A stretch of DNA of 64,000 nucleotides from Pseudomonas tumuqii (GTDB lineage Bacteria > Pseudomonadota > Gammaproteobacteria > Pseudomonadales > Pseudomonadaceae). The position numbers and the translations under genes were made by a program. Positions 1 through 64,000 of the stretch are shown here, piece after piece (the stretch's first letter is position 1; the number at the start of each line of letters is the position of its first letter). The stretch lies in assembly GCF_013184545.1 (NCBI RefSeq), contig NZ_JAAOJA010000001.1:434001-498000 (forward strand). The letters are read 5' to 3'. Under the pieces are notes generated by a model. The model searched no databases and was not told where the DNA came from. It saw nothing but the letters and a program-made list of their open reading frames with translations.

Positions 1-1061
1 CCTACAAGGAGCTGTTGACCCACGGCTTCGTGGTCGACGAGAACGGTCGCAAGATGTCCAAGTCGCTGGGCAACGTGGTCGCCCCGCAGGAAGTCAACGA
101 CAGCCTGGGCGCCGACATCCTGCGCCTGTGGGTGGCGTCCACCGACTACTCCGGCGAGATGGCCGTGTCCAAGGTGATCCTGCAGCGCAGCGCCGATTCC
201 TACCGGCGGATCCGCAACACCGCGCGCTTCCTGCTGGCCAACCTCAGCGGTTTCGACCCGGCGCAGCATGTGCTGCCCGCCGCGGACATGCTGGCCCTGG
301 ACCGCTGGGCGGTGGATCGCGCCTTGCTGCTGCAGCGCGAGATCGAGGAAGCCTACGACAGCTACCGCTTCTGGAACGTCTACCAGAAGGTGCACAACTT
401 CTGCGTGCAGGAGCTGGGCGGCTTCTACCTCGACATCATCAAGGACCGCCAGTACACCACCGCCGCCGACAGCGTGGCGCGCCGTTCCTGCCAGACCGCG
501 CTGTTCCACATCGCCGAGGCGCTGGTGCGCTGGATCGCCCCGGTGCTGTCCTTCACCGCCGACGAGCTGTGGCAGTACCTGCCGGGCGAGCGCAACGAAT
601 CGGTGATGCTCAACGGCTGGTACCAGGGCCTGAGCGAGCTGCCGCAGGATTTCGAGCTGAGCCGCGAGTTCTGGGAGCGGGTCATGGCGGTCAAGGTCGC
701 GGTCAACAAGGAAATGGAGAACCTGCGCGCGGCCAAGGCCATCGGCGGCAACCTGCAGGCCGAGGTGACCCTCTACGCCGAAGACAGCCTGATCGCCGAC
801 CTCAGCAAGCTCGGCAACGAGCTGCGCTTCGTGTTGATCACCTCGACTGCCAGCCTGGCGCCGCTCGCCAGTGCGCCAAGCGATGCGGTGGAGACCGAAG
901 TGCCGGGCCTCAAGCTGAAAGTGCTCAAGTCCGGCCACGCCAAGTGCGCGCGCTGCTGGCACCACCGTGAAGACGTCGGGGTCAACCCGGCGCATCCGGA
1001 AATCTGCGGCCGCTGCGTGGACAACATCGAAGGCGCCGGCGAGGTTCGTCACTATGCGTGA
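1..1061 (+). CDS. ileS: Isoleucyl-tRNA synthetase, C-terminal part (5' end outside window)
   Basis: This is the class I aminoacyl-tRNA synthetase that charges tRNA-Ile in the cytoplasm. Only the last ~352 codons are present; the reading frame is already open at base 3. Seen: the KMSKS catalytic loop (bases 51-65), the helical anticodon-binding domain, and a C-terminal zinc finger with two CxxC pairs (CARC...CGRC, about bases 943-1015), as in bacterial IleRS. It is followed by lspA and fkpB, the usual Pseudomonas order. There is no sign of disruption. Confidence 0.97.
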
Positions 1062-1083
1062 TGGCAGTCATGCGCGTTCTTGC

Positions 1084-1153
1084 GTAGGAGCCAGCTTGCT
1101 GCGGTCCGGCGCCCCGGCGATCCGCGGAATATCGCCAGCAAGCTGGCTCCTAC
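1084..1153. repeat. REP-type palindrome (GTAGGAGCCAGCTTGCT arms)
   Basis: The left arm GTAGGAGCCAGCTTGCT and the right arm AGCAAGCTGGCTCCTAC are perfect reverse complements around a GC-rich centre. This is the common Pseudomonas REP type in inverted (BIME-like) arrangement. It lies between ileS and lspA. Confidence 0.85.
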
Positions 1154-1169
1154 AGATTGAGGGGCATTC

Positions 1170-1670
1170 ATGAGCGCCCGCTTCGGCCGGTTGCCCTGGC
1201 TGTGGCTGAGCCTGCTGGTGTTCGTGATCGATCAGGCCAGCAAGTTCTACTTCGACAACGCGCTGACCATGTACCAGCAGATCGTGGTGATCCCCGATTA
1301 CTTCAGCTGGACCCTGGCCTACAACACCGGCGCGGCGTTCAGCTTCCTGGCCGGGGCCTCGGGCTGGCAGCGCTGGCTGTTCGCCGTGATCGCCATCGTC
1401 ATCAGCGCTGTGCTGGTGGTCTGGCTCAAGCGCCTGAAACCGGACGAAACCTGGCTGGCCATGGCGCTGGCGCTGGTGCTCGGCGGTGCGCTGGGCAACC
1501 TGGTCGACCGGGTGATGTTCGGTCATGTGGTCGACTTCATCCTGGTGCACTGGCAACACCGCTGGTACTTCCCGGCCTTCAATGTCGCGGACGCCGCCAT
1601 TACCCTCGGCGCCATCCTCTTGGCGCTGGATATGTTCAAAAGCCACAAGTCCGGAGAAACCACCCCATGA
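1170..1670 (+). CDS. lspA: Lipoprotein signal peptidase (signal peptidase II)
   Basis: An inner-membrane aspartyl protease that removes signal peptides from diacylglyceryl-modified prolipoproteins. The 166-residue length is normal. Four hydrophobic segments are visible, and both catalytic-Asp motifs are present: the GNLVDR segment and FNVADAAI near the C-terminus. The ATG is preceded by a GAGGGG Shine-Dalgarno sequence. The stop overlaps the fkpB start (ATGA), so the two are probably translationally coupled. One client in this window is the lipoprotein BamD. Confidence 0.97.
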   Translation: MSARFGRLPWLWLSLLVFVIDQASKFYFDNALTMYQQIVVIPDYFSWTLAYNTGAAFSFLAGASGWQRWLFAVIAIVISAVLVVWLKRLKPDETWLAMALALVLGGALGNLVDRVMFGHVVDFILVHWQHRWYFPAFNVADAAITLGAILLALDMFKSHKSGETTP

Positions 1671-2104
1671 CTGATGTACGTATCGGCCCGGACAGGGAAG
1701 TCACCCTGCATTTCGCTCTCAAGCTGGAAAACGGCGACGTGGTCGACAGCACCTTCGACAAACAGCCCGCCACCTTCAGGGTCGGCGACGGCAACCTGCT
1801 GCCGGGCTTCGAATCCGCCCTGTTCGGATTCAAGGCCGGCGACAAGCGCACCGTGCAGGTCCTGCCCGAGCATGGCTTCGGCCAGCCCAACCCGCAGAAC
1901 GTGCAGATCATGCCGCGCAGCCAGTTCAAGGACATGGAACTCTCCGACGGCCTGCTGGTGATCTTCAACGACGCCGCCAACGCCGAGCTGCCGGGCGTGG
2001 TCAAGGCCTTCGACGACAGCCAGGTGACCATTGACTTCAACCACCCGCTGGCCGGCAAGACCCTCAGCTTCGACGTGGAAATCATCGCGGTCAAAGCGCT
2101 GTAG
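1667..2104 (+). CDS. fkpB: FKBP-type peptidyl-prolyl cis-trans isomerase (SlpA/FkpB type)
   Basis: A 145-residue FKBP-fold prolyl isomerase. The N-terminal strand region (VTLHFALKLENGDVVDSTF) and the segment around GDGNLLPGFESALFG are typical of the family. An insert-in-flap region (about residues 75-125) marks the SlpA/FkpB subgroup rather than the minimal FKBP. The start at 1667 overlaps the lspA stop. Neighbours match PAO1 order. The role is cytosolic folding assistance; the precise clients are unknown. Confidence 0.93.
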   Translation: MTDVRIGPDREVTLHFALKLENGDVVDSTFDKQPATFRVGDGNLLPGFESALFGFKAGDKRTVQVLPEHGFGQPNPQNVQIMPRSQFKDMELSDGLLVIFNDAANAELPGVVKAFDDSQVTIDFNHPLAGKTLSFDVEIIAVKAL

Positions 2105-2121
2105 CTAGCGTTTCTGCTTCT

Positions 2122-2177
2122 GTGGGAGCGGCTTTAGCCGCGAAGCTCTTCCGGCCGGCGGCTACTGCCGCCCCCAC
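2122..2177. repeat. REP-type palindrome (GTGGGAGCGGCTTTAGCCGCG class)
   Basis: The sequence begins GTGGGAGCGGCTTTAGCCGC, a short hairpin with a GTGG head. It is closed by an inverted, partly degenerate copy ending in CCCCCAC. It lies between fkpB and ispH and belongs to a different REP class from the GTAGGATG family. Confidence 0.7.
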
Positions 2178-2228
2178 GGCCTTGCCGTATTACACTGCCA
2201 TTCCAGTTCCCGCGTGCCGAGAGTCACC

Positions 2229-3173
2229 ATGCATATCAAACTCGCCAATCCCCGCGGCTTCTGCGCCGGTGTCGACCGCGCCATCGAAATCGTCAACCGC
2301 GCCCTGGAAGTCTTCGGCCCGCCGATCTATGTGCGTCATGAAGTGGTGCACAACAAGTTCGTGGTCGAAGACCTGCGCGCGCGCGGCGCCATCTTCGTCG
2401 AGGAGCTGGACCAGATCCCCGACGACGTCATCGTCATCTTCAGCGCCCACGGCGTATCCCAGGCCGTGCGCAGCGAAGCCGAACGGCGCGGCCTGAAGAT
2501 CTTCGACGCCACCTGCCCGCTGGTGACCAAGGTGCACATGGAAGTGGTGCGCTACAGTCGCGAAGGCCGCGAATGCATCCTGATCGGCCACGCTGGCCAC
2601 CCGGAAGTCGAAGGCACCATGGGCCAGTACGACGCCAGCAACGGCGGCGCCATCTACCTGGTGGAAGACGAGGCGGATGTCGAGCGCCTGCAGGTACGCA
2701 ACCCCGAGGCCCTGGCCTTCGTCACCCAGACCACCCTGTCGATGGACGACACCAGCAAGGTCATCGACGCCCTGCGCAGCAAATTCCCCAGCATCGGCGG
2801 GCCGCGCAAGGATGACATCTGCTACGCCACCCAGAACCGCCAGGACGCGGTCAAGCAGCTCGCCACCGAGTGCGACGTGCTGCTGGTGGTCGGTAGCCCC
2901 AACAGCTCCAACTCCAACCGCCTGCGCGAACTGGCCGAGCGCATGGGCACCCCGGCCTACCTGATCGACGGCGCCGAAGACCTCAAGCGCGAGTGGTTCG
3001 ACGGCGTTGCCGGCATCGGCATCACCGCCGGCGCCTCGGCGCCAGAGGTGCTGGTGCGTGGCGTAGTCAGCCAATTGCAAGCCTGGGGCGCGACAGGCGA
3101 GAGCGAGCTGGAAGGTCGGCCGGAGAACGTCACCTTCTCCATGCCCAAGGAGTTGCGGGTGACGCAGCTCTGA
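2229..3173 (+). CDS. ispH: 4-hydroxy-3-methylbut-2-enyl diphosphate reductase
   Basis: The last enzyme of the MEP isoprenoid pathway: it reduces HMBPP to IPP and DMAPP using a [4Fe-4S] cluster. The N-terminus [18 protein letters not shown] is diagnostic. Cluster ligands are seen at Cys12, Cys96 (DATCPLV) and Cys198 (DDICYAT). The SxN substrate-binding motif is present (NSSNSNRL). The 314-residue length is typical. I chose the ATG at 2229 because the family begins directly with this segment; an ATG 15 bases upstream would only add five non-conserved residues. Confidence 0.97.
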
Positions 3174-3187
3174 GTCTGGCGGCAAAA

Positions 3188-3312
3188 GTAGGGCGTCCGG
3201 GCGTCGTTCCGCTCGGAGCGCAGCGAAAGCCTGCCAGCTTTGCGCCGCGCCGATTAGCCATGGTGCACTGCCTGCGGGTAGGGCGGCTTCGGAGCGCAGC
3301 GACAACCCGCCA
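3188..3312. repeat. Dispersed repeat (GTAGGGCG...GGAGCGCAGCGA class), two units
   Basis: Two related units (about 3188-3236 and 3278-3312) share GTAGGGCG, GGAGCGCAGCGA and C(A/C)CGCC or CTGCC blocks. The same block order recurs at 24259-24309 and, inverted, at 27497-27545. It is intergenic between ispH and fimT. Confidence 0.6.
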
Positions 3313-3366
3313 GCTTCTGTGCTGCGCCGGTGACCCATTGCACGCCGCCTGCGCTCGCATGCTCCT

Positions 3367-3882
3367 TCAGCAATAGTCCGGCTCATCCCTGGCCCGTCTC
3401 AGTCTGCCGCTGGCGCTCAGTACCAGGCGTCTGACCGCCTGTTTGCCGGTTGCGTGACAGAGTGTCAGCGTCCCCGCCTGGAAGCCGCCACCCAGCAGCT
3501 TGGCGTTGCCGAGCGGGGTGTAGCGGACGTAGCGCCCGACTGGCGTATTGCCCTTGGCGATCACGCCCTTGGGCAGCGACTGTTCCTGCCTGAGCAAGGG
3601 TTCGCCTTCATCCAGTTGGCCGTTGTTGTTCAGGTCGACGAACACTCGCCAGCCGCTGGCCCAATCGCCATCGGCGTTGTCGACCAGCACCGGCTGGCGC
3701 CGCTTGATCGATTCGCTGCGGGCCAGGGCCAGGTTCGCCGCCAGGGTATTGCTGGCGCTGACCAGTTGTTGATTGCCCATGAACTGCTGCGCGCCCGGCA
3801 CGCCGATAGTCGCCAGCAGCGCGAGGACGCCGAGCGAGGTGAGTAATTCGGGGAGGGTGAAACCGCAAGCGTGACGGTGCAT
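3367..3882 (-). CDS. fimT: FimT/GspH-family pseudopilin with GRxR motif
   Basis: A 171-residue minor pilin. A class III prepilin leader (MHRHACG) is followed by FTLPEL and a hydrophobic alpha1 helix; Glu5 is present, and PilD (encoded at 39.9 kb) should cleave after Gly7. The body is a GspH-type globular domain. The C-terminal tail contains SGRLRR, matching the GRxR motif shown for FimT of competent bacteria to bind DNA during uptake (established for Legionella FimT). The gene is transcribed away from the pilE-led cluster and is the only one of the three FimT/U-like genes here with this motif. Assignment to FimT rather than FimU is inferred from the motif. Confidence 0.85.
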   Translation of the reverse strand: MHRHACGFTLPELLTSLGVLALLATIGVPGAQQFMGNQQLVSASNTLAANLALARSESIKRRQPVLVDNADGDWASGWRVFVDLNNNGQLDEGEPLLRQEQSLPKGVIAKGNTPVGRYVRYTPLGNAKLLGGGFQAGTLTLCHATGKQAVRRLVLSASGRLRRARDEPDYC

Positions 3883-4148
3883 GGCGTCCGTGCCTCTTGG
3901 TCGGGTGACCCTGCCATCCTGGTAGGGCGTGTGCCGGTCGTCTCCGTCCCGGCTCCGGTGGTCGCGCCGGCCGGAGTGTTTTCCGCGGCTGGCCTATAAG
4001 CTCTAGCCGGTAAACCGCTTTTTGCAAGGCAAGCGCGCAAGAAGAGCAAGAAAAGGGCAAGGAAAGCTGTCGAGGAAAGCTGCTAGATTCGCCTGAGTCG
4101 ATGGACATGGCCGTCCGTGAATGGAAAAGCGCCAACTGTCGAAACTCC

Positions 4149-4206
4149 GCACTGGTTAGCGGTATTCCAGTGCAATGATTCGTACCCTACCGGCGCATGG
4201 GTAGGG
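4149..4206 (+). promoter_or_regulatory. Two consecutive hairpins in the leader of the first minor-pilin operon
   Basis: The divergent fimT-pilE gap is 354 bp. Within it are two inverted repeats: GCACTGG/CCAGTGC (4149-4155 and 4167-4173) and CCCTACC/GGTAGGG (4185-4191 and 4200-4206). The second ends ~30 bases before the pilE ATG. No known riboswitch consensus or convincing AlgR box was recognised. The rest of the gap (3883-4148) shows no feature I can name. Confidence 0.4.
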
Positions 4207-4236
4207 CATGTGAATAAACCGAGCGCGAGAGGGAAC

Positions 4237-4644
4237 ATGGTGGAGCGAACTGAGCAGCGGGGGTTTAGCCTGATCGAGTTGATGATCGTGATTGCGATCA
4301 TCGGCATCCTGGCTGCTATTGCCTACCCGAACTATCAGGAATACATCATCAAGAGCAATCGTGCCGCGGCGCAGGCGGCGATGATGGATATCGCCAATCG
4401 CGAACAGCAATTGCTGCTGGCTAACCGCGCCTATGTCGCCGCGGCCAACGCCGCCGCTTTTCAAGCCAGTACCGGATACGTGTTGCCTGCCGAAGTGTCC
4501 GCTAAATATGGTTTCAAGGTCGAGCTGGGTGCGGGGCCGGAGCCTTCCTTTACGATCACATTCGTGCCGTCGGGGGGGCAGGCAGGCGATGGCAACCTGA
4601 CGCTGAATAGTCAAGGGGCCAAGACGCCGCCGGAGAAGTGGTGA
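4237..4644 (+). CDS. pilE: PilE-like type IV minor pilin (set 1)
   Basis: A 135-residue pilin. A short leader (MVERTEQRG) precedes [20 protein letters not shown], the standard N-methylation and membrane helix with Glu5. The globular part is small and lacks the C-terminal disulfide pair typical of PilE; it ends [10 protein letters not shown] chose the ATG at 4237 because it gives a nine-residue leader, whereas upstream starts would make an implausibly long one. It heads an operon pilE-pilV-pilW-pilX-pilY1-fimU/T, an order different from the canonical set downstream. Confidence 0.88.
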
Positions 4645-4646
4645 CC

Positions 4647-5210
4647 ATGCTTATGCCACTAACCATCCGAAACCAGCGCGGCGTCACTCTGATTGAGGTG
4701 CTGGTCACCGTGATTATTCTTTCCATCGGTTTGCTGGGTATCGCGGGGTTGCAGTCGCGGTTGCAGCAGTCCGAGATGGAGGCATATCAGCGATCCCAGG
4801 CTCTGTTGCTGCTCAATGACATGGCCAATCGCATTGCCAGCAACCGCAATAATGCAGCTACCTACGTTACGGGAGCAGCCAGCCCGCTTGGTTTCGGCAT
4901 GACTTGCCCAAGCAATTCAGGTAGCCGCAAGCAAAGAGACTCCAGCGAGTGGTGCGCCGCCCTGCAAGGCGCGGCGGAAAACGTTGGTACCAGTCAGATC
5001 GGCGCGATGCTAGGTGGTCGAGGCTGTGTCGAATCTCTTGGCAGTGGTCAATACCTAGTCACGGTGGCTTGGCAGGGCTTGTTCCCTCTCGCGGCCCCTT
5101 CGGCGGGTGTTGCCTGTGGCGCAAATAGCTATGGTTCCGCCGGTTCAACCTGTGCCAATGATGTTTGTCGTCGTGTGGTCACTACCATCGTGCGGGTGGC
5201 CACACTATGA
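4647..5210 (+). CDS. pilV: PilV-like type IV minor pilin (set 1)
   Basis: The sequence RGVTLIEVLVTVIILSIGLLGIAGLQ is the characteristic PilV/GspI N-terminal helix, followed by the family's EMEAYQRSQALLLLNDMANRI segment. I placed the start at ATG 4647 because GGAGAA lies nine bases upstream; in-frame GTGs at 4638/4641 are less likely. The gene ends in a four-base ATGA overlap with pilW. It should be processed by PilD and act in the priming/tip complex that carries PilY1. Confidence 0.88.
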   Translation: MLMPLTIRNQRGVTLIEVLVTVIILSIGLLGIAGLQSRLQQSEMEAYQRSQALLLLNDMANRIASNRNNAATYVTGAASPLGFGMTCPSNSGSRKQRDSSEWCAALQGAAENVGTSQIGAMLGGRGCVESLGSGQYLVTVAWQGLFPLAAPSAGVACGANSYGSAGSTCANDVCRRVVTTIVRVATL

Positions 5211-6310
5211 AAACCCTATTAATAGAAGTGCAAAGCAAGCAGTGCAGGCCCTTTGGGCAGAGCCCGCAATCCGGTTTTAGTCTCATCGAATTGATGGTCG
5301 CCATGGTCATCAGTTTGCTGATCATGGGGGGCGTACTCACACTCTTTCTGGATGTCACTCGCACCAACGATGAAATGGCCAAGACCAATATCCAGATCGA
5401 GAATGGTCGTTTTGCCATTCAGTTGTTGCAGAACGACCTCTCGCATGGCGGGTTTTGGGACGGCTATGTCCCCCAGTTTGATGACTTGACGTTGACCACC
5501 GTGGCCAGCGATACGCCTACCGAGGCTCCTAATTCCTGCCTCGCTTACAGTGACTTAGGCTGGACTGATGAGCATAAAAACAATCTGCTGGGTATCCCTG
5601 TACAGGCATACGACGATGCGCCGACGGGCTGTACCAGTGCCTCACCAGCGATAGGAACAGATATAAAAGCCAACACCGATTTCCTGGTGGTGCGCCACGC
5701 AGAAACTTGTGTGGCTGGTGTGGGTGGTTGTGAAAATACCGCTGGCAAAGTTTATTTCCAGACATCGTTGTGTTCGACCTTGCCTGAAACAGCCTATTCC
5801 TATGTGCTTGATACCGATGACCATGATCTTCGTCAGATGGACTGCGCGACTGCTGCGGATAGAAGGAAGTTTGTGTCGAATATTTATTATATTCGCGACG
5901 ATGACACCTTGATGCGTTCACGGTTCGACGTAGACAGGCATCTTGCCGCTGAGCCCATGATTGAAGGTGTGGAAGGCTTCCGGGTTGAGCTGGGTATCGA
6001 TGACGGTCCGGTCGATGGCGCTCCCGATACCTATGTGCGTTGCCCCTTGGCTGATATCTCTGCCGATACGACTGCTCCCTCGACCCATCCGGCCGCAACT
6101 GTCTGTACCGAAGATCAGTTGGCGAATGTGGTGGCGGTCAAAGTATATGTGCTGGTGCGCAGCCTTACCGCAACGCCGGGTTATACCGATGGCAAGACCT
6201 ATAGCCTCGGCACCACCACGCTCGGGCCATTCAATGACAATTTCAAGCGCCACGTATTTTCCAGCACGGTGCGCCTGAACAATATATCTGGCAGAAGAGA
6301 GGCCCCATGA
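5207..6310 (+). CDS. pilW: PilW-like type IV minor pilin (set 1)
   Basis: About 367 residues. The prepilin motif [20 protein letters not shown] comes after an unusually long leader (about 23 residues). It is followed by the PilW signature region, including the NGRFAIQLLQNDLSHGGFWDGY stretch split across the alpha1 helix end. The start at 5207 overlaps the pilV stop. It is 34 residues longer than the set 2 PilW (333), so the two are paralogues rather than copies. Confidence 0.88.
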   Translation: MKTLLIEVQSKQCRPFGQSPQSGFSLIELMVAMVISLLIMGGVLTLFLDVTRTNDEMAKTNIQIENGRFAIQLLQNDLSHGGFWDGYVPQFDDLTLTTVASDTPTEAPNSCLAYSDLGWTDEHKNNLLGIPVQAYDDAPTGCTSASPAIGTDIKANTDFLVVRHAETCVAGVGGCENTAGKVYFQTSLCSTLPETAYSYVLDTDDHDLRQMDCATAADRRKFVSNIYYIRDDDTLMRSRFDVDRHLAAEPMIEGVEGFRVELGIDDGPVDGAPDTYVRCPLADISADTTAPSTHPAATVCTEDQLANVVAVKVYVLVRSLTATPGYTDGKTYSLGTTTLGPFNDNFKRHVFSSTVRLNNISGRREAP

Positions 6311-6804
6311 CTTTGCCCAGATCGCTCTATTCCCAGCGTGGATCAACCCTGATCGTTGGCCTGATCATGCTGCTTCTGTTCACGCTGATGATCTCCAGTG
6401 CATTCACCATGAGCGGGAGCAATCTCAAGGCCGTGGGTAATATGCAGTCTCGCGACGAAGCTATTGCAGCGGCTAACGCGGCTATTGAGCAGGTGGTAAG
6501 CCTTAATTTCACCAGCCTGACAGCAGCTCAACCCTACGAACTCGATTTTGATCAGGATCCTGCGACCCCACCATATCTGGTGACAGTGACGGTGGAAGGT
6601 TGCCGTAGGGCAACTCCGGCCCCTGTCGATGAGTCTCTTTTGAGTGGTGTCGCTTCTGGTATTCCCAGTACCAGCGGCTTTTACACCCTCTGGGAACTCA
6701 AGTCGGTTGTGGCCGATGGGCTGTCGGGAGCGGCGGTGACCGTGCGCCATGGTGTGCGCAAGTATATGGGTGAACTTGACCCCGATTTTGCAAAGTGCAG
6801 TTGA
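6307..6804 (+). CDS. pilX: PilX-like type IV minor pilin (set 1)
   Basis: 165 residues, beginning MTLPRSLYSQRGSTLIVGL, then a long hydrophobic helix. Like other PilX/GspK-class pilins it lacks Glu at position 5 of the mature helix (sequence STLIV). The QSRDEAIAAANAAIEQ stretch matches the PilX N-terminal domain. It overlaps pilW by four bases and is followed 31 bases later by pilY1. Confidence 0.85.
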   Translation: MTLPRSLYSQRGSTLIVGLIMLLLFTLMISSAFTMSGSNLKAVGNMQSRDEAIAAANAAIEQVVSLNFTSLTAAQPYELDFDQDPATPPYLVTVTVEGCRRATPAPVDESLLSGVASGIPSTSGFYTLWELKSVVADGLSGAAVTVRHGVRKYMGELDPDFAKCS

Positions 6805-6835
6805 GTGCAGTGCATAGACGCTTAGGAGAAGGATA

Positions 6836-9800
6836 ATGAAAGGCTTTTGGCTGAAAAGCGTGCTGGGTATGACTGCACTGATTCTGCACTGCTCTGCTTA
6901 TGCAGAGGACGTTGATCTGTTTGCGGGCATCACGCCGCCGAACTCTGGACTTCCCAATGTGTTGCTTATCTTGGATAACTCGGCAAATTGGGGGTCCAAT
7001 ATTCCTGTTGCTGACTGTTATTACAAAGATAATGGAGTGGTTGTTAAAGACTCTGATGGGGTTTCTGTTGGCCCGCCGGATGGCAGCGTAAAAGGTAAAG
7101 ACAGTCCAAGTGTTGAGCAAGGTAAAAAGATAGCCATTGAGAAATGTGCCCTCTACAACGCAATCGATGCCTTGCCGACCGAGGCGGATGGGGGCGCCAA
7201 GTTCAATGTTGGCTTTATGCTCTTCAATGAATCTCCAGCCGCCAATAGCGGCGGCTATCCGCGTCAGGCCTTTTTGCCGCTGACAACTGCAAATAAAGCG
7301 GTACTCAAGGCAAAGATTGCTGCCCTTAGTATTGATCTTGATAAAGGCAACAATGCCGCCTTTGCCAAAACGTTGCATGAGGCCTATCTGTATTTCAAGG
7401 GGGAAACACCCTACAAGGGCACTGCCGGTACCAAGTGGGATCCCGCTGCCGTAGAGGGGGGGAAGTATGTCAGCCACTCTGCCAACAGTTGTGGGCGAAA
7501 CCACATCATCTTTATCGCCAATGGCGGGGCTGGCGAGGTGACTAACAACGAGGCGCGCGACCTTCTGAATGGCTTGGGCGGCAATGTTACGCAGATCAGT
7601 TATCCGACCAGTGAGATCAGCAATAGTGACCAAGGCAACTGGGCCGATGAATATGCGCGTTATATGCGCGGGGCCGACGTAAGTAACAAGGATGACGCGC
7701 AGGGCATCATCACCCACGGGATTGCCGTTACGGGGGCTTCGAGTGACGGTAATTACCCCAATTTCATAAGGGCGATGGCCGACTACGGTTATGGCAGCTA
7801 TTTTGCGGCCAGCGATGTGGATAAACTCACGGTCGCAATTCTGGATACGTTCAGCCAGATTCAGGCGGTCAACAGTGTCTTTGCTTCGGCCAGCTTGCCA
7901 ATCAGCGTCAGTACCCAGGGCACCTACTTGAACCAGGTGTTTATCGGCATGTTCCGCCCGGACGTCAATGCTGACCCGCGCTGGGCAGGCAACCTCAAGC
8001 AATATAAGTTCGTTGCGGATACTTCGGGCGGGAAATTCAGTTTGTTTCTCGGCGATGCGGATAGCAAGCCTGCCATCAGTACGGCCAATACAGGCTTCCT
8101 TAGGCCCTGCGCACGCAGCTTCTGGACGTCTGAGGATCCAGACAGCTACTGGTCGTTCCTGCCGCAAGGTACCTGTACGACCATCAACGAAGTGGTTATC
8201 CCTAATCTGGATCGGTCCAACTCACCAGACGGCGATATTGTGGAGAAGGGCGCTGCGGGATATCGCCTCCGGAGTGGGGGACTAACGCCGACTACACGCA
8301 AGGTTAAGACTTGCAACGGCTGCGTGCTCAATACTGACTCGCTGCCAGAAATTAGCGATACCAGTTCTGGCCTGTCAGCCGATTTGGTGGCGTGGATACG
8401 TGGTGCCGATAACACCGTTAACGCCGATAACGTTCCTACCCCTGAAAAGTCAGGTCAGACTGCCGCTGATATGCGTCCCTCGGTGCATGGCGATGTGGTG
8501 CATTCCCGCCCGGTAGCCGTGGATTACGGTGGCGATACAGGCGTAGTGGTGTTCTATGGTTCTAATGATGGAACTTTTCGCGCCATCAATGGCAATCAGG
8601 GCGATACCGACGGCAACGAGCTCTGGTCGTTTGTCGCGCCAGAGCACTACAGCAAATTCGAGCGGCTGCGCTCGAACAGCCCTGAGTTGTATTATCCAGG
8701 CACGCCGACAGCCACAGCCACACGCAAGGACTACTTCTTCGACGGTCCGGTCACTGCGCACAAAGATGACGATAATGTGTGGGTCTATGCTGCCATGCGC
8801 CGCGGCGGCAGTGCGATGTACGCATTCGATGTCAGTGCTGGGGCGAACCTCACCGACCCAAGGCTGAAATGGAAGGCTGACAGTACGACAACAGGGCTGA
8901 GCAATATTGGCCAGACATGGTCGGCGCCCAAGGTCATCAAAGCCGCAGGTTATACCAGCGTTACCAGTTCCACAGACGCTGAGGGAGTCACAACAACTAC
9001 TACGAACTACAAGCCCATGCTGATCATGGGCGGCGGTTACGACTCCTGCGAGGATGGCACTGTCGCCTCCGATCTCAATACGTGTACGCCTGGCACGCCT
9101 CGGGGCAGCAATATCTATGTGTTGGATGCAGATACCGGCACAGTGTTGAATGACGCTCTCACTATGGTTACAGACCGCAGTGTAGTGGGCGACATTACGG
9201 TTGTGACCAACAGCAGTGGGTTGGCGCAGTACGCGTATGCGGCAGATACCGGCGGTAATGTCTATCGGATCAGTATCGCTGGCGCTCCGTCGACCTGGGC
9301 GGTCAAAAAAATCGCTGCGCTCGGCTGTGATACCGAGACTTGCCCTGGCGGGGTGGCCAATCGCAAGTTCCTGTTTGCTCCAGAAGTCGTCGTTACCAGT
9401 GGCTTCAATGCGGTGCTGTTGGGCTCTGGCGATCGCGAGCATCCATTGAGTACTGACGCTGTAACTGCATCTGTTAATAACGCCTTTTACATGATCAAGG
9501 ATGATCGTTCGGCCGACCCGGATGTGATTAGCCTCGACGACGATGTGTTGTTGGAGATCGATGCTAATAGTGCGGGGCTAACTGCTGCTCAACAGACCGA
9601 GCTAAACGCTGCCGATAATAAAGGCTGGTATTTGCAGTATGGAACCGGTGCCGTCCACGATAAAGAGCAGGTGGTGACATCTGCGGTGGTCGTGTTTGGG
9701 GTGGTAACCTTCAGTACCCATACCCCAACCGTCGCATCATCGACCAGTTGTGGTTCGAATCTGGGGACGGCTCGGGTTTATAACATCAATTTTCTGGATG

Positions 9801-10027
9801 CTTCACCGGCTAAGGGATCTGATCGTTTTCAAGTAATTGATGGCGGCGGGCTGCCACCTTCTCCAGTGTCAGGGATAGTGACAGTATGTACCAGTGATGG
9901 AGTATGCACTGATGTGCCATTTGTTATAGGAGCTAACCCAGAGTCGCCCGTGGAAGTTGATTATGCGCCCGAGCCTAGTGGTTCTGCGGTTAACAAAAGC
10001 CGTGTGTATTGGAATATCGAGCAATGA
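6836..10027 (+). CDS. pilY1: PilY1-family tip adhesin (set 1, 1063 aa)
   Basis: Seen: a Sec signal peptide (cleavage near Ala23) and an N-terminal von Willebrand A-like region. The latter has LPNVLLILDNSANW, a MIDAS-like site where the usual DxSxS reads DxSxN. The C-terminal beta-propeller typical of PilY1/PilC (roughly residues 540-1000) contains an Asp-rich turn GDTDGNE. The SD is AGGAGAAGG. Known: PilY1 sits at the pilus tip and in P. aeruginosa signals surface contact. Base composition is more AT-rich than the flanking housekeeping genes and than the second pilY1, which suggests separate ancestry. Its stop overlaps the next pseudopilin gene. Confidence 0.92.
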   Translation: MKGFWLKSVLGMTALILHCSAYAEDVDLFAGITPPNSGLPNVLLILDNSANWGSNIPVADCYYKDNGVVVKDSDGVSVGPPDGSVKGKDSPSVEQGKKIAIEKCALYNAIDALPTEADGGAKFNVGFMLFNESPAANSGGYPRQAFLPLTTANKAVLKAKIAALSIDLDKGNNAAFAKTLHEAYLYFKGETPYKGTAGTKWDPAAVEGGKYVSHSANSCGRNHIIFIANGGAGEVTNNEARDLLNGLGGNVTQISYPTSEISNSDQGNWADEYARYMRGADVSNKDDAQGIITHGIAVTGASSDGNYPNFIRAMADYGYGSYFAASDVDKLTVAILDTFSQIQAVNSVFASASLPISVSTQGTYLNQVFIGMFRPDVNADPRWAGNLKQYKFVADTSGGKFSLFLGDADSKPAISTANTGFLRPCARSFWTSEDPDSYWSFLPQGTCTTINEVVIPNLDRSNSPDGDIVEKGAAGYRLRSGGLTPTTRKVKTCNGCVLNTDSLPEISDTSSGLSADLVAWIRGADNTVNADNVPTPEKSGQTAADMRPSVHGDVVHSRPVAVDYGGDTGVVVFYGSNDGTFRAINGNQGDTDGNELWSFVAPEHYSKFERLRSNSPELYYPGTPTATATRKDYFFDGPVTAHKDDDNVWVYAAMRRGGSAMYAFDVSAGANLTDPRLKWKADSTTTGLSNIGQTWSAPKVIKAAGYTSVTSSTDAEGVTTTTTNYKPMLIMGGGYDSCEDGTVASDLNTCTPGTPRGSNIYVLDADTGTVLNDALTMVTDRSVVGDITVVTNSSGLAQYAYAADTGGNVYRISIAGAPSTWAVKKIAALGCDTETCPGGVANRKFLFAPEVVVTSGFNAVLLGSGDREHPLSTDAVTASVNNAFYMIKDDRSADPDVISLDDDVLLEIDANSAGLTAAQQTELNAADNKGWYLQYGTGAVHDKEQVVTSAVVVFGVVTFSTHTPTVASSTSCGSNLGTARVYNINFLDASPAKGSDRFQVIDGGGLPPSPVSGIVTVCTSDGVCTDVPFVIGANPESPVEVDYAPEPSGSAVNKSRVYWNIEQ

Positions 10028-10566
10028 TTGGACACATGGCTTCTATTCAGCGATCAGGGCAGCGCGGTTTCACCCTGATCGAGTTGATGATCACTCTTGC
10101 TGTATTCGCGGTGCTGCTGGCAATCATGGTGCCGTCGTACTCCGACATGACCCTGGGCAGCAAACTGCGCTCCCAAGCCAACGATCTGGTCGCGGGAGCG
10201 GTGCTGGCGCGCAGCGAGGCGATCAAGCGTAATGCCGCTGTGCGGATGTGTGTTTCTGCTGATGGCGCAAACTGCATCGCAGGGGGCTGGGAGCAAGGCT
10301 GGGTGGTGTTCCACGACGCCGACGACGACGGGACGCTGGATGCAGGCGAGACGGTACTGCTGCAGCATCAGGCGGCCCCTTCCGGTTTTAAAATTACCGG
10401 GACGCTCGCCAGCGTGCGTTTTCAGGGAACTGGTGTAGGGGCTACCCAGGTTACATTGACAGCCTGCCGTGCCACTCCCAGCGTTGGGGGCCAAGAGCGT
10501 GTGGTCAATATCACTGCGACAGGGCGTGCATCTGTGACCAGGACCAATACCGCGACCTGCTCCTGA
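10024..10566 (+). CDS. FimU/FimT-like (GspH-family) minor pilin closing set 1
   Basis: 180 residues. The leader MIGHMASIQRSGQRG is followed by [20 protein letters not shown] with Glu5, then a GspH-type domain ending ITATGRASVTRT...CS. There is no GRxR motif. The ATG at 10024 overlaps the pilY1 stop (ATGA), so it belongs to the first operon. It presumably plays the FimU/GspH part in the set 1 tip complex; FimT versus FimU naming is uncertain. Confidence 0.82.
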   Translation: MIGHMASIQRSGQRGFTLIELMITLAVFAVLLAIMVPSYSDMTLGSKLRSQANDLVAGAVLARSEAIKRNAAVRMCVSADGANCIAGGWEQGWVVFHDADDDGTLDAGETVLLQHQAAPSGFKITGTLASVRFQGTGVGATQVTLTACRATPSVGGQERVVNITATGRASVTRTNTATCS

Positions 10567-10910
10567 CCCATTTCCCGTAGCTCAACCGGCGTAACTGGCT
10601 GTCTCTGCTGGCAACCTTCACCCCCAATATCAAGCAGCAGCGTTTCGGCACAATGGGCGGCTGGCCTGTGCCGGGTTGCCCTCGTGCATTGTGCCGGCCT
10701 CAGCCAATCTGGCTCATTCCCCTAGCCGTCAGCGCTCACTGCCTCCGTTTCCCTCAGTCTCCAGGCACGGCAACCGCCTGCTTGCCGATTAACCCGTTGG
10801 CCTTCCTCAAACCCAGCCTGCTTCGCACATTGCGCTGCCTGTCACATCCCGATGTGTGGCGATGTCGCAGTTCTTTGGAATAACAATTTAAAACGAGCGT
10901 ACCAGTCGGG

Positions 10911-10964
10911 TATGATCCCGGGGCGCAAAAATTACCGTTAGTCGGTAATTTATGACCGTTTGTC
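10911..10964 (+). promoter_or_regulatory. Candidate fimU promoter with two AlgR-type boxes
   Basis: The 473-bp gap between the two pilus operons holds a TATGAT -10-like hexamer at 10911-10916 with no good -35. Two direct copies of the AlgR-type sequence follow: CCGTTAGTC (10935-10943) and CCGTTTGTC (10956-10964), 21 bp apart (two helical turns). The first lies inside a perfect hairpin, AAATTACCG/CGGTAATTT (10929-10951). Known: in P. aeruginosa AlgR activates the fimU-pilVWXY1Y2E operon and binds CCGTTCGTC-like boxes. Positions 10567-10900 show nothing else I recognise. Confidence 0.6.
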
Positions 10965-11039
10965 CATGGATGGGCGTTTGCAGGGGAGGGAGAGGGCGGT
11001 CCGTGCGTGCCATAAGAAGACATCTATGGAGTGGATGCG

Positions 11040-11513
11040 ATGTCGCAGAAAGGCTTCACGCTGATCGAACTGATGATCACCCTCGCAGTGCTCGCGATTA
11101 TTCTCGGGATCGCCGTCCCGTCCTTCAGCAGCATGCTGCGGGACACCCGTGCGTCGTCGCTGGGCAGCGAACTTCACGGGGCACTGCAGTTCGCCCGTTC
11201 CGAGGCGGTGAAACGTCGCCTGGACGTTGTGATCTGTCGCCGCAATGCGGGCGGCAGCAGCTGTGACGCCGGGACGGACTGGAGCGCTGGCTGGCTCGTG
11301 CAGCAGTCCGGTGGGGACGTGATCAAGGTCTGGGACAGCGCACAAGGCCTGGTGATCGTCGGTCCGAACGCTGGCGTGACCTTTCGCGGCAATGGCATGG
11401 CTGCTGCCAGCGACTTCTCCGTCAAGCCCGCCCTTTGCAGCGGCCAGCAAAAGCGCGAGATTGCCCTCACCGCTACCGGTACTGCCACTCTGAAAAAGGC
11501 GGGCTGCCAATGA
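11040..11513 (+). CDS. fimU: FimU minor pilin (set 2, canonical operon)
   Basis: 157 residues starting [20 protein letters not shown], a very short leader and a Glu5 helix, with a GspH-type globular domain. I chose the ATG at 11040 (GGAG 8 bases upstream) over the upstream GTG. First gene of the canonical fimU-pilV-pilW-pilX-pilY1-pilE order. The C-terminus (ITATGTATLKKAGCQ type) has no GRxR, consistent with FimU rather than FimT. It overlaps pilV by four bases. Confidence 0.9.
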   Translation: MSQKGFTLIELMITLAVLAIILGIAVPSFSSMLRDTRASSLGSELHGALQFARSEAVKRRLDVVICRRNAGGSSCDAGTDWSAGWLVQQSGGDVIKVWDSAQGLVIVGPNAGVTFRGNGMAAASDFSVKPALCSGQQKREIALTATGTATLKKAGCQ

Positions 11514-11971
11514 GAGCCTATCGCCCGGTCGCCCAGCGCGGCGCCACGCTGATCGAAGTGCTCATCGCCATCATCGTCCTCGCCATCGGCTTGCTGGGGC
11601 TGGCCCTGCTGCAGATCACCAGCGTGCAGAGTAACCACAGCGCCTATTACCGATCGCAAGTGACCATACTCGCCAGCGACCTCGCCGACCGCATGCGGGC
11701 AAACCGTACGGCGGCGCTGGGCAGCGCCTACGTATTCGACTTTCCAACCTCATCCAGCAGCAACTCGGTGAGTGGCACGCAAGCGCAGAAAGACAAGGCC
11801 GAATGGCTGAATGCGCTGGCCCAGACCCTGCCGGAAGGCACCGGCAAGGTCGAAAAGACGGGCGCGCTGGTGACCATTTCCGTGCGCTGGAACGACAATC
11901 GCGGGCGGATCAAGACAGTCGATAGCAGCGACAGCGGCATTGAAACCTTCGTCTACCGGACTGAAATATGA
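11510..11971 (+). CDS. pilV: PilV minor pilin (set 2)
   Basis: 153 residues. MRAYRPVAQRG leader, then ATLIEVLIAIIVLAIGLLGL, the PilV/GspI helix. The body includes YYRSQVTILASDLADRMRANR, a PilV hallmark. Start and stop both overlap neighbours by four bases (ATGA), so translation is coupled through the operon. It is similar in layout to set 1 PilV but shorter and clearly diverged. Confidence 0.9.
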   Translation: MRAYRPVAQRGATLIEVLIAIIVLAIGLLGLALLQITSVQSNHSAYYRSQVTILASDLADRMRANRTAALGSAYVFDFPTSSSSNSVSGTQAQKDKAEWLNALAQTLPEGTGKVEKTGALVTISVRWNDNRGRIKTVDSSDSGIETFVYRTEI

Positions 11972-12969
11972 CCCGTACCTCGATGCACCGGCAGAAAGGT
12001 CTTTCGCTCGTCGAACTGTTGATCGCCATGACCCTCAGCTTGTTGCTGATGGGTGGGGTATTGCAGATCTTTCTGGCGAGCAAGCAAACCTACAGTGCTA
12101 ATACCGCACTTTCCCGCGTGCAGGAAAGCGGTCGCTTCGCCATGGAATTTCTAACCAGTGACATTCGCAATGCCGGGTACAAGGGCGAGTGCATAACGCC
12201 ACTCAATAACCTGCTCAATGAGAGCAGTGCCAGCTACAGCGATGACTTGTTCGATCTGAGCCAGGCCCTGAGCGGTCGAGCTAACGCATCACCCTCATGG
12301 GTAGCCAATCGCAGCGCTGGCGACGTGATTCACGTCAAATATGCGGCCAGTCTTGCGGGGGTGACGGCTAGTGGCAATACCCCGGCCACTGCCAACACCA
12401 TCAGCCTGACCGCTGCCAGTGGTGTTGCCCAGGGCACGATCATCATCGCCTCCGCCCCCCTGGGCTGCGACCTGTTTCAAAATCGCAGTAATGCCAATGC
12501 GCAAAACCTGACCCGCGGCAGCACGGGGTCGGGCTCGCCCGGCAACAAGAATCCCGCCAGCAACCCCTTCAGTCATGCCTACGATGCCGCCATGGACATT
12601 CTCAAACTGCAGAGTGCCACTTACTACATCGGCAATGACGTCAATAGCCGCCCCGCGCTGCGCCGGATCAGTTTTTCGACTGGGGTTGCCGTCGATGAAG
12701 TGCTGATCGAAGGGGTCGAGAATATGCAGATCCTTTATGGCATCGCTGGCGCCAATAAGCAGGTTAGCAATTATGTGTCGGCGGCTAGTGTCGCCGACTG
12801 GGACGATGTCGTTTCTGTTCGCGTCTATCTGTTGGTTGTCGGTGCTGAAACCAATGTGACTCCAGAAAATCAAGTCATCGATTTTAATGGAGCAGCCGTG
12901 ACCATTGGGAATCGTCGTCTTGCGCAAGTGTTCTCGAGCACCATCGGAATCCGTAACCGCCTGCCATGA
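11968..12969 (+). CDS. pilW: PilW minor pilin (set 2)
   Basis: 333 residues. MTRTSMHRQKG leader, LSLVELLIAMTLSLLLMGGV helix with Glu5, then the SGRFAMEFLTSDIRNAGYKGEC region typical of PilW (split here at the family motif). It is part of the PilV-W-X/FimU complex that primes pilus assembly and carries PilY1. Both ends overlap the adjacent genes. Confidence 0.9.
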   Translation: MTRTSMHRQKGLSLVELLIAMTLSLLLMGGVLQIFLASKQTYSANTALSRVQESGRFAMEFLTSDIRNAGYKGECITPLNNLLNESSASYSDDLFDLSQALSGRANASPSWVANRSAGDVIHVKYAASLAGVTASGNTPATANTISLTAASGVAQGTIIIASAPLGCDLFQNRSNANAQNLTRGSTGSGSPGNKNPASNPFSHAYDAAMDILKLQSATYYIGNDVNSRPALRRISFSTGVAVDEVLIEGVENMQILYGIAGANKQVSNYVSAASVADWDDVVSVRVYLLVVGAETNVTPENQVIDFNGAAVTIGNRRLAQVFSSTIGIRNRLP

Positions 12970-13439
12970 GTAGACCCATGAACGTAGTGCCCATAAATAA
13001 CCAGCGCGGGGCGATTCTGATCATCGCCATGGTCATGCTGTTATTGCTGACGATCATCGGCTTGAGCAGCATGCGTGGAACATCGCTGCAAGAAAGCATG
13101 GCCGGCAATATACGCGACAGTAGTCTCGCCCTTCAGGCCGCCGAAGCGGCGTTGCGCAAGGGCGAAGGGGTCGTCAACGAAAAATTCCTGGGCGATACCC
13201 TGGGTACCCTCGATGCCGCGCCGCTCACCGGCACTTACTCAGGCTTTCCAGGCGTTGCGACGCTACCCACCTATCGCATCACGATGCTGGCCAAGCTGCG
13301 CACCAGCACCGAACTGGGGATGCCAGATGAGGGCGCCCTTACGCGGGTAGAGGCGGATGGTTATGGCATGGCGCTCAACTCCGACAGTGGCGCGGCCTCC
13401 CACGTCGAGCTGCGCTCTATTTTCCTGGTCGAACAATGA
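12966..13439 (+). CDS. pilX: PilX minor pilin (set 2)
   Basis: 157 residues. N-terminus NNQRGAILIIAMVMLLLLTI lacks Glu5, as in other PilX/GspK-type subunits. SLQESMAGNIRDSSLALQAA matches the PilX N-domain. It overlaps pilW by four bases. The pilY1 start lies either at its stop codon or 41 bases on. Confidence 0.88.
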   Translation: MSRPMNVVPINNQRGAILIIAMVMLLLLTIIGLSSMRGTSLQESMAGNIRDSSLALQAAEAALRKGEGVVNEKFLGDTLGTLDAAPLTGTYSGFPGVATLPTYRITMLAKLRTSTELGMPDEGALTRVEADGYGMALNSDSGAASHVELRSIFLVEQ

Positions 13440-13480
13440 ATAACCAACCGCTCGATAAGTGCTCATGGGGAGTCATAGCG

Positions 13481-16400
13481 ATGGACAGCTTCGCCCGCCG
13501 ATACAAGCCGCTGCGCACGGGTTTGGCCTTCATGATGTCGCTGGCCATCGCGCTCGCCGCGACTCCGGCCCACTCGGATGTCTCCCAGTCGCCCCTGTTG
13601 CTGGGCGGCGGCAACGTGCCGGGCAACTTGGCATTGGTGCCTTCGGTCGAATGGCCGACGATTATCAGCATGGCCAACCTGGGCAACTATTCGGTCAGTA
13701 ATAAATATGTCGGTTATTTTGATGCCGACAAATGCTACGACTATAGCCACGACGCGACGAACAGTGACCGGCGCAACAGTCACTTCTATCCGACCGGCAT
13801 AACCAATAGCCGTACCTGCGCCGGGAATTTATGGAGCGGCAACTTCCTTAACTGGGCGGCGACCCAGACCATCGACCCTTTCCGCAGTGCCTTGACCGGC
13901 GGCTATCGGGTCAGGGATACACCCAGCGAAACCTGGCTGGAAAAAGCCAGGCACTCAGGGCAGAACAATAGCGGGGCACGGGGTATTACCGGCAGTAGCA
14001 CCATCGGCAATGCAACCCCGGCCAACTGGAGTGAATTTAATACGCAGATTGCCGGCTTTGGTAATCGCCTGCGGTTCACCATGAATGGCGACTGGGGTGG
14101 AACAGTCAGAGACTATACGTCGTCGACCAATCTTTCCGGCCACGAGGATAGAGTCTATGAAGTCTATATGCGGGTTAAGGTGTGCGACCCTGGTGTCGGG
14201 CTGGAAGATAACTGCGAAAGATACAGTCAGGGCTACAAGCCCGAAGGACTCATTCAGCAATACGCCAGTGACATCCGCTATAGCGTTTTCGGCTACCTGA
14301 ACGATCACGACATACTTCGAGATGGCGGGGTATTACGGGCCAAGCAGAAGTTTGTCGGCCAGACCATCCGTGCCCCCGGGGTTGCCGGCAATCAAAGCAA
14401 CCCGGCCAGTGAGTGGGATGCGCTGACGGGGGTGTTTGTCCGTAATCCCGACTCCGCGGATGCCTCCGCAACCAATGCCGCCATCCTTGACAGTGGCGTC
14501 ATCAATTACCTGAACAAGTTTGGTCAGATGACCAGCAAGGGTCACAAGTCCTATGATCCCGTGAGCGAGCTGTTCTATACCTCGCTGCGCTACTTCAAGA
14601 ACCAGGGCAATGTCTCCGCCTATTCTACGATCGGCGGCGATGCGACCAGCCGCTACGAACTGGCCGATGGCTTTCCGGTCATCACCAGCTGGGGTGACCC
14701 CATTCAGTATGCCTGCCAGAAGAACGTGATATTGGGCATCGGCGACACCAATACACACCGCGACAAGAACCTGCCCGGCAATAGCAATACCTCCGAAGAG
14801 CCGGCGGTGCCCAGTGAAGTCAGCGCAGACACTACGGTCAATGTCGTCACCGCAACGCAAAAAGTGGCCGCTCTCGAAGGCATCACCATCAATACCCCGT
14901 TTACCGGCCGCAATAACTCGGCCTACATGGCAGGCCTTGCCTACGATGCCCACACCAAGGATTTGCGTGCCGATGTATCCGGCAAGCAAACCGTCTCTAC
15001 CTACTGGGTCGATGTTCGCGAGAACGAGTCGCTGGCCGGAAAAGCCCGCAACCAGTACTGGCTGGCCGCCAAGTACGGTGGTTTCAAGGTGCCTGAAGGT
15101 TTTGGTGATCCTTACGCGCGCAGTTCGGCATTGCCCGAAGAATGGTGGCGCACCACCACAGACACGCTCACCACAGGCGATCCGCGGCCCGATAACTTCT
15201 ACGTTGCGAGCGATGCCGCCAAGATGATCGAGAGCCTGGAGCTGGCTTTCGCGCAAATCGCCAACGAAGTGCAAAGCACCACGGCTTCACTGGCGACCAA
15301 CTCGACCCGCTTGAATACCGATACGGCAGTCTTTCAGTCGCTGCTCGACAGTCGGCGTTGGAGTGGCGACCTGCTGGCAAAACGGATAGGCGCCAATGGC
15401 GTAGTGGCGGTCGAAGCCGCCTGGAGTGCCGCTGTTGCGCTGGATGGCCTGAGCAATGTCGCCAGCCGGAAAATCTTTAGCAACACGCCGCTTGCCGAAG
15501 ACTCGGCCAATGGTCCGCTCCGCTCGACCAGCGGTATCGACTTCACCTGGAGCGATCTCGGTACTGCGCAGCGCACCCTGCTCACCAAGACCGGAGAGAC
15601 CGACACCGCCATGGCGGAGAGTCGCCTGGCCTTTTTGCGTGGCGATCGATCGCTGGAAATCTCGGATGCCAACCGCACCCAGCCCTTTCGTCAACGCAAC
15701 AGTCGGCTGGGCGACATAGTCAACTCGGATCCGCAGTTCATCCATAAACAGGACTTCGGTTACTCTCGGCTGGGCTGGAACAATGGTGCCGTGGGCGTGG
15801 CCTATAGCGCGTTCCGCGCCTCTTCGGCCTATCAAAATCGCACGCCGATGGTGGTTGGCGGCGCCAACGACGGCATGTTGCATGGCTTCGATGCCAGAAT
15901 CAGCGAAGTATCTGCGACAAACGGCGGCAAGGAACTCTTTGCCTATGTGCCCAGCAATGTTTTCGGCAACCTCATCAACCTGACTGACCCGGCCTACGCC
16001 CATCGCTACTACGTCGATGGCACCCCTCGCGTTTCCGACGTCTGGCTGGGCTCCGGCACAGGCTGGCGGACCATGGTCGTAGGCAGCACCGGCGCCGGCG
16101 GCAAGAGCGTCTTCGCCCTGGATGTCACTGATCCTGGCAACATGTCCAGCGACAGCGTGATGTGGGAGTTCAGCCACTCGAGAATGGGCTACACCATTGG
16201 CCAGCCGGCACTGGTAGCGCTGCCTAACAACCGCTTCGGGGTGATCGTCAGCAGCGGTTACCACGATAGCGTGCAGGCCGATGGCAAGGTCTGGATCCTG
16301 GATGCCACCGATGGCAGCGTGATCAAGGAGTTCACCCTGGCCACTAGCGGCGGCCTGGGCTCGCCACTGGTCTCCGATACAGACGCGAATCAGATTGCCG

Positions 16401-17248
16401 ATCGGCTCTATGTTGCCGACACGCTGGGCAACCTTTGGCGGCTGGACCTGAGTGGCAGCAACACTGCCACCTGGGGTATTCCCGGGTCACTCAACGCTAA
16501 CCCGCTGTTTATCGCCAAGGATGACTCGGGTGCGCGGCAAGCCATCACCGCGCCACTGTCATCCGCCTTCAACGACAAACAGCAGCACATGGTGTTTTTC
16601 GGCACCGGCAGCTTCTACCGCACCGGCGACAATGAGATTGCGGAGGATCCGGCGATAGATAGCTTCTACGGCATCATCGACAACGGACTGCTGATCGACG
16701 GGCGCGACGGGTTGCGCGAACAGCGGATCCTGCTCGAGGCCACCCTCGGCAGTGGGGACAGGGGCCGCGCCATTACGCAGAACGCTATTCAGGCTGGCGA
16801 CAAGGGCTGGTATCTGGATCTCGCCTGGGAAACGGGCGAGGATGCCACCGGGGCACAGGGCGAGCGCGTCATCGCCAAGGCTACCTTGCGCAACGATCGG
16901 GTGATTTTCACCACCATGACCCCGTCGGCGGATCCTTGCGCATTCGGCGGAACCAGCTGGATCATGGCCGTTAATCTGTCCAGCGGCGGCCGCCTTAACT
17001 ATGTGTACTTCGATGCCGACGGCGACGACGACCTGGATGGCGATGACACAACCACCATCGTCGACGAGGGCGACGACATCCCCTGGTCGGGCATCTCCGA
17101 CGTGGAGGACGGCGTGAGCAAGGGCGTTACCTCGCTGTATAAATGGCTGTGCTTCGCCGGCTCCAGTGGTGGCGCGCCCAGGTGTATCCCGCAGCCCGAC
17201 TCACAGCGGTTTGGCCGCCAATCCTGGCATGAAGTGGGGGCCAACTGA
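13481..17248 (+). CDS. pilY1: PilY1-family tip adhesin (set 2, ~1255 aa)
   Basis: A large secreted protein with a signal peptide (cleavage near AHS|DVS). The start at 13481 has GGGGAG eight bases upstream and gives a normal signal peptide; an ATG at 13436, overlapping the pilX stop, would add 15 residues. The MIDAS position of PilY1 is degenerate: where P. aeruginosa PilY1 reads DDSGS, this protein reads VPSVEW. The C-terminal half is a beta-propeller. Near residue 1176 an Asp-rich EF-hand-like loop ([12 protein letters not shown]) probably binds calcium, as shown for P. aeruginosa PilY1. The C-terminus ends GRQSWHE-like, usual for the family. No pilY2 follows. Confidence 0.93.
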
Positions 17249-17718
17249 TGACTCGATACTGCGGCAAGGCATCCCGAGCGGGTTTTCATGGTGCATGGCG
17301 TAATGGCGGCGGTTTTACCCTGATCGAGTTGATGATAGTGATCGTCGTCATCGGCATCCTGGCTGCCATCGCCTATCCGGCCTATGACGAGTACACCCGC
17401 AAGGCCCGGCGTGCGGATGCGCAGACCGCGCTGCTGGAACTGGCGCAATTCATGGAGCGCCACTACACCGCCAACGGCAAGTACCTGACCGCGGCCAACG
17501 CGGCCCCCGTCCTGCCTTTCACGGAGACGCCCAAGGACGGTACCAGCAAATATTACGACCTGAGCTTTGCCAGCGCTCCGACAGCCAGCAGCTACACACT
17601 GCGCGCGGTACCCAAGGGCGTCATGGCGAACGATACCTGCGGCACCATGACTCTTGGCAATACCGGGGCCAAAGGGCAGGCTGCGGGTGCCAGCCTCGCG
17701 GCGTGCTGGCGGCGCTAG
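17248..17718 (+). CDS. pilE: PilE minor pilin (set 2)
   Basis: 156 residues. A long 22-residue leader ends in Gly before [20 protein letters not shown]; no other in-frame ATG exists. The globular domain keeps the C-terminal disulfide pair (NDTCG...AACWRR), unlike the set 1 PilE. The start overlaps the pilY1 stop (TGATG). It is the last gene of the canonical operon and is followed by a strong terminator. Confidence 0.9.
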
Positions 17719-17823
17719 CTTGCGCGATCCCTGCGGCGATTAGCGGATCGCCGCGCAAGCATGTTGGTAGAAATCGACCGGGTTTATGACGTATAACGGG
17801 CCGCCTTTGCGGCCCGTTTTTTT
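17718..17823 (+). terminator. Nested hairpin followed by rho-independent terminator after pilE
   Basis: 17718-17760 can fold with outer arms GCTTGCGCG/CGCGCAAGC and inner arms GCGGCGAT/ATCGCCGC (alternative foldings share bases). The clear terminator is 17796-17823: ACGGGCCGC, a CTTT loop, GCGGCCCGT and a run of seven T's. thiO begins ten bases after the T-run, so it is probably expressed from its own or read-through transcription. Confidence 0.9.
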
Positions 17824-17832
17824 GGAGAAGCT

Positions 17833-18921
17833 ATGCGAGTCTTGATGGTGGGTGGTGGCGCTATCGGGTTGTTGTCGGCGCGTTTGTTGGCCGCGGCCGG
17901 TGTCGAGGTCTGCCTGCTGGATCAGGGCACGCTGGGCGGAGAGTCGTCCTGGGCCGGTGGCGGCATCGTTTCGCCGCTCTATCCCTGGCGCTACAGCCCG
18001 GCGGTGACGGCGCTGGCGCACTGGTCGCAGGATTTCTACCCGCAGCTGGGGGCGCAGTTGCTGGAGGACACCGGCGTCGACCCCGAGGTGTATGTCACCG
18101 GCCTGTACTGGCTCGATCAGGAACAAGCCGCGCCCCTGGCCTGGGCCGCGCGTGAACAGCGGCCGATGCGGGCGGTACCGGTCGAGGCGGTGTATCGGGC
18201 GGTGCCGGCGTTGGCCAAGGGCTTCTCGCAGGCGCTGTACATGCCGGATGTAGCCAATGTGCGTAACCCTCGCCTGGTCAAGGCATTGCGCGCGGCGCTG
18301 GCACAGATGCCGAATGTGACCGTGCATGAGCAGTGTGCGGTCAGCGGGTTTATCCGCGAAGGCGAGCGGATCTGTGGTGTGCACACCTCGATCGGCGAGA
18401 TCCGTGGCGATCGCGTGGTGGTTGCCGCCGGCGCCTGGAGTGGCGAGTTGTTGCGCAGCCTCGGCCTCGAGTTGCCGGTCGAGCCGGTGAAGGGGCAGAT
18501 GATCCTCTACAAGTGCGCCGAGGATTTCCTCACCAGTATCGTGCTGGCCAACGGCCGCTACGCGATCCCGCGGCGCGATGGTCATATCCTGATCGGCAGT
18601 ACCCTCGAGCATGTGGGGTTCGACAAGACCCCGACCGCGGAAGCCCTGGCCAGCCTCAAGGCCTCGGCGGTCGGGCTGTTGCCGGCGCTGGCCGATGCCG
18701 AGGTGGTGGGGCATTGGGCCGGATTGCGCCCGGGATCACCGAAAGGCCTGCCCTTTATCGGTCCGGTGCCGGGGTATGACGGCCTCTGGTTGAACTGCGG
18801 CCATTTCCGCAATGGCCTGGTCCTGGCGCCGGCCTCCTGCCAGTTGCTGACCGACCTGCTGCTCGACCGTGCACCGATCATCGATCCGGCACCCTATGCG
18901 CCCGAAGGACGCTTGGGCTGA
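17833..18921 (+). CDS. thiO: FAD-dependent glycine/D-amino acid oxidase (ThiO)
   Basis: A 362-residue DAO-family flavoprotein. The dinucleotide-binding motif VGGGAIG is at residues 6-12. The ESSWAGGGIVSPLYPWRY segment follows, and a C-terminal GLRPGSPKGLPFIG block is typical of ThiO. ThiO oxidises glycine to iminoglycine for thiazole synthesis; a broader D-amino acid oxidase role cannot be excluded. The PAO1 orthologue occupies the same place beside pilR. It is convergent with pilR, with a REP pair between them. Confidence 0.87.
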   Translation: MRVLMVGGGAIGLLSARLLAAAGVEVCLLDQGTLGGESSWAGGGIVSPLYPWRYSPAVTALAHWSQDFYPQLGAQLLEDTGVDPEVYVTGLYWLDQEQAAPLAWAAREQRPMRAVPVEAVYRAVPALAKGFSQALYMPDVANVRNPRLVKALRAALAQMPNVTVHEQCAVSGFIREGERICGVHTSIGEIRGDRVVVAAGAWSGELLRSLGLELPVEPVKGQMILYKCAEDFLTSIVLANGRYAIPRRDGHILIGSTLEHVGFDKTPTAEALASLKASAVGLLPALADAEVVGHWAGLRPGSPKGLPFIGPVPGYDGLWLNCGHFRNGLVLAPASCQLLTDLLLDRAPIIDPAPYAPEGRLG

Positions 18922-18944
18922 GGAGGTAGGCGCCAGTTTGCTGT

Positions 18945-19042
18945 GATGGGTATCGCTACGCTCAAACCTACGCGGCCCGCCACATCCTACAAAAACCCAG
19001 ACCGTCAACCGTAGGATGGCGTTGAGCGTAGCGATACCCATC
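18945..19042. repeat. REP family A, inverted pair
   Basis: Two units face each other: 18945-18990 (long form) and 19011-19042 (short form). The core reads GTAGGATGGCG...GATACCCATC. It fills the thiO-pilR convergent gap. The same family flanks the RAYT gene at 39.0 kb. Confidence 0.92.
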
Positions 19043-19048
19043 GGCAGC

Positions 19049-20386
19049 TCAATCGATCCCCAGTTTCTTCAGGCGGTAGCGCATCGAGCGGAAGCTCAGG
19101 CCCAGGCGTTGGGCAGCGGCGGTTCGGTTCCAGCGGGTTTCCTCGAGGGCCTGCATGATCAGCTTGCGCTCGATGTCTTCCAGGTGATCTTCCAGGTTGT
19201 CGATCTGCGCCAGGCTGGCGTCGCCGTTTTCGCTGGAGCCACAGGCGTCGGCCAGGCGCAGGTCGGCGGCAGTGATCTGGTCGTCTTCGCACAGGGTGTA
19301 GGCGCGTTCGAGCATGTTCTCCAGCTCGCGCACGTTGCCGGGGAAGCGATAGCTCTTGAGTTTGTCCAGCGCGTCGGCGTCGAGTCTGGCCGGGCTCAGG
19401 CCGGGGCCTTCGGCCAGGCGCTTGAGCATCACCTCGGTCAGCTGGGCGATGTCTTCGCGGCGCTCGCGCAGCGGCGGCACGCGCAGTTCGATGACGTTCA
19501 GGCGGTAGTAGAGATCCTGGCGGAAACGCCCGGCGGCGACTTCGCCGGCCAGGTCTTTGTGGGTGGCGCAGAGAATGCGCACGTCGACCACCAGCTCCTG
19601 CTGGCCGCCGACCGCGCGTACGGCTTTCTCCTGAATCGAGCGCAGCAGCTTGACCTGCATGGGCAAGGGCAGGTCGGCCACTTCGTCGAGAAACAGGGTG
19701 CCGCCATTGGCTGCCTGAAACAGCCCCTGCTTGTCTTCGATGGCGCCGGTGAAGCTGCCCTTCTTGTGGCCGAAGAACTCGCTTTCCATCAGCTCCGACG
19801 GGATCGCCCCGCAGTTCACCGGCACGAACGGCTGTTCGCTGCGCCCGCCCTGTTCGTGGATCAGGCGGGCGACCAGCTCCTTGCCGCTGCCGGATTCGCC
19901 GCTGATATACACCGGTGCCTGGCTGCGCGCGAGTTTGAGGATCTGCTTGCGCAGCGCCTTCATCGGCGGTGACTCGCCGAGCAGGCGGCTGTCCACCGGC
20001 AGCTCTTGACTGTCCGGCGAGCGCAGGCGCAGGGCGGTGGCCACCAGCTCGCGCAAGCGGCCGAGGTCGACCGGCTTGGTCAGGAAGTCGAAGGCGCCGG
20101 CTTTCAGCGCGTTGATCGCGGTGTCCAGGCTGCCGTAGGCGGTGATCATCGCCACCGGCACCTGCGGGTGGCGCTGGAGGATGTGCTGCACCAGCTCCAG
20201 GCCGGTGCCGTCGGGCAGGCGCATGTCGGTCAGGCACAGGTCGAACGGCTCCTTGGCCAGCCACTCGCGCGCCTCCTTGACGTTGCGCGCGCTGCGGGTG
20301 TCGAGCTTCATGCGGCCCAGGGTGATTTCCAGGAGTTCGCGGATATCGGGTTCATCGTCGACGATCAGGGCTCTCTGGCGGGTCAT
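19049..20386 (-). CDS. pilR: Type IV pilus sigma-54-dependent response regulator PilR
   Basis: An NtrC-type activator of 446 residues. The receiver domain has the phospho-acceptor Asp54 (CLTDMRLPDG). The central AAA+ domain has Walker A GESGSGKE and a GSFTGA loop, the sigma-54 contact motif (usually GAFTGA). The C-terminal Fis-type helix-turn-helix is RWNRTAAAQRLGLSFRSMRY. I chose the ATG at 20386 because the receiver domain starts there and pilS ends 2 bases upstream. The known target is the RpoN-dependent pilA promoter, and a matching -24/-12 element is seen here at 43.9 kb. Confidence 0.96.
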   Translation of the reverse strand: MTRQRALIVDDEPDIRELLEITLGRMKLDTRSARNVKEAREWLAKEPFDLCLTDMRLPDGTGLELVQHILQRHPQVPVAMITAYGSLDTAINALKAGAFDFLTKPVDLGRLRELVATALRLRSPDSQELPVDSRLLGESPPMKALRKQILKLARSQAPVYISGESGSGKELVARLIHEQGGRSEQPFVPVNCGAIPSELMESEFFGHKKGSFTGAIEDKQGLFQAANGGTLFLDEVADLPLPMQVKLLRSIQEKAVRAVGGQQELVVDVRILCATHKDLAGEVAAGRFRQDLYYRLNVIELRVPPLRERREDIAQLTEVMLKRLAEGPGLSPARLDADALDKLKSYRFPGNVRELENMLERAYTLCEDDQITAADLRLADACGSSENGDASLAQIDNLEDHLEDIERKLIMQALEETRWNRTAAAQRLGLSFRSMRYRLKKLGID

Positions 20387-20388
20387 GG

Positions 20389-21981
20389 TCAGCTCAGTTT
20401 GCGTGGATGGGCGAAGGTGATGCGAAAGCAGCTGCCGCCGCCTTCGCGCGGTTTGTAGTCGAGCCGCGCCTGGTTGCTTTCGCACATCTCGCGGGCAATA
20501 TACAGGCCCAGGCCGGTGCCTTTGTTATCCGTGGTGAAGAATGGCTCGAAGATGTGCTGCACCTGTTCGGGCGATACGCCTGGGCCGTCGTCGAGCACTT
20601 CCAGCACCGGCAGGTCGCTGCTCTCGTCGCGGAACAGTTTCAGCCAGACCTGCCCTTGCGGGTGGTTTTGCGCGCTGTAGCGCAGGCCGTTCTGCACCAG
20701 ATTGGTCAGCACCTGGGTCAGCTGGTGGGGGTCCATGCGGGTTTGCACGGTGCCGCTCCGGGTCTCCAGATGGAGCGTCTGCCCTGGCGCCGCCGAGCCG
20801 CGGAACTCGCTGGCGAAGCGGTGCAGCCAGTATTTCAGGTCCAGCAGCTGCGGCTCGGCCTGGCGCCTGCGCGACAGCTGCAGGACGTTCTCGATCACCA
20901 GGTTCATCCGCCGCGAGTGATCCTGGATGATCTGCGCCAGGCGCTGGTCCGGGCCTTGCAGGTCTTCCGACTCCTGCAGCAGCTGCGCCGCATGACTGAT
21001 CGCGCCGAGCGGGTTGCGGATCTCATGGGCGATGCCGGCGGTCAGGCGGCCGAGGGAGGCGAGCTTGAGCTGCTGGGCCTGCTGGGCAATCTGCGAAATG
21101 TCGTCGAGAAACACCAGGGTGTGGCGCTCTCCGCTGCGCTGCAGGGCGATGAAGCTCGGCTGCAGCACCGGGCCATCGGCAAAGGCCTGCAGGCTCGCGG
21201 GGCGCAGGGTCGGGTTGTGCTGCCACTGCTGCAGGCGTTTGACCAGCTCCGGGCAGTGCGGGTCGAGAATCTTGCCGGCCAGCGCGTCGCGGCCGAGCAG
21301 GTGCAGTGCGCCCTGGTTGGCCAGCAGTACCCGATGCTGCTCGTCGAGCACCAGGATGCCGGTGCGCATGCGCTGCAGGATCAGGGCGTTGAGGGTTTCC
21401 AGGCTGGCGACATCGGCCGCGCGTTGTTCGGCCAGGTTTTCGCTGGCTTGCAGGCGCCGGGTCAGCCCCTGCAGGAGCAGGGCGGCGGCAAAACACAGGG
21501 CGCCGAGCGCGCCGGCCTGCACGTATTGGGCGCTGGCTTCCGGGCGGCTGAGGCTGAGGTAGAAGGTCAGGTAGATCAGGCCCATGGCGGCGACGGCGGC
21601 GATCAGCAGGCCGATGCGTCCGCGCAGCAGGATGTTGGCGATGGCCACCGCCACGATCAGCAGGTTGCCGATCCCGCTGGGCGTGCCGCCGGCCGCATAG
21701 AACAGCGCGGACAGCAGGATCACATCGACCAGGGCCAGGCTGAAGATCTGCGCCAGGTGCTTGGGCCGCTGTACCACCACGGCCACTAGGATATTCAGGA
21801 TCAGGTAGAACCAGCTGCCATAGCGAAACAGCTCGGCATCGGCCAGCTTCAGCAGCTGGGTATCCATGTCGCTGGAAATCAGCAGCACCAGCACCACGCC
21901 GATGGTCAGGCGATACAGGTGGTAGAGCCGCAGTACGCGACGGCCCTGGATGCCGCTGAGCGCTAGGGCTTCAGCGTTCAC
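20389..21981 (-). CDS. pilS: Type IV pilus sensor histidine kinase PilS
   Basis: 530 residues. The N-terminal region has about six hydrophobic membrane segments, then a PAS-like linker. The H-box is IAHEIRNPLGAI (phospho-His near residue 318), with N, G1 (DDGPGV) and G2 (GTGLGLYIA) boxes. GTG start; its 5' end overlaps the preceding small gene by 11 bases, and it runs straight into pilR. Known: P. aeruginosa PilS senses pilin in the inner membrane through its transmembrane region. Whether it can sense the short pilin encoded here is an open point. Confidence 0.95.
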   Translation of the reverse strand: MNAEALALSGIQGRRVLRLYHLYRLTIGVVLVLLISSDMDTQLLKLADAELFRYGSWFYLILNILVAVVVQRPKHLAQIFSLALVDVILLSALFYAAGGTPSGIGNLLIVAVAIANILLRGRIGLLIAAVAAMGLIYLTFYLSLSRPEASAQYVQAGALGALCFAAALLLQGLTRRLQASENLAEQRAADVASLETLNALILQRMRTGILVLDEQHRVLLANQGALHLLGRDALAGKILDPHCPELVKRLQQWQHNPTLRPASLQAFADGPVLQPSFIALQRSGERHTLVFLDDISQIAQQAQQLKLASLGRLTAGIAHEIRNPLGAISHAAQLLQESEDLQGPDQRLAQIIQDHSRRMNLVIENVLQLSRRRQAEPQLLDLKYWLHRFASEFRGSAAPGQTLHLETRSGTVQTRMDPHQLTQVLTNLVQNGLRYSAQNHPQGQVWLKLFRDESSDLPVLEVLDDGPGVSPEQVQHIFEPFFTTDNKGTGLGLYIAREMCESNQARLDYKPREGGGSCFRITFAHPRKLS

Positions 21982-22207
21982 CAGGTTTGGGGCCTTGCTC
22001 GAGATGGGCCTGGCTGCAATACCACTGGTCGGCTCTGGTCAGGGCCTCTTCGCGGGGCAGATAAACCCCGCAATGGGCGCAACGCACCATGGGTGCGGGG
22101 CTTTGCCGGTTTTGCCCGGAGCGCCGGGCGGGGCGGGTAAAGCGCCGCCAGAGCCAGAAGGCCGCGGCGATAATGGCTATCCAGAACAGCAGGCGGAACA
22201 GGCCCAT
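21971..22207 (-). CDS. PP0621-family small membrane-anchored zinc-ribbon protein
   Basis: 78 residues. An N-terminal transmembrane helix (LFRLLFWIAIIAAAFWLW) is followed by a basic stretch. A short Cys-rich module follows (CAHCGVYLP, with a later YCSQAH) that looks like a metal-binding knuckle. Function unknown. It lies directly upstream of pilS and overlaps it by 11 bases, so it may be co-transcribed with pilSR. Confidence 0.8.
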   Translation of the reverse strand: MGLFRLLFWIAIIAAAFWLWRRFTRPARRSGQNRQSPAPMVRCAHCGVYLPREEALTRADQWYCSQAHLEQGPKPGER

Positions 22208-22365
22208 AACGCTCTCTTCATGTTGGAAATGCAGGTTGTTGGAAGGCAGTTTATTGGAAAGCCTGGCAGTTTAGCCAAGGAAGTCGTGCCAGCACAGCGG
22301 CTATTCTGCTTGCTGGTTGGCAACCATCATCGGTTCGCCACTCAGATCGGGACAGAGATCGTTGT

Positions 22366-22466
22366 GATGGGTATCGCTGCGCTCAAACCTACGCGGCCCG
22401 CCACATCCTACAAAAACGCTGCGACCACCAAACCGTAGGATGGCGTTGAGCGCAGCGATAGCCATC
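22366..22466. repeat. REP family A, inverted pair
   Basis: Long-form unit (22366-22411) facing a short-form unit (22435-22466) between the PP0621-type gene and nadE. The remainder of this 402-bp gap shows no other clear feature. Confidence 0.9.
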
Positions 22467-22609
22467 AACCGGGTTGCCCAGCCGCCAGCTTTTTGCGCTC
22501 GCGACATGCTTGGCAAGCTGTTAAACCCTATGCTGTGGGTTGAACGATGCATGTTACGACTGAGCCGCCGGGCTCACTCGAACGAGGGACTTATGTGGTG
22601 GAGGCAGCC

Positions 22610-24241
22610 ATGAGCCAAACCCTGCGGGTCGTGATGGCCCAATTGAATTTGCGCGTTGGCGATGTACACGGCAACGTCGAGAGCATCATCGAGGCGGCAT
22701 GCAACGCCCGTGATCAGTGGCTGGCGGATGTCATCGTGTTCCCCGAACTGACGCTGTGCGGTTATCCGCCGGAGGACTTGCTGCTGCGCTCGAGCATGCA
22801 GCGGCGCATCGAGCAGGGCTTGCAGCGTCTGCAGGATCAAGTCCGCGGCATCTATCTGGTGGTCGGTTATCCCTGGCTGGAGGATGAACTGCGCTACAAC
22901 GCCTGCGCGGTGATCGCCGACGGCCAATTGCTGGCCCGCTACTACAAGCAGAAGTTGCCGAATTACCGGGTGTTCGACGAGAAGCGCTATTTCGAGCCCG
23001 GCACCCAGCCCTGCGTGGTCGACATCAAGGGCGTGGCGGTGGCGCTGAGCATCTGCGAGGACATCTGGTTCGCCGAGCCGATGGCCCAGGCCCGTGACGC
23101 CGGGGCGCAATTGATGCTGAGCCTGAACGCCTCGCCGTTTCACCTCGACAAGCAGCGCGAACGCGAAGAGACATTGGCCGAGCGCGCGCTCGAAGGGGCG
23201 ATGCCGATCGTCTATGTCAATCAGGTCGGTGGCCAGGACGAGTTGGTGTTCGATGGCGGCAGCTGCGTCGTCGATGCCGGCGGCCAGATCAGTCAACGCA
23301 TGGCCGCCTTCACCGAGGGCCTGTACCCGGTCGACCTGATCCTCGATGGTGAGCGAGTCAGCCCGCGGCCGGCCAACTGCGTGCCATTGCCGGAGCTGGA
23401 AGCCAGTGTGTATCAGGCCCTGGTCGTGGGCGTGCGCGACTATGTGCGCAAAAACGGGTTCAAGGGTGTGCTGCTCGGGCTGTCCGGCGGCATCGACTCG
23501 GCCCTGACCCTGGCGGTGGCGGTCGATGCGCTGGGCGCCGAACAGGTCGAAGCGGTGATGATGCCGTACCGCTACACCGCGCAAATCAGCCTGGAGGACG
23601 CCGAGGCCGAAGCCCATGCACTGGGCGTGACCTACCGGGTGCTGCCAATCGGGCCAATGGTCGACGCCTTCATGGCCACCCTGGCTCCGGTGTTCAAGGG
23701 CCTGCCCCGCGACGCCGCCGAGGAAAACCTGCAGGCGCGCTGCCGTGGCACGCTGCTGATGGCCCTCTCCAACAAGCAGGGCTACCTGGTGCTGACCACC
23801 GGTAACAAGAGCGAAATGGCGGTTGGCTACGCCACCCTCTATGGCGACATGGCCGGCGGTTTCGATGTGCTCAAGGACGTGCCCAAGACCCTGGTGTTCC
23901 GCCTCTGCGAATATCGCAACAGCCGCGGGCCGGTGATTCCGCAGCGGGTGATAGACCGTCCGCCCTCAGCCGAGCTGGCGCCGGACCAGAAGGACGAAGA
24001 CTCGTTGCCGCCGTATCCGCTGCTCGACGAGATCCTCAAGTTGTACATCGAGTACGACCTGTCGGCCGATGCGATCATTGCCGAGGGCTTCGATGCGGAT
24101 ACGGTCAAGCGCGTGCTGCGCCTGGTCGATCTGAACGAGTACAAGCGCCGCCAGGCCGCAGTCGGCATACGGGTCACCCAGCGCGGCTTCGGTCGCGACC
24201 GGCGTTACCCGATCACCTCGGGTTGGCAGATCGGCGATTGA
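22610..24241 (+). CDS. nadE: Glutamine-dependent NAD+ synthetase
   Basis: 543 residues. The N-terminal nitrilase-type glutaminase domain has the Glu (FPELTLCGY), Lys (YYKQKLPNY) and Cys (SICEDIWF, near residue 149) triad. The C-terminal NAD synthase domain has the PP-loop GLSGGIDSA near residue 290. It converts nicotinate adenine dinucleotide to NAD+ using glutamine-derived ammonia. I chose the ATG at 22610 because GGAGG lies just upstream and the family begins with TLRVVMAQLN; the upstream ATG at 22547 adds non-conserved residues. nadC, from the same pathway, is at 48.5 kb. Confidence 0.96.
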   Translation: MSQTLRVVMAQLNLRVGDVHGNVESIIEAACNARDQWLADVIVFPELTLCGYPPEDLLLRSSMQRRIEQGLQRLQDQVRGIYLVVGYPWLEDELRYNACAVIADGQLLARYYKQKLPNYRVFDEKRYFEPGTQPCVVDIKGVAVALSICEDIWFAEPMAQARDAGAQLMLSLNASPFHLDKQREREETLAERALEGAMPIVYVNQVGGQDELVFDGGSCVVDAGGQISQRMAAFTEGLYPVDLILDGERVSPRPANCVPLPELEASVYQALVVGVRDYVRKNGFKGVLLGLSGGIDSALTLAVAVDALGAEQVEAVMMPYRYTAQISLEDAEAEAHALGVTYRVLPIGPMVDAFMATLAPVFKGLPRDAAEENLQARCRGTLLMALSNKQGYLVLTTGNKSEMAVGYATLYGDMAGGFDVLKDVPKTLVFRLCEYRNSRGPVIPQRVIDRPPSAELAPDQKDEDSLPPYPLLDEILKLYIEYDLSADAIIAEGFDADTVKRVLRLVDLNEYKRRQAAVGIRVTQRGFGRDRRYPITSGWQIGD

Positions 24242-24258
24242 GGCGCAGGGCATGTACC

Positions 24259-24309
24259 GTAGGGCGGCTCGGGCGGCGTTCCGTTCGGAGCGCAGCGATA
24301 ATCCGCCGG
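24259..24309. repeat. Dispersed repeat (GTAGGGCG...GGAGCGCAGCGA class)
   Basis: Same block order as 3188-3312: GTAGGGCGGC, CGTTCGGAGCGCAGCGA, then AATCCGCC. Lies between the convergent nadE and pgeF genes. Confidence 0.6.
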
Positions 24310-24334
24310 ATGTGCGCCGCGCCGATTTAAAGGC

Positions 24335-25069
24335 TCAGCTGGCCAGCCAGATCAACGACGCGAAGCGACCGGTCTGAGCGGCGCGGCGGTAGGAGTAGAA
24401 ACGCGGGTCGCTGTAGGTGCAGAAGCCGCCACCATAGACGGCCGTAACGCCACGCGCCGCCAGGCGGATACGTGCCAGCTGATAGATATCGGCCATATAA
24501 CGACCCGGGTTGACGCTGGCAACGAAGGCTCCGGCGGCCTGCGGATGCACGGCCATGAACGCTTCGCGCACCTCGGCGCCCACTTCGAAGGCCTGCGGGC
24601 CAATCGCCGGCCCGAGCCAAGCCAGCACGTCCTCCGGCGCCACGGCCAGCGCATCCAGGGTCGCCTCCAGCACGCCGCCAGCCAGCCCGCGCCACCCCGC
24701 ATGGGCGGCGGCGACACGGCTGCCGGCACGATCGCAAAACAGCACGGGCAGGCAATCGGCGGTCATCACGCTACAGGCGACACCCGGCGTGGCGGTCCAG
24801 CTGGCGTCGGCTTCCAGCACGTCGCCCGGCTCCGCAGGCACCACGGCAACACCGTGCACCTGACGCAACCAGGCCGGCTTGCAGCCCAACTGGCTGATCA
24901 GGCGCTGACGGTTCTTGGTCACGGCAACGGGATCGTCCTCGACATGTTCGCCGAGGTTGAAACTGTCGAAGGGTGCAGCGCTGATGCCACCGCTGCGCGT
25001 CGTGATGCAGGCCTTGACCCAGATGGGCGCCGGCCAATCTGGCGTCAGCCAGTCATGTGCCCAGCTCAC
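24335..25069 (-). CDS. pgeF: Peptidoglycan editing factor / YfiH-type multicopper-like oxidoreductase
   Basis: A 244-residue YfiH/PgeF protein (formerly laccase-domain, DUF152). Conserved metal-site segments are visible: RQVHG, SVMTADCLPV and AAHAGWRGL. Family knowledge: acts on nucleosides and limits mis-incorporation into peptidoglycan in E. coli. GTG start overlapping the rluD stop (GTGA), as usual for the rluD-pgeF pair. Confidence 0.92.
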   Translation of the reverse strand: MSWAHDWLTPDWPAPIWVKACITTRSGGISAAPFDSFNLGEHVEDDPVAVTKNRQRLISQLGCKPAWLRQVHGVAVVPAEPGDVLEADASWTATPGVACSVMTADCLPVLFCDRAGSRVAAAHAGWRGLAGGVLEATLDALAVAPEDVLAWLGPAIGPQAFEVGAEVREAFMAVHPQAAGAFVASVNPGRYMADIYQLARIRLAARGVTAVYGGGFCTYSDPRFYSYRRAAQTGRFASLIWLAS

Positions 25070-26040
25070 CCGATAAACGCCTCGCGATCCTGACGCAGCA
25101 GCGTCAGCAACCAGACGAAGTCATCCGGTAGCGGCGACTGCCACTTCATCCGTTGCCCGGTAATCGGGTGATCCAGCTCGAGGAAGCGTGCATGCAGGGC
25201 CTGGCGAGGAAACTCCTTGAGGCTCTGCACCATGGTCTGACTGGCCGCCGGCGGGATGCGGAAGCGCCCACCGTAGACCGGGTCGCCGACCAGCGGGTAA
25301 CCGACATGGCTCATGTGCACGCGAATCTGGTGAGTACGCCCGGTTTCCAGCTTGACCCGCGCATGGGTGTGCGAGCGGAAGCGTTCCAGCACCCGGTAAT
25401 GGCTGACCGCCGGTTTGCCGCCGTCGCTGACCGCCATGCGCTGACGCTGCGACGAACTGCGGCCAATGGGTGCGTCGATCTTGCCGCCGGAGGTGATCAC
25501 GCCGATCACGATGCACTCGTAGATGCGGCTGACCGTGCGCTTTTGCAGTTGATCGACCAGGCGCGTCTGCGCCTCGATGGTCTTGGCCACCACCATCAGC
25601 CCGGTGGTGTCCTTGTCCAGGCGATGGACAATGCCGCAGCGCGGCACGTTGACGATATCCGGTACGTGGTGCAGCAAGGCGTTGAGCAACGTGCCATCGG
25701 CATGCCCCGCGGCCGGATGCACCACCAGCCCCGCAGGCTTGTTGATCACCAGGATCTGCTCGTCTTCGTAGACGATGTCCAGGGCGATGTCCTGGGCGAT
25801 CCACTCGCCCTGGGCCTCCTGCTCGGCGCGCAGCGCCAGTAACGCCCCGCCATGCACGATGTCACGCGGGCGTACCACGGCACCATCGACAGTCAGCAGA
25901 CCCTCTTTGATCCAGGCAGACAGGCGCGAACGCGAGTGCTCGGCGAACAGTTGGGCGGCGACTTGGTCGAGGCGTTGACCGCCCATATCAGTGGGCACCT
26001 CGGCGTTCAGTTCAATGGTCTGCTTAATAATAGAGGACAT
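25066..26040 (-). CDS. rluD: 23S rRNA pseudouridine(1911/1915/1917) synthase
   Basis: 324 residues. An N-terminal S4 RNA-binding domain (about residues 15-75) is followed by an RluA-type catalytic domain with HRLDKDTTG, where Asp is the catalytic nucleophile, and RTHQIRVHM. It modifies helix 69 of 23S rRNA. The ATG at 26040 gives the family N-terminus MSSIIKQ. It is divergent from bamD and coupled to pgeF. Confidence 0.95.
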   Translation of the reverse strand: MSSIIKQTIELNAEVPTDMGGQRLDQVAAQLFAEHSRSRLSAWIKEGLLTVDGAVVRPRDIVHGGALLALRAEQEAQGEWIAQDIALDIVYEDEQILVINKPAGLVVHPAAGHADGTLLNALLHHVPDIVNVPRCGIVHRLDKDTTGLMVVAKTIEAQTRLVDQLQKRTVSRIYECIVIGVITSGGKIDAPIGRSSSQRQRMAVSDGGKPAVSHYRVLERFRSHTHARVKLETGRTHQIRVHMSHVGYPLVGDPVYGGRFRIPPAASQTMVQSLKEFPRQALHARFLELDHPITGQRMKWQSPLPDDFVWLLTLLRQDREAFIG

Positions 26041-26345
26041 GCTCGGCAACGGTGGGGGACCTGAAGGTCGGTTGATGTTTCAGTGCACGCCGATTGCCGC
26101 GACAAATTAGCCCAGGCAAGGCGTGGGACGCCGCCGAATGATCGCCACAGTGACAAGCCTGGCTGCATTTGCCGCGCAAGCCTGGGGCCGGCGGCCAAAA
26201 TGCTGCATCAACAGGCCCTACTTTTGGTTTCGGCTACGCGCTTGTGGTTAAATACGGCGTCTTTTGCCCCAGGGTCACCGGGGGCGCTCATCATAACAGG
26301 ACGGCTTTGCTCAAGACAGCCGCCGTCACAGGGACGCAAGCCGCC

Positions 26346-27347
26346 ATGCAAGTGAGACACCTGCTGCTGATCGCCATCCTCGCCCTTACCGTTGCCTGCT
26401 CGTCCAAAGAGGTACTCGACGAGAACCTGAGCGAGACCGAGTTGTACCAGCAGGCGCAAAGCGATCTGGACAACAAGAGTTACACCAGTGCGGTGACCAA
26501 GCTCAAGGCTCTGGAGTCGCGTTATCCGTTTGGCCGCTATGCCGAACAGGCCCAGCTGGAGCTGATTTACGCCTACTACAAGAATGCCGAGCCGGAAGCC
26601 GCAAGATCTGCCGCCGAGCGCTTCATTCGCCTGCATCCGCAGCATCCGAACGTCGACTATGCCTATTACGTCAAGGGTCTGGCTTCTTTCGATCAGGATC
26701 GCGGCCTGATCGCCCGCTTCCTGCCGCTGGACATGAGCAAGCGCGACCCCGGTGCCGCCCGCGACTCCTACAACGAGTTCGCCCAGCTCACCAGCCGCTA
26801 CCCGAACAGCCGCTACTCGCCGGATGCCAAGCAGCGCATGATCTACCTGCGCAACCTGCTGGCCGCTTATGAAATCCATGTGGCGCACTACTATCTGACC
26901 CGCCAGGCGTATGTCGCTGCCGCCAACCGTGGCCGCTACGTGGTGGAAAACTTCCAGGAAACCCCATCGGTCGGCGACGGCCTGGCGGTGATGACCGAGG
27001 CTTACCAGCGCCTGACCCTGGACGAGCTGGCCGCGACCAGCCTGGAAACCCTCAAGCTCAATTACCCGGATCACCCCACCCTGGTCGATGGCGAGTTCGT
27101 TCCGCGCGAAGAGGAGGCCGACAGCCGCTCCTGGCTGGCCAAGGCCACTCTCGGCCTGATCGAAACCGATACACCGCTGCCGCCGGGCGAAACCCGCGCC
27201 AGCCAGGACGTGATCCGCCAGTACGAAGAAGCCGAAGAGCAGATCCCCGAGGAGCTGAAGTCGGTAACCGCAGGCGAGCCCAGCCAGGAAACCCAGGGCC
27301 GCAAGCGCTCCTGGTTCAGCTACATGACCTTTGGCTTGTTCGACTGA
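26346..27347 (+). CDS. bamD: Outer membrane assembly lipoprotein BamD (ComL)
   Basis: 333 residues. Lipoprotein signal with lipobox LTVAC (cleavage before Cys19 by LspA, encoded at 1.2 kb). Five TPR-like repeats follow ([20 protein letters not shown] onwards). Essential partner of BamA in beta-barrel insertion. The C-terminal ~80 residues form an acidic tail rich in E/S, longer than in E. coli BamD. The start at 26346 is fixed by the signal peptide. Divergent from rluD. Confidence 0.95.
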
Positions 27348-27376
27348 AAATACCTGAACGGCGAGACGCAGAATCG

Positions 27377-27412
27377 ATGCCGCGCACTTGAGACAAGTGC
27401 GCGGCATTTTTT
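27377..27412 (+). terminator. Rho-independent terminator of bamD
   Basis: A 14-bp perfect stem (ATGCCGCGCACTTG with CAAGTGCGCGGCAT), a three-base loop and a run of six T's, 30 bases after the bamD stop. Confidence 0.95.
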
Positions 27413-27496
27413 ATGGGCGGGACCGATCCTGCTGCTCTCGTAGGCTGTCACTCGCCGCAGGCAGTGCACCGGGGTTCAGCGGCGCGGTACAAAGCT

Positions 27497-27545
27497 GGCG
27501 GGTTGTCGCTGCGCGCCGAACGGAACGCCGCCCGAACCGCCCTAT
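27497..27545. repeat. Dispersed repeat (GTAGGGCG class), inverted copy
   Basis: Read on the minus strand it gives the same blocks as 24259-24309: GGGCGGTTCGGGCGGCGTTC, then TTCGGCGCGCAGCGACAACC. Lies between the bamD terminator and the clpB promoter. Confidence 0.55.
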
Positions 27546-27600
27546 ACTCCGCCGGATCGCCCATCCGCCGCTGGCTATGACCCAGATCAACGTCGCCACG

Positions 27601-27629
27601 CTTGAAACTCGCACAATCGTCCTCATCTA
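27601..27629 (+). promoter_or_regulatory. Sigma-32 (RpoH) heat-shock promoter of clpB
   Basis: CTTGAAA at 27601-27607, a 13-bp spacer, then CCTCATCTA at 27621-27629. The RpoH consensus is CTTGAA with CCCCATnT, so only one -10 base differs. The expected start of transcription lies about 70 bases before the clpB ATG. Confidence 0.8.
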
Positions 27630-27704
27630 GTCTTCATCTCGGCAGGCTTTCAATACAGGGGTGTCCATCGCGCCGGCCTGCTCTTAAAAAGGAAGGATGA
27701 CGCA

Positions 27705-30269
27705 ATGCGAATCGACCGATTGACCAGCAAGTTGCAACTTGCGCTATCCGACGCCCAGTCCCTGGCCGTCGGCCTCGATCATGCCGCTATAGAGCCGCTG
27801 CACCTGATGCAGGCGCTGCTCGACCAGCAGGGTGGTTCGATCAAGCCGCTGCTGATGCAGGTCGGCTTCGATGTCAACAGCCTGCGCCAGGCACTGAGCA
27901 AGGAACTCGATCGCCTGGGCAAGATCCAGAACCCGACCGGCGACGTCAACCTGTCCCAGGATCTGGCGCGTCTGCTCAACCAGGCCGACCGCCTGTCCCA
28001 GCAGAAGGGTGACCAGTTCATCTCCAGCGAACTGGTGCTGCTTGCCGCGCTGGACGAAGGCACCAAGCTGGGCAAATTGCTGCTCGCCCAGGGCGTGAGC
28101 AAGAAAGCCCTGGAAAATGCCATCAGCAACCTGCGCGGTGGTGACGCGGTGAACGACCCGAATGCCGAGGAATCGCGCCAGGCCCTGGACAAGTACACCA
28201 TCGACCTGACCAAGCGCGCCGAGGAAGGCAAGCTGGATCCGGTGATCGGCCGCGACGACGAGATCCGCCGCACCATCCAGGTCTTGCAGCGCCGCACCAA
28301 GAACAACCCGGTGCTGATCGGCGAGCCGGGCGTGGGCAAGACCGCGATCGTCGAAGGCCTGGCCCAGCGCATCGTCAACGGCGAGGTGCCGGATGGCCTG
28401 AAGGACAAGCGCGTGCTGTCGCTGGACATGGGCGCGCTGATCGCCGGTGCCAAGTTCCGCGGCGAGTTCGAGGAGCGCCTCAAGGCGGTGCTCAACGAGC
28501 TGGGCAAGCAGGAAGGGCGGATCATCCTGTTTATCGATGAAATCCATACCATGGTCGGCGCCGGCAAGGCCGAGGGCTCCATGGACGCCGGCAATATGCT
28601 CAAGCCGGCCTTGGCGCGCGGCGAGCTGCACTGTGTCGGTGCCACCACCCTCGACGAGTACCGCCAGTACATCGAGAAGGACGCCGCCCTGGAACGCCGC
28701 TTCCAGAAGGTGCTGGTCGACGAGCCGAGCGAGGAAGACACCATCGCCATCCTCCGCGGCCTCAAGGAACGCTACGAGGTGCACCACAAGGTGGCGATCA
28801 CCGATGGCGCGATCATCGCCGCGGCCAAGCTCAGCCATCGCTACATCACCGACCGCCAGCTGCCGGACAAGGCCATCGACCTGATCGACGAGGCGGCCAG
28901 CCGCATCCGCATGGAGATCGACTCCAAGCCGGAAGTGCTCGACCGTTTGGAGCGGCGCCTGATCCAGCTCAAGGTCGAGGCCCAGGCGCTGAAGAAGGAG
29001 GACGACGAGGCGGCGATCAAGCGCCTGGAGAAACTCAAGGAAGACATCGCCCGGCTGGAACGTGAGTATGCCGACCTGGAAGACATCTGGAAGGCGGAAA
29101 AGGCCGAGGTGCAGGGCTCGGCGCAGATCCAGCAGAAAATCGAGCAGTCCCGCCAGGAGCTGGAAACGGCGCGGCGCAAGGGTGATCTCAGCCGCATGGC
29201 CGAGCTGCAGTACGGCATCATTCCGGATCTGGAGCGCAGCCTGCAGATGGTCGACCAGCACGGCAAGACCGAGAACCAGCTGCTGCGCAGCAAGGTCACC
29301 GAGGAAGAAATTGCCGAAGTGGTGTCCAAGTGGACCGGCATCCCGGTCTCGAAGATGCTCGAAGGCGAGCGTGACAAGCTGCTGAAGATGGAAGGCCTGC
29401 TGCACCAGCGGGTGATCGGCCAGAACGAAGCGGTGGTCGCCGTGGCCAGCGCGGTACGGCGTTCGCGCGCCGGGCTGTCCGACCCGAACCGGCCGAGCGG
29501 CTCCTTCCTCTTCCTCGGCCCGACCGGGGTGGGCAAGACCGAGCTGTGCAAGGCCCTGGCCGAGTTCCTCTTCGATACCGAGGAGGCGCTGGTGCGCATC
29601 GACATGTCCGAGTTCATGGAGAAGCATTCCGTGTCGCGGCTGATCGGCGCTCCGCCCGGCTACGTCGGCTACGAGGAGGGCGGTTACCTGACCGAGGCGG
29701 TACGCCGCAAGCCTTACTCGGTGGTGCTGATGGACGAGGTGGAGAAGGCCCACCCGGACGTGTTCAACATCCTCCTGCAGGTCATGGAAGACGGCCGCCT
29801 GACCGACAGTCACGGGCGTACCGTCGACTTCAAGAACACCGTGATCGTGATGACCTCCAACCTCGGTTCCACGCAGATCCAGGAGCTGGTCGGTGATCGC
29901 GAGGCACAGCGGGCGGCGGTGATGGATGCGGTGAGCAGCCATTTCCGTCCGGAGTTCGTCAACCGTATCGACGAAGTGGTGGTGTTCGAGCCGCTGGCCC
30001 GCGAGCAGATCGCCGGTATCGCGCAAATCCAGCTGGGCCGTTTGCGCCAGCGCCTGGCCGAGCGCGAGTTGAGCCTGGAGTTGAGCGACGAGGCCTTGGA
30101 CAAGCTGGTCGCCATCGGCTACGACCCGGTCTACGGCGCGCGGCCGCTAAAGCGGGCGATCCAGCGCTGGATCGAAAACCCGCTGGCGCAGTTGATTCTC
30201 GCCGGCAAGTTCGGCCCCGGCAGCACCGTCACCGGCACGGTCGAAAACGACGAAATCGTCTTCGTCTAA
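27705..30269 (+). CDS. clpB: ATP-dependent disaggregase ClpB
   Basis: 854 residues, full length. An N-domain is followed by AAA-1 with Walker [10 protein letters not shown] (near residue 206), the coiled-coil middle domain (about residues 400-530), and AAA-2 with Walker [10 protein letters not shown] (near residue 605). Rescues aggregated proteins with DnaK. Heat induction is supported by the sigma-32 promoter just upstream. SD AAGGAAGGA lies 8-10 bases before the ATG. Same bamD-clpB neighbourhood as in PAO1. Confidence 0.97.
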
Positions 30270-30284
30270 GCCGGCAGCACTGAC

Positions 30285-30322
30285 AACGCCCCGTCACGGT
30301 TGGCGCCGTGCGGGGCGTTTTT
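30285..30322 (+). terminator. Rho-independent terminator of clpB
   Basis: AACGCCCCG pairs with CGGGGCGTT, with an inner CACGG/CCGTG stem and a one-base bulge, then five T's. It begins 16 bases after the clpB stop. Confidence 0.93.
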
Positions 30323-30348
30323 ATGCGCGTGTGGCGGTCTGGGTTTTT

Positions 30349-30458
30349 GTAGGATGCGGTTGAGCGAAGCGATACCCATCAATCGGTCGCCCAACCGCCG
30401 GATTTATTGGTTCGCCGCAGAGTTGTGATGGGTATCGCTTCGCTCAACGCCATCCTAC
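30349..30458. repeat. REP family A, pair with 46-bp spacer
   Basis: Units 30349-30380 and 30427-30458 point outward from a spacer containing GGATTTATTGGTTCGCCGCAG. A further CATCCTACGG half follows to ~30477. It lies between convergent clpB and the PilZ gene. Confidence 0.9.
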
Positions 30459-30510
30459 GGGGGCGCACCATCCTACGGATCACGGGGTCTTCGGCATGAT
30501 CGGATAGCGC

Positions 30511-30843
30511 TTAAAGATGCTGGAGCAGCACATCCAGTGCGGTGGCTTGGTCGGGTTCCAGGTCGATGATATGAAAACCGGCCCAGCAGTGTTGGCCGTC
30601 GGCGCCGGGGCGGCTCCATAGGCAGTCGGCGCTCAAGTGGATCTCGCCGACCCCGTCGATCACCTGTTCGCTGACCAGGCGGCATTCGACCAGGCTGTCC
30701 GCCCGGTGCGGCTTGTCGCTGAACAGCATGAAGCCGTCGGCAGAGAGGTCTGCCACACGGCCGAGACGCTGTCCGGTATGCAGGTCGAAGACTTCCAGCT
30801 GCAGCTCGGTACTGTGCCGGCTGTGCTGACGACGATCATCCAT
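30511..30843 (-). CDS. PilZ-domain protein (probable c-di-GMP receptor)
   Basis: A 110-residue single-domain PilZ protein. The N-terminal DRRQHSR supplies the RxxxR motif, and DLSADG supplies the (D/N)xSxxG motif; together these bind c-di-GMP in PilZ proteins. It is 17 bases downstream of, and on the same strand as, the DUF1631 gene, so the two are likely co-transcribed. Target unknown; the pairing with DUF1631 and the wealth of pilus genes around make a surface-motility role a fair guess. Confidence 0.88.
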   Translation of the reverse strand: MDDRRQHSRHSTELQLEVFDLHTGQRLGRVADLSADGFMLFSDKPHRADSLVECRLVSEQVIDGVGEIHLSADCLWSRPGADGQHCWAGFHIIDLEPDQATALDVLLQHL

Positions 30844-30860
30844 GGTGGCTCCTTGGCCTG

Positions 30861-33200
30861 CTAGCGGGGTTTGCTCGTGCGGCCGCTAAAGCGCTGCAGC
30901 ACACGATAAATGGCGTTGAGGGCGCGATCCACCAGCGGCGCATCGCGTTCAGGTGAAACGATGCGGGCCAGGCCCTGTTCCATTTCGCTGGCCAGTTGGG
31001 CCAGGGGTTTGATCGCCGCCCGTTGGCCGCTGTGATCGACAAACATGTAATTGCGCGTGGTCGGGCTGAACCAGGAGAGCTTGAGCTGGTGGGGCTGGTT
31101 ATCCGTGATGAACTCGAACCAGGTGCCGAATTCGACCTGGATCAGCTCCTGGGCGAATGCCTGTGCGCGGGCAGACAGGCCGGATTCGCGCGGTGCCAGA
31201 GTGGCGAGCAGGGCGTCCTCGCCGAGCATGGCGCCGAGCGTGCTCGCCGGTAACTGCGGGGCAAAGGTGTCGGCGAGCTGCGGTTGCTTGGCCTGTGCGG
31301 CGTATTGGCAGGCGACCAGGTCCTGGAGCAAACGGCGAATGCCGTCCTCGTGATAGCCACCGAGCAGTTGCAGGCCTTTGCGCAAGTCATCCAGCAGCGC
31401 CACGCGCAGCGCTTGCAGTTGTTGGCGGCCATTTTCATCCAGTGGCGTGCCGCTCCAGGCCAGTTGCTCGGCCACTTCACAGGCGCGCTGCCACTCGTGG
31501 CTGTTCTCGCCATGGCGGAGCAGGGCAAAGACCAGCACATCGGTCCAGGTCAGCTCGAGAAAGTCGCGGATGATCGCCGGCGTCTGACGTCCATTGAGGC
31601 TGCGCGCAATCACGTCTATGGCCTGCTGACGGGCGCCCAGCAGCTTGTCGCGGCCCTTGACGGCCTCCACGGCGCGGCGTTCGCGCAGTTCGACCTTGTG
31701 CTTGAGGGTGTCGGTGAATGCGTCGAATTGTGCGAGGAGTCCCTCGAACAGCAAGGGATCGTCGCTGTTTGCGCCGACCACCTGCTCCACCACCCATTTC
31801 ATCTTGGCCAGCAGGCCGCGCTCATTGGCCTCGCCGCCATAGAGGACGCCCGCCTGGGCCATGCTGTTGAGTAGGCGGCGCGCCGGATGCTGGTGCTGGG
31901 TGAACAGCGCCTTGTCCTGCAGCGCCACTTTCAAATAGGGCGTGTGCAGGTGGGAGAGGGTGGTCTTGTAGCTGTCGATCAGGCAGGTGTCGTCGAGGAT
32001 AAAGTCGAACAGCATACCGACCAGGTCGATCACATCGGCCTCCTGTTCCGACAGTTTCTGCTGGCCCGGCCGCTGGCTGAAGGCTTCCAGTTGCCGCTGC
32101 AAGTCGGCCTTCAAGCCTTCGACCTGCTGCGGGCTGTGCAGGCGCTGCGCCAGCTCGTCGGCAGACTGGCGCTGCATGCGGTTCAGGGCGTCGAGCAGGT
32201 CGCTGGCGCTGTAGGTGCTGGTGGCATCGCGCGGGGCAAAGCTGGCAATGCTGCGGGTGCCGCCGAGCAATGGCGCGTCAATATCGCGCTGGCGATGTTC
32301 GCCGAGCAGGGCGGCCAGGCCCTGCAACAGCGCTGTCGGGTTGCTCGGCGGCGGGCCATCGAGGTCGAGCGGTGAACTGTCGGCTGCACTTGCCGGGGGG
32401 GGGGCGCTGGCCTGGGCGGGATTGTCGGCTGGCCGTTGCTGCGTGGCGGCGGGTGCGTTGGTCTTCTTCTCCGGTCGTTCGGGGTTGGCGGCGCGTTTGG
32501 CACTGTACTTGAGCGTGGGCAGTACGCCTGCGTCGATCAGGCGCTGGTTCAGGGCGTCATACACAGAATCCAGGCTGAGCATCACGTACTTGTCGAACAG
32601 GCGGTAGAGGATGGCTTTGATCCGCAGCGGGAACGGGCTGGGCACCAGGGCCTGGCGAAATGCCAGGGCAATCATCTGCGGACCGAAGGGATTGTTCTCC
32701 TCGATCAGTTGTTTGCCATTGTTGAGCAGGGCCAGGCGCTGCTCCAGGGCAAACAGCTGCTCCGTGCAGCGTGATTTGACCTGGCTGACCATCGTGGTGA
32801 TCAGCAGGCTTTCCTCGTACTCCTCTTTCTGTACCAGGGTGAGCTGATCGGCATCCAGTTCCATGACGCTGGGGGCCGGCTTGAGCTTGCCGTCGAGAAA
32901 GTCGGAGAAATTCTGCGAGATGGTCTGGTGATAGGTTCGTTCGATCTGCGGCCGCTGCTTGCGAATCTCGCGCATGCTGTCGAAGAACAGGGTTTGGAGC
33001 TGATTGTTCTCGGCTTTTTCCGCGCACTCGAACAAGGTGTCATCGACTTGCCCGAAAACGCGGGTCAGCTGCTCTGCCAGTCGGTTCATCACCAATTTGC
33101 GACAGCTCTGCACCAGCTCGCCAAAGCGAGGCTGAATGCCACGGCTGGCGAGGGTCTGTGCGGCTTTTGGCGTGTTCGGTGGCATGTCCTGGCTGCTCAT
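30861..33200 (-). CDS. DUF1631 family protein (paralogue 1)
   Basis: 779 residues, mostly helical, no signal peptide or membrane segment. N-terminal region QPRFGELVQSCRKLVMNRLA and the central VIDLVGMLFDFILDDTCL block are DUF1631 features. The C-terminal ~90 residues (GTWFEF...YMFVDHSGQ) look like a small beta-barrel module, shared with the second DUF1631 gene at 49.6 kb. A low-complexity Pro/Ala/Gln linker spans about residues 240-300. Some databases label the family thymidine phosphorylase, which nothing in the sequence supports. Function unknown; the operon partner is a PilZ protein. Confidence 0.85.
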   Translation of the reverse strand: MSSQDMPPNTPKAAQTLASRGIQPRFGELVQSCRKLVMNRLAEQLTRVFGQVDDTLFECAEKAENNQLQTLFFDSMREIRKQRPQIERTYHQTISQNFSDFLDGKLKPAPSVMELDADQLTLVQKEEYEESLLITTMVSQVKSRCTEQLFALEQRLALLNNGKQLIEENNPFGPQMIALAFRQALVPSPFPLRIKAILYRLFDKYVMLSLDSVYDALNQRLIDAGVLPTLKYSAKRAANPERPEKKTNAPAATQQRPADNPAQASAPPPASAADSSPLDLDGPPPSNPTALLQGLAALLGEHRQRDIDAPLLGGTRSIASFAPRDATSTYSASDLLDALNRMQRQSADELAQRLHSPQQVEGLKADLQRQLEAFSQRPGQQKLSEQEADVIDLVGMLFDFILDDTCLIDSYKTTLSHLHTPYLKVALQDKALFTQHQHPARRLLNSMAQAGVLYGGEANERGLLAKMKWVVEQVVGANSDDPLLFEGLLAQFDAFTDTLKHKVELRERRAVEAVKGRDKLLGARQQAIDVIARSLNGRQTPAIIRDFLELTWTDVLVFALLRHGENSHEWQRACEVAEQLAWSGTPLDENGRQQLQALRVALLDDLRKGLQLLGGYHEDGIRRLLQDLVACQYAAQAKQPQLADTFAPQLPASTLGAMLGEDALLATLAPRESGLSARAQAFAQELIQVEFGTWFEFITDNQPHQLKLSWFSPTTRNYMFVDHSGQRAAIKPLAQLASEMEQGLARIVSPERDAPLVDRALNAIYRVLQRFSGRTSKPR

Positions 33201-33315
33201 GGACGTTCCTGATTGAAGCCTTGTGGCTAATGCATCCTGCGCTGATCAGACTCAAGGAAGATATAGCAGGCCGTCACTCGCGTGCAAAGCATTGTCATAA
33301 AAGCAATTTAAGGGG

Positions 33316-33343
33316 TTGACAGGCGGCTGCGGAAACGTAAAAT
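33316..33343 (+). promoter_or_regulatory. Sigma-70 promoter of the tRNA-Asn/Pro/Lys operon
   Basis: Perfect -35 TTGACA (33316-33321), a 16-bp spacer and -10 TAAAAT (33338-33343). A GC-rich discriminator GGCGCGCC follows, as usual for stringently controlled stable-RNA promoters. tRNA-Asn begins ~60 bases downstream. Confidence 0.85.
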
Positions 33344-33410
33344 GGCGCGCCTCAGACACGGGAAACGGTTCACACCGAAGCTTAGTGGAAGAGATTTGAA
33401 AGCGCTTAGT

Positions 33411-33486
33411 TCCGCGATAGCTCAGTCGGTAGAGCAAATGACTGTTAATCATTGGGTCCCAGGTTCGAGTCCTGGTCGCGGAGCCA
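33411..33486 (+). tRNA. tRNA-Asn (GTT)
   Basis: 76 nt. Full cloverleaf with acceptor TCCGCGA/TCGCGGA, anticodon GTT at 33444-33446, T-loop GGTTCGAGTCC and an encoded CCA end. First of three tRNA genes spaced 5-10 bases apart. Confidence 0.97.
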
Positions 33487-33496
33487 ATCTTTCAAT

Positions 33497-33573
33497 CGGG
33501 GTATAGCGCAGTCCGGTAGCGCGCCTGCTTTGGGAGCAGGATGTCGGGAGTTCGAATCCCCCTACCCCGACCA
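33497..33573 (+). tRNA. tRNA-Pro (TGG)
   Basis: 77 nt. Acceptor CGGGGTA/TACCCCG, anticodon stem CCTGC/GCAGG with anticodon TGG at 33531-33533, T-loop AGTTCGAATCC and an encoded CCA end. Confidence 0.97.
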
Positions 33574-33578
33574 TTTTT

Positions 33579-33654
33579 GGGTCGTTAGCTCAGTTGGTAG
33601 AGCAGTTGGCTTTTAACCAATTGGTCGTAGGTTCGAATCCCACACGACCCACCA
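33579..33654 (+). tRNA. tRNA-Lys (TTT)
   Basis: 76 nt. Acceptor GGGTCGT/ACGACCC, anticodon TTT at 33612-33614, T-loop GGTTCGAATCC and an encoded CCA end. Last gene of the tRNA trio. Confidence 0.97.
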
Positions 33655-33725
33655 TTTTCACCTGCAGCTGTTTGCAGCGTTGAATCTTAAGGTTGAGATG
33701 AGATGTTCATCGGCAACCATAAAAG

Positions 33726-33750
33726 AAGCGCCCTCCGGGGCGCTTTTTTT
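33726..33750 (+). terminator. Rho-independent terminator of the tRNA operon
   Basis: AAGCGCCC, loop TCCG, GGGCGCTT and a run of seven T's, ~70 bases after tRNA-Lys. Confidence 0.93.
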
Positions 33751-33809
33751 ATGCGCGCGATTTGTAATGGAGCCCACGACGATAGCGGGCTTGAAGTGGC
33801 GATTCGTTC

Positions 33810-33875
33810 GTAGCCTGGATTAGCCGAAGGCGAAATCCGGGGGCGGTTGTGCAGGCGCCGAAATTTCCCGGATAT
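33810..33875. repeat. Dispersed repeat (GTAGCCTGGATTAGC...AATCCGGG class)
   Basis: GTAGCCTGGATTAGCCGAAG, then GCGAAATCCGGGGGCGGTTG and a CGCCGAAATTTCCCGG tail. A related copy lies at about 52050-52112 (AATCCGGGGGCGGTTGGGCG, CCGAAACTTCCCGG). Both sit immediately before a family A REP. Confidence 0.6.
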
Positions 33876-33890
33876 CATCCAGGTCGCTGT

Positions 33891-33977
33891 GATGGGTATC
33901 GCTGCGCTCAACGCCATCCTACGGGGTGGCAGCCGCAGCTGTTTTGTAGGATGTGGTTGAGCGCAGCGATACCCATC
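33891..33977. repeat. REP family A, inverted pair
   Basis: Short-form units 33891-33922 and 33946-33977 face each other around CGGGGTGGCAGCCGCAGCTG. No gene is visible in the 462-bp gap between the tRNAs and ndh; it holds the terminator and these repeats. Confidence 0.92.
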
Positions 33978-34116
33978 GGCTGCCTCACGGATCACCAATT
34001 TTGAGTTCCCACGTCGAGGCGTCGAACCGTCCGCGTGGGCATACAGCCCGAGACGCTTACCGGACGCAGAGCGTGGCAACCATCGATGCCATCTGCCCCG
34101 GCTCCCCGCATATCGG

Positions 34117-35424
34117 TCAGTGCAGTTTCAGGCGTGGCTCGGTGCTGCGGCCGATGCGGTCGCTGAGCATCAGCAGCATGGTGCGTAGCGGGCCGTACAG
34201 CGCCATCTGGTGCATACGGTAGAGCGAGACATAGAACACCCGCGCCAGCCAGCCTTCGAGCATCACGCTGCCGGTGAGGTTGCCCATCAGGTTACCGATC
34301 GCCGAAAAAGTCGACAGCGAGATCAGCGAGCCGTAATCGCGGTAGCGGTATTCCGGCAGGGCCTGGCCCTGGCCGTCGACGCGCAGTTTCAGCGACTTGG
34401 CCAGCAGCGAGGCTTGCTGGTGAGCGGCCTGGGCGCGTGGCGGCACGTTGCGGCCTTCGCTGCCGGGTTGCGGGCAGGCGGCGCAGTCGCCGAAGGCGAA
34501 GATATTGTCGTCGCGGGTGGTTTGCAGGGTAGGGCGCACCTGCAACTGGTTGATCCGGTTGCTTTCCAGGCCGTCGAGGTCCTTGAGGAAGCCGGGCGCG
34601 CGAATCCCCGCGGCCCAGACCTTGAGGCTGGCGGTGATGGTGTCGCCCTGAGCGGTGAGCAGGGCATCGCGGGTCACCTGGCTGACCGAGGCGTTGGTCA
34701 TGACTGTCACGCCGAGGCTTTCCAGGGTCTTGTGCACCGGCTTGCTGATCCGCTCCGGCAGCGCCGGCAGCACCCGTGGTCCGGCTTCGATCAGGGTAAT
34801 GCGCATGTTTTCCGGGTGGATGCTGTCCAGCCCATACGCCGCCAGTTGGTGCGCCGCATGGTGCAGTTCGGCGGCCAGTTCCACGCCCGTGGCGCCGGCG
34901 CCGACGATGGCCACGTTGATATGCTCGGTGGTATCGCTCTGGCTGGCGTGGGCGCGCAAATAGTGGCTGAGCAGCTGGCTATGGAAGCGCTCGGCCTGTT
35001 CGCGGGTGTCGAGAAACAGGCAATGTTCGGCGGCGCCTGCGGTGCCGAAATCGTTGGTGGTGCTGCCGACCGCGATCACCAGGCTGTCGTAGCCCAGTTG
35101 CCGCTCGGGTACCAGCACCTCGCCCTGCTCGTCGAGCGTCGCGCTGAGGGTGATGCGTTGTTCGGCCCGGTCGAGCCCGGTCATGTGGCCGAGCTGGAAC
35201 TCGAAGTGATTCCACTTGGCCTGGGCCACATAGTTCAGCTCGTCTTCCGAAGAGTTCAGCGAGCCGGCAGCCACCTCATGCAGCAGCGGTTTCCAGATGT
35301 GCGTCAGGTTGGCGTCGACCAGGGTGACTTTGGCTTTGCCGCGTTTACCCAGAGTTCTACCCAGGCGGGTAGCAAGCTCCAGGCCGCCGGCGCCGCCGCC
35401 GACGATCAGGATTCGATGGGACAT
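34117..35424 (-). CDS. ndh: Type II NADH dehydrogenase
   Basis: 435 residues. FAD-binding motif VGGGAGGLE at the N-terminus and NADH-binding VGAGATGVELAAE near residue 175. The second FAD segment is FAFGDCAACPQPG. The C-terminal amphipathic region (LARVFYVSLYRMHQMALYG) anchors the enzyme to the inner membrane. Non-proton-pumping NADH:quinone oxidoreductase. Same location as in PAO1. Confidence 0.95.
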   Translation of the reverse strand: MSHRILIVGGGAGGLELATRLGRTLGKRGKAKVTLVDANLTHIWKPLLHEVAAGSLNSSEDELNYVAQAKWNHFEFQLGHMTGLDRAEQRITLSATLDEQGEVLVPERQLGYDSLVIAVGSTTNDFGTAGAAEHCLFLDTREQAERFHSQLLSHYLRAHASQSDTTEHINVAIVGAGATGVELAAELHHAAHQLAAYGLDSIHPENMRITLIEAGPRVLPALPERISKPVHKTLESLGVTVMTNASVSQVTRDALLTAQGDTITASLKVWAAGIRAPGFLKDLDGLESNRINQLQVRPTLQTTRDDNIFAFGDCAACPQPGSEGRNVPPRAQAAHQQASLLAKSLKLRVDGQGQALPEYRYRDYGSLISLSTFSAIGNLMGNLTGSVMLEGWLARVFYVSLYRMHQMALYGPLRTMLLMLSDRIGRSTEPRLKLH

Positions 35425-35487
35425 GGATTGCTCTCACAAGGCTTGGAAAAAAATTCGTTAAGTCTTGCTGGGCGAGCGCGAAGCAGC

Positions 35488-35661
35488 TCATAGCACCAGG
35501 CGACTCAGAAGACGGCTCAGCAGGCCCATGGCGATCACCACGCCAACGATGATCAGCAGCAAGCGCCACACCTTGAAGGGTTGACGTTCGACTTGATGCT
35601 GCGGGGCACTCAGGTACTGGTCGACGCGTTTTTGATCGTCGGGACTCAGGCGGCTGGACAT
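35488..35661 (-). CDS. DUF3094-family small membrane protein
   Basis: 57 residues, too short for most ORF screens. Reads MSSRLSPDDQKRVDQYLSAP, then a basic linker, a single transmembrane helix (LLLIIVGVVIAMGLLSRLL) and stop. The ATG is preceded by GAGGTTCC on the coding strand. It lies immediately upstream of ndh on the same strand (63-bp gap), the usual position of this conserved Pseudomonas protein. Function unknown. Confidence 0.85.
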   Translation of the reverse strand: MSSRLSPDDQKRVDQYLSAPQHQVERQPFKVWRLLLIIVGVVIAMGLLSRLLSRLVL

Positions 35662-35861
35662 AGGAACCTCGAGGGATCAGACCGTGGGAAAACCCTGCGG
35701 TTCTCGGCTGGCCTGTGGATGGTGGCTATTCTAGCCGTGGCGTTCACCAGGGCTCAACGCACGGGTCGTCATTCAGATGAATAATGCCGCCTTGCCGTAT
35801 CCGGGTGGTGATACTGGCGTAAGGTGGGCCGGTTTGCAGGGAATTGCAGTGTCTCGGGTCA

Positions 35862-36491
35862 TCACAGGCTGATCCCGACATCGAACAGTACGCTGCGGCC
35901 GAGATTGCTGCGCAGGAAATCTGGCGCGTCGGGATGGGCGAACAATACCCGCGCGAAAGTCGGGCCGACCAGCGACAGCGAGCGCCAGCCCTGGCGCAGG
36001 AACTCGGTGGGCGGCGGGAAGTGGCTGTTGAAGTCGGGTACGACGCGTTTCAGGCTGACGAACGCCAGCAGATCCAGTTCGCCAGGGTCGAGGCCGCGTT
36101 CGCTGTAGTTGTGCGCTTTCTTGCGCAGGGTCGGGGCCAGGCGCGCCTGCAGCTCGGCAGCGCCGATGCGCCGCGGTTTGGCCTCGCGGCGTACCAGCTG
36201 GCTGAGCGAGAAGGCGCTACGCCGCCGTTCCAGCTCGACGCGCCACTCATCGTTGAGGCGCCGGCCTTCGTCCAGCACGAAAAACACCTCGAAACTGGCC
36301 TCGCGAAACAGCACGTCCGGCGGTTCTTGCCCGGCCGCGCTGAACTCCTCGAGCCGATGGCTGACGTTCAGTGCTTGCAGCAGGCGCTGGCACACCCAAC
36401 GCTCACGCTCCCACTTGCGGGCATTGGAAAGGAACGCGTTAGCCTGCTCCGCTTGGTGCGTGAGCAAGCGCAAATAATCTGAATCGTCCAT
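35862..36491 (-). CDS. DUF1780 domain protein
   Basis: 209 residues. MDDSDYLRLLTHQAEQANAF start, then a mixed alpha/beta body with DVLFREASFEVFFVLDEGRRL. No signal peptide or membrane segment. I recall DUF1780 as a conserved Pseudomonas family with a nuclease-like fold suggestion, but no catalytic motif is obvious to me. Upstream of DUF3094-ndh on the same strand. Confidence 0.78.
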   Translation of the reverse strand: MDDSDYLRLLTHQAEQANAFLSNARKWERERWVCQRLLQALNVSHRLEEFSAAGQEPPDVLFREASFEVFFVLDEGRRLNDEWRVELERRRSAFSLSQLVRREAKPRRIGAAELQARLAPTLRKKAHNYSERGLDPGELDLLAFVSLKRVVPDFNSHFPPPTEFLRQGWRSLSLVGPTFARVLFAHPDAPDFLRSNLGRSVLFDVGISL

Positions 36492-36555
36492 GCCTACAGC
36501 TTAGCCCGCAGTCGCGGCGGCTTGGTAGCAAAACCCGGCGGTAGGGCAGCCGGTT

Positions 36556-36601
36556 GATGGGTATCGCTGCGCTCAAACCTACGCGGCCCGCCGCATCCTA
36601 C
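36556..36601. repeat. REP family A, single long-form unit
   Basis: One 46-nt long-form unit (GATGGGTATCG...CCTACGCGGCCCGCCGCATCCTAC). The only unpaired copy seen here. The rest of the 261-bp gap shows a possible GC-rich hairpin at ~36660-36700 and no gene. Confidence 0.88.
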
Positions 36602-36752
36602 GGTATGGTCAAGCATGACCTGCCAGGCTAAGGATTGGGGGTTGTTCCGGCTTTCCCGGGCGGCGTTGCGCTTCGCCCGCGAAGCTTTTTTCGCCGCCCG
36701 AGCGCCGGTGTAGACTGGCTGCGTTCATCATTCAGGGGTTGGGCGCTTACCT

Positions 36753-37442
36753 ATGATCGCTGCCGAATTACTCTCACCCGCCAGCCAGATCATTGGCTGG
36801 GCGATTTATCTGCCGCTGCTGTTCTGGGCCATATGGCGGGCGCCGTGGCTGGAGTTGTTCAGCGACCTGCGCCGCCAGCACCTGGTCTTCGCCACGGTGT
36901 TCGTGCTGTTCGTGCTGTGGCTGGTGCGCCGGGATTTCGCCTCGGGGCTGTCCTACCACATCATCGGCATGACGGCGGTGACCCTGCTGCTCGATTGGCC
37001 GCTGGCGATCCTCGCCGGGTTTGTCGCCCAGCTCGGCATGCTCCTGCTGGGCCGGCAGGACCTGGCTGCGCTGGGGGTGAACGGCGTGCTGATGGTGCTG
37101 ATTCCGGTGCTGGTCACCGAGCTCTGCGCGCTGCGGGTCGAGCGCGCGCAGCCGCGCAATCTGTTCGTCTACATCTTTTTCAGCGGCTTTTTCCCCGCGG
37201 CCCTGGCCGTCTTGCTGTGCATCCTGGCCGGGCTGGGCGTGTTGTGGGTCGACGGCCTATTCCCGATGCCGCCCTGGCTCGGCGACTTCGTCGGCTACCT
37301 GTGGATGGTGATCTTCCCCGAGGCCTTCATCAATGGAATGGTCGTCACCGCGCTGGTGGTGTTCTACCCCGACTGGCTGGAAACCTTCAATCGTTCGCGC
37401 TACCTGGCGGCGCCCTGGAAGGACGACAGCAAGCCGCATTGA
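36753..37442 (+). CDS. Energy-coupling-factor/CbiM-like integral membrane protein
   Basis: 229 residues with about seven hydrophobic helices. The C-terminal FPEAFINGMVVTALVVFYPD resembles the end of CbiM-type energy-coupling factor permeases. No ATPase or S-component gene lies alongside, so a transport role is uncertain. The SD is weak. The product is best called a conserved inner-membrane protein. Confidence 0.65.
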   Translation: MIAAELLSPASQIIGWAIYLPLLFWAIWRAPWLELFSDLRRQHLVFATVFVLFVLWLVRRDFASGLSYHIIGMTAVTLLLDWPLAILAGFVAQLGMLLLGRQDLAALGVNGVLMVLIPVLVTELCALRVERAQPRNLFVYIFFSGFFPAALAVLLCILAGLGVLWVDGLFPMPPWLGDFVGYLWMVIFPEAFINGMVVTALVVFYPDWLETFNRSRYLAAPWKDDSKPH

Positions 37443-37611
37443 TGGCGCAGGCTTCAGCAAATTGATCGGGGTTGCTGGGTTGACCCAGATCAACCGGCCC
37501 GTTCATGAGTCTGCCAGTCTCTGCTGACGAGGGGGCGGCTGGGGCGGGCGGCGATTTCAGCCCAGCGTCGCGATCATTTACCCCGGCGATCACAACAGAG
37601 GAGACAACATC

Positions 37612-37827
37612 ATGGGTGTACACGAGTGGGCCAGGCAGCAAATCGAGCAAAGCCTGCAGCAGGCGCCAGCACAAGGTTTCGATCCCGCGCTCGGCTTGCG
37701 CGCCTTGCTCGGCGCGGTGGTGGAGCGCAGCCGCGGCGAGCGCGATGCCAAGGACCTGGCCGCCGAACTGCAGTTCCTTGCCGACAACCTGGACGATGAG
37801 CGTGACTACGGCTTCATGCGCCCCTGA
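37612..37827 (+). CDS. Conserved hypothetical protein (71 aa)
   Basis: MGVHEWARQQIEQSLQQAPA start, acidic helical protein without signal or membrane segment. SD GAGGAG at the right distance supports translation. It matches a small conserved protein found in the same place in other Pseudomonas, between the membrane protein and yacG. Function unknown. Confidence 0.72.
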   Translation: MGVHEWARQQIEQSLQQAPAQGFDPALGLRALLGAVVERSRGERDAKDLAAELQFLADNLDDERDYGFMRP

Positions 37828-37851
37828 TTCCCGCTGCATCACTCGCCGCCC

Positions 37852-37921
37852 GTAGGGTGCGCCGTGCGCACGAGTCGCCGCGCTCATTGCAGGGATTATT
37901 GGTGCGCGCGGCGCACCCTAC
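37852..37921. repeat. Long palindrome (GTAGGGTGCGCCGTGCGCAC class)
   Basis: Left arm GTAGGGTGCGCCGTGCGCAC and right arm GTGCGCGCGGCGCACCCTAC are reverse complements with one internal shift, around ~30 bases. It lies between convergent genes and may also act as a terminator. Confidence 0.75.
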
Positions 37922-37925
37922 CTCG

Positions 37926-38132
37926 TCAGTGCCGGCGCGGCGGCTGATCCAGATCGCTGGAGAACAGTTCGTCTTCCAGGTTGTCACCGGGGATGGCGTG
38001 TTCTTCCGAGGCCCAGGCGCCAAGGTCGATCAGTTTGCAGCGTTCCGAGCAGAAGGGTCGTTGCGGGCTTTGCGGGCCCCATTCGACCGGGGCATTGCAG
38101 GTGGGGCATTTCACGATGGTGGGTTGGCTCAT
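37926..38132 (-). CDS. yacG: DNA gyrase inhibitor YacG
   Basis: A 68-residue zinc-ribbon protein: [10 protein letters not shown] and PFCSERC supply the four Cys ligands. Known: YacG binds GyrB and blocks DNA binding. The start at 38132 overlaps the coaE stop (ATGA). The usual coaE-yacG pair follows pilD in Pseudomonas; here a RAYT gene and REPs have come between. Confidence 0.93.
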
Positions 38133-38737
38133 GGCTGGCCTCCGCGCAGGGTCAGATAAAAATTGTGCAGGCGTTCGACTTCGCTTTTCAGCCAAACCAG
38201 GTCGCGATCATTCAGCAGCACATCATCGGCATGCTGCAGGCGTTGTTCGCGGCTGGTCTGGGCCTTGAGGATCGCCTGCACCTGTTCGGCCGAGGTTTGG
38301 TCGCGCTGCATGGCGCGCTGCACCTGCAAGTGCTCGGGGGCATCGATCACCAATACCCGCTGGGTCAAGCGGTGCTGGCCAGACTCGACCAGCAGCGGCG
38401 ACACCAGAATCGCGTAAGGCGACTCGGCGCGCGCCAGGTATTGGCTGATTTCCTGGCCGATCAGCGGGTGCAGCAGGGTTTCCAGCCAGCGCCGTTGCTC
38501 GGGGTTCTGGAAAATCAGACCGCGTAGCGCCACGCGGTCGAGCTGGCCGTCAGGCCGCAACACCCCTTCACCAAAGTGCTCGACGATTTTGGCCAGCGCC
38601 GGCGTGCCCGGCTCGACCACCCAGCGCGCTGCATGATCCGCATCGACCAGATGCACGCCCTGATCGATAAAGTGCTGGGCGACCGCGCTTTTACCGCTGC
38701 CGATACCGCCCGTGAGGCCAAGAATCCAGGGTTTCAT
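38129..38737 (-). CDS. coaE: Dephospho-CoA kinase
   Basis: 202 residues. P-loop [14 protein letters not shown] at the N-terminus, then [13 protein letters not shown], the dephospho-CoA region. Catalyses the last step of coenzyme A synthesis. Overlaps yacG by four bases. Confidence 0.96.
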
Positions 38738-38826
38738 CTTCGGGTGCGGCTCTCGTTGGCCATAAACAGGGCAACAATTGTAGAGCAGGAGCCCGCGCCC
38801 TGGCGAATCAGGTGGCGGATCGCGGT

Positions 38827-38913
38827 GATGAGTATCGCTGCGCTCAACCGCATCCTACAAAAACGGCGTAGCTGCCAACCCGTAGGATGGCGTTGAGCGC
38901 AGCGATACCCATC
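38827..38913. repeat. REP family A, inverted pair upstream of the RAYT gene
   Basis: Short-form units 38827-38858 and 38882-38913 face each other, ending 95 bases before the RAYT start. With 39590-39918 it brackets the transposase gene. Confidence 0.93.
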
Positions 38914-39008
38914 AACCGATTGCGCAGCCGCAGCAATCCCCATCATTTAATCAATCCACTTGCATCAACTACACTTGCCCGGTCTTACCCTGCAAAGGAC
39001 TGCAGCCC

Positions 39009-39551
39009 ATGACCGCTTATCGTCGGGATAGCACGCCGGGCGCCACCTGGTTCTTCACCCTCAACCTGGCCGACCGCCAACGCGGTTTGCTTACCACCCA
39101 GGTCGACCTGCTGCGCGCCAGCTTCGCCAGGGTGATGTGCCAGCATCCCTGGCGTATCGAAGCCATCGTCATCCTTCCCGATCACCTGCACGCCCTCTGT
39201 ACCTTGCCGCCCGGCGATGCCGACTTTGCCGTGCGCTGGCGCCTGATAAAAACCGGCTTCTCCCGCGCATTGCCTGGCGGTGAAAAGATTTGCGCCAGCC
39301 GCCGGGGCAGAGGCGAGCGCAGCATCTGGCAACGGCGTTATTGGGAGCACCGCATCCGCGATGACCAGGACTTCGCCCGGCATGTCGACTACATCCACCA
39401 CAACCCACGCAAACACGGCCACGTACAACGAGTAGCCGATTGGCCGTGGTCGTCCTTTCACCGCTACGTGCAGGCGGGTTTATTGCCCGAAGATTGGGCC
39501 GGAGGCGATGAGCCGGACAGCGAATACGGCGAGCAGCAATGGGCGGATTGA
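39009..39551 (+). CDS. REP-associated tyrosine transposase (RAYT, Y1/TnpA_REP family)
   Basis: 180 residues, full length for the family. The HUH motif is ILPDHLHAL (His59 and His61), and the candidate catalytic tyrosine is Tyr128 in VDYIHHNPRKHG. A Trp/Arg-rich stretch (SIWQRRYWEHRI) precedes it, as in RAYTs. SD AAGGA lies upstream of ATG 39009. Known: RAYTs are single-copy domesticated relatives of IS200/IS605 transposases that cleave and spread the REP palindromes flanking them. Here the flanking family A REPs also occur throughout the window. All motifs look intact. Confidence 0.93.
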   Translation: MTAYRRDSTPGATWFFTLNLADRQRGLLTTQVDLLRASFARVMCQHPWRIEAIVILPDHLHALCTLPPGDADFAVRWRLIKTGFSRALPGGEKICASRRGRGERSIWQRRYWEHRIRDDQDFARHVDYIHHNPRKHGHVQRVADWPWSSFHRYVQAGLLPEDWAGGDEPDSEYGEQQWAD

Positions 39552-39589
39552 ACGTTCACAGCCAACCGATTGGCAGCCGCAGGTTTTTT

Positions 39590-39918
39590 GTAGGATGTGG
39601 CGGGCCGCGGCGTTTTTGTAGGATGCGGTTGAGCGAAGCGATACCCATCGAGCGGTTGCCCATCCGCCGGATTTTATTGATTGGCCGCAGATCGTTGTGA
39701 TGGGTATCGCTGCGCTCAACACCATCCTACGGGTTGGCAGTCGCAGGACTTTTGTAGGATGTGGCGGACCGCGTAGGTTTGAGCACAGCGATACCCATCG
39801 AGCGGTTGCCCAGCCGGCGGGTTTTATTGATTGGCCGAAGATCGTCGTGATGGGTATCGCTTCGCTCAACGCCATCCTACGGGATCACACTATCCTGCGG
39901 GGCCCGCACCATCCTACG
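39590..39918. repeat. REP family A cluster with ~150-bp tandem period
   Basis: At least four units (39618-39649, 39699-39730, 39754-39799, 39849-39880) plus partial heads at 39590 and 39907. Equivalent points repeat at about 150 bp (for example 39699 and 39849). Each repeat carries the spacer TTTTATTGATTGGCCG. The last head overlaps the pilD stop codon. Confidence 0.9.
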
Positions 39919-40786
39919 AGCCAAACCCGGCAAACTGCAGATAGCTTCCGGTGATCTGGCCGCCCCAGAGCAGGGCGATCCAGCCGGCGATGGCGAGGTA
40001 GGGGCCGAACGGGATCGGCGTGCTGGTTTCGGCGTTGTGCAGGCGCAGCATGATCAGCCCGAGCACGGCGCCGACCAGCGACGACAGCAGGATGGTCAGC
40101 GGCAGCACTTGCCAGCCGCCCCAGGCGCCGAGCATGGCCAGCAGCTTGAAGTCGCCATAGCCCATGCCTTCCTTGCCGGTCACCAGCTTGAACAGCCAGT
40201 ACACCGACCACAGGCTCAGGTAGCCGCCGATCGCGCCCCACAGTGCGGCTTCCAGGCTGGTGAACAGGCCGAAGTAGTTAGCGATCAGCCCCAGCCACAG
40301 CAACGGCAGCACCAGGGCGTCCGGCAGCAGTTGATGGTCGGCGTCGATCAGGCTCATCGCCAACAGGCCCCAGGTCAGCAGCAGGATGCCGGCGGTCTGC
40401 CAGGTAAAGCCGAAGTGCCAGGCCACATACGCCGACAGCAAGCCGCAGGCCAATTCCACCAGCGGGTAGCGCAGGCTGATCGGCACCTTGCAGCTGGAGC
40501 ATTTGCCACGCAGGAACAGGTAGCTGATGACCGGGATATTCTCCCAGGGGCGAATCTCGTGGCCGCAGTGCGGGCAGCGCGAATTGGGCAGGATCAGGTT
40601 GAACAGCGGCGCGGCCGGCGGCTCCGGCAGTTCGAGGATTTCCCGGGCCTGGGCCTGCCAGTCGCGCTGCATCATCACCGGCAGGCGATACACCAGCACA
40701 TTGAGAAAGCTGCCGATCAACAACCCCAGCACCAGGCAGATAAACGTAAAGGCCGGCAAGTTGCCGGCCAGGAACTCTAGGGTCAT
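39914..40786 (-). CDS. pilD: Prepilin peptidase / N-methyltransferase PilD
   Basis: 290 residues, full length. The N-terminal cytoplasmic loop holds two CxxC pairs (CPHC and CSSC). The two catalytic Asp motifs of type IV prepilin peptidases are present (LIDADHQLLPD and GMGYGDFKLL). About eight membrane helices. It should process the pilins, pseudopilins and FimT encoded here. Its TAG stop lies within a REP head (GTAG). Ends the pilB-pilC-pilD operon. Confidence 0.96.
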   Translation of the reverse strand: MTLEFLAGNLPAFTFICLVLGLLIGSFLNVLVYRLPVMMQRDWQAQAREILELPEPPAAPLFNLILPNSRCPHCGHEIRPWENIPVISYLFLRGKCSSCKVPISLRYPLVELACGLLSAYVAWHFGFTWQTAGILLLTWGLLAMSLIDADHQLLPDALVLPLLWLGLIANYFGLFTSLEAALWGAIGGYLSLWSVYWLFKLVTGKEGMGYGDFKLLAMLGAWGGWQVLPLTILLSSLVGAVLGLIMLRLHNAETSTPIPFGPYLAIAGWIALLWGGQITGSYLQFAGFGS

Positions 40787-40789
40787 GAG

Positions 40790-42010
40790 TTAGCCAACCA
40801 CCGCGCCCAACTGGAAGATCGGCAGGTACATGGCAATGATCAAGCCGCCGACCAGTACGCCGATAACCGACATGATCATCGGTTCCATCAGGGTGGTCAG
40901 GTTGTCGACGGCGTTGTCCACCTCGTCCTCGTAATAGCCGGCGACCTTGTCCAGCATCTCGTCCAGCGAGCCGGATTCCTCGCCGATGGCGGTCATCTGG
41001 ATGGCCATGCTCGGGAAGATCCCGGTGCTGCGCATCGAGAAGTTCAACTGGGTGCCAGACGACACGTCATTGCGGATCTTGTGCACGGCATTGCGGAACA
41101 CCACGTTGCCGGTCGCCCCGGCCACCGAGTCGAGCGCCTCGACCAGAGGCACGCCGGCGGCGAAGGTGGTGGCCAGGGTGCGCGCGTAACGCGCCACCAC
41201 CGCTTTGTACAGGATGTCGCCGATAATTGGCGCCTTGAGCAGGGTGCGGTCGAGGAAGTCGCGGAATTTCTCCGAGCGCTTGAACACCCATTTAAACGTG
41301 AAGGCGCTGGCGAAGATGGCGAAGACGAAGATGAACCACCATTCCTGCAGCCCACGCGACATGTTCACCACCACCTGGGTGAATGCCGGCAGTTCGGCGC
41401 CGAAGCCCTGGAACACGCTCTCGAATTGCGGCACCACCTTGATCAGCAGGACCGCCGTGACGATCACCGCCACCACGATCACCGCGATCGGGTAGGTCAT
41501 GGCCTTCTTGATCTTGGCTTTGAGCGCCTCGGTCTTTTCCTTGTAGGTAGCGATGCGGTCGAGCAGGGTTTCCAGCGCACCGGCTTGCTCGCCCGAGTCG
41601 ACCAGGTTGCAATACAGGTCGTCGAAGTACAGCGGTTTCTTGCGTAGCGAGGCGGCGAAGCTGTTGCCCGCGGCGACCTCCTGCTTGACCTCCTCGATCA
41701 GCTTGCGCATGTTCGGGTTGTCGAAGCCCTCGCCGATGATGTCGAACGACTGCAGCAGCGGCACCCCGGCCTTCATCATGGTGGCCATCTGCCGGGTGAA
41801 CAGGGCGATGTCCAGGGGTTTGATCTTCTTGCCGGCGCTGAACAGCGACTTGGGTTTCTTGCGCACCTTGAGCGGGTTGATACCCTGCTTGCGCAACTGG
41901 GCCTTGATCAGAGCAGGTGACTGCCCGATCAGCTCGCCCTTCATCTTGCCGCCTTTCTTGTCGGTGCCTTCCCAGAGGAAAACACTGCTTGCTAATGCTT
42001 TGGCCGCCAT
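40790..42010 (-). CDS. pilC: Type IV pilus inner-membrane platform protein PilC
   Basis: 406 residues. Two GspF-type repeats with FTRQMATMMKAGVPLLQSFD and the later YARTLATTFAAGVPLVEALD. Three to four membrane helices including AVIVVAVIVTAVLLIKVV and the C-terminal SVIGVLVGGLIIAMYLPI. Couples the PilB motor to pilin insertion. Three bases separate it from each neighbour. Confidence 0.96.
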   Translation of the reverse strand: MAAKALASSVFLWEGTDKKGGKMKGELIGQSPALIKAQLRKQGINPLKVRKKPKSLFSAGKKIKPLDIALFTRQMATMMKAGVPLLQSFDIIGEGFDNPNMRKLIEEVKQEVAAGNSFAASLRKKPLYFDDLYCNLVDSGEQAGALETLLDRIATYKEKTEALKAKIKKAMTYPIAVIVVAVIVTAVLLIKVVPQFESVFQGFGAELPAFTQVVVNMSRGLQEWWFIFVFAIFASAFTFKWVFKRSEKFRDFLDRTLLKAPIIGDILYKAVVARYARTLATTFAAGVPLVEALDSVAGATGNVVFRNAVHKIRNDVSSGTQLNFSMRSTGIFPSMAIQMTAIGEESGSLDEMLDKVAGYYEDEVDNAVDNLTTLMEPMIMSVIGVLVGGLIIAMYLPIFQLGAVVG

Positions 42011-42013
42011 CGG

Positions 42014-43717
42014 TTAGTCCTTTGTCACGCGGTTCACTTCTTCGAGGCTGGTGATGCCCTGCATGGCCTTCAGCAGGGCCGAGGTGCGCAGGTCATTGAA
42101 GCCGTCTTTGCGCATTTGCGCGGAGATATCAATGGAATTGCCTTCCTCCATGATAATCCGTTGCAATGCAGGCGTGTTTTTAACCACTTCATAGATTCCG
42201 ATACGGCCCTTGTAACCGCCGTTGCAATTTTCGCAGCCGACCGGGCGATAAATCTTGAAGCTGCCGATCTGGTTTTCCGGGAAGCCTTCTTCCAATAGCG
42301 CCTCGCGCGGGATCTGCACTTCCTTCTTACAATAGCCGCAGAGCTTGCGCGCCAGGCGCTGGGCGATGATCAGGCTGACCGAGGTGGCGATGTTGAACGA
42401 GGGCACGCCCATGTTGCGCAGGCGGGTCAGGGTTTCCGCGGCGCTGTTGGTGTGCAGGGTCGACATCACCATGTGCCCGGTCTGCGCCGCCTTGATCGCG
42501 ATCGAGGCGGTATCCAGGTCGCGGATCTCGCCGACCATGATGATGTCCGGGTCCTGGCGCAGGAAGGCGCGCAGCGCGGCGGTAAAATCCATGCCCTGCT
42601 TGGGGTTGACGTTGACCTGGTTGATGCCTTCCAGGTTGATCTCCACCGGGTCTTCGGCGGTGGAGATATTCACGTCCACGGTATTGAGGATGTTCAGGCC
42701 GGTGTACAGCGACACCGTTTTGCCCGAGCCGGTCGGCCCGGTCACCAGGATCATGCCTTGCGGCTGCTTGAGCGCAGCCATGTACAGGTCTTTCTGCCTG
42801 GGCTCGTAGCCCAGCGCATCGATGCCCATCTGTGCGCTGGAGGGGTCGAGAATCCGCATCACGATCTTCTCGCCCCACAGGGTCGGGCAGGTGCTGACGC
42901 GAAAGTCGATCGACTTTGTCTTCGAGATGCGCATCTTGATCCGCCCGTCCTGCGGCTTGCGCCGTTCGGAAATATCCAGCGCCGCCATCACCTTGAGGCG
43001 CGCGGCGATGCGTGGCGCCAACTGGATCGGCGGCCGGGCGATCTCCTGCAGAATGCCGTCGGTACGAAAACGCACCCGGTAGACCTTCTCGTACGGCTCG
43101 AAGTGCAGGTCCGAGGAGCCGCCCCTGATCGCATCCAGCAGCATCTTGTTGACGAAGCGCACCACCGGCGCGTCGTCGGCGCTTTCGCCGGCGACGCCGT
43201 CGTTCTTGTTCTCGTCCACCGCCTGCACGTCCATGCCGTCGAGGTCGACGTCGGCCAGGTCTTCCATGCCGCTGTTGGCCGCCTCGAAGAACTTGTCGAT
43301 GGCCTCGCCGAGCTTGTCGTCCTCCACCAGCAGGGCTTCGGTACTCAGGCCGGTGCTGAACTGGATGTCGGTGACCGCCTGGTGATTGGTCGGGTCGGAG
43401 AGGGCGACGAACAGCTTGTTGCCGCGCCGGTACAGCGGCAGCACGCGGTGCTGGCGACACAGCTTCTCGCTGACCAGGTCGTGCGGCTGGCTGTCCTTGT
43501 CGATGGCCTTGAGGTCGCACAACGGCACGCCGAACTGCTCGGAGGCGATTTCCGCCACCGCCCGGCTGCTGGCCAGCTTGTTCTGCACCAGGTAAGACAC
43601 CAGCGGGATCTTGTTGCGTAGGGCCTGGGCCTGGGCCTGGGCCGCGGCGCGTTCGTCCAGCAAGTCGGCGTTGACCAGTTGCCGAGCCAGGCCGGTCAGA
43701 TTGGGAGAGTCGTTCAT
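42014..43717 (-). CDS. pilB: Type IV pilus extension ATPase PilB
   Basis: 567 residues. N-terminal MshEN/GspE-like domain, Walker A GPTGSGKTVSLY near residue 325, Asp box and Walker B region (DPDIIMVGEIRD). A tetra-Cys zinc site lies near residue 460 (CGYCKKE...CENCNGGYKGR). Powers pilus extension. Divergent from pilA; the 234-bp gap contains the RpoN promoter. Confidence 0.97.
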   Translation of the reverse strand: MNDSPNLTGLARQLVNADLLDERAAAQAQAQALRNKIPLVSYLVQNKLASSRAVAEIASEQFGVPLCDLKAIDKDSQPHDLVSEKLCRQHRVLPLYRRGNKLFVALSDPTNHQAVTDIQFSTGLSTEALLVEDDKLGEAIDKFFEAANSGMEDLADVDLDGMDVQAVDENKNDGVAGESADDAPVVRFVNKMLLDAIRGGSSDLHFEPYEKVYRVRFRTDGILQEIARPPIQLAPRIAARLKVMAALDISERRKPQDGRIKMRISKTKSIDFRVSTCPTLWGEKIVMRILDPSSAQMGIDALGYEPRQKDLYMAALKQPQGMILVTGPTGSGKTVSLYTGLNILNTVDVNISTAEDPVEINLEGINQVNVNPKQGMDFTAALRAFLRQDPDIIMVGEIRDLDTASIAIKAAQTGHMVMSTLHTNSAAETLTRLRNMGVPSFNIATSVSLIIAQRLARKLCGYCKKEVQIPREALLEEGFPENQIGSFKIYRPVGCENCNGGYKGRIGIYEVVKNTPALQRIIMEEGNSIDISAQMRKDGFNDLRTSALLKAMQGITSLEEVNRVTKD

Positions 43718-43799
43718 TGCGCTTCTGCTAATCGAAGGGAGGCGGATGCTGCTGACTTATAGCCTAATCGCGCGCCAAGCCCAAGTGCGGCAGTCGTGC

Positions 43800-43905
43800 C
43801 TGACAAAAAACGTCAGTTGCTGCCGTGTTGGGAGCGGGCGGTTAGCGGTGTGTAGCGGGAAATCCCTTGGGCTGCGCGCTCTGCCGAGTTGGCACGCCAT
43901 CTGCT
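43800..43905 (+). promoter_or_regulatory. RpoN-dependent pilA promoter with upstream palindrome
   Basis: TTGGCACG-CCAT-CTGCT puts GG at 43891-43892 and GC at 43903-43904, the exact 10-base GG-N10-GC spacing of a sigma-54 promoter. One base (CTGC for TTGC) departs from consensus. About 85-105 bases upstream CTGAC-N7-GTCAG (43800-43804, 43812-43816) is a candidate activator site in the range used by PilR. The predicted start of transcription is near 43916, 36 bases before the ATG. Confidence 0.75.
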
Positions 43906-43951
43906 TTGTCATGCACAGGTCGCTGACCTTAACCATAATAGGAGCTTGTCC

Positions 43952-44137
43952 ATGAAGTCTCTCAAGAAGCAAAAAGGCTTTACCCTGATCGAGTTGATGA
44001 TCGTAATTGCGATCATCGGTATTCTCGCCGCCATCGCCATCCCGCAGTTCAACGAGTATCGCCAGCGTGCGAATGACACCTCCGCTGTTGCCGATGCCAA
44101 AAATGGCATTACCGCAATCATCTCTTCGCTGCGCTGA
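43952..44137 (+). CDS. pilA: Very short type IV major-type pilin (PilA-N-like, 61 aa)
   Basis: Precursor of 61 residues: leader MKSLKKQKG, then [33 protein letters not shown] and stop at ...ISSLR. The mature form is 52 residues, essentially only the alpha1 helix of a T4a pilin. Glu5 is present. Aromatic residues are Phe1, Phe24 and Tyr27 only. It occupies the normal pilA place (divergent from pilBCD, RpoN promoter). The stop is followed 10 bases later by a new SD (CAGGAGAT) and a separate gene with its own Sec signal, so the shortness is not a simple frameshift. It most resembles the Geobacter PilA-N form. Confidence 0.9.
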
Positions 44138-44160
44138 TCGGTTTTTCAGGAGATATTAAT

Positions 44161-44577
44161 ATGAAAAAGATTACTCTGTTGTTGGCAGGTTTGATGGTTT
44201 CGGGTATGGCTTCTGCCGTACAGCTGACTGGTACTGGTGGTGTGGTTCAACGCGTCGGTGATTGCGAGACTCTTTTGAACGAGGACGTGCGCATCAACCT
44301 GACCACTGGTGTAGAGGCTGGTGTTAATTGCAGTGCTACCCGCATTGCAATTGCTACTTGCCATACCGCCGGACGCCAGGTTGGCCGCAGCGTCGAGGTT
44401 GTTACTGCTTGCGATGCCGTTGCAGACCCTGCCTGCGAAGATACGGTGGAAGTCCAGACTGTGACCGGTCCGGCAATGGCCGTTGCGAATACAAACCGCG
44501 GCACCGTGATCAGCGGTTTTCCGGGTGGCCTCTGCACCGCTGCCACTGCCGATACCTTTGCAACCGCTCAGCCGTAA
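44161..44577 (+). CDS. Secreted Cys-rich protein, candidate detached pilin globular domain (PilA-C-like)
   Basis: 138 residues. Sec signal peptide MKKITLLLAGLMVSGMASA (cleavage after Ala19), no prepilin motif. The mature ~119 residues contain six Cys (three possible disulfides), many Thr/Val/Gly and no membrane segment, as expected of a secreted beta-rich domain. It is 23 bases after the short pilA with its own strong SD. I do not recognise a named family. The role as partner of the 61-residue pilin is inferred from position, complementarity and the Geobacter PilA-N/PilA-C precedent. Confidence 0.8.
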   Translation: MKKITLLLAGLMVSGMASAVQLTGTGGVVQRVGDCETLLNEDVRINLTTGVEAGVNCSATRIAIATCHTAGRQVGRSVEVVTACDAVADPACEDTVEVQTVTGPAMAVANTNRGTVISGFPGGLCTAATADTFATAQP

Positions 44578-44599
44578 CAGCTCTATGTGTTAGCCACAT

Positions 44600-44631
44600 C
44601 AAAGCGTCCTCGCCCGGCGTGGGGCGCTTTG
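44600..44631 (+). terminator. Probable terminator after the split-pilin pair
   Basis: CAAAGCGTCC pairs with GGGCGCTTTG (one G-T pair) around a GC-rich loop, followed by GAATTT. The T-run is weak, so some read-through into the ABC genes is possible. Confidence 0.65.
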
Positions 44632-44685
44632 AATTTAAGTATTGCTTGACGTCTTGGTCGGTACCTTATCGCGGTATGTTGGGTC

Positions 44686-44715
44686 GTAGGATGGAAGCGC
44701 GAAGGCGCTTCCATC
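44686..44715. repeat. Single GTAG-headed perfect hairpin (REP-like)
   Basis: A GTAG head is followed by a GATGGAAGCGC stem, GAAG loop and GCGCTTCCATC (11 bp, perfect). It shares the GTAGGATGG head with family A but not the GATACCCATC arm. The rest of the 276-bp gap shows no gene. Confidence 0.65.
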
Positions 44716-44853
44716 GTTTACTGAGATATGTCGCCGACCCTGATGTTCTCCACTTGAATAAATCAGGCTGTTATTTTTCTTTTTAATGCGTTCGACGAAT
44801 AGCCTCTTCGGTTGTGTCGATTTTTATTTTCTCCAGATTCCGTCCCGTCTTAA

Positions 44854-45663
44854 ATGCCTATATTTCGTGATTTTCTGACTGCACTGCGCCTGGCGTTCAA
44901 GGCGAACTTCGTCTGGATGGCTGCTGGCGTCCTGCTGGTGGTGGCGCTGGCCACCCTGTTGTCCGCCTATTTCGGTGGTCGCCAGCCGACGACCGTGGCG
45001 CTGGATGTGGGGCTCTCGACCATTCGCTTGCTGGTGCCGCTGCTGATCGTGCTGCTGGTACAGGAGCTGCTGTCCCGCGAGTTCGACAAGCGCTATTACC
45101 TCAACTCGCTGACGTACCCGCGTGGGCGGCGCAGCCTGTTGCTCGGTCGTTTTGCCGCGCTGCTGGCAATGCTGCTGGGCCTGTTGCTGGTCTTGGGGCT
45201 GTTGCAGGTGTTGCTGGTGGGTTTGATTGGCGACGCGCACCCCCAGGCCACCCCAGTGGCCATGGGGCAGCCCTATCTGATCGTGATCGCCTTTATGGCC
45301 CTCGACCTGCTGGTGCTGGCGGCGCTGGCGACCCTGCTGGCGGTAGTCGCCTCGACCCCGAGCTTCGTCCTGCTCGGCACCTTCGGCTTTATGCTGGTGG
45401 CGCGTTCCTACGGCGCCATCGTCGAGCTGCTCAGCCGTGGTGCCGAGCTGGTCGGCAATGCCGAGGGCTATCGCGCCAGCCTCGGGGTATTGGGTTACCT
45501 GCTACCGGATCTTGGCGCGCTGGATCTGCGCATGCTGGCGCTCTACGGCCAGCCGGAATTTCTCCCCGCCGACTGGCCCTGGTTGCTCCTGAGTAGTCTG
45601 GCCTACGCCTGCGCCCTGCTGGCGCTGGCGGTTTGGGCGCTGCAACGCAAGCGTTTCGCCTGA
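44854..45663 (+). CDS. ABC-2-type transporter permease linked to pilA (PilI-like?)
   Basis: 269 residues with about six hydrophobic helices (WMAAGVLLVVALATLLSAYF, LLVPLLIVLLVQELL and others), an ABC-2 permease layout with no substrate motif. The region LLSREFDKRYYLNSLTYPRG resembles a cytoplasmic coupling loop. First gene of a tightly packed trio (1-base gap, then a 4-base overlap) whose third gene is the ATPase. In Myxococcus the pilA locus carries pilG-pilH-pilI, an ABC transporter needed for pilus assembly; homology to PilI is a proposal from context. Confidence 0.8.
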   Translation: MPIFRDFLTALRLAFKANFVWMAAGVLLVVALATLLSAYFGGRQPTTVALDVGLSTIRLLVPLLIVLLVQELLSREFDKRYYLNSLTYPRGRRSLLLGRFAALLAMLLGLLLVLGLLQVLLVGLIGDAHPQATPVAMGQPYLIVIAFMALDLLVLAALATLLAVVASTPSFVLLGTFGFMLVARSYGAIVELLSRGAELVGNAEGYRASLGVLGYLLPDLGALDLRMLALYGQPEFLPADWPWLLLSSLAYACALLALAVWALQRKRFA

Positions 45664-45664
45664 T

Positions 45665-46501
45665 ATGCGCAGCCGCTACGCTCCGCTATTGCTGGCGCTG
45701 CTCGGTTTCGCCGTGTTCTCCGCCGCCTCGCAGTGGCGCGCCCATACCCCTGCGCCTGTGGCTCCGGTGATTGAAGGCCGGGTGGTCATCGCCGCGCCGG
45801 TGTTGCTGGTGCTGTTCGGCGGCGACCGCTTTCTCGCGGCCAGCCTGGAAACCATGCGCCTGGCCGCCACCGGGTCGGGCTGGGGGCAGGCGGATACCGG
45901 CTATCTGGTCCGCGCCCAGCAGGTGGTGGCCGAGCTCAACCCCTGCCATGAAGACAACTATTACCTGGCCAGCGGCCTGCTCACCTGGGGTGGGGCGGAC
46001 CGCGAGGGCGCCGAGGTGTTGCGCCGGGCCATGCAGTGTCGCTTCTGGGATGAGTTGCCGGCGTTTTTCTATGGCTTCAATCAGGCGTTCTTCAACAAGG
46101 ATATTGCCGAGGCCAGCCGTGCGCTGGAGTTGGCGGCGCAGCGTTCTACCGCTAACTCAGCCGGTTTCCGTAAGCTGGCGGTGATGCTGCAGGCGGAAAC
46201 CTTCGCCGATGAACAGTTGGCCCTGGACTACCTGATTCAACAACGCGATGCCGCCAGCGATCCCAAGCTGCGCGGCATGCTCGACAAACGCGTCGTTCGG
46301 TTGCAAGGTCTGGTTGCCCTGCGCGAGGCGCAGCGCCGCTTCGAGGCGAAAAACGGTGCGCTGGTAAGGCTCGAACAACTGGTCGAAGCCGGGCTGTTGC
46401 CGGCCTTGCCGGACGACCCGCTCAGGCTCGGCTACGAGTTGCGCGATGGTCGCATCATCCTGAAGAAACTGGAGATCGCCGGCATGGAGGATCAGTCGTG
46501 A
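45665..46501 (+). CDS. TPR-like membrane-anchored protein within the pilA-linked ABC cluster
   Basis: 278 residues. An N-terminal hydrophobic segment (YAPLLLALLGFAVFSAA) acts as anchor or signal. A helical periplasmic-type body follows, with repeats reminiscent of TPRs (YYLASGLLTWGG, AEVLRRAMQCRFW, AFFYGFNQAFFNKD). Not recognised as a named family. One base after the permease and overlapping the ATPase start (GTGA), so it is probably an accessory subunit. It could correspond to Myxococcus PilG, which I cannot test here. Confidence 0.7.
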   Translation: MRSRYAPLLLALLGFAVFSAASQWRAHTPAPVAPVIEGRVVIAAPVLLVLFGGDRFLAASLETMRLAATGSGWGQADTGYLVRAQQVVAELNPCHEDNYYLASGLLTWGGADREGAEVLRRAMQCRFWDELPAFFYGFNQAFFNKDIAEASRALELAAQRSTANSAGFRKLAVMLQAETFADEQLALDYLIQQRDAASDPKLRGMLDKRVVRLQGLVALREAQRRFEAKNGALVRLEQLVEAGLLPALPDDPLRLGYELRDGRIILKKLEIAGMEDQS

Positions 46502-47451
46502 GTGCTGCACTGGAATTTCAGGGCGTCAGCCAGACCTTTCGCGTCAAGGGCAAGGCGGTGCAGGCGCTGCGCGATGTCAGCTTCAGCCTGGCCGAGGGCG
46601 AGGTGTTCGGCTTCGTCGGGCCCAACGGCGCCGGCAAGTCGACCACCATCAAGGTCATGCTCGACATCATCAACGACTACCAGGGCCGGGTCAGCCTGTA
46701 CGGCACCTGTGCGCGCCAGGCCGAGGCGCGCCAGGGCGTGGCCTACGTGCCGGAAGCCCCGGCGCTGTACGAGCAGTTCACCGCGATGGAAATCCTGCGC
46801 ATGGCCTTGTCCATGTACGGCATCCGCCGGACGGACGAGAAGGCCTGGTGCCTGAACTGGCTGGAGCGCTTCTCTATCGGCGCGTCCGCCAACCGGCGCA
46901 TCCGCGAGCTGTCCAAGGGCACGGTGCAGCGCGTGGCGCTGGCCCATGCCATGGTCGTGCAGCCCAGATTGCTGGTGCTCGACGAGCCGCTGTCCGGTCT
47001 CGACCCGGTCGGGCGCAAGGATGTGGTGGATATCCTCAACGAGTACAAGCAGCAGGGCGGGGCGATCTTCTTCACCTCCCATGTGCTGCACGACGTCGAA
47101 CGCATCGCCGACCGTTTCGGCTTCATCAACAAGGGCGAACTGCTGACCGTGCGCTCGCCGCGCGAACTCGCCGCCGAGCGCGCCGATTACCTGCTGGTGC
47201 GCTTCAACGCCGCACACGCCATCGCCCCCGGCGCCCGCCAATTGCGCGACGGCGAGTTCGAATGCGAACTGACCCAGGCCGCGCTGCCCGCCTTCATCGC
47301 CCAACTCAACCAGAGCGGCGGCCACCTGCTGTCGGTGAAACCGGCGGTGTCGCTCGAAAGCGTGTTCTTCAAAATCCTCGACGACGCCGCCCGGAAACCC
47401 CAGCCCGCCCCAACCCCCGCGCCATCCCCACCAAACAAAATCCCGGCCTGA
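46498..47451 (+). CDS. ABC transporter ATP-binding protein linked to pilA (PilH-like?)
   Basis: 317 residues. Walker A GPNGAGKST, a signature replaced by LSKGTVQRVALA (the usual LSGGQ reads LSKGT), Walker B LLVLDEPLSGLDP and H-loop FFTSHVLHD. GTG start with GGAGGA just upstream, overlapping the TPR-like gene. A C-terminal Pro-rich tail (PQPAPTPAPSPP) is unusual. ABC-2 type exporter ATPase. The cluster interrupts the normal pilA-nadC neighbourhood. Confidence 0.88.
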   Translation: MSAALEFQGVSQTFRVKGKAVQALRDVSFSLAEGEVFGFVGPNGAGKSTTIKVMLDIINDYQGRVSLYGTCARQAEARQGVAYVPEAPALYEQFTAMEILRMALSMYGIRRTDEKAWCLNWLERFSIGASANRRIRELSKGTVQRVALAHAMVVQPRLLVLDEPLSGLDPVGRKDVVDILNEYKQQGGAIFFTSHVLHDVERIADRFGFINKGELLTVRSPRELAAERADYLLVRFNAAHAIAPGARQLRDGEFECELTQAALPAFIAQLNQSGGHLLSVKPAVSLESVFFKILDDAARKPQPAPTPAPSPPNKIPA

Positions 47452-47472
47452 CCCTGCGCTCGCAGGGCTTTT

Positions 47473-47632
47473 GTAGGATGTGGCGGGCCGCGGTGCTTTT
47501 GTAGGATGCGGTTGAGCGCAGCGATACCCATCAACCGGTTGCCCTGCCGCCGGATTTTATTGGTTTGCCACAGATCGCTGTGATGGGTATCGCTTCGCTC
47601 AACGCCATCCTACGGGGTCCGCGTCATCCTAC
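47473..47632. repeat. REP family A cluster
   Basis: Units 47501-47532 and 47582-47613 with outer partial heads at 47473 and ~47632. The spacer again contains GGATTTTATTGGTTTGCC. Fills most of the 368-bp gap before the toxin-antitoxin genes; a TATAGT hexamer at 47781-47786 may serve those genes. Confidence 0.9.
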
Positions 47633-47819
47633 GGGTTGGTGGCCGCAGGTTTTTTTGTCGCGCGTTCAGATATAGACGATGACTGCCCATCGTGCGGCGC
47701 CGCTGCCGAGGGGAAGGCCAAAGAAAATCGACTCTGACCCTTGACCGCCGGTGGTTGATTCGCTTCATCAATTGCGGGTGTATAGTTTGGCTGGCAGACA
47801 AAAATCGTAGGTATGAATT

Positions 47820-48047
47820 ATGGCAAGCGACTCGAGAATTACCCTGGAGCCCGGTAAGCGTGGCGGCAAGCCTTGCGTTCGAGGTCTGCGCATCAGTGTT
47901 GAGGATGTACTCGGTTGGCTTGCTGGGGGGATGTCCCAAGAGGAGATTCTGGAGGATTACCCGGAGTTGAGTCGTGAAGACATTCTTGCTTGCCTGGCTT
48001 TTGCTGCCGACCGCCTGAAGCATGCGGCTTGGATCAGGGCTGCATGA
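47820..48047 (+). CDS. DUF433 antitoxin-like protein
   Basis: 75 residues. RITLEPGKRGGKPCVRGLRI is the DUF433 N-terminal signature; the rest is a winged/helical DNA-binding-like fold (VEDVLGWLAGGMSQEEILED). The stop overlaps the start of the DUF5615 gene (ATGA), the usual antitoxin-toxin arrangement. Probably an autoregulatory antitoxin. Confidence 0.88.
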   Translation: MASDSRITLEPGKRGGKPCVRGLRISVEDVLGWLAGGMSQEEILEDYPELSREDILACLAFAADRLKHAAWIRAA

Positions 48048-48376
48048 AGTTATTGCTGGATGAAAATTTGTCGCGCAGATTGCTGCCGGCGTTGCAGGCG
48101 GACTTCCCTGGCTCTTCCCAAGTTGCACTGCTGGGGCTGGAACAAGCCGATGACCGCGGCATATGGGAATACGCGAAGGTGCACGATTATGTGATCGTCA
48201 GCAAAGATGAAGACTTTCATAATCTGCAAACCGCGTGGGGTTACCCACCGAAGATCATTCTACTTGCCCTTGGTAATAGCTCTAACCAAGCGGTTCTGCA
48301 TGCGCTGACGACTTCTGCCGTGCAGCTGCGAGAGAGTCTGGCCGATGAGCGAATTGGACTGATCGAAATTGTCTGA
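48044..48376 (+). CDS. DUF5615 PIN-like toxin protein
   Basis: 110 residues. MKLLLDENLSRRLLP carries the first acidic PIN-like residue (Asp5, Glu6). VIVSKDEDFHNL carries further acidic residues of the active site. DUF5615 proteins pair with DUF433 as VapBC-like toxin-antitoxin modules; the nuclease function is by family inference. Convergent with nadC. The ATG at 48044 is used because it overlaps the antitoxin stop. Confidence 0.88.
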   Translation: MKLLLDENLSRRLLPALQADFPGSSQVALLGLEQADDRGIWEYAKVHDYVIVSKDEDFHNLQTAWGYPPKIILLALGNSSNQAVLHALTTSAVQLRESLADERIGLIEIV

Positions 48377-48461
48377 GTTGCCGTAACGGGCGCGCGCATC
48401 GACTTCGGGTTGCGGACACAGCTTGAATAGTTTTTCGGCTAATGCCCCCCTTTTTTTCTGC

Positions 48462-49310
48462 TTACAAGCTCAAGCGCATCGACAAATCCACTGCCTTCAC
48501 ATCCTTGGTCAGGGTGCCGATCGAGATGTAGTCGACGCCGGTTTCGGCGATGGCGCGCAGGGTGGTTTCGTTGACGCCGCCCGAGGCTTCCAGCTTGGCG
48601 CGGCCCTGGGTGATGGCGACCGCTTGGCGCATGTCGTCCAGCGAGAGTTCGTCGAGCATGATGATGTCGGCCCCGGCGTCGAGCGCTTGTTGCAGTTCTT
48701 CCAGGCTTTCCACTTCGACTTCCACCGGTTTGCCGGGGGCGATCTTGTGCGCGGCTTGCACGGCTTCGACGATGCCACCGCAGGCGGCGATGTGGTTTTC
48801 CTTGATCAGGAAGGCGTCGAACAGGCCGATGCGGTGGTTGTGGCAGCCGCCGCAGGTGACGGCGTATTTCTGCGCCAGGCGCAGGCCGGGCAGGGTCTTG
48901 CGGGTGTCGAGCAGTTTGACCGCGGTGCCTTGCACCAGATCGGCGTAATGCTGGCAGCGGGTGGCGACGGCGGACAGGGTCTGGAGGAAGTTCAGGGCAC
49001 TGCGCTCGCCGCTGAGCAGGGCGCGGGCCGGACCTTCGAGGTGGAACAGGGCCTGGTTGGGGCTGACGCGTTGGCCGTCGCGCACCTGCCAGTGCACGGC
49101 GACGCGCGGATCGAGCCGGCGAAACACCGCGTCGACCCAGGCGCTGCCGGCGATCACCGCGGCTTCGCGGGTGATGACGGTGGCGTGGGCCAGGCGCTCG
49201 GCGGGGATCAGTTGCGCGGTGATATCGCCGCTACCGATGTCCTCGGTCAGCGCGCGACGAACATTGGCCTCGATTTCGGCAGTCAGGTCGGCGAGGGTTA
49301 GGTTCGGCAT
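48462..49310 (-). CDS. nadC: Nicotinate-nucleotide pyrophosphorylase (carboxylating)
   Basis: 282 residues. Quinolinate phosphoribosyltransferase: conserved segments [23 protein letters not shown] and [12 protein letters not shown] line the active site. The ATG at 49310 gives the family N-terminus ([17 protein letters not shown]); the longer ORF from 49391 is not needed. NAD pathway. PAO1 has nadC next to pilA; here ~3.9 kb separates them. Confidence 0.96.
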
Positions 49311-49474
49311 GGTGGGCTCCACTGTCAGGGTCGGGCGATTATAGGGATTGCCGACCGCGGCTGCAGCGAGATTGCTCATCGCGGCTCGCATGATCGGGCT
49401 GCCGGGTGCTGCCCGTCGTTACGAGGTCGCTGATTTATATCTGTGACCTGTGTCATATCTGCAGGAAAAGTCTG

Positions 49475-49502
49475 TTTGGGGCGCAGGCGGCATACCTATA
49501 AT
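49475..49502 (+). promoter_or_regulatory. Candidate sigma-70 promoter before the second DUF1631 gene
   Basis: -10 TATAAT at 49497-49502 (perfect) with a weak -35 TTTGGG at 49475-49480 and a 16-bp spacer, about 112 bases upstream of the ATG. The nadC-DUF1631 divergent gap shows no other clear signal. Confidence 0.5.
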
Positions 49503-49614
49503 CGATTTGCCTTTATGATTATTGACGCCGTAACTTTGACGTTAAGGATAACGCTCAGTTGGTTGCTGTGCAGATCGGTTGGCCCAAGAGGGGGCAGTCT
49601 GCAGGAGAGTCGCA

Positions 49615-51927
49615 ATGAAGACTGACGCGAATGTGGTGCACCTGAATCCGGTGGCCGCCGAGCAATCGCCCACTTCACCGGTAGGAAGACTGCCCGTGGC
49701 GCTCATTCACCTACGCGACAAGGCTGCGTTGCAGCTCAAGCAATCCCTGCAAATCCTCTTCGACAATGCCGACGACACGCTGTTCGAGATGGCGGATCGG
49801 GCGGCCAGCAATGGCGAGCAGAACGCCTTCTTCGAAGCCATGCGCGATCTGCGCTTGAAGCGCAAGAGTATCGAGCGCGGCTTCCTGCAAGAGGTCTTCG
49901 AGCCGTTCGCCACCCTCAATCAATACGAGATCGGCAGGTCGCCGCTGGGGTCTGTGTCGTTCGACAACCTGGCGCTGGTGCAGCACGACGAGCTGGAAGA
50001 GTCCGTGGCGCTGGACGCCATGGTGGCCAAGGTCATGAGCCGCGACGGCGTGGGCGTCCGCCACCTGACTGCGCGCCTGAATGCCCTGGTCAGCAAGAAG
50101 CTCGACGACAAGTCCAACCCGCTCGGCCCCACTGCGCTCTGCGCGGCTTTTCTCGAGGCGTGCAGCAGCTTGGGGGTGGAGATCAAGGTCAAGCTGATCA
50201 TCCTCAAGCTGTTTGAAAAGTATGTGTTGGCCGATCTCGATCAGCTCTATGCCGAGGCCAATCAGCTGCTGATTGCTGCGGGGGTGTTGCCGGAACTGAA
50301 GTCGGCGCCGGCGCGGCGTAACCCGGAGCGCTCCGGGGCGGCTGCGCGCGACCCCGCGGAACAGGCGGGCGTCGCTGCTGGCGAGCAGGACGGCGAGAGC
50401 GTGCAGGAAGTGTTCGTGGCGCTGCAGGCGCTGCTGGCCCAGGTGCGCGGCCGTGCCACGCCGCGGCGCGAGACGCCGGCCGATGCGGCGCCAATCACCA
50501 GCCGCGATCTGCTGCGCCTGCTCTCCCATATGCAGCAACATGCACCGGCGCCGGTCAGCGATGAGTTCGATCTGCGCGAGCAGCTCGAACAACTGCTCAG
50601 CCGCGCCAGCGCCAGGAGCGGCAAAGCGCGGGTAGTCGGCGAGGTCGATGAGGACGTGATCAACCTGGTGTCGATGCTGTTCGAGTTCATCCTCGATGAC
50701 CGCACCCTGCCGGATTCGCTGAAAGCGCTGATCGCGCGCCTGCAGATTCCGATGCTCAAGGTCGCGCTGCTGGACAAGACCTTCTTCAGTCGCGGCAGTC
50801 ATCCGGCCCGGCGCCTGCTCAATGAAATCGCCTCGGCGGCCCTGGGTTGGGGTGAACAGGATGACACCCAGCGCGGCAGCCTGTATCAGAAGATCGAGCA
50901 GGTGGTGCTGCGCTTGCTCAACGACTTTGTCGACGATCCGCAGATCTTTGCCGAGCTGCTGGCGGATTTTCTCGCCTTTACCGGTAACGAGCGGCGCCGC
51001 AGCGAGCTGCTGGAGCAGCGTACCCGCGACGCGGAAGAGGGCAGCGCCAAGGCCGAGTTGGCGCGGCGCCAGGTCGAGTTGGCGCTGAATGAGCGCCTGC
51101 TGGGCAAGCGCCTGCCCGAGGTGGTGGTGCGCCTGCTGCAGGAGGCGTGGAGCAAGGTGCTGATGCTCACCTGCCTCAAGCACGGCGTCGATTCGCCCGA
51201 GTGGCGGACGGCGTTGGCGACCATGGATGACCTGGTCTGGAGTGCGCAGCCCCACGAAGATCCGGAGGCGCGTCTGCATTTGCTCCGACTGGTGCCGGGG
51301 CTGCTCAAGGCGTTGCGCGAAGGCATGGCCAGCGCGGCGTTCGATCCGTTCTCCACGGGCGAATTTTTCAGTCAGCTGGAGGCGCTGCATGTGCAGGCTT
51401 TCCAGCGTTTCAAACGGGTGATGCCGGTAGCCGAAATGGATCAGGTCGAAGCGCCGGCCGTGCGCGTGAGCGACGAGCAGGCGGGTGACGCTGTGGCTGA
51501 GGCCGGTGCTGAGCTGGCCGCGCTGGAGTTGTCTCCAGCGGCAGAGCTGGATGTATCGGCGATGATCGAGGTGGTCGAGGAGATCGTACTGCTGGCCCCC
51601 GGGCAAAGCAGTGCGAGTGAGCCCGATATCTGTCTGGCCGATGACGACGAAGCCCTGCTGCGCGTGGATAGCCTGGGTGTCGGCAGCTGGGTGGAGTTTC
51701 AGGAAGACGCGGAGCACAAGCTGCGCTGCAAGCTGGCCGCGGTGATCAAGCCAACCGGCAAGTACATCTTCGTCAACCGCACCGGCATGAAGATCCTGGA
51801 AAAAACCCGCATGGGCCTGGCGCTCGAGTTCCGCCGCAATGCCATCCGCCTGCTCGACGACGCGCTGCTGTTCGATCGGGCGCTGGAGTCGGTCATCGGC
51901 AACCTGCGCAAGCTCAAGGGCGCCTGA
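49615..51927 (+). CDS. DUF1631 family protein (paralogue 2)
   Basis: 770 residues, cytosolic, helical. Shares with paralogue 1 the ILFDNADDTLFEMADRA region, the VINLVSMLFEFILDDRTLP block and the C-terminal module (GSWVEF...YIFVNRTGMK). The ATG at 49615 has SD CAGGAGAG. Position between nadC and ampD matches PAO1. Function unknown; no thymidine phosphorylase motif is visible. Confidence 0.85.
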   Translation: MKTDANVVHLNPVAAEQSPTSPVGRLPVALIHLRDKAALQLKQSLQILFDNADDTLFEMADRAASNGEQNAFFEAMRDLRLKRKSIERGFLQEVFEPFATLNQYEIGRSPLGSVSFDNLALVQHDELEESVALDAMVAKVMSRDGVGVRHLTARLNALVSKKLDDKSNPLGPTALCAAFLEACSSLGVEIKVKLIILKLFEKYVLADLDQLYAEANQLLIAAGVLPELKSAPARRNPERSGAAARDPAEQAGVAAGEQDGESVQEVFVALQALLAQVRGRATPRRETPADAAPITSRDLLRLLSHMQQHAPAPVSDEFDLREQLEQLLSRASARSGKARVVGEVDEDVINLVSMLFEFILDDRTLPDSLKALIARLQIPMLKVALLDKTFFSRGSHPARRLLNEIASAALGWGEQDDTQRGSLYQKIEQVVLRLLNDFVDDPQIFAELLADFLAFTGNERRRSELLEQRTRDAEEGSAKAELARRQVELALNERLLGKRLPEVVVRLLQEAWSKVLMLTCLKHGVDSPEWRTALATMDDLVWSAQPHEDPEARLHLLRLVPGLLKALREGMASAAFDPFSTGEFFSQLEALHVQAFQRFKRVMPVAEMDQVEAPAVRVSDEQAGDAVAEAGAELAALELSPAAELDVSAMIEVVEEIVLLAPGQSSASEPDICLADDDEALLRVDSLGVGSWVEFQEDAEHKLRCKLAAVIKPTGKYIFVNRTGMKILEKTRMGLALEFRRNAIRLLDDALLFDRALESVIGNLRKLKGA

Positions 51928-51958
51928 CGCTGTCCATGTGGCACTCGGGGCGGCCTTT

Positions 51959-52216
51959 GTAGGATGGCACGGGCGGCGATCCGTCGGGCCGCGTAGGATG
52001 AGCGCAGCGATACCCATAGGTGGCCACCCGGAGCAACGCTCACTCAGCGAGGTAGCCCGCACAAGCCCCGGCGCAATCCGGGGGCGGTTGGGCGGGGGCC
52101 GAAACTTCCCGGTTTGCCTGCCGGTCGCGATGATGGGTATCGCTGCGCTCAACCGCATCCTACGGGTTGGCGGTCTGGGCTTTTGTAGGATGGCGTTGAG
52201 CGCAGCGATACCCATC
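51959..52216. repeat. REP family A cluster with embedded GTAGCC-class repeat
   Basis: Units at about 51993-52018 (degenerate), 52132-52163 and 52185-52216, with a copy of the AATCCGGGGGCGGTTG element in between (about 52050-52112). It lies upstream of the group II intron. 52217-52392 holds the remaining ampD upstream region without a confident promoter. Confidence 0.85.
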
Positions 52217-53462
52217 AAGCGATTTATGCCTGTACCCGCTGGCAGGGCGAATATCGATGATGGGTTACGGCGCCTTTGTTCTGCTGACAGCAGGTCAATT
52301 TGCGGGCGCCTAACCGATCCTACGATCTGTCGCTGCGCTCCGAGCGGATCGCCCCTTGGCCCCGTTGCCTGCCTGCTCTAGAGTGGAGGCTCGTGTGCGA
52401 CACGCATGGTCGTGTTGTGCTTGGTTGGGAGCTTTCCCATGACACCAAAACTCCTTTGTTATCAGAGGGTTGAAGTCAGAATAAGCACAAGAGCCTGGCT
52501 TTGATAGCCTAAAAATGATCCGCTTGCGGAGGTGCGAAACTCTCCGTTTGCGGGGAAATAACGCCTCGAATTCGGCTTTTGCTGGCTAGAATTCGATCAA
52601 AAGCACTATCAAAAGAACAATCTCCGTACTGGAGATTGTTTCAAAATGTATCAAGCTCCCTGGGGATGGAAAACGCCCTCAGGGGCGCAATCCATCCTCT
52701 ACGAAGCCTGGTCATTTTGGCCCCTGCCACCGTCGCGAGACGTGGGAGACCTCTTGTCCAAGCACGGAGCGCAAGCTCCGATTCGTATTGCTCAGCTCCG
52801 CTTGTCCAGGGAGTACCGAGCCTGACATGTACCTGTCAGTTCACTAGGTCGGCATGCGTCGGGGGCCAACCCCGGGGTGTGAAGCCCGATCAACAATGTC
52901 CCCTCTCGCAAGAGAAGCATGTGCCGGCAACGGAGCGTGCGATGCATCCGAATTGCACGGAGGCAGGGGGGCTAGTGACCAAACCCGCATGGCTAACGCA
53001 TGTGAACCGTTGACAGAACCCTCGACACCACTGACGGGCCTACGGCAATTATCGGCCCCAGCCAAAATGGCAATGTAGTCGGTCGGCGCAGTATGAGTAT
53101 GCGCTGCGGTACCACCACTGCTACCGGGGGAAAGACGGAGCCTAAACGGGGAATTGATGCGATTCGGGGAACGTGGCAATCCCGACCACTCGCCTGCCCA
53201 GCAACATCGGGTAGGCAGGCAGACCGCAAGGCGAGCTGATGGGTGTGGGGAATGGGAGGATGCAAGAAGCGAATGGCCGCCTGTAATGGGCGGTATACCG
53301 GGTGAGACATTACCGGCAGGGGATAACTCTGGCTGACGTGCATCTGGTTTACGAGCGCAAAAAGAGCCGCTGATTCCAGCGATAACCAAATGACCCTATG
53401 GGCGAACTGCTGCCCATAGGGGAGTAGTCCGTCCTGAATGTCGTTCATCTCGGGAGGACTGT

Positions 53463-55195
53463 ATGAAAACGCAACCAGCAACATCGGTCGCGTCTGCGCC
53501 CTCCGGCGGAATGACGAACTGGCACGATCTCGATTGGGCCAAAGTTCAGCAATCCGTTCGGAAAACGCAGCTGAAGATTGCGCAGGCAACACGGGACAGT
53601 GACTGGCGCAGGGTTAAACGCCTGCAACGGATGCTGGCTCACTCGTTTTATGGTCGCTGCATGGCTGTAAGGCGAGTCACGGAGAATCGGGGTCGCAAGA
53701 CTCCGGGCGTAGATGGAGAAACCTGGGGTACGCCCCAAGCCAAGTTCCATGCCGTGGGACGTCTGTCGAAAAAAAGAGGCTATCGGCCCAGACCGCTACG
53801 GCGGGTATGGATACCGAAACCTGGCAAGCAGGAGAAACGCCCACTGGGTATCCCGACGATGTTGGATCGGGCCATGCAGGCGCTGTATCTGCAAGCGTTG
53901 GAGCCTGTCGTGGAAAGCGCCAGCGATCCGAAGTCCTATGGATTTCGCCCGGATCGCTCGACGGCTGACGCAATGGTAGAGCTCTTCCACCTGCTGGCGC
54001 CTGAAAGGGCTCCAGTCTGGATTCTGGAGGGCGACATCAAAGGCTTCTTCGACAACATTAACCACGGATGGCTGTGCCGAAATGTCCCGATGGACAGGGC
54101 GGTGCTGCGCAAGTGGTTGAGAGCTGGGGTTATCGACCGGCGACAACTCATGGCTACGGAAGCCGGGACGCCACAGGGCGGGATCATCTCGCCCTGTCTG
54201 GCCAACGCCACCCTCAACGGTCTGGAGACTCAGTTGAAGCGCCATCTGGCGAAGAAGCTGGGGATCAATAAGGCCGCGAAGACCAAGGTGCAATGTGTGC
54301 GTTATGCGGATGACTTTGTGATCCTGGCAGCCTCGAAAGAGCTGCTGGAGGAAGAGATCAAACCCTGGGTGGAGCAATTCCTGTCGGTACGAGGGGTTGC
54401 ACTATCCCAAGAGAAAACGCAAATCACGCACATTTACCAGGGGTTCGATTTTCTGGGGTGGAATTTCAGGAAGTACGTGCCGAAGTCACCACACAGGAAG
54501 GCCAAGCTGCTGATCAAGCCCTCGAAGAAAAACGCCTCGGCGTTCTATCGGAAGGTGAGCGAGATCATTAAAGGCAGCGGGGCTTTGACGCAGGAAGCGT
54601 TGGTCGGCCATCTGAATCCGGTACTGAAGGGGTGGCGCAATACCATTCCCCAGTCGTGGCAAAGAAGACCTTCAGCAAGCTGGATAATCTGATTTTCTGG
54701 CGAATCTGGAGGTGGGCGAAGCGCAGGCATCCGAAGAAGTCGGCTGAATGGATCAGGAATAAATACTTCCGATCCATAGGTAGGCAGAACTGGGTGTTTG
54801 CGTACCCCTACAAGAATGGCAAGGGAGAAAGGCAGTATCGCCAGTTGTACAAACTGGCGGGAACCGCAATCGTGCGCCACAAACGTCTGCCGGGGGATTA
54901 CACCCCCTATGACGCAGAGCACGAACTGAAGTGGGAGGCGTTGAGAGTCCAGCGGATGCAGCACAAGCTGCGTTATCGAGGGCAAATCCTCAGCCTCTTC
55001 CGTAGACAGCGGGGTCTTTGTGCCCTGTGCGGGCAAGCGGTAAGCAAGGGAACTGGCTGGCACGACCATCACGTCATCAGACGTGTAGACGGTGGGCCGG
55101 ATACCTTATGCAACCGTGTGCTGCTCCATCCCAACTGTCATGCGTTGGTGCATAGCCAGCGACAAGAGGTAACTCTACAGTTCAACGGTCTATAG
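53463..55195 (+). pseudogene. ltrA: Intron-encoded reverse transcriptase/maturase-HNH endonuclease, frameshifted
   Basis: The first frame (53463-54692) carries RT domains 0-7 with the catalytic YADD (CVRYADDFVIL) and the start of the maturase X domain. It then runs out of frame after LKGWRN. The continuation is in another frame (to 55195): YHSPVVAKKTFSKLDNLIFW, WRWAKRRHPKKS, then an HNH endonuclease (CALCG...WHDHHVIRR...NCHALVH). The join reads CGCAATACC where CGCAATTACC would keep the frame, so a single T appears lost near 54641. As read, the protein is split and mobility is probably lost unless the deletion is a sequencing error. Confidence 0.88.
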
Positions 55196-55258
55196 CCGTA
55201 GAATCACACGCAACACTCCGTGCGTTGCCGGCCAAGCTACTTGGTTTAACGTAAGCTT

Positions 55259-55293
55259 GAGCCGTGTGCGATGAAAATCGCACGCACGGTTCT
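55259..55293 (+). ncRNA. Group II intron domain V (catalytic hairpin)
   Basis: A 35-nt hairpin: GAGCCGTGTGCGAT, GAAA-type tetraloop, ATCGCACGCACGGTTCT. The AGC triad is at 55260-55262. This is the most conserved part of a group II intron and looks intact, so self-splicing may persist with a helper protein. Confidence 0.9.
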
Positions 55294-55346
55294 AAGGGGG
55301 GGATGGGCCAGTAATGGCCTATCTCTACCCGACTCAAGGAGCCTTT

Positions 55347-55910
55347 ATGCAGCTGGATCCTCGCAGTGGTTGGTGCCAAGGTGCGCGCCACTGCCCATCG
55401 CCCAATTTCAATGAGCGCCCGCAGGCTGAGGTTTCCCTGTTGGTGATCCATAACATCAGCCTGCCGCCGGGACAGTTCGGGACCGGCAAGGTGCAGGAAT
55501 TCTTCCAGAATCGCCTGATCGTCGATGAGCATCCATACTTTGCCGAGATTGCGAGCTTGCGCGTGTCGGCGCATTTCCTGATCGAGCGCGACGGCGCCAT
55601 CACTCAGTTCGTCTCGTGCAACGAGCGCGCCTGGCATGCCGGGCAGTCGTGTTTCGCCGGGCGCGAGAACTGCAACGATTTTTCTCTGGGGATCGAGCTG
55701 GAGGGCACTGACGAGCTGCCCTTCAGCGATGCGCAATATGCCGCATTGGTTGGCCTGACGGCCGAGTTGCAAAGGGTGTATCCGGCGCTCACCCTGGAGC
55801 GTATCTGCGGGCACAGCGACATCGCCCCGACCCGCAAGACTGACCCCGGCCCGGCGTTCGACTGGTCGCGCCTGCGCGCTGCACTGATGGATAGGAAGGA
55901 GAAGTCATGA
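55347..55910 (+). CDS. ampD: 1,6-anhydro-N-acetylmuramyl-L-alanine amidase AmpD
   Basis: 187 residues, amidase_2 fold. Zinc/catalytic residues are visible: His in LLVIHNISLPPG, His in RVSAHFLIERDG and the C-terminal CGHSDIAPTRKTDPGP (His and Asp). Recycles cell-wall muropeptides; loss derepresses ampC beta-lactamase in Pseudomonas. The true ATG is 55347 (AAGGAG upstream); an in-frame ATG at 55314 would lie inside the intron. Its 5' leader is interrupted by the group II intron. Confidence 0.95.
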   Translation: MQLDPRSGWCQGARHCPSPNFNERPQAEVSLLVIHNISLPPGQFGTGKVQEFFQNRLIVDEHPYFAEIASLRVSAHFLIERDGAITQFVSCNERAWHAGQSCFAGRENCNDFSLGIELEGTDELPFSDAQYAALVGLTAELQRVYPALTLERICGHSDIAPTRKTDPGPAFDWSRLRAALMDRKEKS

Positions 55911-56743
55911 GTTTTCTGGTGTTGTTGCTGGTGCTGTGGGTGGAGAAGTTTTCGGCCTGGCGCAACAAGATCCAGCAGGACGGTCCCTGGTTGCGGCTGT
56001 TGGCCAGGGTGGAGCGGCAGGCGGACTTTATCGAGAGCCCCTGGTTGGCGATCGTGCTGCTGGTGGTGCTGCCGCTGGTCGTGCTGGGGTTGCTGCTGGT
56101 GTTGCTCGAACCGCTGGCCTACGGTTGGTTGGCGTTGCCGGTGCACCTGCTGGTGCTGATCTACAGCCTTGGGCGTGGCGATTTGCAGGCGGCGCTCGGG
56201 CCGTTTCGCGACAGCTGGCGGCGCGGTGACAGTGAGGCTGCCTATCTGGTCGCCCGTCGCGATCTGGCCCTGGAAGCCGGCGAGGAGGGCGCGCTGCTGC
56301 AGCAGGTGCAAGGGCATCTGGTGTGGCAGGCCTATCAGAGTTTCTTCGCCGTGATCTTCTGGTACGCGCTGCTTGGCCCGTTGGCGGCCTTGGCTTATCG
56401 GTTGCTGGCCCTGCTCGCCGAGCATGCCGGGCAGGAGAACTTGCGCGAGCGCGCCGTGCAACTGCGGCATGCCTTCGACTGGATGCCGGTACGAGTGCTG
56501 GCGGCAAGTTTTGCCCTGGTCGGCAATTTCGTGGCGGTCAACCGGGCGCTGTTGCACGAACTGTTGAGTTGGGACATCAGTGCCGCGCAGTTGGTGATCG
56601 ATGTCGGGCGCGCGGCTTGCGAGACGCCGGAACCGGTGCTCGGCGAAGCCGGGGTGAGCAGCCTGGATAGCCTGTGGCAGCTACTGGTGCGCTCCGCCGT
56701 GCTCTGGTATGCGGTGTTCGCCCTCTGGGAACTGTTCTACTGA
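55907..56743 (+). CDS. ampE: Regulatory signalling modulator protein AmpE
   Basis: 278 residues. An inner-membrane protein with about four helices (AIVLLVVLPLVVLGLLLVLL and others) and the family start MSFLVLLLVLWVEKFSAWR. Overlaps ampD by four bases (ATGA). Known to accompany AmpD in muropeptide/beta-lactamase signalling; biochemical activity unclear. Confidence 0.93.
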   Translation: MSFLVLLLVLWVEKFSAWRNKIQQDGPWLRLLARVERQADFIESPWLAIVLLVVLPLVVLGLLLVLLEPLAYGWLALPVHLLVLIYSLGRGDLQAALGPFRDSWRRGDSEAAYLVARRDLALEAGEEGALLQQVQGHLVWQAYQSFFAVIFWYALLGPLAALAYRLLALLAEHAGQENLRERAVQLRHAFDWMPVRVLAASFALVGNFVAVNRALLHELLSWDISAAQLVIDVGRAACETPEPVLGEAGVSSLDSLWQLLVRSAVLWYAVFALWELFY

Positions 56744-56875
56744 TCACCTTTGGCAGCCTGCGGTTGAGCTAGCAGTACCCAGCGGCGCTCAGGCGTCATC
56801 TTCGATCAATCCATCCCTATACGAATCAGCCCCGGCGCACACCGGGGCGCGGTTGCGCGGGATCCAGAGCGCAGT

Positions 56876-57077
56876 GATGGGTATCGCTGCGCTCAAGCCT
56901 ACGCGGCCCGCGCCATCCTACGGGTTGGTGGCGACAGGTCAGCGATTGGCAGCCACACCGTTTTTCGTAGGATGTGGTTGAGCGTAGCGATACCCATCAA
57001 CCGGATGTGTAGCGGCCGGGTTTTATTGATTTTCCGCAGATCGCTGCGCTCATCCTGCGCGGCCCGCCCCATCCTAC
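56876..57077. repeat. REP family A cluster
   Basis: Long-form unit 56876-56921, short-form 56967-56998 and a distal CATCCTAC half at ~57077, with the TTTTATTGATT spacer. Part of a 617-bp gap between ampE and the MCP gene. The rest of that gap (57078-57360) holds the MCP upstream region with no promoter I would defend. Confidence 0.88.
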
Positions 57078-57360
57078 GGGGGCCGGGTAACGCTCCCGCT
57101 CCTGCCGACGGCCGAGGCTTGGGGATGTGCACGTGTTTAACCTTAAGTTACAGAGATTGCTGTCGATAACGGGTATACAAGCACACTGTGCTCGATCGAT
57201 CGGCCAGGCGGTTGCTCAGGCGGATCTGCCGTACTGGCATCTTATGCATTGATCGGGACGCCTCAGGTCGGGCTGCAAGGGATGCAACGACTACCGCGGG
57301 AGCCTTTCCACGGTCGACCTTGTAACGCTGCATAACAATAATGAGAACAGGAGACGTCTT

Positions 57361-59400
57361 GTGAAGACCGTGCTGTATCCGGCCATCGCGCTAATGAATC
57401 GCCTCAGCTTCGGCATGAAGTTCAGTTTGATCAGTGTCCTGTTCTTTCTGCCCATGCTGGTCACCAACTTCTATCTGGTACGCGATTCCTATCGCCAGTT
57501 CGTCAGCACCCAGGCGGCTCTGGAGAGCATCGACCTGCTCGGTCAGGCGCTGAGTTTAAGGCGCGACCTGGAGGATTTTTCCGACCTGATGGAAATCAAC
57601 GTCATGATCGGTCAGTCTGGTCAGTCCGGTCAGGCGGGCGATCTCGAGGCACGTATCACACGCCAGCATAGTGCGCTGGACGCGACCTTGCAGGGCTTGG
57701 TGCCGGTGGTACATGAGGCCGAACAGGTCGACGAATTCACCGCCAGGCGCGATGAAATGATTGCCGCACTGGCCGCGGTACAGAGCGAGACTTCGCTGCA
57801 AAGCAAAGCTGGATTGGCCGAAAAGCTGCTGGACAGTTCGCAGGTATTCATCAAGCTGATCGCGGCTCAGGCCGGCCTCAGTCAGGATCGTCAGCGCGAA
57901 GTTCGGCAGATGACCGACCTGATTGTCAGCACCACGCCGGGGATCACGTCAGCATTGAGCAAGGGCAGGGCAGTGGGCGCCTATTCTCTGGGGCAGGGCT
58001 TCCTCAACTCGGCCGCCAGCACCAAGTTCGATGATTTGCTGCTGGAGCTGGAAAAGCTCCACGCCGAGTATGGCTTGAACTTGCAGGACGCCTTGAATAG
58101 CAGCCCGGCCGCGCGCGCCGCGCTGGAAACCTTGGCCACCGCCAGCCAGTCGACCCTGAAGACCAGTGTTGCGCTGTTCGAGAACAAGGTGGTGGTCGCC
58201 GATACCCTGGATATGCCCTGGCCGCAATTCTATGAAGAAGTCGGCGCGGCCATGGGCAAGACCTATGAGCTGAACGATGCGGTGTTGGCTTTCCTCGATC
58301 AGCAACTGCAGGAGCGTCTACAGGAAAACCGTGGGCAGATGGTTCTGTTGGTCGCGGCGCTGGTGCTGGTGTTCCTGCTGATCGGCTATCTCTATGGCGC
58401 CTTCTATGTGTCGACCCGGAGCACCTTGAAGAGCCTGGGCGAGGTCATGGATAAAGTCGCGGCCGGCGATATGACGGTCAGCTTCACGCCGCAGAGCAAG
58501 GATGAACTGGGCGAGCTGGGGCAGGTGTTCAACGAGACCGTGAAGAAGATCCATGACCTGATCGAGCGCGTCGGCCAGACCGTGGTCGAGGTCGAGCGTC
58601 AGGCCGATAGCGTGGAACTGGTTTCCGGCGAGAGCAACCAGGCGGTCGCCGGGCAACGCAGCCAGATCGAACAGGTGGCGACGGCGATGAACCAGATGTC
58701 CGCTACCGCCCAGGAGGTGGCGCGCAGCGCCGCCGCGGCGGTCGATAGCGCGCAGAGCGTGAACCGCGAAACCGTCAGCGGCCGCGCCCTGGTCGAGTCC
58801 CAGGTCGGCAGCATTCAGCGCCTGGCCAGCGAGATCGACCAGTCGGTGGCAGTGATCAACCAGTTGGCCAGCGACAGCGCCTCGATCAGCCAGGTGCTGG
58901 ACGTGATCAAGGGCATCGCCGAGCAGACCAACCTGCTGGCACTCAACGCCGCCATCGAGGCGGCGCGGGCCGGTGAGCAGGGCCGCGGTTTCGCCGTAGT
59001 CGCCGACGAGGTGCGCAACCTGGCCAAGCGCACCCAGCAGTCCACCGAGCAGATCGAGAACATGATCGACAAGTTGCAGGGCGGGGTCGGTGCGGCGGTC
59101 AAGGCCATGGGCGCCAGCCATCAGATGGCCAGCGGCACGGTCAGCGAGTCGGGCAAGGTGCAACTGGCGCTGGAGAACATCCTCGGTGCGGTGGGCATGA
59201 TCGTCGACCAGAGCCAGCAGATCGCCGCGGCCGCCGAACAGCAGACCGCGGTGGCCCACGATATCGACCAGAACATCGTCGAGATCAACCGCGCCGGCGA
59301 ACGCACCGCCGCGGGCGCCAGCCAGACCGAGTCGGCCAGCCGCGAACTGTCCGGCCTGGTGTCGCGCCTGAAACAACTGATCGGCGCGTTCCGCGTCTGA
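57361..59400 (+). CDS. Methyl-accepting chemotaxis protein
   Basis: 679 residues. TM1 near residues 20-40, a large helical periplasmic sensor domain (residues ~45-320), TM2 ([20 protein letters not shown]), HAMP, then the MCP signalling domain with hairpin tip [23 protein letters not shown] start with AGGAGA 6-11 bases upstream. The sensor domain carries a triple 9-bp repeat coding GQS-GQS-GQA (57610-57636). Same place as the PAO1 transducer next to ampE. Ligand unknown. Confidence 0.94.
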
Positions 59401-59416
59401 GAGCTGTTGCAGTACC

Positions 59417-59450
59417 GACAAGGCCCGCCATTTGGCGGGCCTTGTCGTTT
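59417..59450 (+). terminator. Rho-independent terminator of the MCP gene
   Basis: GACAAGGCCCGCCA and TGGCGGGCCTTGTC form a 14-bp perfect stem (effective loop ATTT) followed by GTTT, beginning 17 bases after the stop. Confidence 0.9.
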
Positions 59451-59500
59451 ACGCCAGGAGCGTGGGGCGGTCCGGGCGGCCTGCTTCAGACCACCAACCC

Positions 59501-59627
59501 GTAGGATGGCGTTGAGCGCAGCGATACCCATCAACCGGTTACGCAGCCACCGGGTTTTATTGATTTGCCGCAGTTCGTCGTGATGGGTATCGCTGCGCTC
59601 AAGCCTACGCGGCCCGCCACATCCTAC
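59501..59627. repeat. REP family A pair
   Basis: Short-form unit 59501-59532 and long-form unit 59582-59627, pointing outward from the GGGTTTTATTGATTTGCC spacer. It lies between the convergent MCP and tatD genes. Confidence 0.92.
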
Positions 59628-59665
59628 AAAAACGCTGTGGCTGCCCGCAGGTTGCGTTGTGGTGT

Positions 59666-60448
59666 TCAGAGAGCCCAGCCGAACAGTTCGGCGGCATTGC
59701 GGCTGCTGGCTTCGGCCAGTTGTTCTGGGGTGACATTCATCAGCCGCGCCAGTTCGGTGCAGATTTCCGGCAGGTATTCCGGGCTGTTGCGCTGGTGCGG
59801 GTGCATGGCCGGGGCCATGTCCGGGGCGTCGGTTTCCAGCACCACGGCGTCCAGCGACAGGCGCGCCAGGGTCTGCTGCAGACGTCTGGCCTGGGGCCAG
59901 GTCGGTGCGCCGCCGAGGCCCAGCTTGAAACCGAGCTTGAGGTATTCGCGGGCTTCCTCAACGCTGCCGGCAAAGGCGTGGATGATGCCGCCGCGCGGCG
60001 GCTTGAGGCGTTTCAGGGTGGCGATGGTCACGGCATGGGCGCGGCGCACGTGCAGCAGGACCGGCAGCTCGAACTCCAGCGCCAGCTGCAGTTGTGCCTC
60101 GAACAGTGCCTGCTGGCGCTGGCGGTCCAGTTGTTCGAGGAAATAGTCCAGGCCGAACTCGCCCACCGCGCACAGCTGCGGATGGCCGGCCAGGCGCTGC
60201 AGCCAGGCGCGCAACTCGTGCAGGTGTTCGGGGCGATGCTTGTCGAGGAACACCGGGTGCAGGCCGAAGGCGGCGTACAGGCCGGCATCGCCCTGCACCA
60301 GATCCCACAGCCGTTGCCAGTTGCCCTGGTGCACGCCGAGTACCACCAGCCGCTCCACGCCCAGGGCGCGGCAACGCGCGAGCAGTTCAGTGCGGTCGGC
60401 GTCGAAGTCGGGGAAATCCAGGTGGGTGTGGGTGTCGATCAGATGCAT
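59666..60448 (-). CDS. TatD-family metal-dependent hydrolase
   Basis: 260 residues. Metal-binding DTHTHLDFPDFD at the start, GEFGLDYF, LLHVRRAH, HAFAGS and ETDAPDMAP: the full TatD set of His, Glu and Asp residues. Probable DNase/hydrolase of the TatD family. The ATG at 60448 is chosen because MHLIDTHTH is the family start. It has moved into this neighbourhood relative to PAO1, where speC and others follow. Confidence 0.92.
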   Translation of the reverse strand: MHLIDTHTHLDFPDFDADRTELLARCRALGVERLVVLGVHQGNWQRLWDLVQGDAGLYAAFGLHPVFLDKHRPEHLHELRAWLQRLAGHPQLCAVGEFGLDYFLEQLDRQRQQALFEAQLQLALEFELPVLLHVRRAHAVTIATLKRLKPPRGGIIHAFAGSVEEAREYLKLGFKLGLGGAPTWPQARRLQQTLARLSLDAVVLETDAPDMAPAMHPHQRNSPEYLPEICTELARLMNVTPEQLAEASSRNAAELFGWAL

Positions 60449-60593
60449 GGACGTTTTTCCGGGAGCGACCAAGTTTATAGCGTCGGGCATTTAGCGCCAG
60501 GCTGCCACCTTCGTGGGAGTCATTCGAGCATTCCGTCAGTCGAAACAACAAGGAACGCAGCCCATTGAGGATTTTCAGTGATGGATTGGGTAG

Positions 60594-62645
60594 ATGACGC
60601 GCGTGGCTAAAGTGCTCGGCTGGTGCCTGGCAAGCCTGCTGCTACTGGTGGCGGGATTGACGCTGTTCCTGCTGCTGTTCGACTGGAACCTGCTCAGGCC
60701 GACCCTCAATGCCAGGGTCTCCGCAGCCCTCGATCGGCCCTTTGCGATCGAGGGCGACCTGGCGGTGGTCTGGCAGCGCGAGCCGGGCGAAGGCAATTGG
60801 CGTGCCTGGCTGCCCTGGCCGCATTTCTCCGCCGAGCGATTGTCCCTGGGCAACCCCGAGTGGGCCGAGGGCGAGTCCTTCGTCAGCCTGGACAGGGTGC
60901 AGTTCCGCCTGGCGCCCCTGCCGTTGCTGTGGAAAACCGTGCACATTCCGCGTATCGACCTGAGCGCGCCCAGTGCCAGTCTCGAGCGCCTGGCCGACGG
61001 TCGCAGCAACTGGACCTTCGACCTTGGCGGTGACGACCCGCAAACGCCTTCGCCCTGGACGCTGGATATCGGCACCATCGCGTTCGACAAGGCCCGGGTC
61101 AGGCTCGACGACCAGGGCCTGCAGACCCGTCTGGAACTGCAGGTGGATCCGCTCGGCCAGCCGATCCCGTTCAGCGATATCGTCGGCAAGGGCGCTGCGG
61201 ACAAGACCGCCAGGCAGCACGCCGCGGCGCAGGACTACGCCTTCGCTCTGCAGGCCAAGGGCCGCTACAAGGGCCTGGCGCTGGATGGCAGCGGCAAGGT
61301 CGGCGGGCTGCTGGCGTTGCAGGATGCGCGGCGGCCCTTCCCGCTGCAGGCGGATATCCGCGCCGGCTCCACGCGCATCGTGCTGGCCGGCACCCTGACC
61401 GACCCGCAGCATCTCGGTGCCCTCGACCTGCGTCTGCGCCTGTCCGGCAGCAGCCTGGGCAATCTCTACCCGCTGACCGGGGTGACCCTGCCAGATACCC
61501 CGGCCTATACCACCGAGGGTCGGCTCAGCGCGCAGCTGCAGGAAGAGGGCGGCGCCCGCTTTCGTTACGAGGATTTTCATGGTCGCATCGGCGCCAGCGA
61601 CATCCATGGCAACCTCACCTTCGTCGCCCGCCAGCCCCGGCCGAAACTGTCGGGCAGCCTGACCTCCAACCAGTTGCGCTTCGCCGATCTGGCGCCGCTG
61701 ATCGGCGCCGACTCCAACGCGCAGAAGCAGGCGCGTGGCGCCACTGCCCGGCAGCCGGCGGACAAGGTACTGCCGGTGGAGGCCTTCCGTACCGAGCGCT
61801 GGCGCGCCATGGATGCCGATGTCAGCTTCACCGGCAAACGCATCGTGCAGCGCGAAGAGCTGCCGTTCACCGACCTGTTCACCCATGTGCTGCTCAACGA
61901 TGGCGAGCTCATTCTCGAGCCGTTGCGTTTCGGTGTGGCCGGTGGGCGGCTGGACTCGGTCATTCGCCTCGATGGCCGGGCTACTCCCATGCAGGGGCAG
62001 GCCCGGCTCAATGCCCGCCGGTTCAAGCTCAAGCAGCTGTTTCCCGGCGTCGAGGTGATGCAGAGCAGCCTCGGCGAGCTGAACGGCGATGCGCGCCTCG
62101 AAGGCACCGGCAACTCGGTGGCGGCTCTGCTCGGCAGCGCCGAAGGCGAGCTGAAACTGCTGATCAACGACGGTCGGATCAGCCGCAACCTGATGGAGAT
62201 CGCCGGGCTCAACCTGGGCAATTACCTGATCGGCAAGCTGTTCGGCGACGAAGAGGTGGCGATCAACTGCGCGGCAGCCGACCTGGGCATCGAGCAAGGC
62301 CTGATGAGCACACGGCTGTTCGTGGTGGACACCGAGAACGCCTTGATCGAGGTGGACGGTACACTGAACCTGAGCAACGAGCGCCTGGATTTGAGCGTCG
62401 CCCCGCAGTCCAAGGGCGTGCGAGTGCTCTCGCTGCGTTCGCCGCTGTATGTCGCGGGCAGCTTGAAGAGCCCCCGCGCCGGGGTCAAGCCGGTGCCCCT
62501 GGTGCTGCGCGGCAGCGGCATGCTGGCGTTGGGCGCGCTGGTGGCGCCGGCCGCCGGGCTGCTGGCGCTGGTGGTCCCCAGCGGCGATCAGCCCAACCAA
62601 TGCGCCGTGCTGCTGCAGCAGATGGGTCAGCCGGCGCGGCGTTGA
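60594..62645 (+). CDS. AsmA-family outer-membrane-assembly/lipid transport protein
   Basis: 683 residues. N-terminal transmembrane helix (ASLLLLVAGLTLFLLLFDW), then a long beta-rich periplasmic body. The C-terminal AsmA_2-type region has NALIEVDGTLNLSNERLDL and a final SPRAGVKPVPL. AsmA proteins bridge the periplasm in envelope lipid homeostasis; substrate unknown. The 3' end overlaps cra by 19 bases (convergent). Confidence 0.88.
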   Translation: MTRVAKVLGWCLASLLLLVAGLTLFLLLFDWNLLRPTLNARVSAALDRPFAIEGDLAVVWQREPGEGNWRAWLPWPHFSAERLSLGNPEWAEGESFVSLDRVQFRLAPLPLLWKTVHIPRIDLSAPSASLERLADGRSNWTFDLGGDDPQTPSPWTLDIGTIAFDKARVRLDDQGLQTRLELQVDPLGQPIPFSDIVGKGAADKTARQHAAAQDYAFALQAKGRYKGLALDGSGKVGGLLALQDARRPFPLQADIRAGSTRIVLAGTLTDPQHLGALDLRLRLSGSSLGNLYPLTGVTLPDTPAYTTEGRLSAQLQEEGGARFRYEDFHGRIGASDIHGNLTFVARQPRPKLSGSLTSNQLRFADLAPLIGADSNAQKQARGATARQPADKVLPVEAFRTERWRAMDADVSFTGKRIVQREELPFTDLFTHVLLNDGELILEPLRFGVAGGRLDSVIRLDGRATPMQGQARLNARRFKLKQLFPGVEVMQSSLGELNGDARLEGTGNSVAALLGSAEGELKLLINDGRISRNLMEIAGLNLGNYLIGKLFGDEEVAINCAAADLGIEQGLMSTRLFVVDTENALIEVDGTLNLSNERLDLSVAPQSKGVRVLSLRSPLYVAGSLKSPRAGVKPVPLVLRGSGMLALGALVAPAAGLLALVVPSGDQPNQCAVLLQQMGQPARR

Positions 62646-63634
62646 GCGTGGCGGATCTTGAGGAGGCGCGGGATGGCTTCGATGCCGGGTTGGTAGTCGT
62701 CCCGCTCGATGGCGCGCAGGGCCAGGTCGAGCACCCGTTCGGCAATCCGCTCGTGTTGCTGGGAGATCGCGTTGACCCGCAGCGGCAGGAAATCCAGCAG
62801 CTGGGTGTCGCCAAAGGTGGCCAGGCGCAGGCCGTCGATGCCTGGCCCCGGCTGTTCCTGCAAGGCATCGAACACCCCTTCGAGCAGGACATAGGCGGTG
62901 GTGATCAGCGCATCCGGCAGGTCGGCGTGGTTGTCCAGCAGGGCACGCATCTGCCGGTAGCCGCTGGCGCGGTTGAATTGTTCGGCGTGGCTGACGCTGA
63001 TGCTGCCGCCGAAGTCGCTCAGGGCCTGGCGAAAGCCGCGTTCGCGGGCCTGGCTGATCGGCAGTTCCGGGCGCGCGCCGATCAGGGCGATATGCCGCGG
63101 CGGCGGGCTGAGCAGGCTGGCGGTGAGCAGGGCGCCGGCCTGCTGGTCGTCGCTGACCACCGAGCAGATGTGCGCGGGGTCGAGGGCGCGGTCGACGGCG
63201 ATCACCGGCACGCCGGCCGCGAGCAGGTGCAGGTAGGCCGGATCGTCCTGGGGCAGGCAGCTGGCGACGATCAGCGCGTCACAGCGGCGCGAGCGGAACA
63301 GTTTGAGCACCTGGCGCTCGCTGCTCGGGTCGTCATCGGAACTGGCGATCAGCAACTGGTAGCCGGCGGCGCGGGCGCGCTGTTCGAGCAGCTTGGCCAG
63401 GCGCGCGTAACTGGGGTTCTCCAGGTCCGGCAGGATGAAACCCAGGCAGCGGCTCTGCCCACGGCGCAGGCCGGCGGCTTGCTGGTCGGGTCGATAGCCA
63501 TGGTGTTCGACCACTTCCAGTACCCGCGCCACGGTGGCGGCGCTGATCCGCCGTTTGTCGGCCTGACCGTTGATCACGTAACTGGCGGTGGTGACGGAAA
63601 CCTGGGCCAGGCGGGCGATGTCACTGAGTTTCAA
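62627..63634 (-). CDS. cra: Catabolite repressor/activator Cra (FruR), LacI family
   Basis: 335 residues. The N-terminal LacI-type helix-turn-helix LKLSDIARLAQVSVTTASYV starts right at the proposed TTG at 63634; AGGAAT lies upstream. A longer ATG start at 63670 adds 12 non-conserved residues. The periplasmic-binding-type domain follows. It regulates the divergent fru operon through the operator at 63708-63719; fructose-1-phosphate is the effector in P. putida. Confidence 0.9.
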   Translation of the reverse strand: MKLSDIARLAQVSVTTASYVINGQADKRRISAATVARVLEVVEHHGYRPDQQAAGLRRGQSRCLGFILPDLENPSYARLAKLLEQRARAAGYQLLIASSDDDPSSERQVLKLFRSRRCDALIVASCLPQDDPAYLHLLAAGVPVIAVDRALDPAHICSVVSDDQQAGALLTASLLSPPPRHIALIGARPELPISQARERGFRQALSDFGGSISVSHAEQFNRASGYRQMRALLDNHADLPDALITTAYVLLEGVFDALQEQPGPGIDGLRLATFGDTQLLDFLPLRVNAISQQHERIAERVLDLALRAIERDDYQPGIEAIPRLLKIRHAQRRAG

Positions 63635-63707
63635 GGGTGGATTCCTGAGCGGGAAAAGGCAGGGCTTCAAGGATCGCCGATTATCAGGTAACGTGCCAGT
63701 CGTTAGG

Positions 63708-63719
63708 TGAAACGATTCA
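63708..63719. promoter_or_regulatory. Cra operator in the cra-fruB gap
   Basis: TGAAACGATTCA, a near-palindrome matching Cra/FruR operator sites, 74 bases before the cra start and 83 before fruB. A further inverted repeat GGCTATT/AATAGCC (63735-63755) lies nearby. Confidence 0.85.
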
Positions 63720-63801
63720 GCAGATAGTTCAAGTGGCTATTCTTTGCAAATAGCCTGGACTTCACGCTAGCGGCGCCGTCAGTTGCCAGAGGATATCTTC
63801 A

Positions 63802-64000
63802 ATGCTCGAGTTGAATGTCACGCAGATCCAGATGGGCCATAGCGCCCCGGATAAACCGGCGGCGCTGGCGCTGCTTGCCGATCGCCTGGTGCACGATGAT
63901 TTGGTCGCGCCCGGCTACCTGGCCGGAATGCAGGCGCGCGAAAAGCAGGGTTCGACCTACCTGGGCCAGGGCATCGCGATTCCCCATGGCACCCCGGAAA
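63802..64000 (+). CDS. fruB: Fructose PTS multiphosphoryl transfer protein FruB, N-terminal part (runs off window)
   Basis: The first 66 codons: MLELNVTQIQMGHSAPDKPA, with GIAIPHGTPE holding the EIIA phospho-histidine. In Pseudomonas fruB encodes an EI-HPr-EIIA fusion for fructose uptake. Divergent from cra; the 3' end is outside the window. Confidence 0.93.
   Translation, partial: MLELNVTQIQMGHSAPDKPAALALLADRLVHDDLVAPGYLAGMQAREKQGSTYLGQGIAIPHGTPE

Follow-up and report, generated by a model that had tools for sequence, protein, structure and literature searches.

A probable two-protein major type IV pilin at the pilA locus of Pseudomonas tumuqii and its relatives

Here, we describe a gene pair in a 64,000-nucleotide stretch of the Pseudomonas tumuqii genome (contig NZ_JAAOJA010000001.1, positions 434,001 to 498,000; hereafter the window) that probably encodes a divided major type IV pilin, made up of a stalk (PilA-N) and a head (PilA-C) that would co-polymerise into one fibre as in Geobacter. 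The pair recurs in other genomes and its own genome lacks a pilin of the ordinary family, while pilB, pilC and pilD are its neighbours, PilT-family ATPases are encoded in the same genome and the head carries six cysteines in 23 of 27 collected loci.

The gene pair and its recurrence

The stalk gene pilA-N (43952-44137, + strand) is followed after a gap of 23 bp, and in a different reading frame, by the head gene pilA-C (44161-44577, + strand; 138 aa, ATG start), which has its own Shine-Dalgarno sequence, AGGAGA, at 44148-44153 (+ strand). Upstream, a sigma-54 (RpoN) -24/-12 promoter-like site (43890-43905, + strand; TGGCAC-N6-TGC, sequence TGGCACgccatcTGCT) starts 62 bp before the pilA-N ATG; the pilA gene of P. 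aeruginosa has a sigma-54 promoter. Divergently, on the - strand, lie genes for the extension ATPase PilB (42014-43717; Pfam T2SSE 1e-155, MshEN), the platform protein PilC (40790-42010; T2SSF 3.4e-70) and the prepilin peptidase PilD (39914-40786; Peptidase_A24, A24_N_bact), in agreement with an earlier sequence-only reading of the window, which described a pilA locus with an RpoN promoter opposite pilBCD. The hairpin 3' of pilA-C (44599-44632, + strand) is a possible terminator. Its 81-nt stretch folds at -27.3 kcal/mol (z -2.1), equalled by 7 of 200 shuffles, and a terminator-like scan gave a signal no higher than in shuffles.

PilA-N is a class III prepilin of 61 aa with a predicted cleavage at G9/F10, leaving 52 mature residues. 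It comprises the alpha-1 helix only and matches the N-terminal methylation family (N_methyl, 3.9e-12) alone in Pfam, with no head family, in agreement with the sequence-only reading, which had the pilin stop at the end of that helix. The same reading named Phe1, Phe24 and Tyr27 as the only aromatics, and exactly these are counted in the mature stalk, fewer than the Geobacter stalk, which has more than three. The stalk is thus not the aromatic-rich PilA-N of a conductive wire, and an e-pilus is rejected on its aromatic content; that reading had likewise found a conductive wire unsupported.

For PilA-C, a signal peptide predicted by eye (MKKITLLLAGLMVSGMASA/VQL) would leave about 119 mature residues with six cysteines, which fits the Cys-rich secreted partner of that size, 23 bases on with its own Shine-Dalgarno and Sec signal, that had been proposed; its secretion is a prediction. 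The protein matches no Pfam or NCBIfam model and the gene is annotated in databases as encoding a hypothetical protein, its closest named relative (85%) being in P. lalucatii. Structure models are mostly beta with a C-terminal helix. Among 120 of 193 relatives listed (7996 candidates scored), no fused 'Rosetta' form of the head was found and the longest relative was 163 aa.

At an E-value of 1e-20 or below, 18 of 298 genus genomes match the short pilin, and in all 18 loci a 61-aa pilin is followed just downstream by a 135-160 aa protein whose N-terminus resembles a signal peptide. An order-level search (244 genomes, E<=1e-16) added two loci, in genomes G154 and G317. Searching 398 genus genomes with a head profile (A3) gave 23 real matches, counted after exclusion of 27 of 50 genomes with weak matches (E 0.0005-0.008; 25 to the signal-peptide end and 2 to small pieces). 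Of these, 22 cover the whole domain and one, in G154, falls in two pieces; each of the 23 has a prepilin of 58-61 aa immediately upstream. The G154 match is circular, because the head from that genome (L049) is a row of A3, and profile A4, which omits this row, gave no match there. Against 398 phylum genomes A4 found five matches: the window genome, G317 and three genomes of another family, each of the latter with its own short prepilin (61-65 aa) and no PilB match in the examined flank. Overall, roughly 6 of every 100 related genomes searched carry the pair, P. borbori DSM 17834 among them. A distant search for plasmid carriage returned four short matches, all confined to the prepilin helix.

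The stalk-head arrangement is present in all 27 collected loci (26 distinct pairs), far beyond chance, with a stalk prepilin of 58-65 aa and a gap of 11-35 bp throughout. The motif TGGCAY-N6-TGC lies upstream of the stalk in 26 of the 27, at -61 to -95, and beyond residue 20 the head has six cysteines in 23 loci, eight in three and two in one. The two-cysteine head, a second type, follows a 61-aa stalk in G154 (L049/L070), and an annotated protein, P0137, assigned by its source to Pseudomonas stutzeri, resembles it by eye. In G317 (L103) a tandem pair of head genes stands behind one stalk. Additionally, 6 of 21 loci (L050, L051, L052, L053, L061 and L062) carry a second short prepilin (59-65 aa) downstream of the head gene, at about 2.02-2.24 kb in each, and a simple ORF scan showed no second head.

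Other features of the window include a 180-aa ORF (39009-39551) resembling a REP-associated tyrosine transposase (putative, by eye), near which short segments seem by eye to be repeated at 39.5-39.9 and 47.2-47.5 kb; ORFs of 75 and 128 aa forming a putative DUF433/DUF5615 toxin-antitoxin pair (47820-48376, by eye); and group II intron parts (52821-55333) with a reverse transcriptase/maturase ORF at 53463-54692.

Stalk, head and the Geobacter pilin

Geobacter PilA-N/PilA-C (geopilin domains 1 and 2; PDB 6VK9, 7TGG, 9EGP) has the same architecture, with a prepilin confined to alpha-1 and, behind it, the gene for a Sec-type head. The stalks are similar in sequence, the best PDB matches of PilA-N being 9egp_A, 7tgg_A and 2m7g_A ('Geopilin domain 1 protein'). 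Geobacter PilA-C ranks first in structural comparison with the window head, which is accordingly predicted from its models to have the PilA-C fold. Neither model had a significant Foldseek match in the PDB; the G. sulfurreducens PilA-C chains (6VK9, 7TGG) were absent from the second Foldseek listing, which is uninformative either way. In sequence, the head is not clearly recognisable as a relative of Geobacter PilA-C: a profile including the signal peptide matched 9egp_B (E 0.0055), the match was lost in a smaller profile with signal peptides removed, and shuffle tests of the likeness ranged from 0 of 1997 to 15 of 2000. The sizes also differ, with 52 residues here against 61 in Geobacter for the stalk and about 119 against 104 for the head, the Geobacter values being those of PMC11046646, and most heads here have six cysteines, unlike those of Geobacter, which belongs to a different phylum. 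Geobacteraceae are described as having two export routes, Pil-type and Sec-type (PMC3543383), stick and head are described as two different proteins (PMC10191384), and the pili are reported to contain PilA-N and PilA-C in equal parts (PMC12954529).

By analogy, the 52-residue stalk would be made as a prepilin that its N-terminal helix inserts and PilD cleaves, while the head, with a gene predicted to be co-transcribed with that of the stalk from the sigma-54 promoter, would leave by Sec and form disulfides from its cysteines in the periplasm. On the periplasmic side of the inner membrane the two would pair one to one, the head being held to the stalk by docking instead of a covalent bond, and PilB and PilC would polymerise the complex into a fibre coated with heads. 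The split major pilin of this type that the sequence-only reading had proposed is supported by the recurrence of the pair, by the missing ordinary pilin and by the structural likeness of the head to Geobacter PilA-C.

The two genes change at very different rates. Mean identity over 325 locus pairs is 77% for the stalk and 33% for the head. In eight locus pairs chosen by the analyst, dN is 0-0.056 for the stalk and 0.19-0.55 for the head, and head dN/dS is about 0.05-0.19 in six pairs, in which dS exceeds 1.5, dS being saturated in the other two; these substitution rates indicate that both genes are under purifying selection. The variability of the head, its separate gene and Sec-type signal and the second stalks without a second head (6 of 21 loci, simple ORF scan) would suit an alternative in which the short pilin alone forms a thin fibre and the secreted protein has an accessory role, whether as adhesin, as escort of the stalk in the periplasm or as cargo expelled by the pilus. 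We nevertheless consider this unlikely, given the structural match of the head to the Geobacter head subunit, the close placement of a head gene after the stalk gene in all 27 loci and the equal amounts of both subunits reported for Geobacter pili of the same kind (PMC12954529).

Under the two-piece major pilin, stalk and head alleles would be expected to move and change together. Across 23 loci, stalk and head identities covary (rho 0.74; 0 of 2000 permutations), whereas those of head and PilB hardly do (rho 0.13; 207 of 2000) and those of stalk and PilB do so weakly (rho 0.30; 23 of 2000). However, a downstream permease covaries with stalk and head as well (0.62 and 0.52; 0 of 2000 each), and linkage alone could therefore account for the stalk-head covariation. 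Heads only 26-37% alike can occur in strains whose PilB proteins are 96-98% alike, a pattern that fits exchange of the cassette. In a PilB tree, 24 split rows and 19 full-length rows fall on opposite sides of one branch; since the full-length rows are the best PF00114 scorers only, we make no claim on the number of origins.

This permease, of the ABC-2 type (44854-45663, + strand; PF12730 1.4e-8), belongs to an ABC cluster that continues with a 278-aa protein without a Pfam hit (45665-46501, + strand), for which one counterpart was seen, in the corresponding position in P. borbori (L022; 91% identity), and with an ABC transporter ATPase (46498-47451, + strand; PF00005 2.9e-28). By tblastn, a permease match follows the head gene in every one of the 27 split loci and in none of 20 full-length pilA loci, which are the top PF00114 scorers among 250 and each cover about 1.5 kb past pilA. 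The best ATPase match lies 1.8-2.2 kb downstream of the head in all seven split genomes tested, of 27. In Myxococcus xanthus, PilG, PilH and PilI are ABC-like proteins of the pil cluster (PMC3724824, PMC6060248), and PMC3724824 describes them as essential for carrying pilin across the inner membrane. The linked transporter here may act like PilGHI, the difference being that M. xanthus PilA is a single large pilin.

Replacement of the ordinary pilin

The split pair takes the place of the full-length major pilin. A PF00114 pilin is present in 250 of 298 genus genomes and in none of the 18 split genomes over the cut-off, three of which have sub-cut-off matches (E 0.14-0.92). In the window genome there is no match at E<=10, and the full-length pilA elsewhere in the genome that would have spoken against the earlier reading was therefore not found as a PF00114 pilin. 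A further 30 of the 298 have neither PF00114 nor the short pilin at E<=1e-20, including G154, which counts as split at a laxer cut-off. Full-length type IVa PilA of Pseudomonas (PF00114) likewise lies opposite pilB and has the same N-terminal helix, but is one polypeptide with the head on the same chain, whereas the window pair is two. PilB adjoins pilA in 19 of the 20 full-length loci compared; the remaining one, L091, is without a PilB match.

The window genome has 19 N_methyl matches, 18 of them over the cut-off and the stalk included, and four PilT-family ATPases over the cut-off. Of eight other N_methyl ORFs tested, two belong to the ComP_DUS family, three are GspH-like, two are GspG and one reaches the cut-off of no head family. 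Two neighbouring minor-pilin clusters (3805-10027 and 10040-17750) each hold GspH-like and ComP/PilE-like prepilins and one very long protein, of 1063 aa (no NCBIfam hit) and 1270 aa (PilC/PilY1-like), respectively.

The existence of two full-length ComP_DUS-family pilins, together with the conserved ABC transporter adjoining the pair, leaves some room for another pilin, e.g. the ComP/PilE-like ones at about 4.2 or 17.3 kb, to build the main pili, with the pair serving a side system such as a competence pilus. This appears quite improbable, as both ComP_DUS pilins sit, by position, in the minor-pilin clusters, the pair occupies the place of pilA with its sigma-54-like site, the genome is without a PF00114 pilin, and the other six of the eight N_methyl ORFs tested are GspH-like, GspG or below the cut-off for any head family. 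An artefact in which a frameshift, stop or assembly error split one ordinary pilin is refuted because the split recurs in 27 genomes, which also rules out sequencing error, and since nothing was found in its favour, while the two frames differ, the second gene has a full signal peptide and Shine-Dalgarno sequence and both genes appear to be under purifying selection; the single fused ORF that the sequence-only reading had named as a refutation is excluded with it.

What a two-protein pilin may mean

The sequence-only reading knew of no described case in Pseudomonas, which was too strong, as the taxa with truncated pilins listed by Shu et al. 2016 (PMC5174107) include Pseudomonas. The sections of that paper examined name no Pseudomonas species or partner, give partners (GSU1497-like) only for Geobacter and link the truncation to electron transfer. 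In the open-licence literature searched, no paper was recognised as describing the PilA-C heads of Pseudomonas or as reporting that such a pair replaces PilA.

The literature examined treats the two-protein pilin nearly always in terms of Geobacter and its disputed nanowires. With the same architecture in Pseudomonas on a stalk that is not rich in aromatics, the reason for the split becomes testable apart from conductivity. Tentatively, and as one possibility among several, the split might decouple the surface of the fibre from its core, combining a near-fixed stalk with fast-changing, disulfide-stapled heads drawn from a shared pool, some spare stalks and the escort of a dedicated ABC transporter. 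The pair could then be a coat-changing device, relevant to phage receptors or adhesion and not to electron transport, that arose or spread outside metal reducers. In a minority of Pseudomonas species (about 6 of every 100 sampled), the surface of the pilus is probably the product of a gene filed under 'hypothetical protein', which would be relevant to twitching, transformation and pilus phages in the species that carry the pair.
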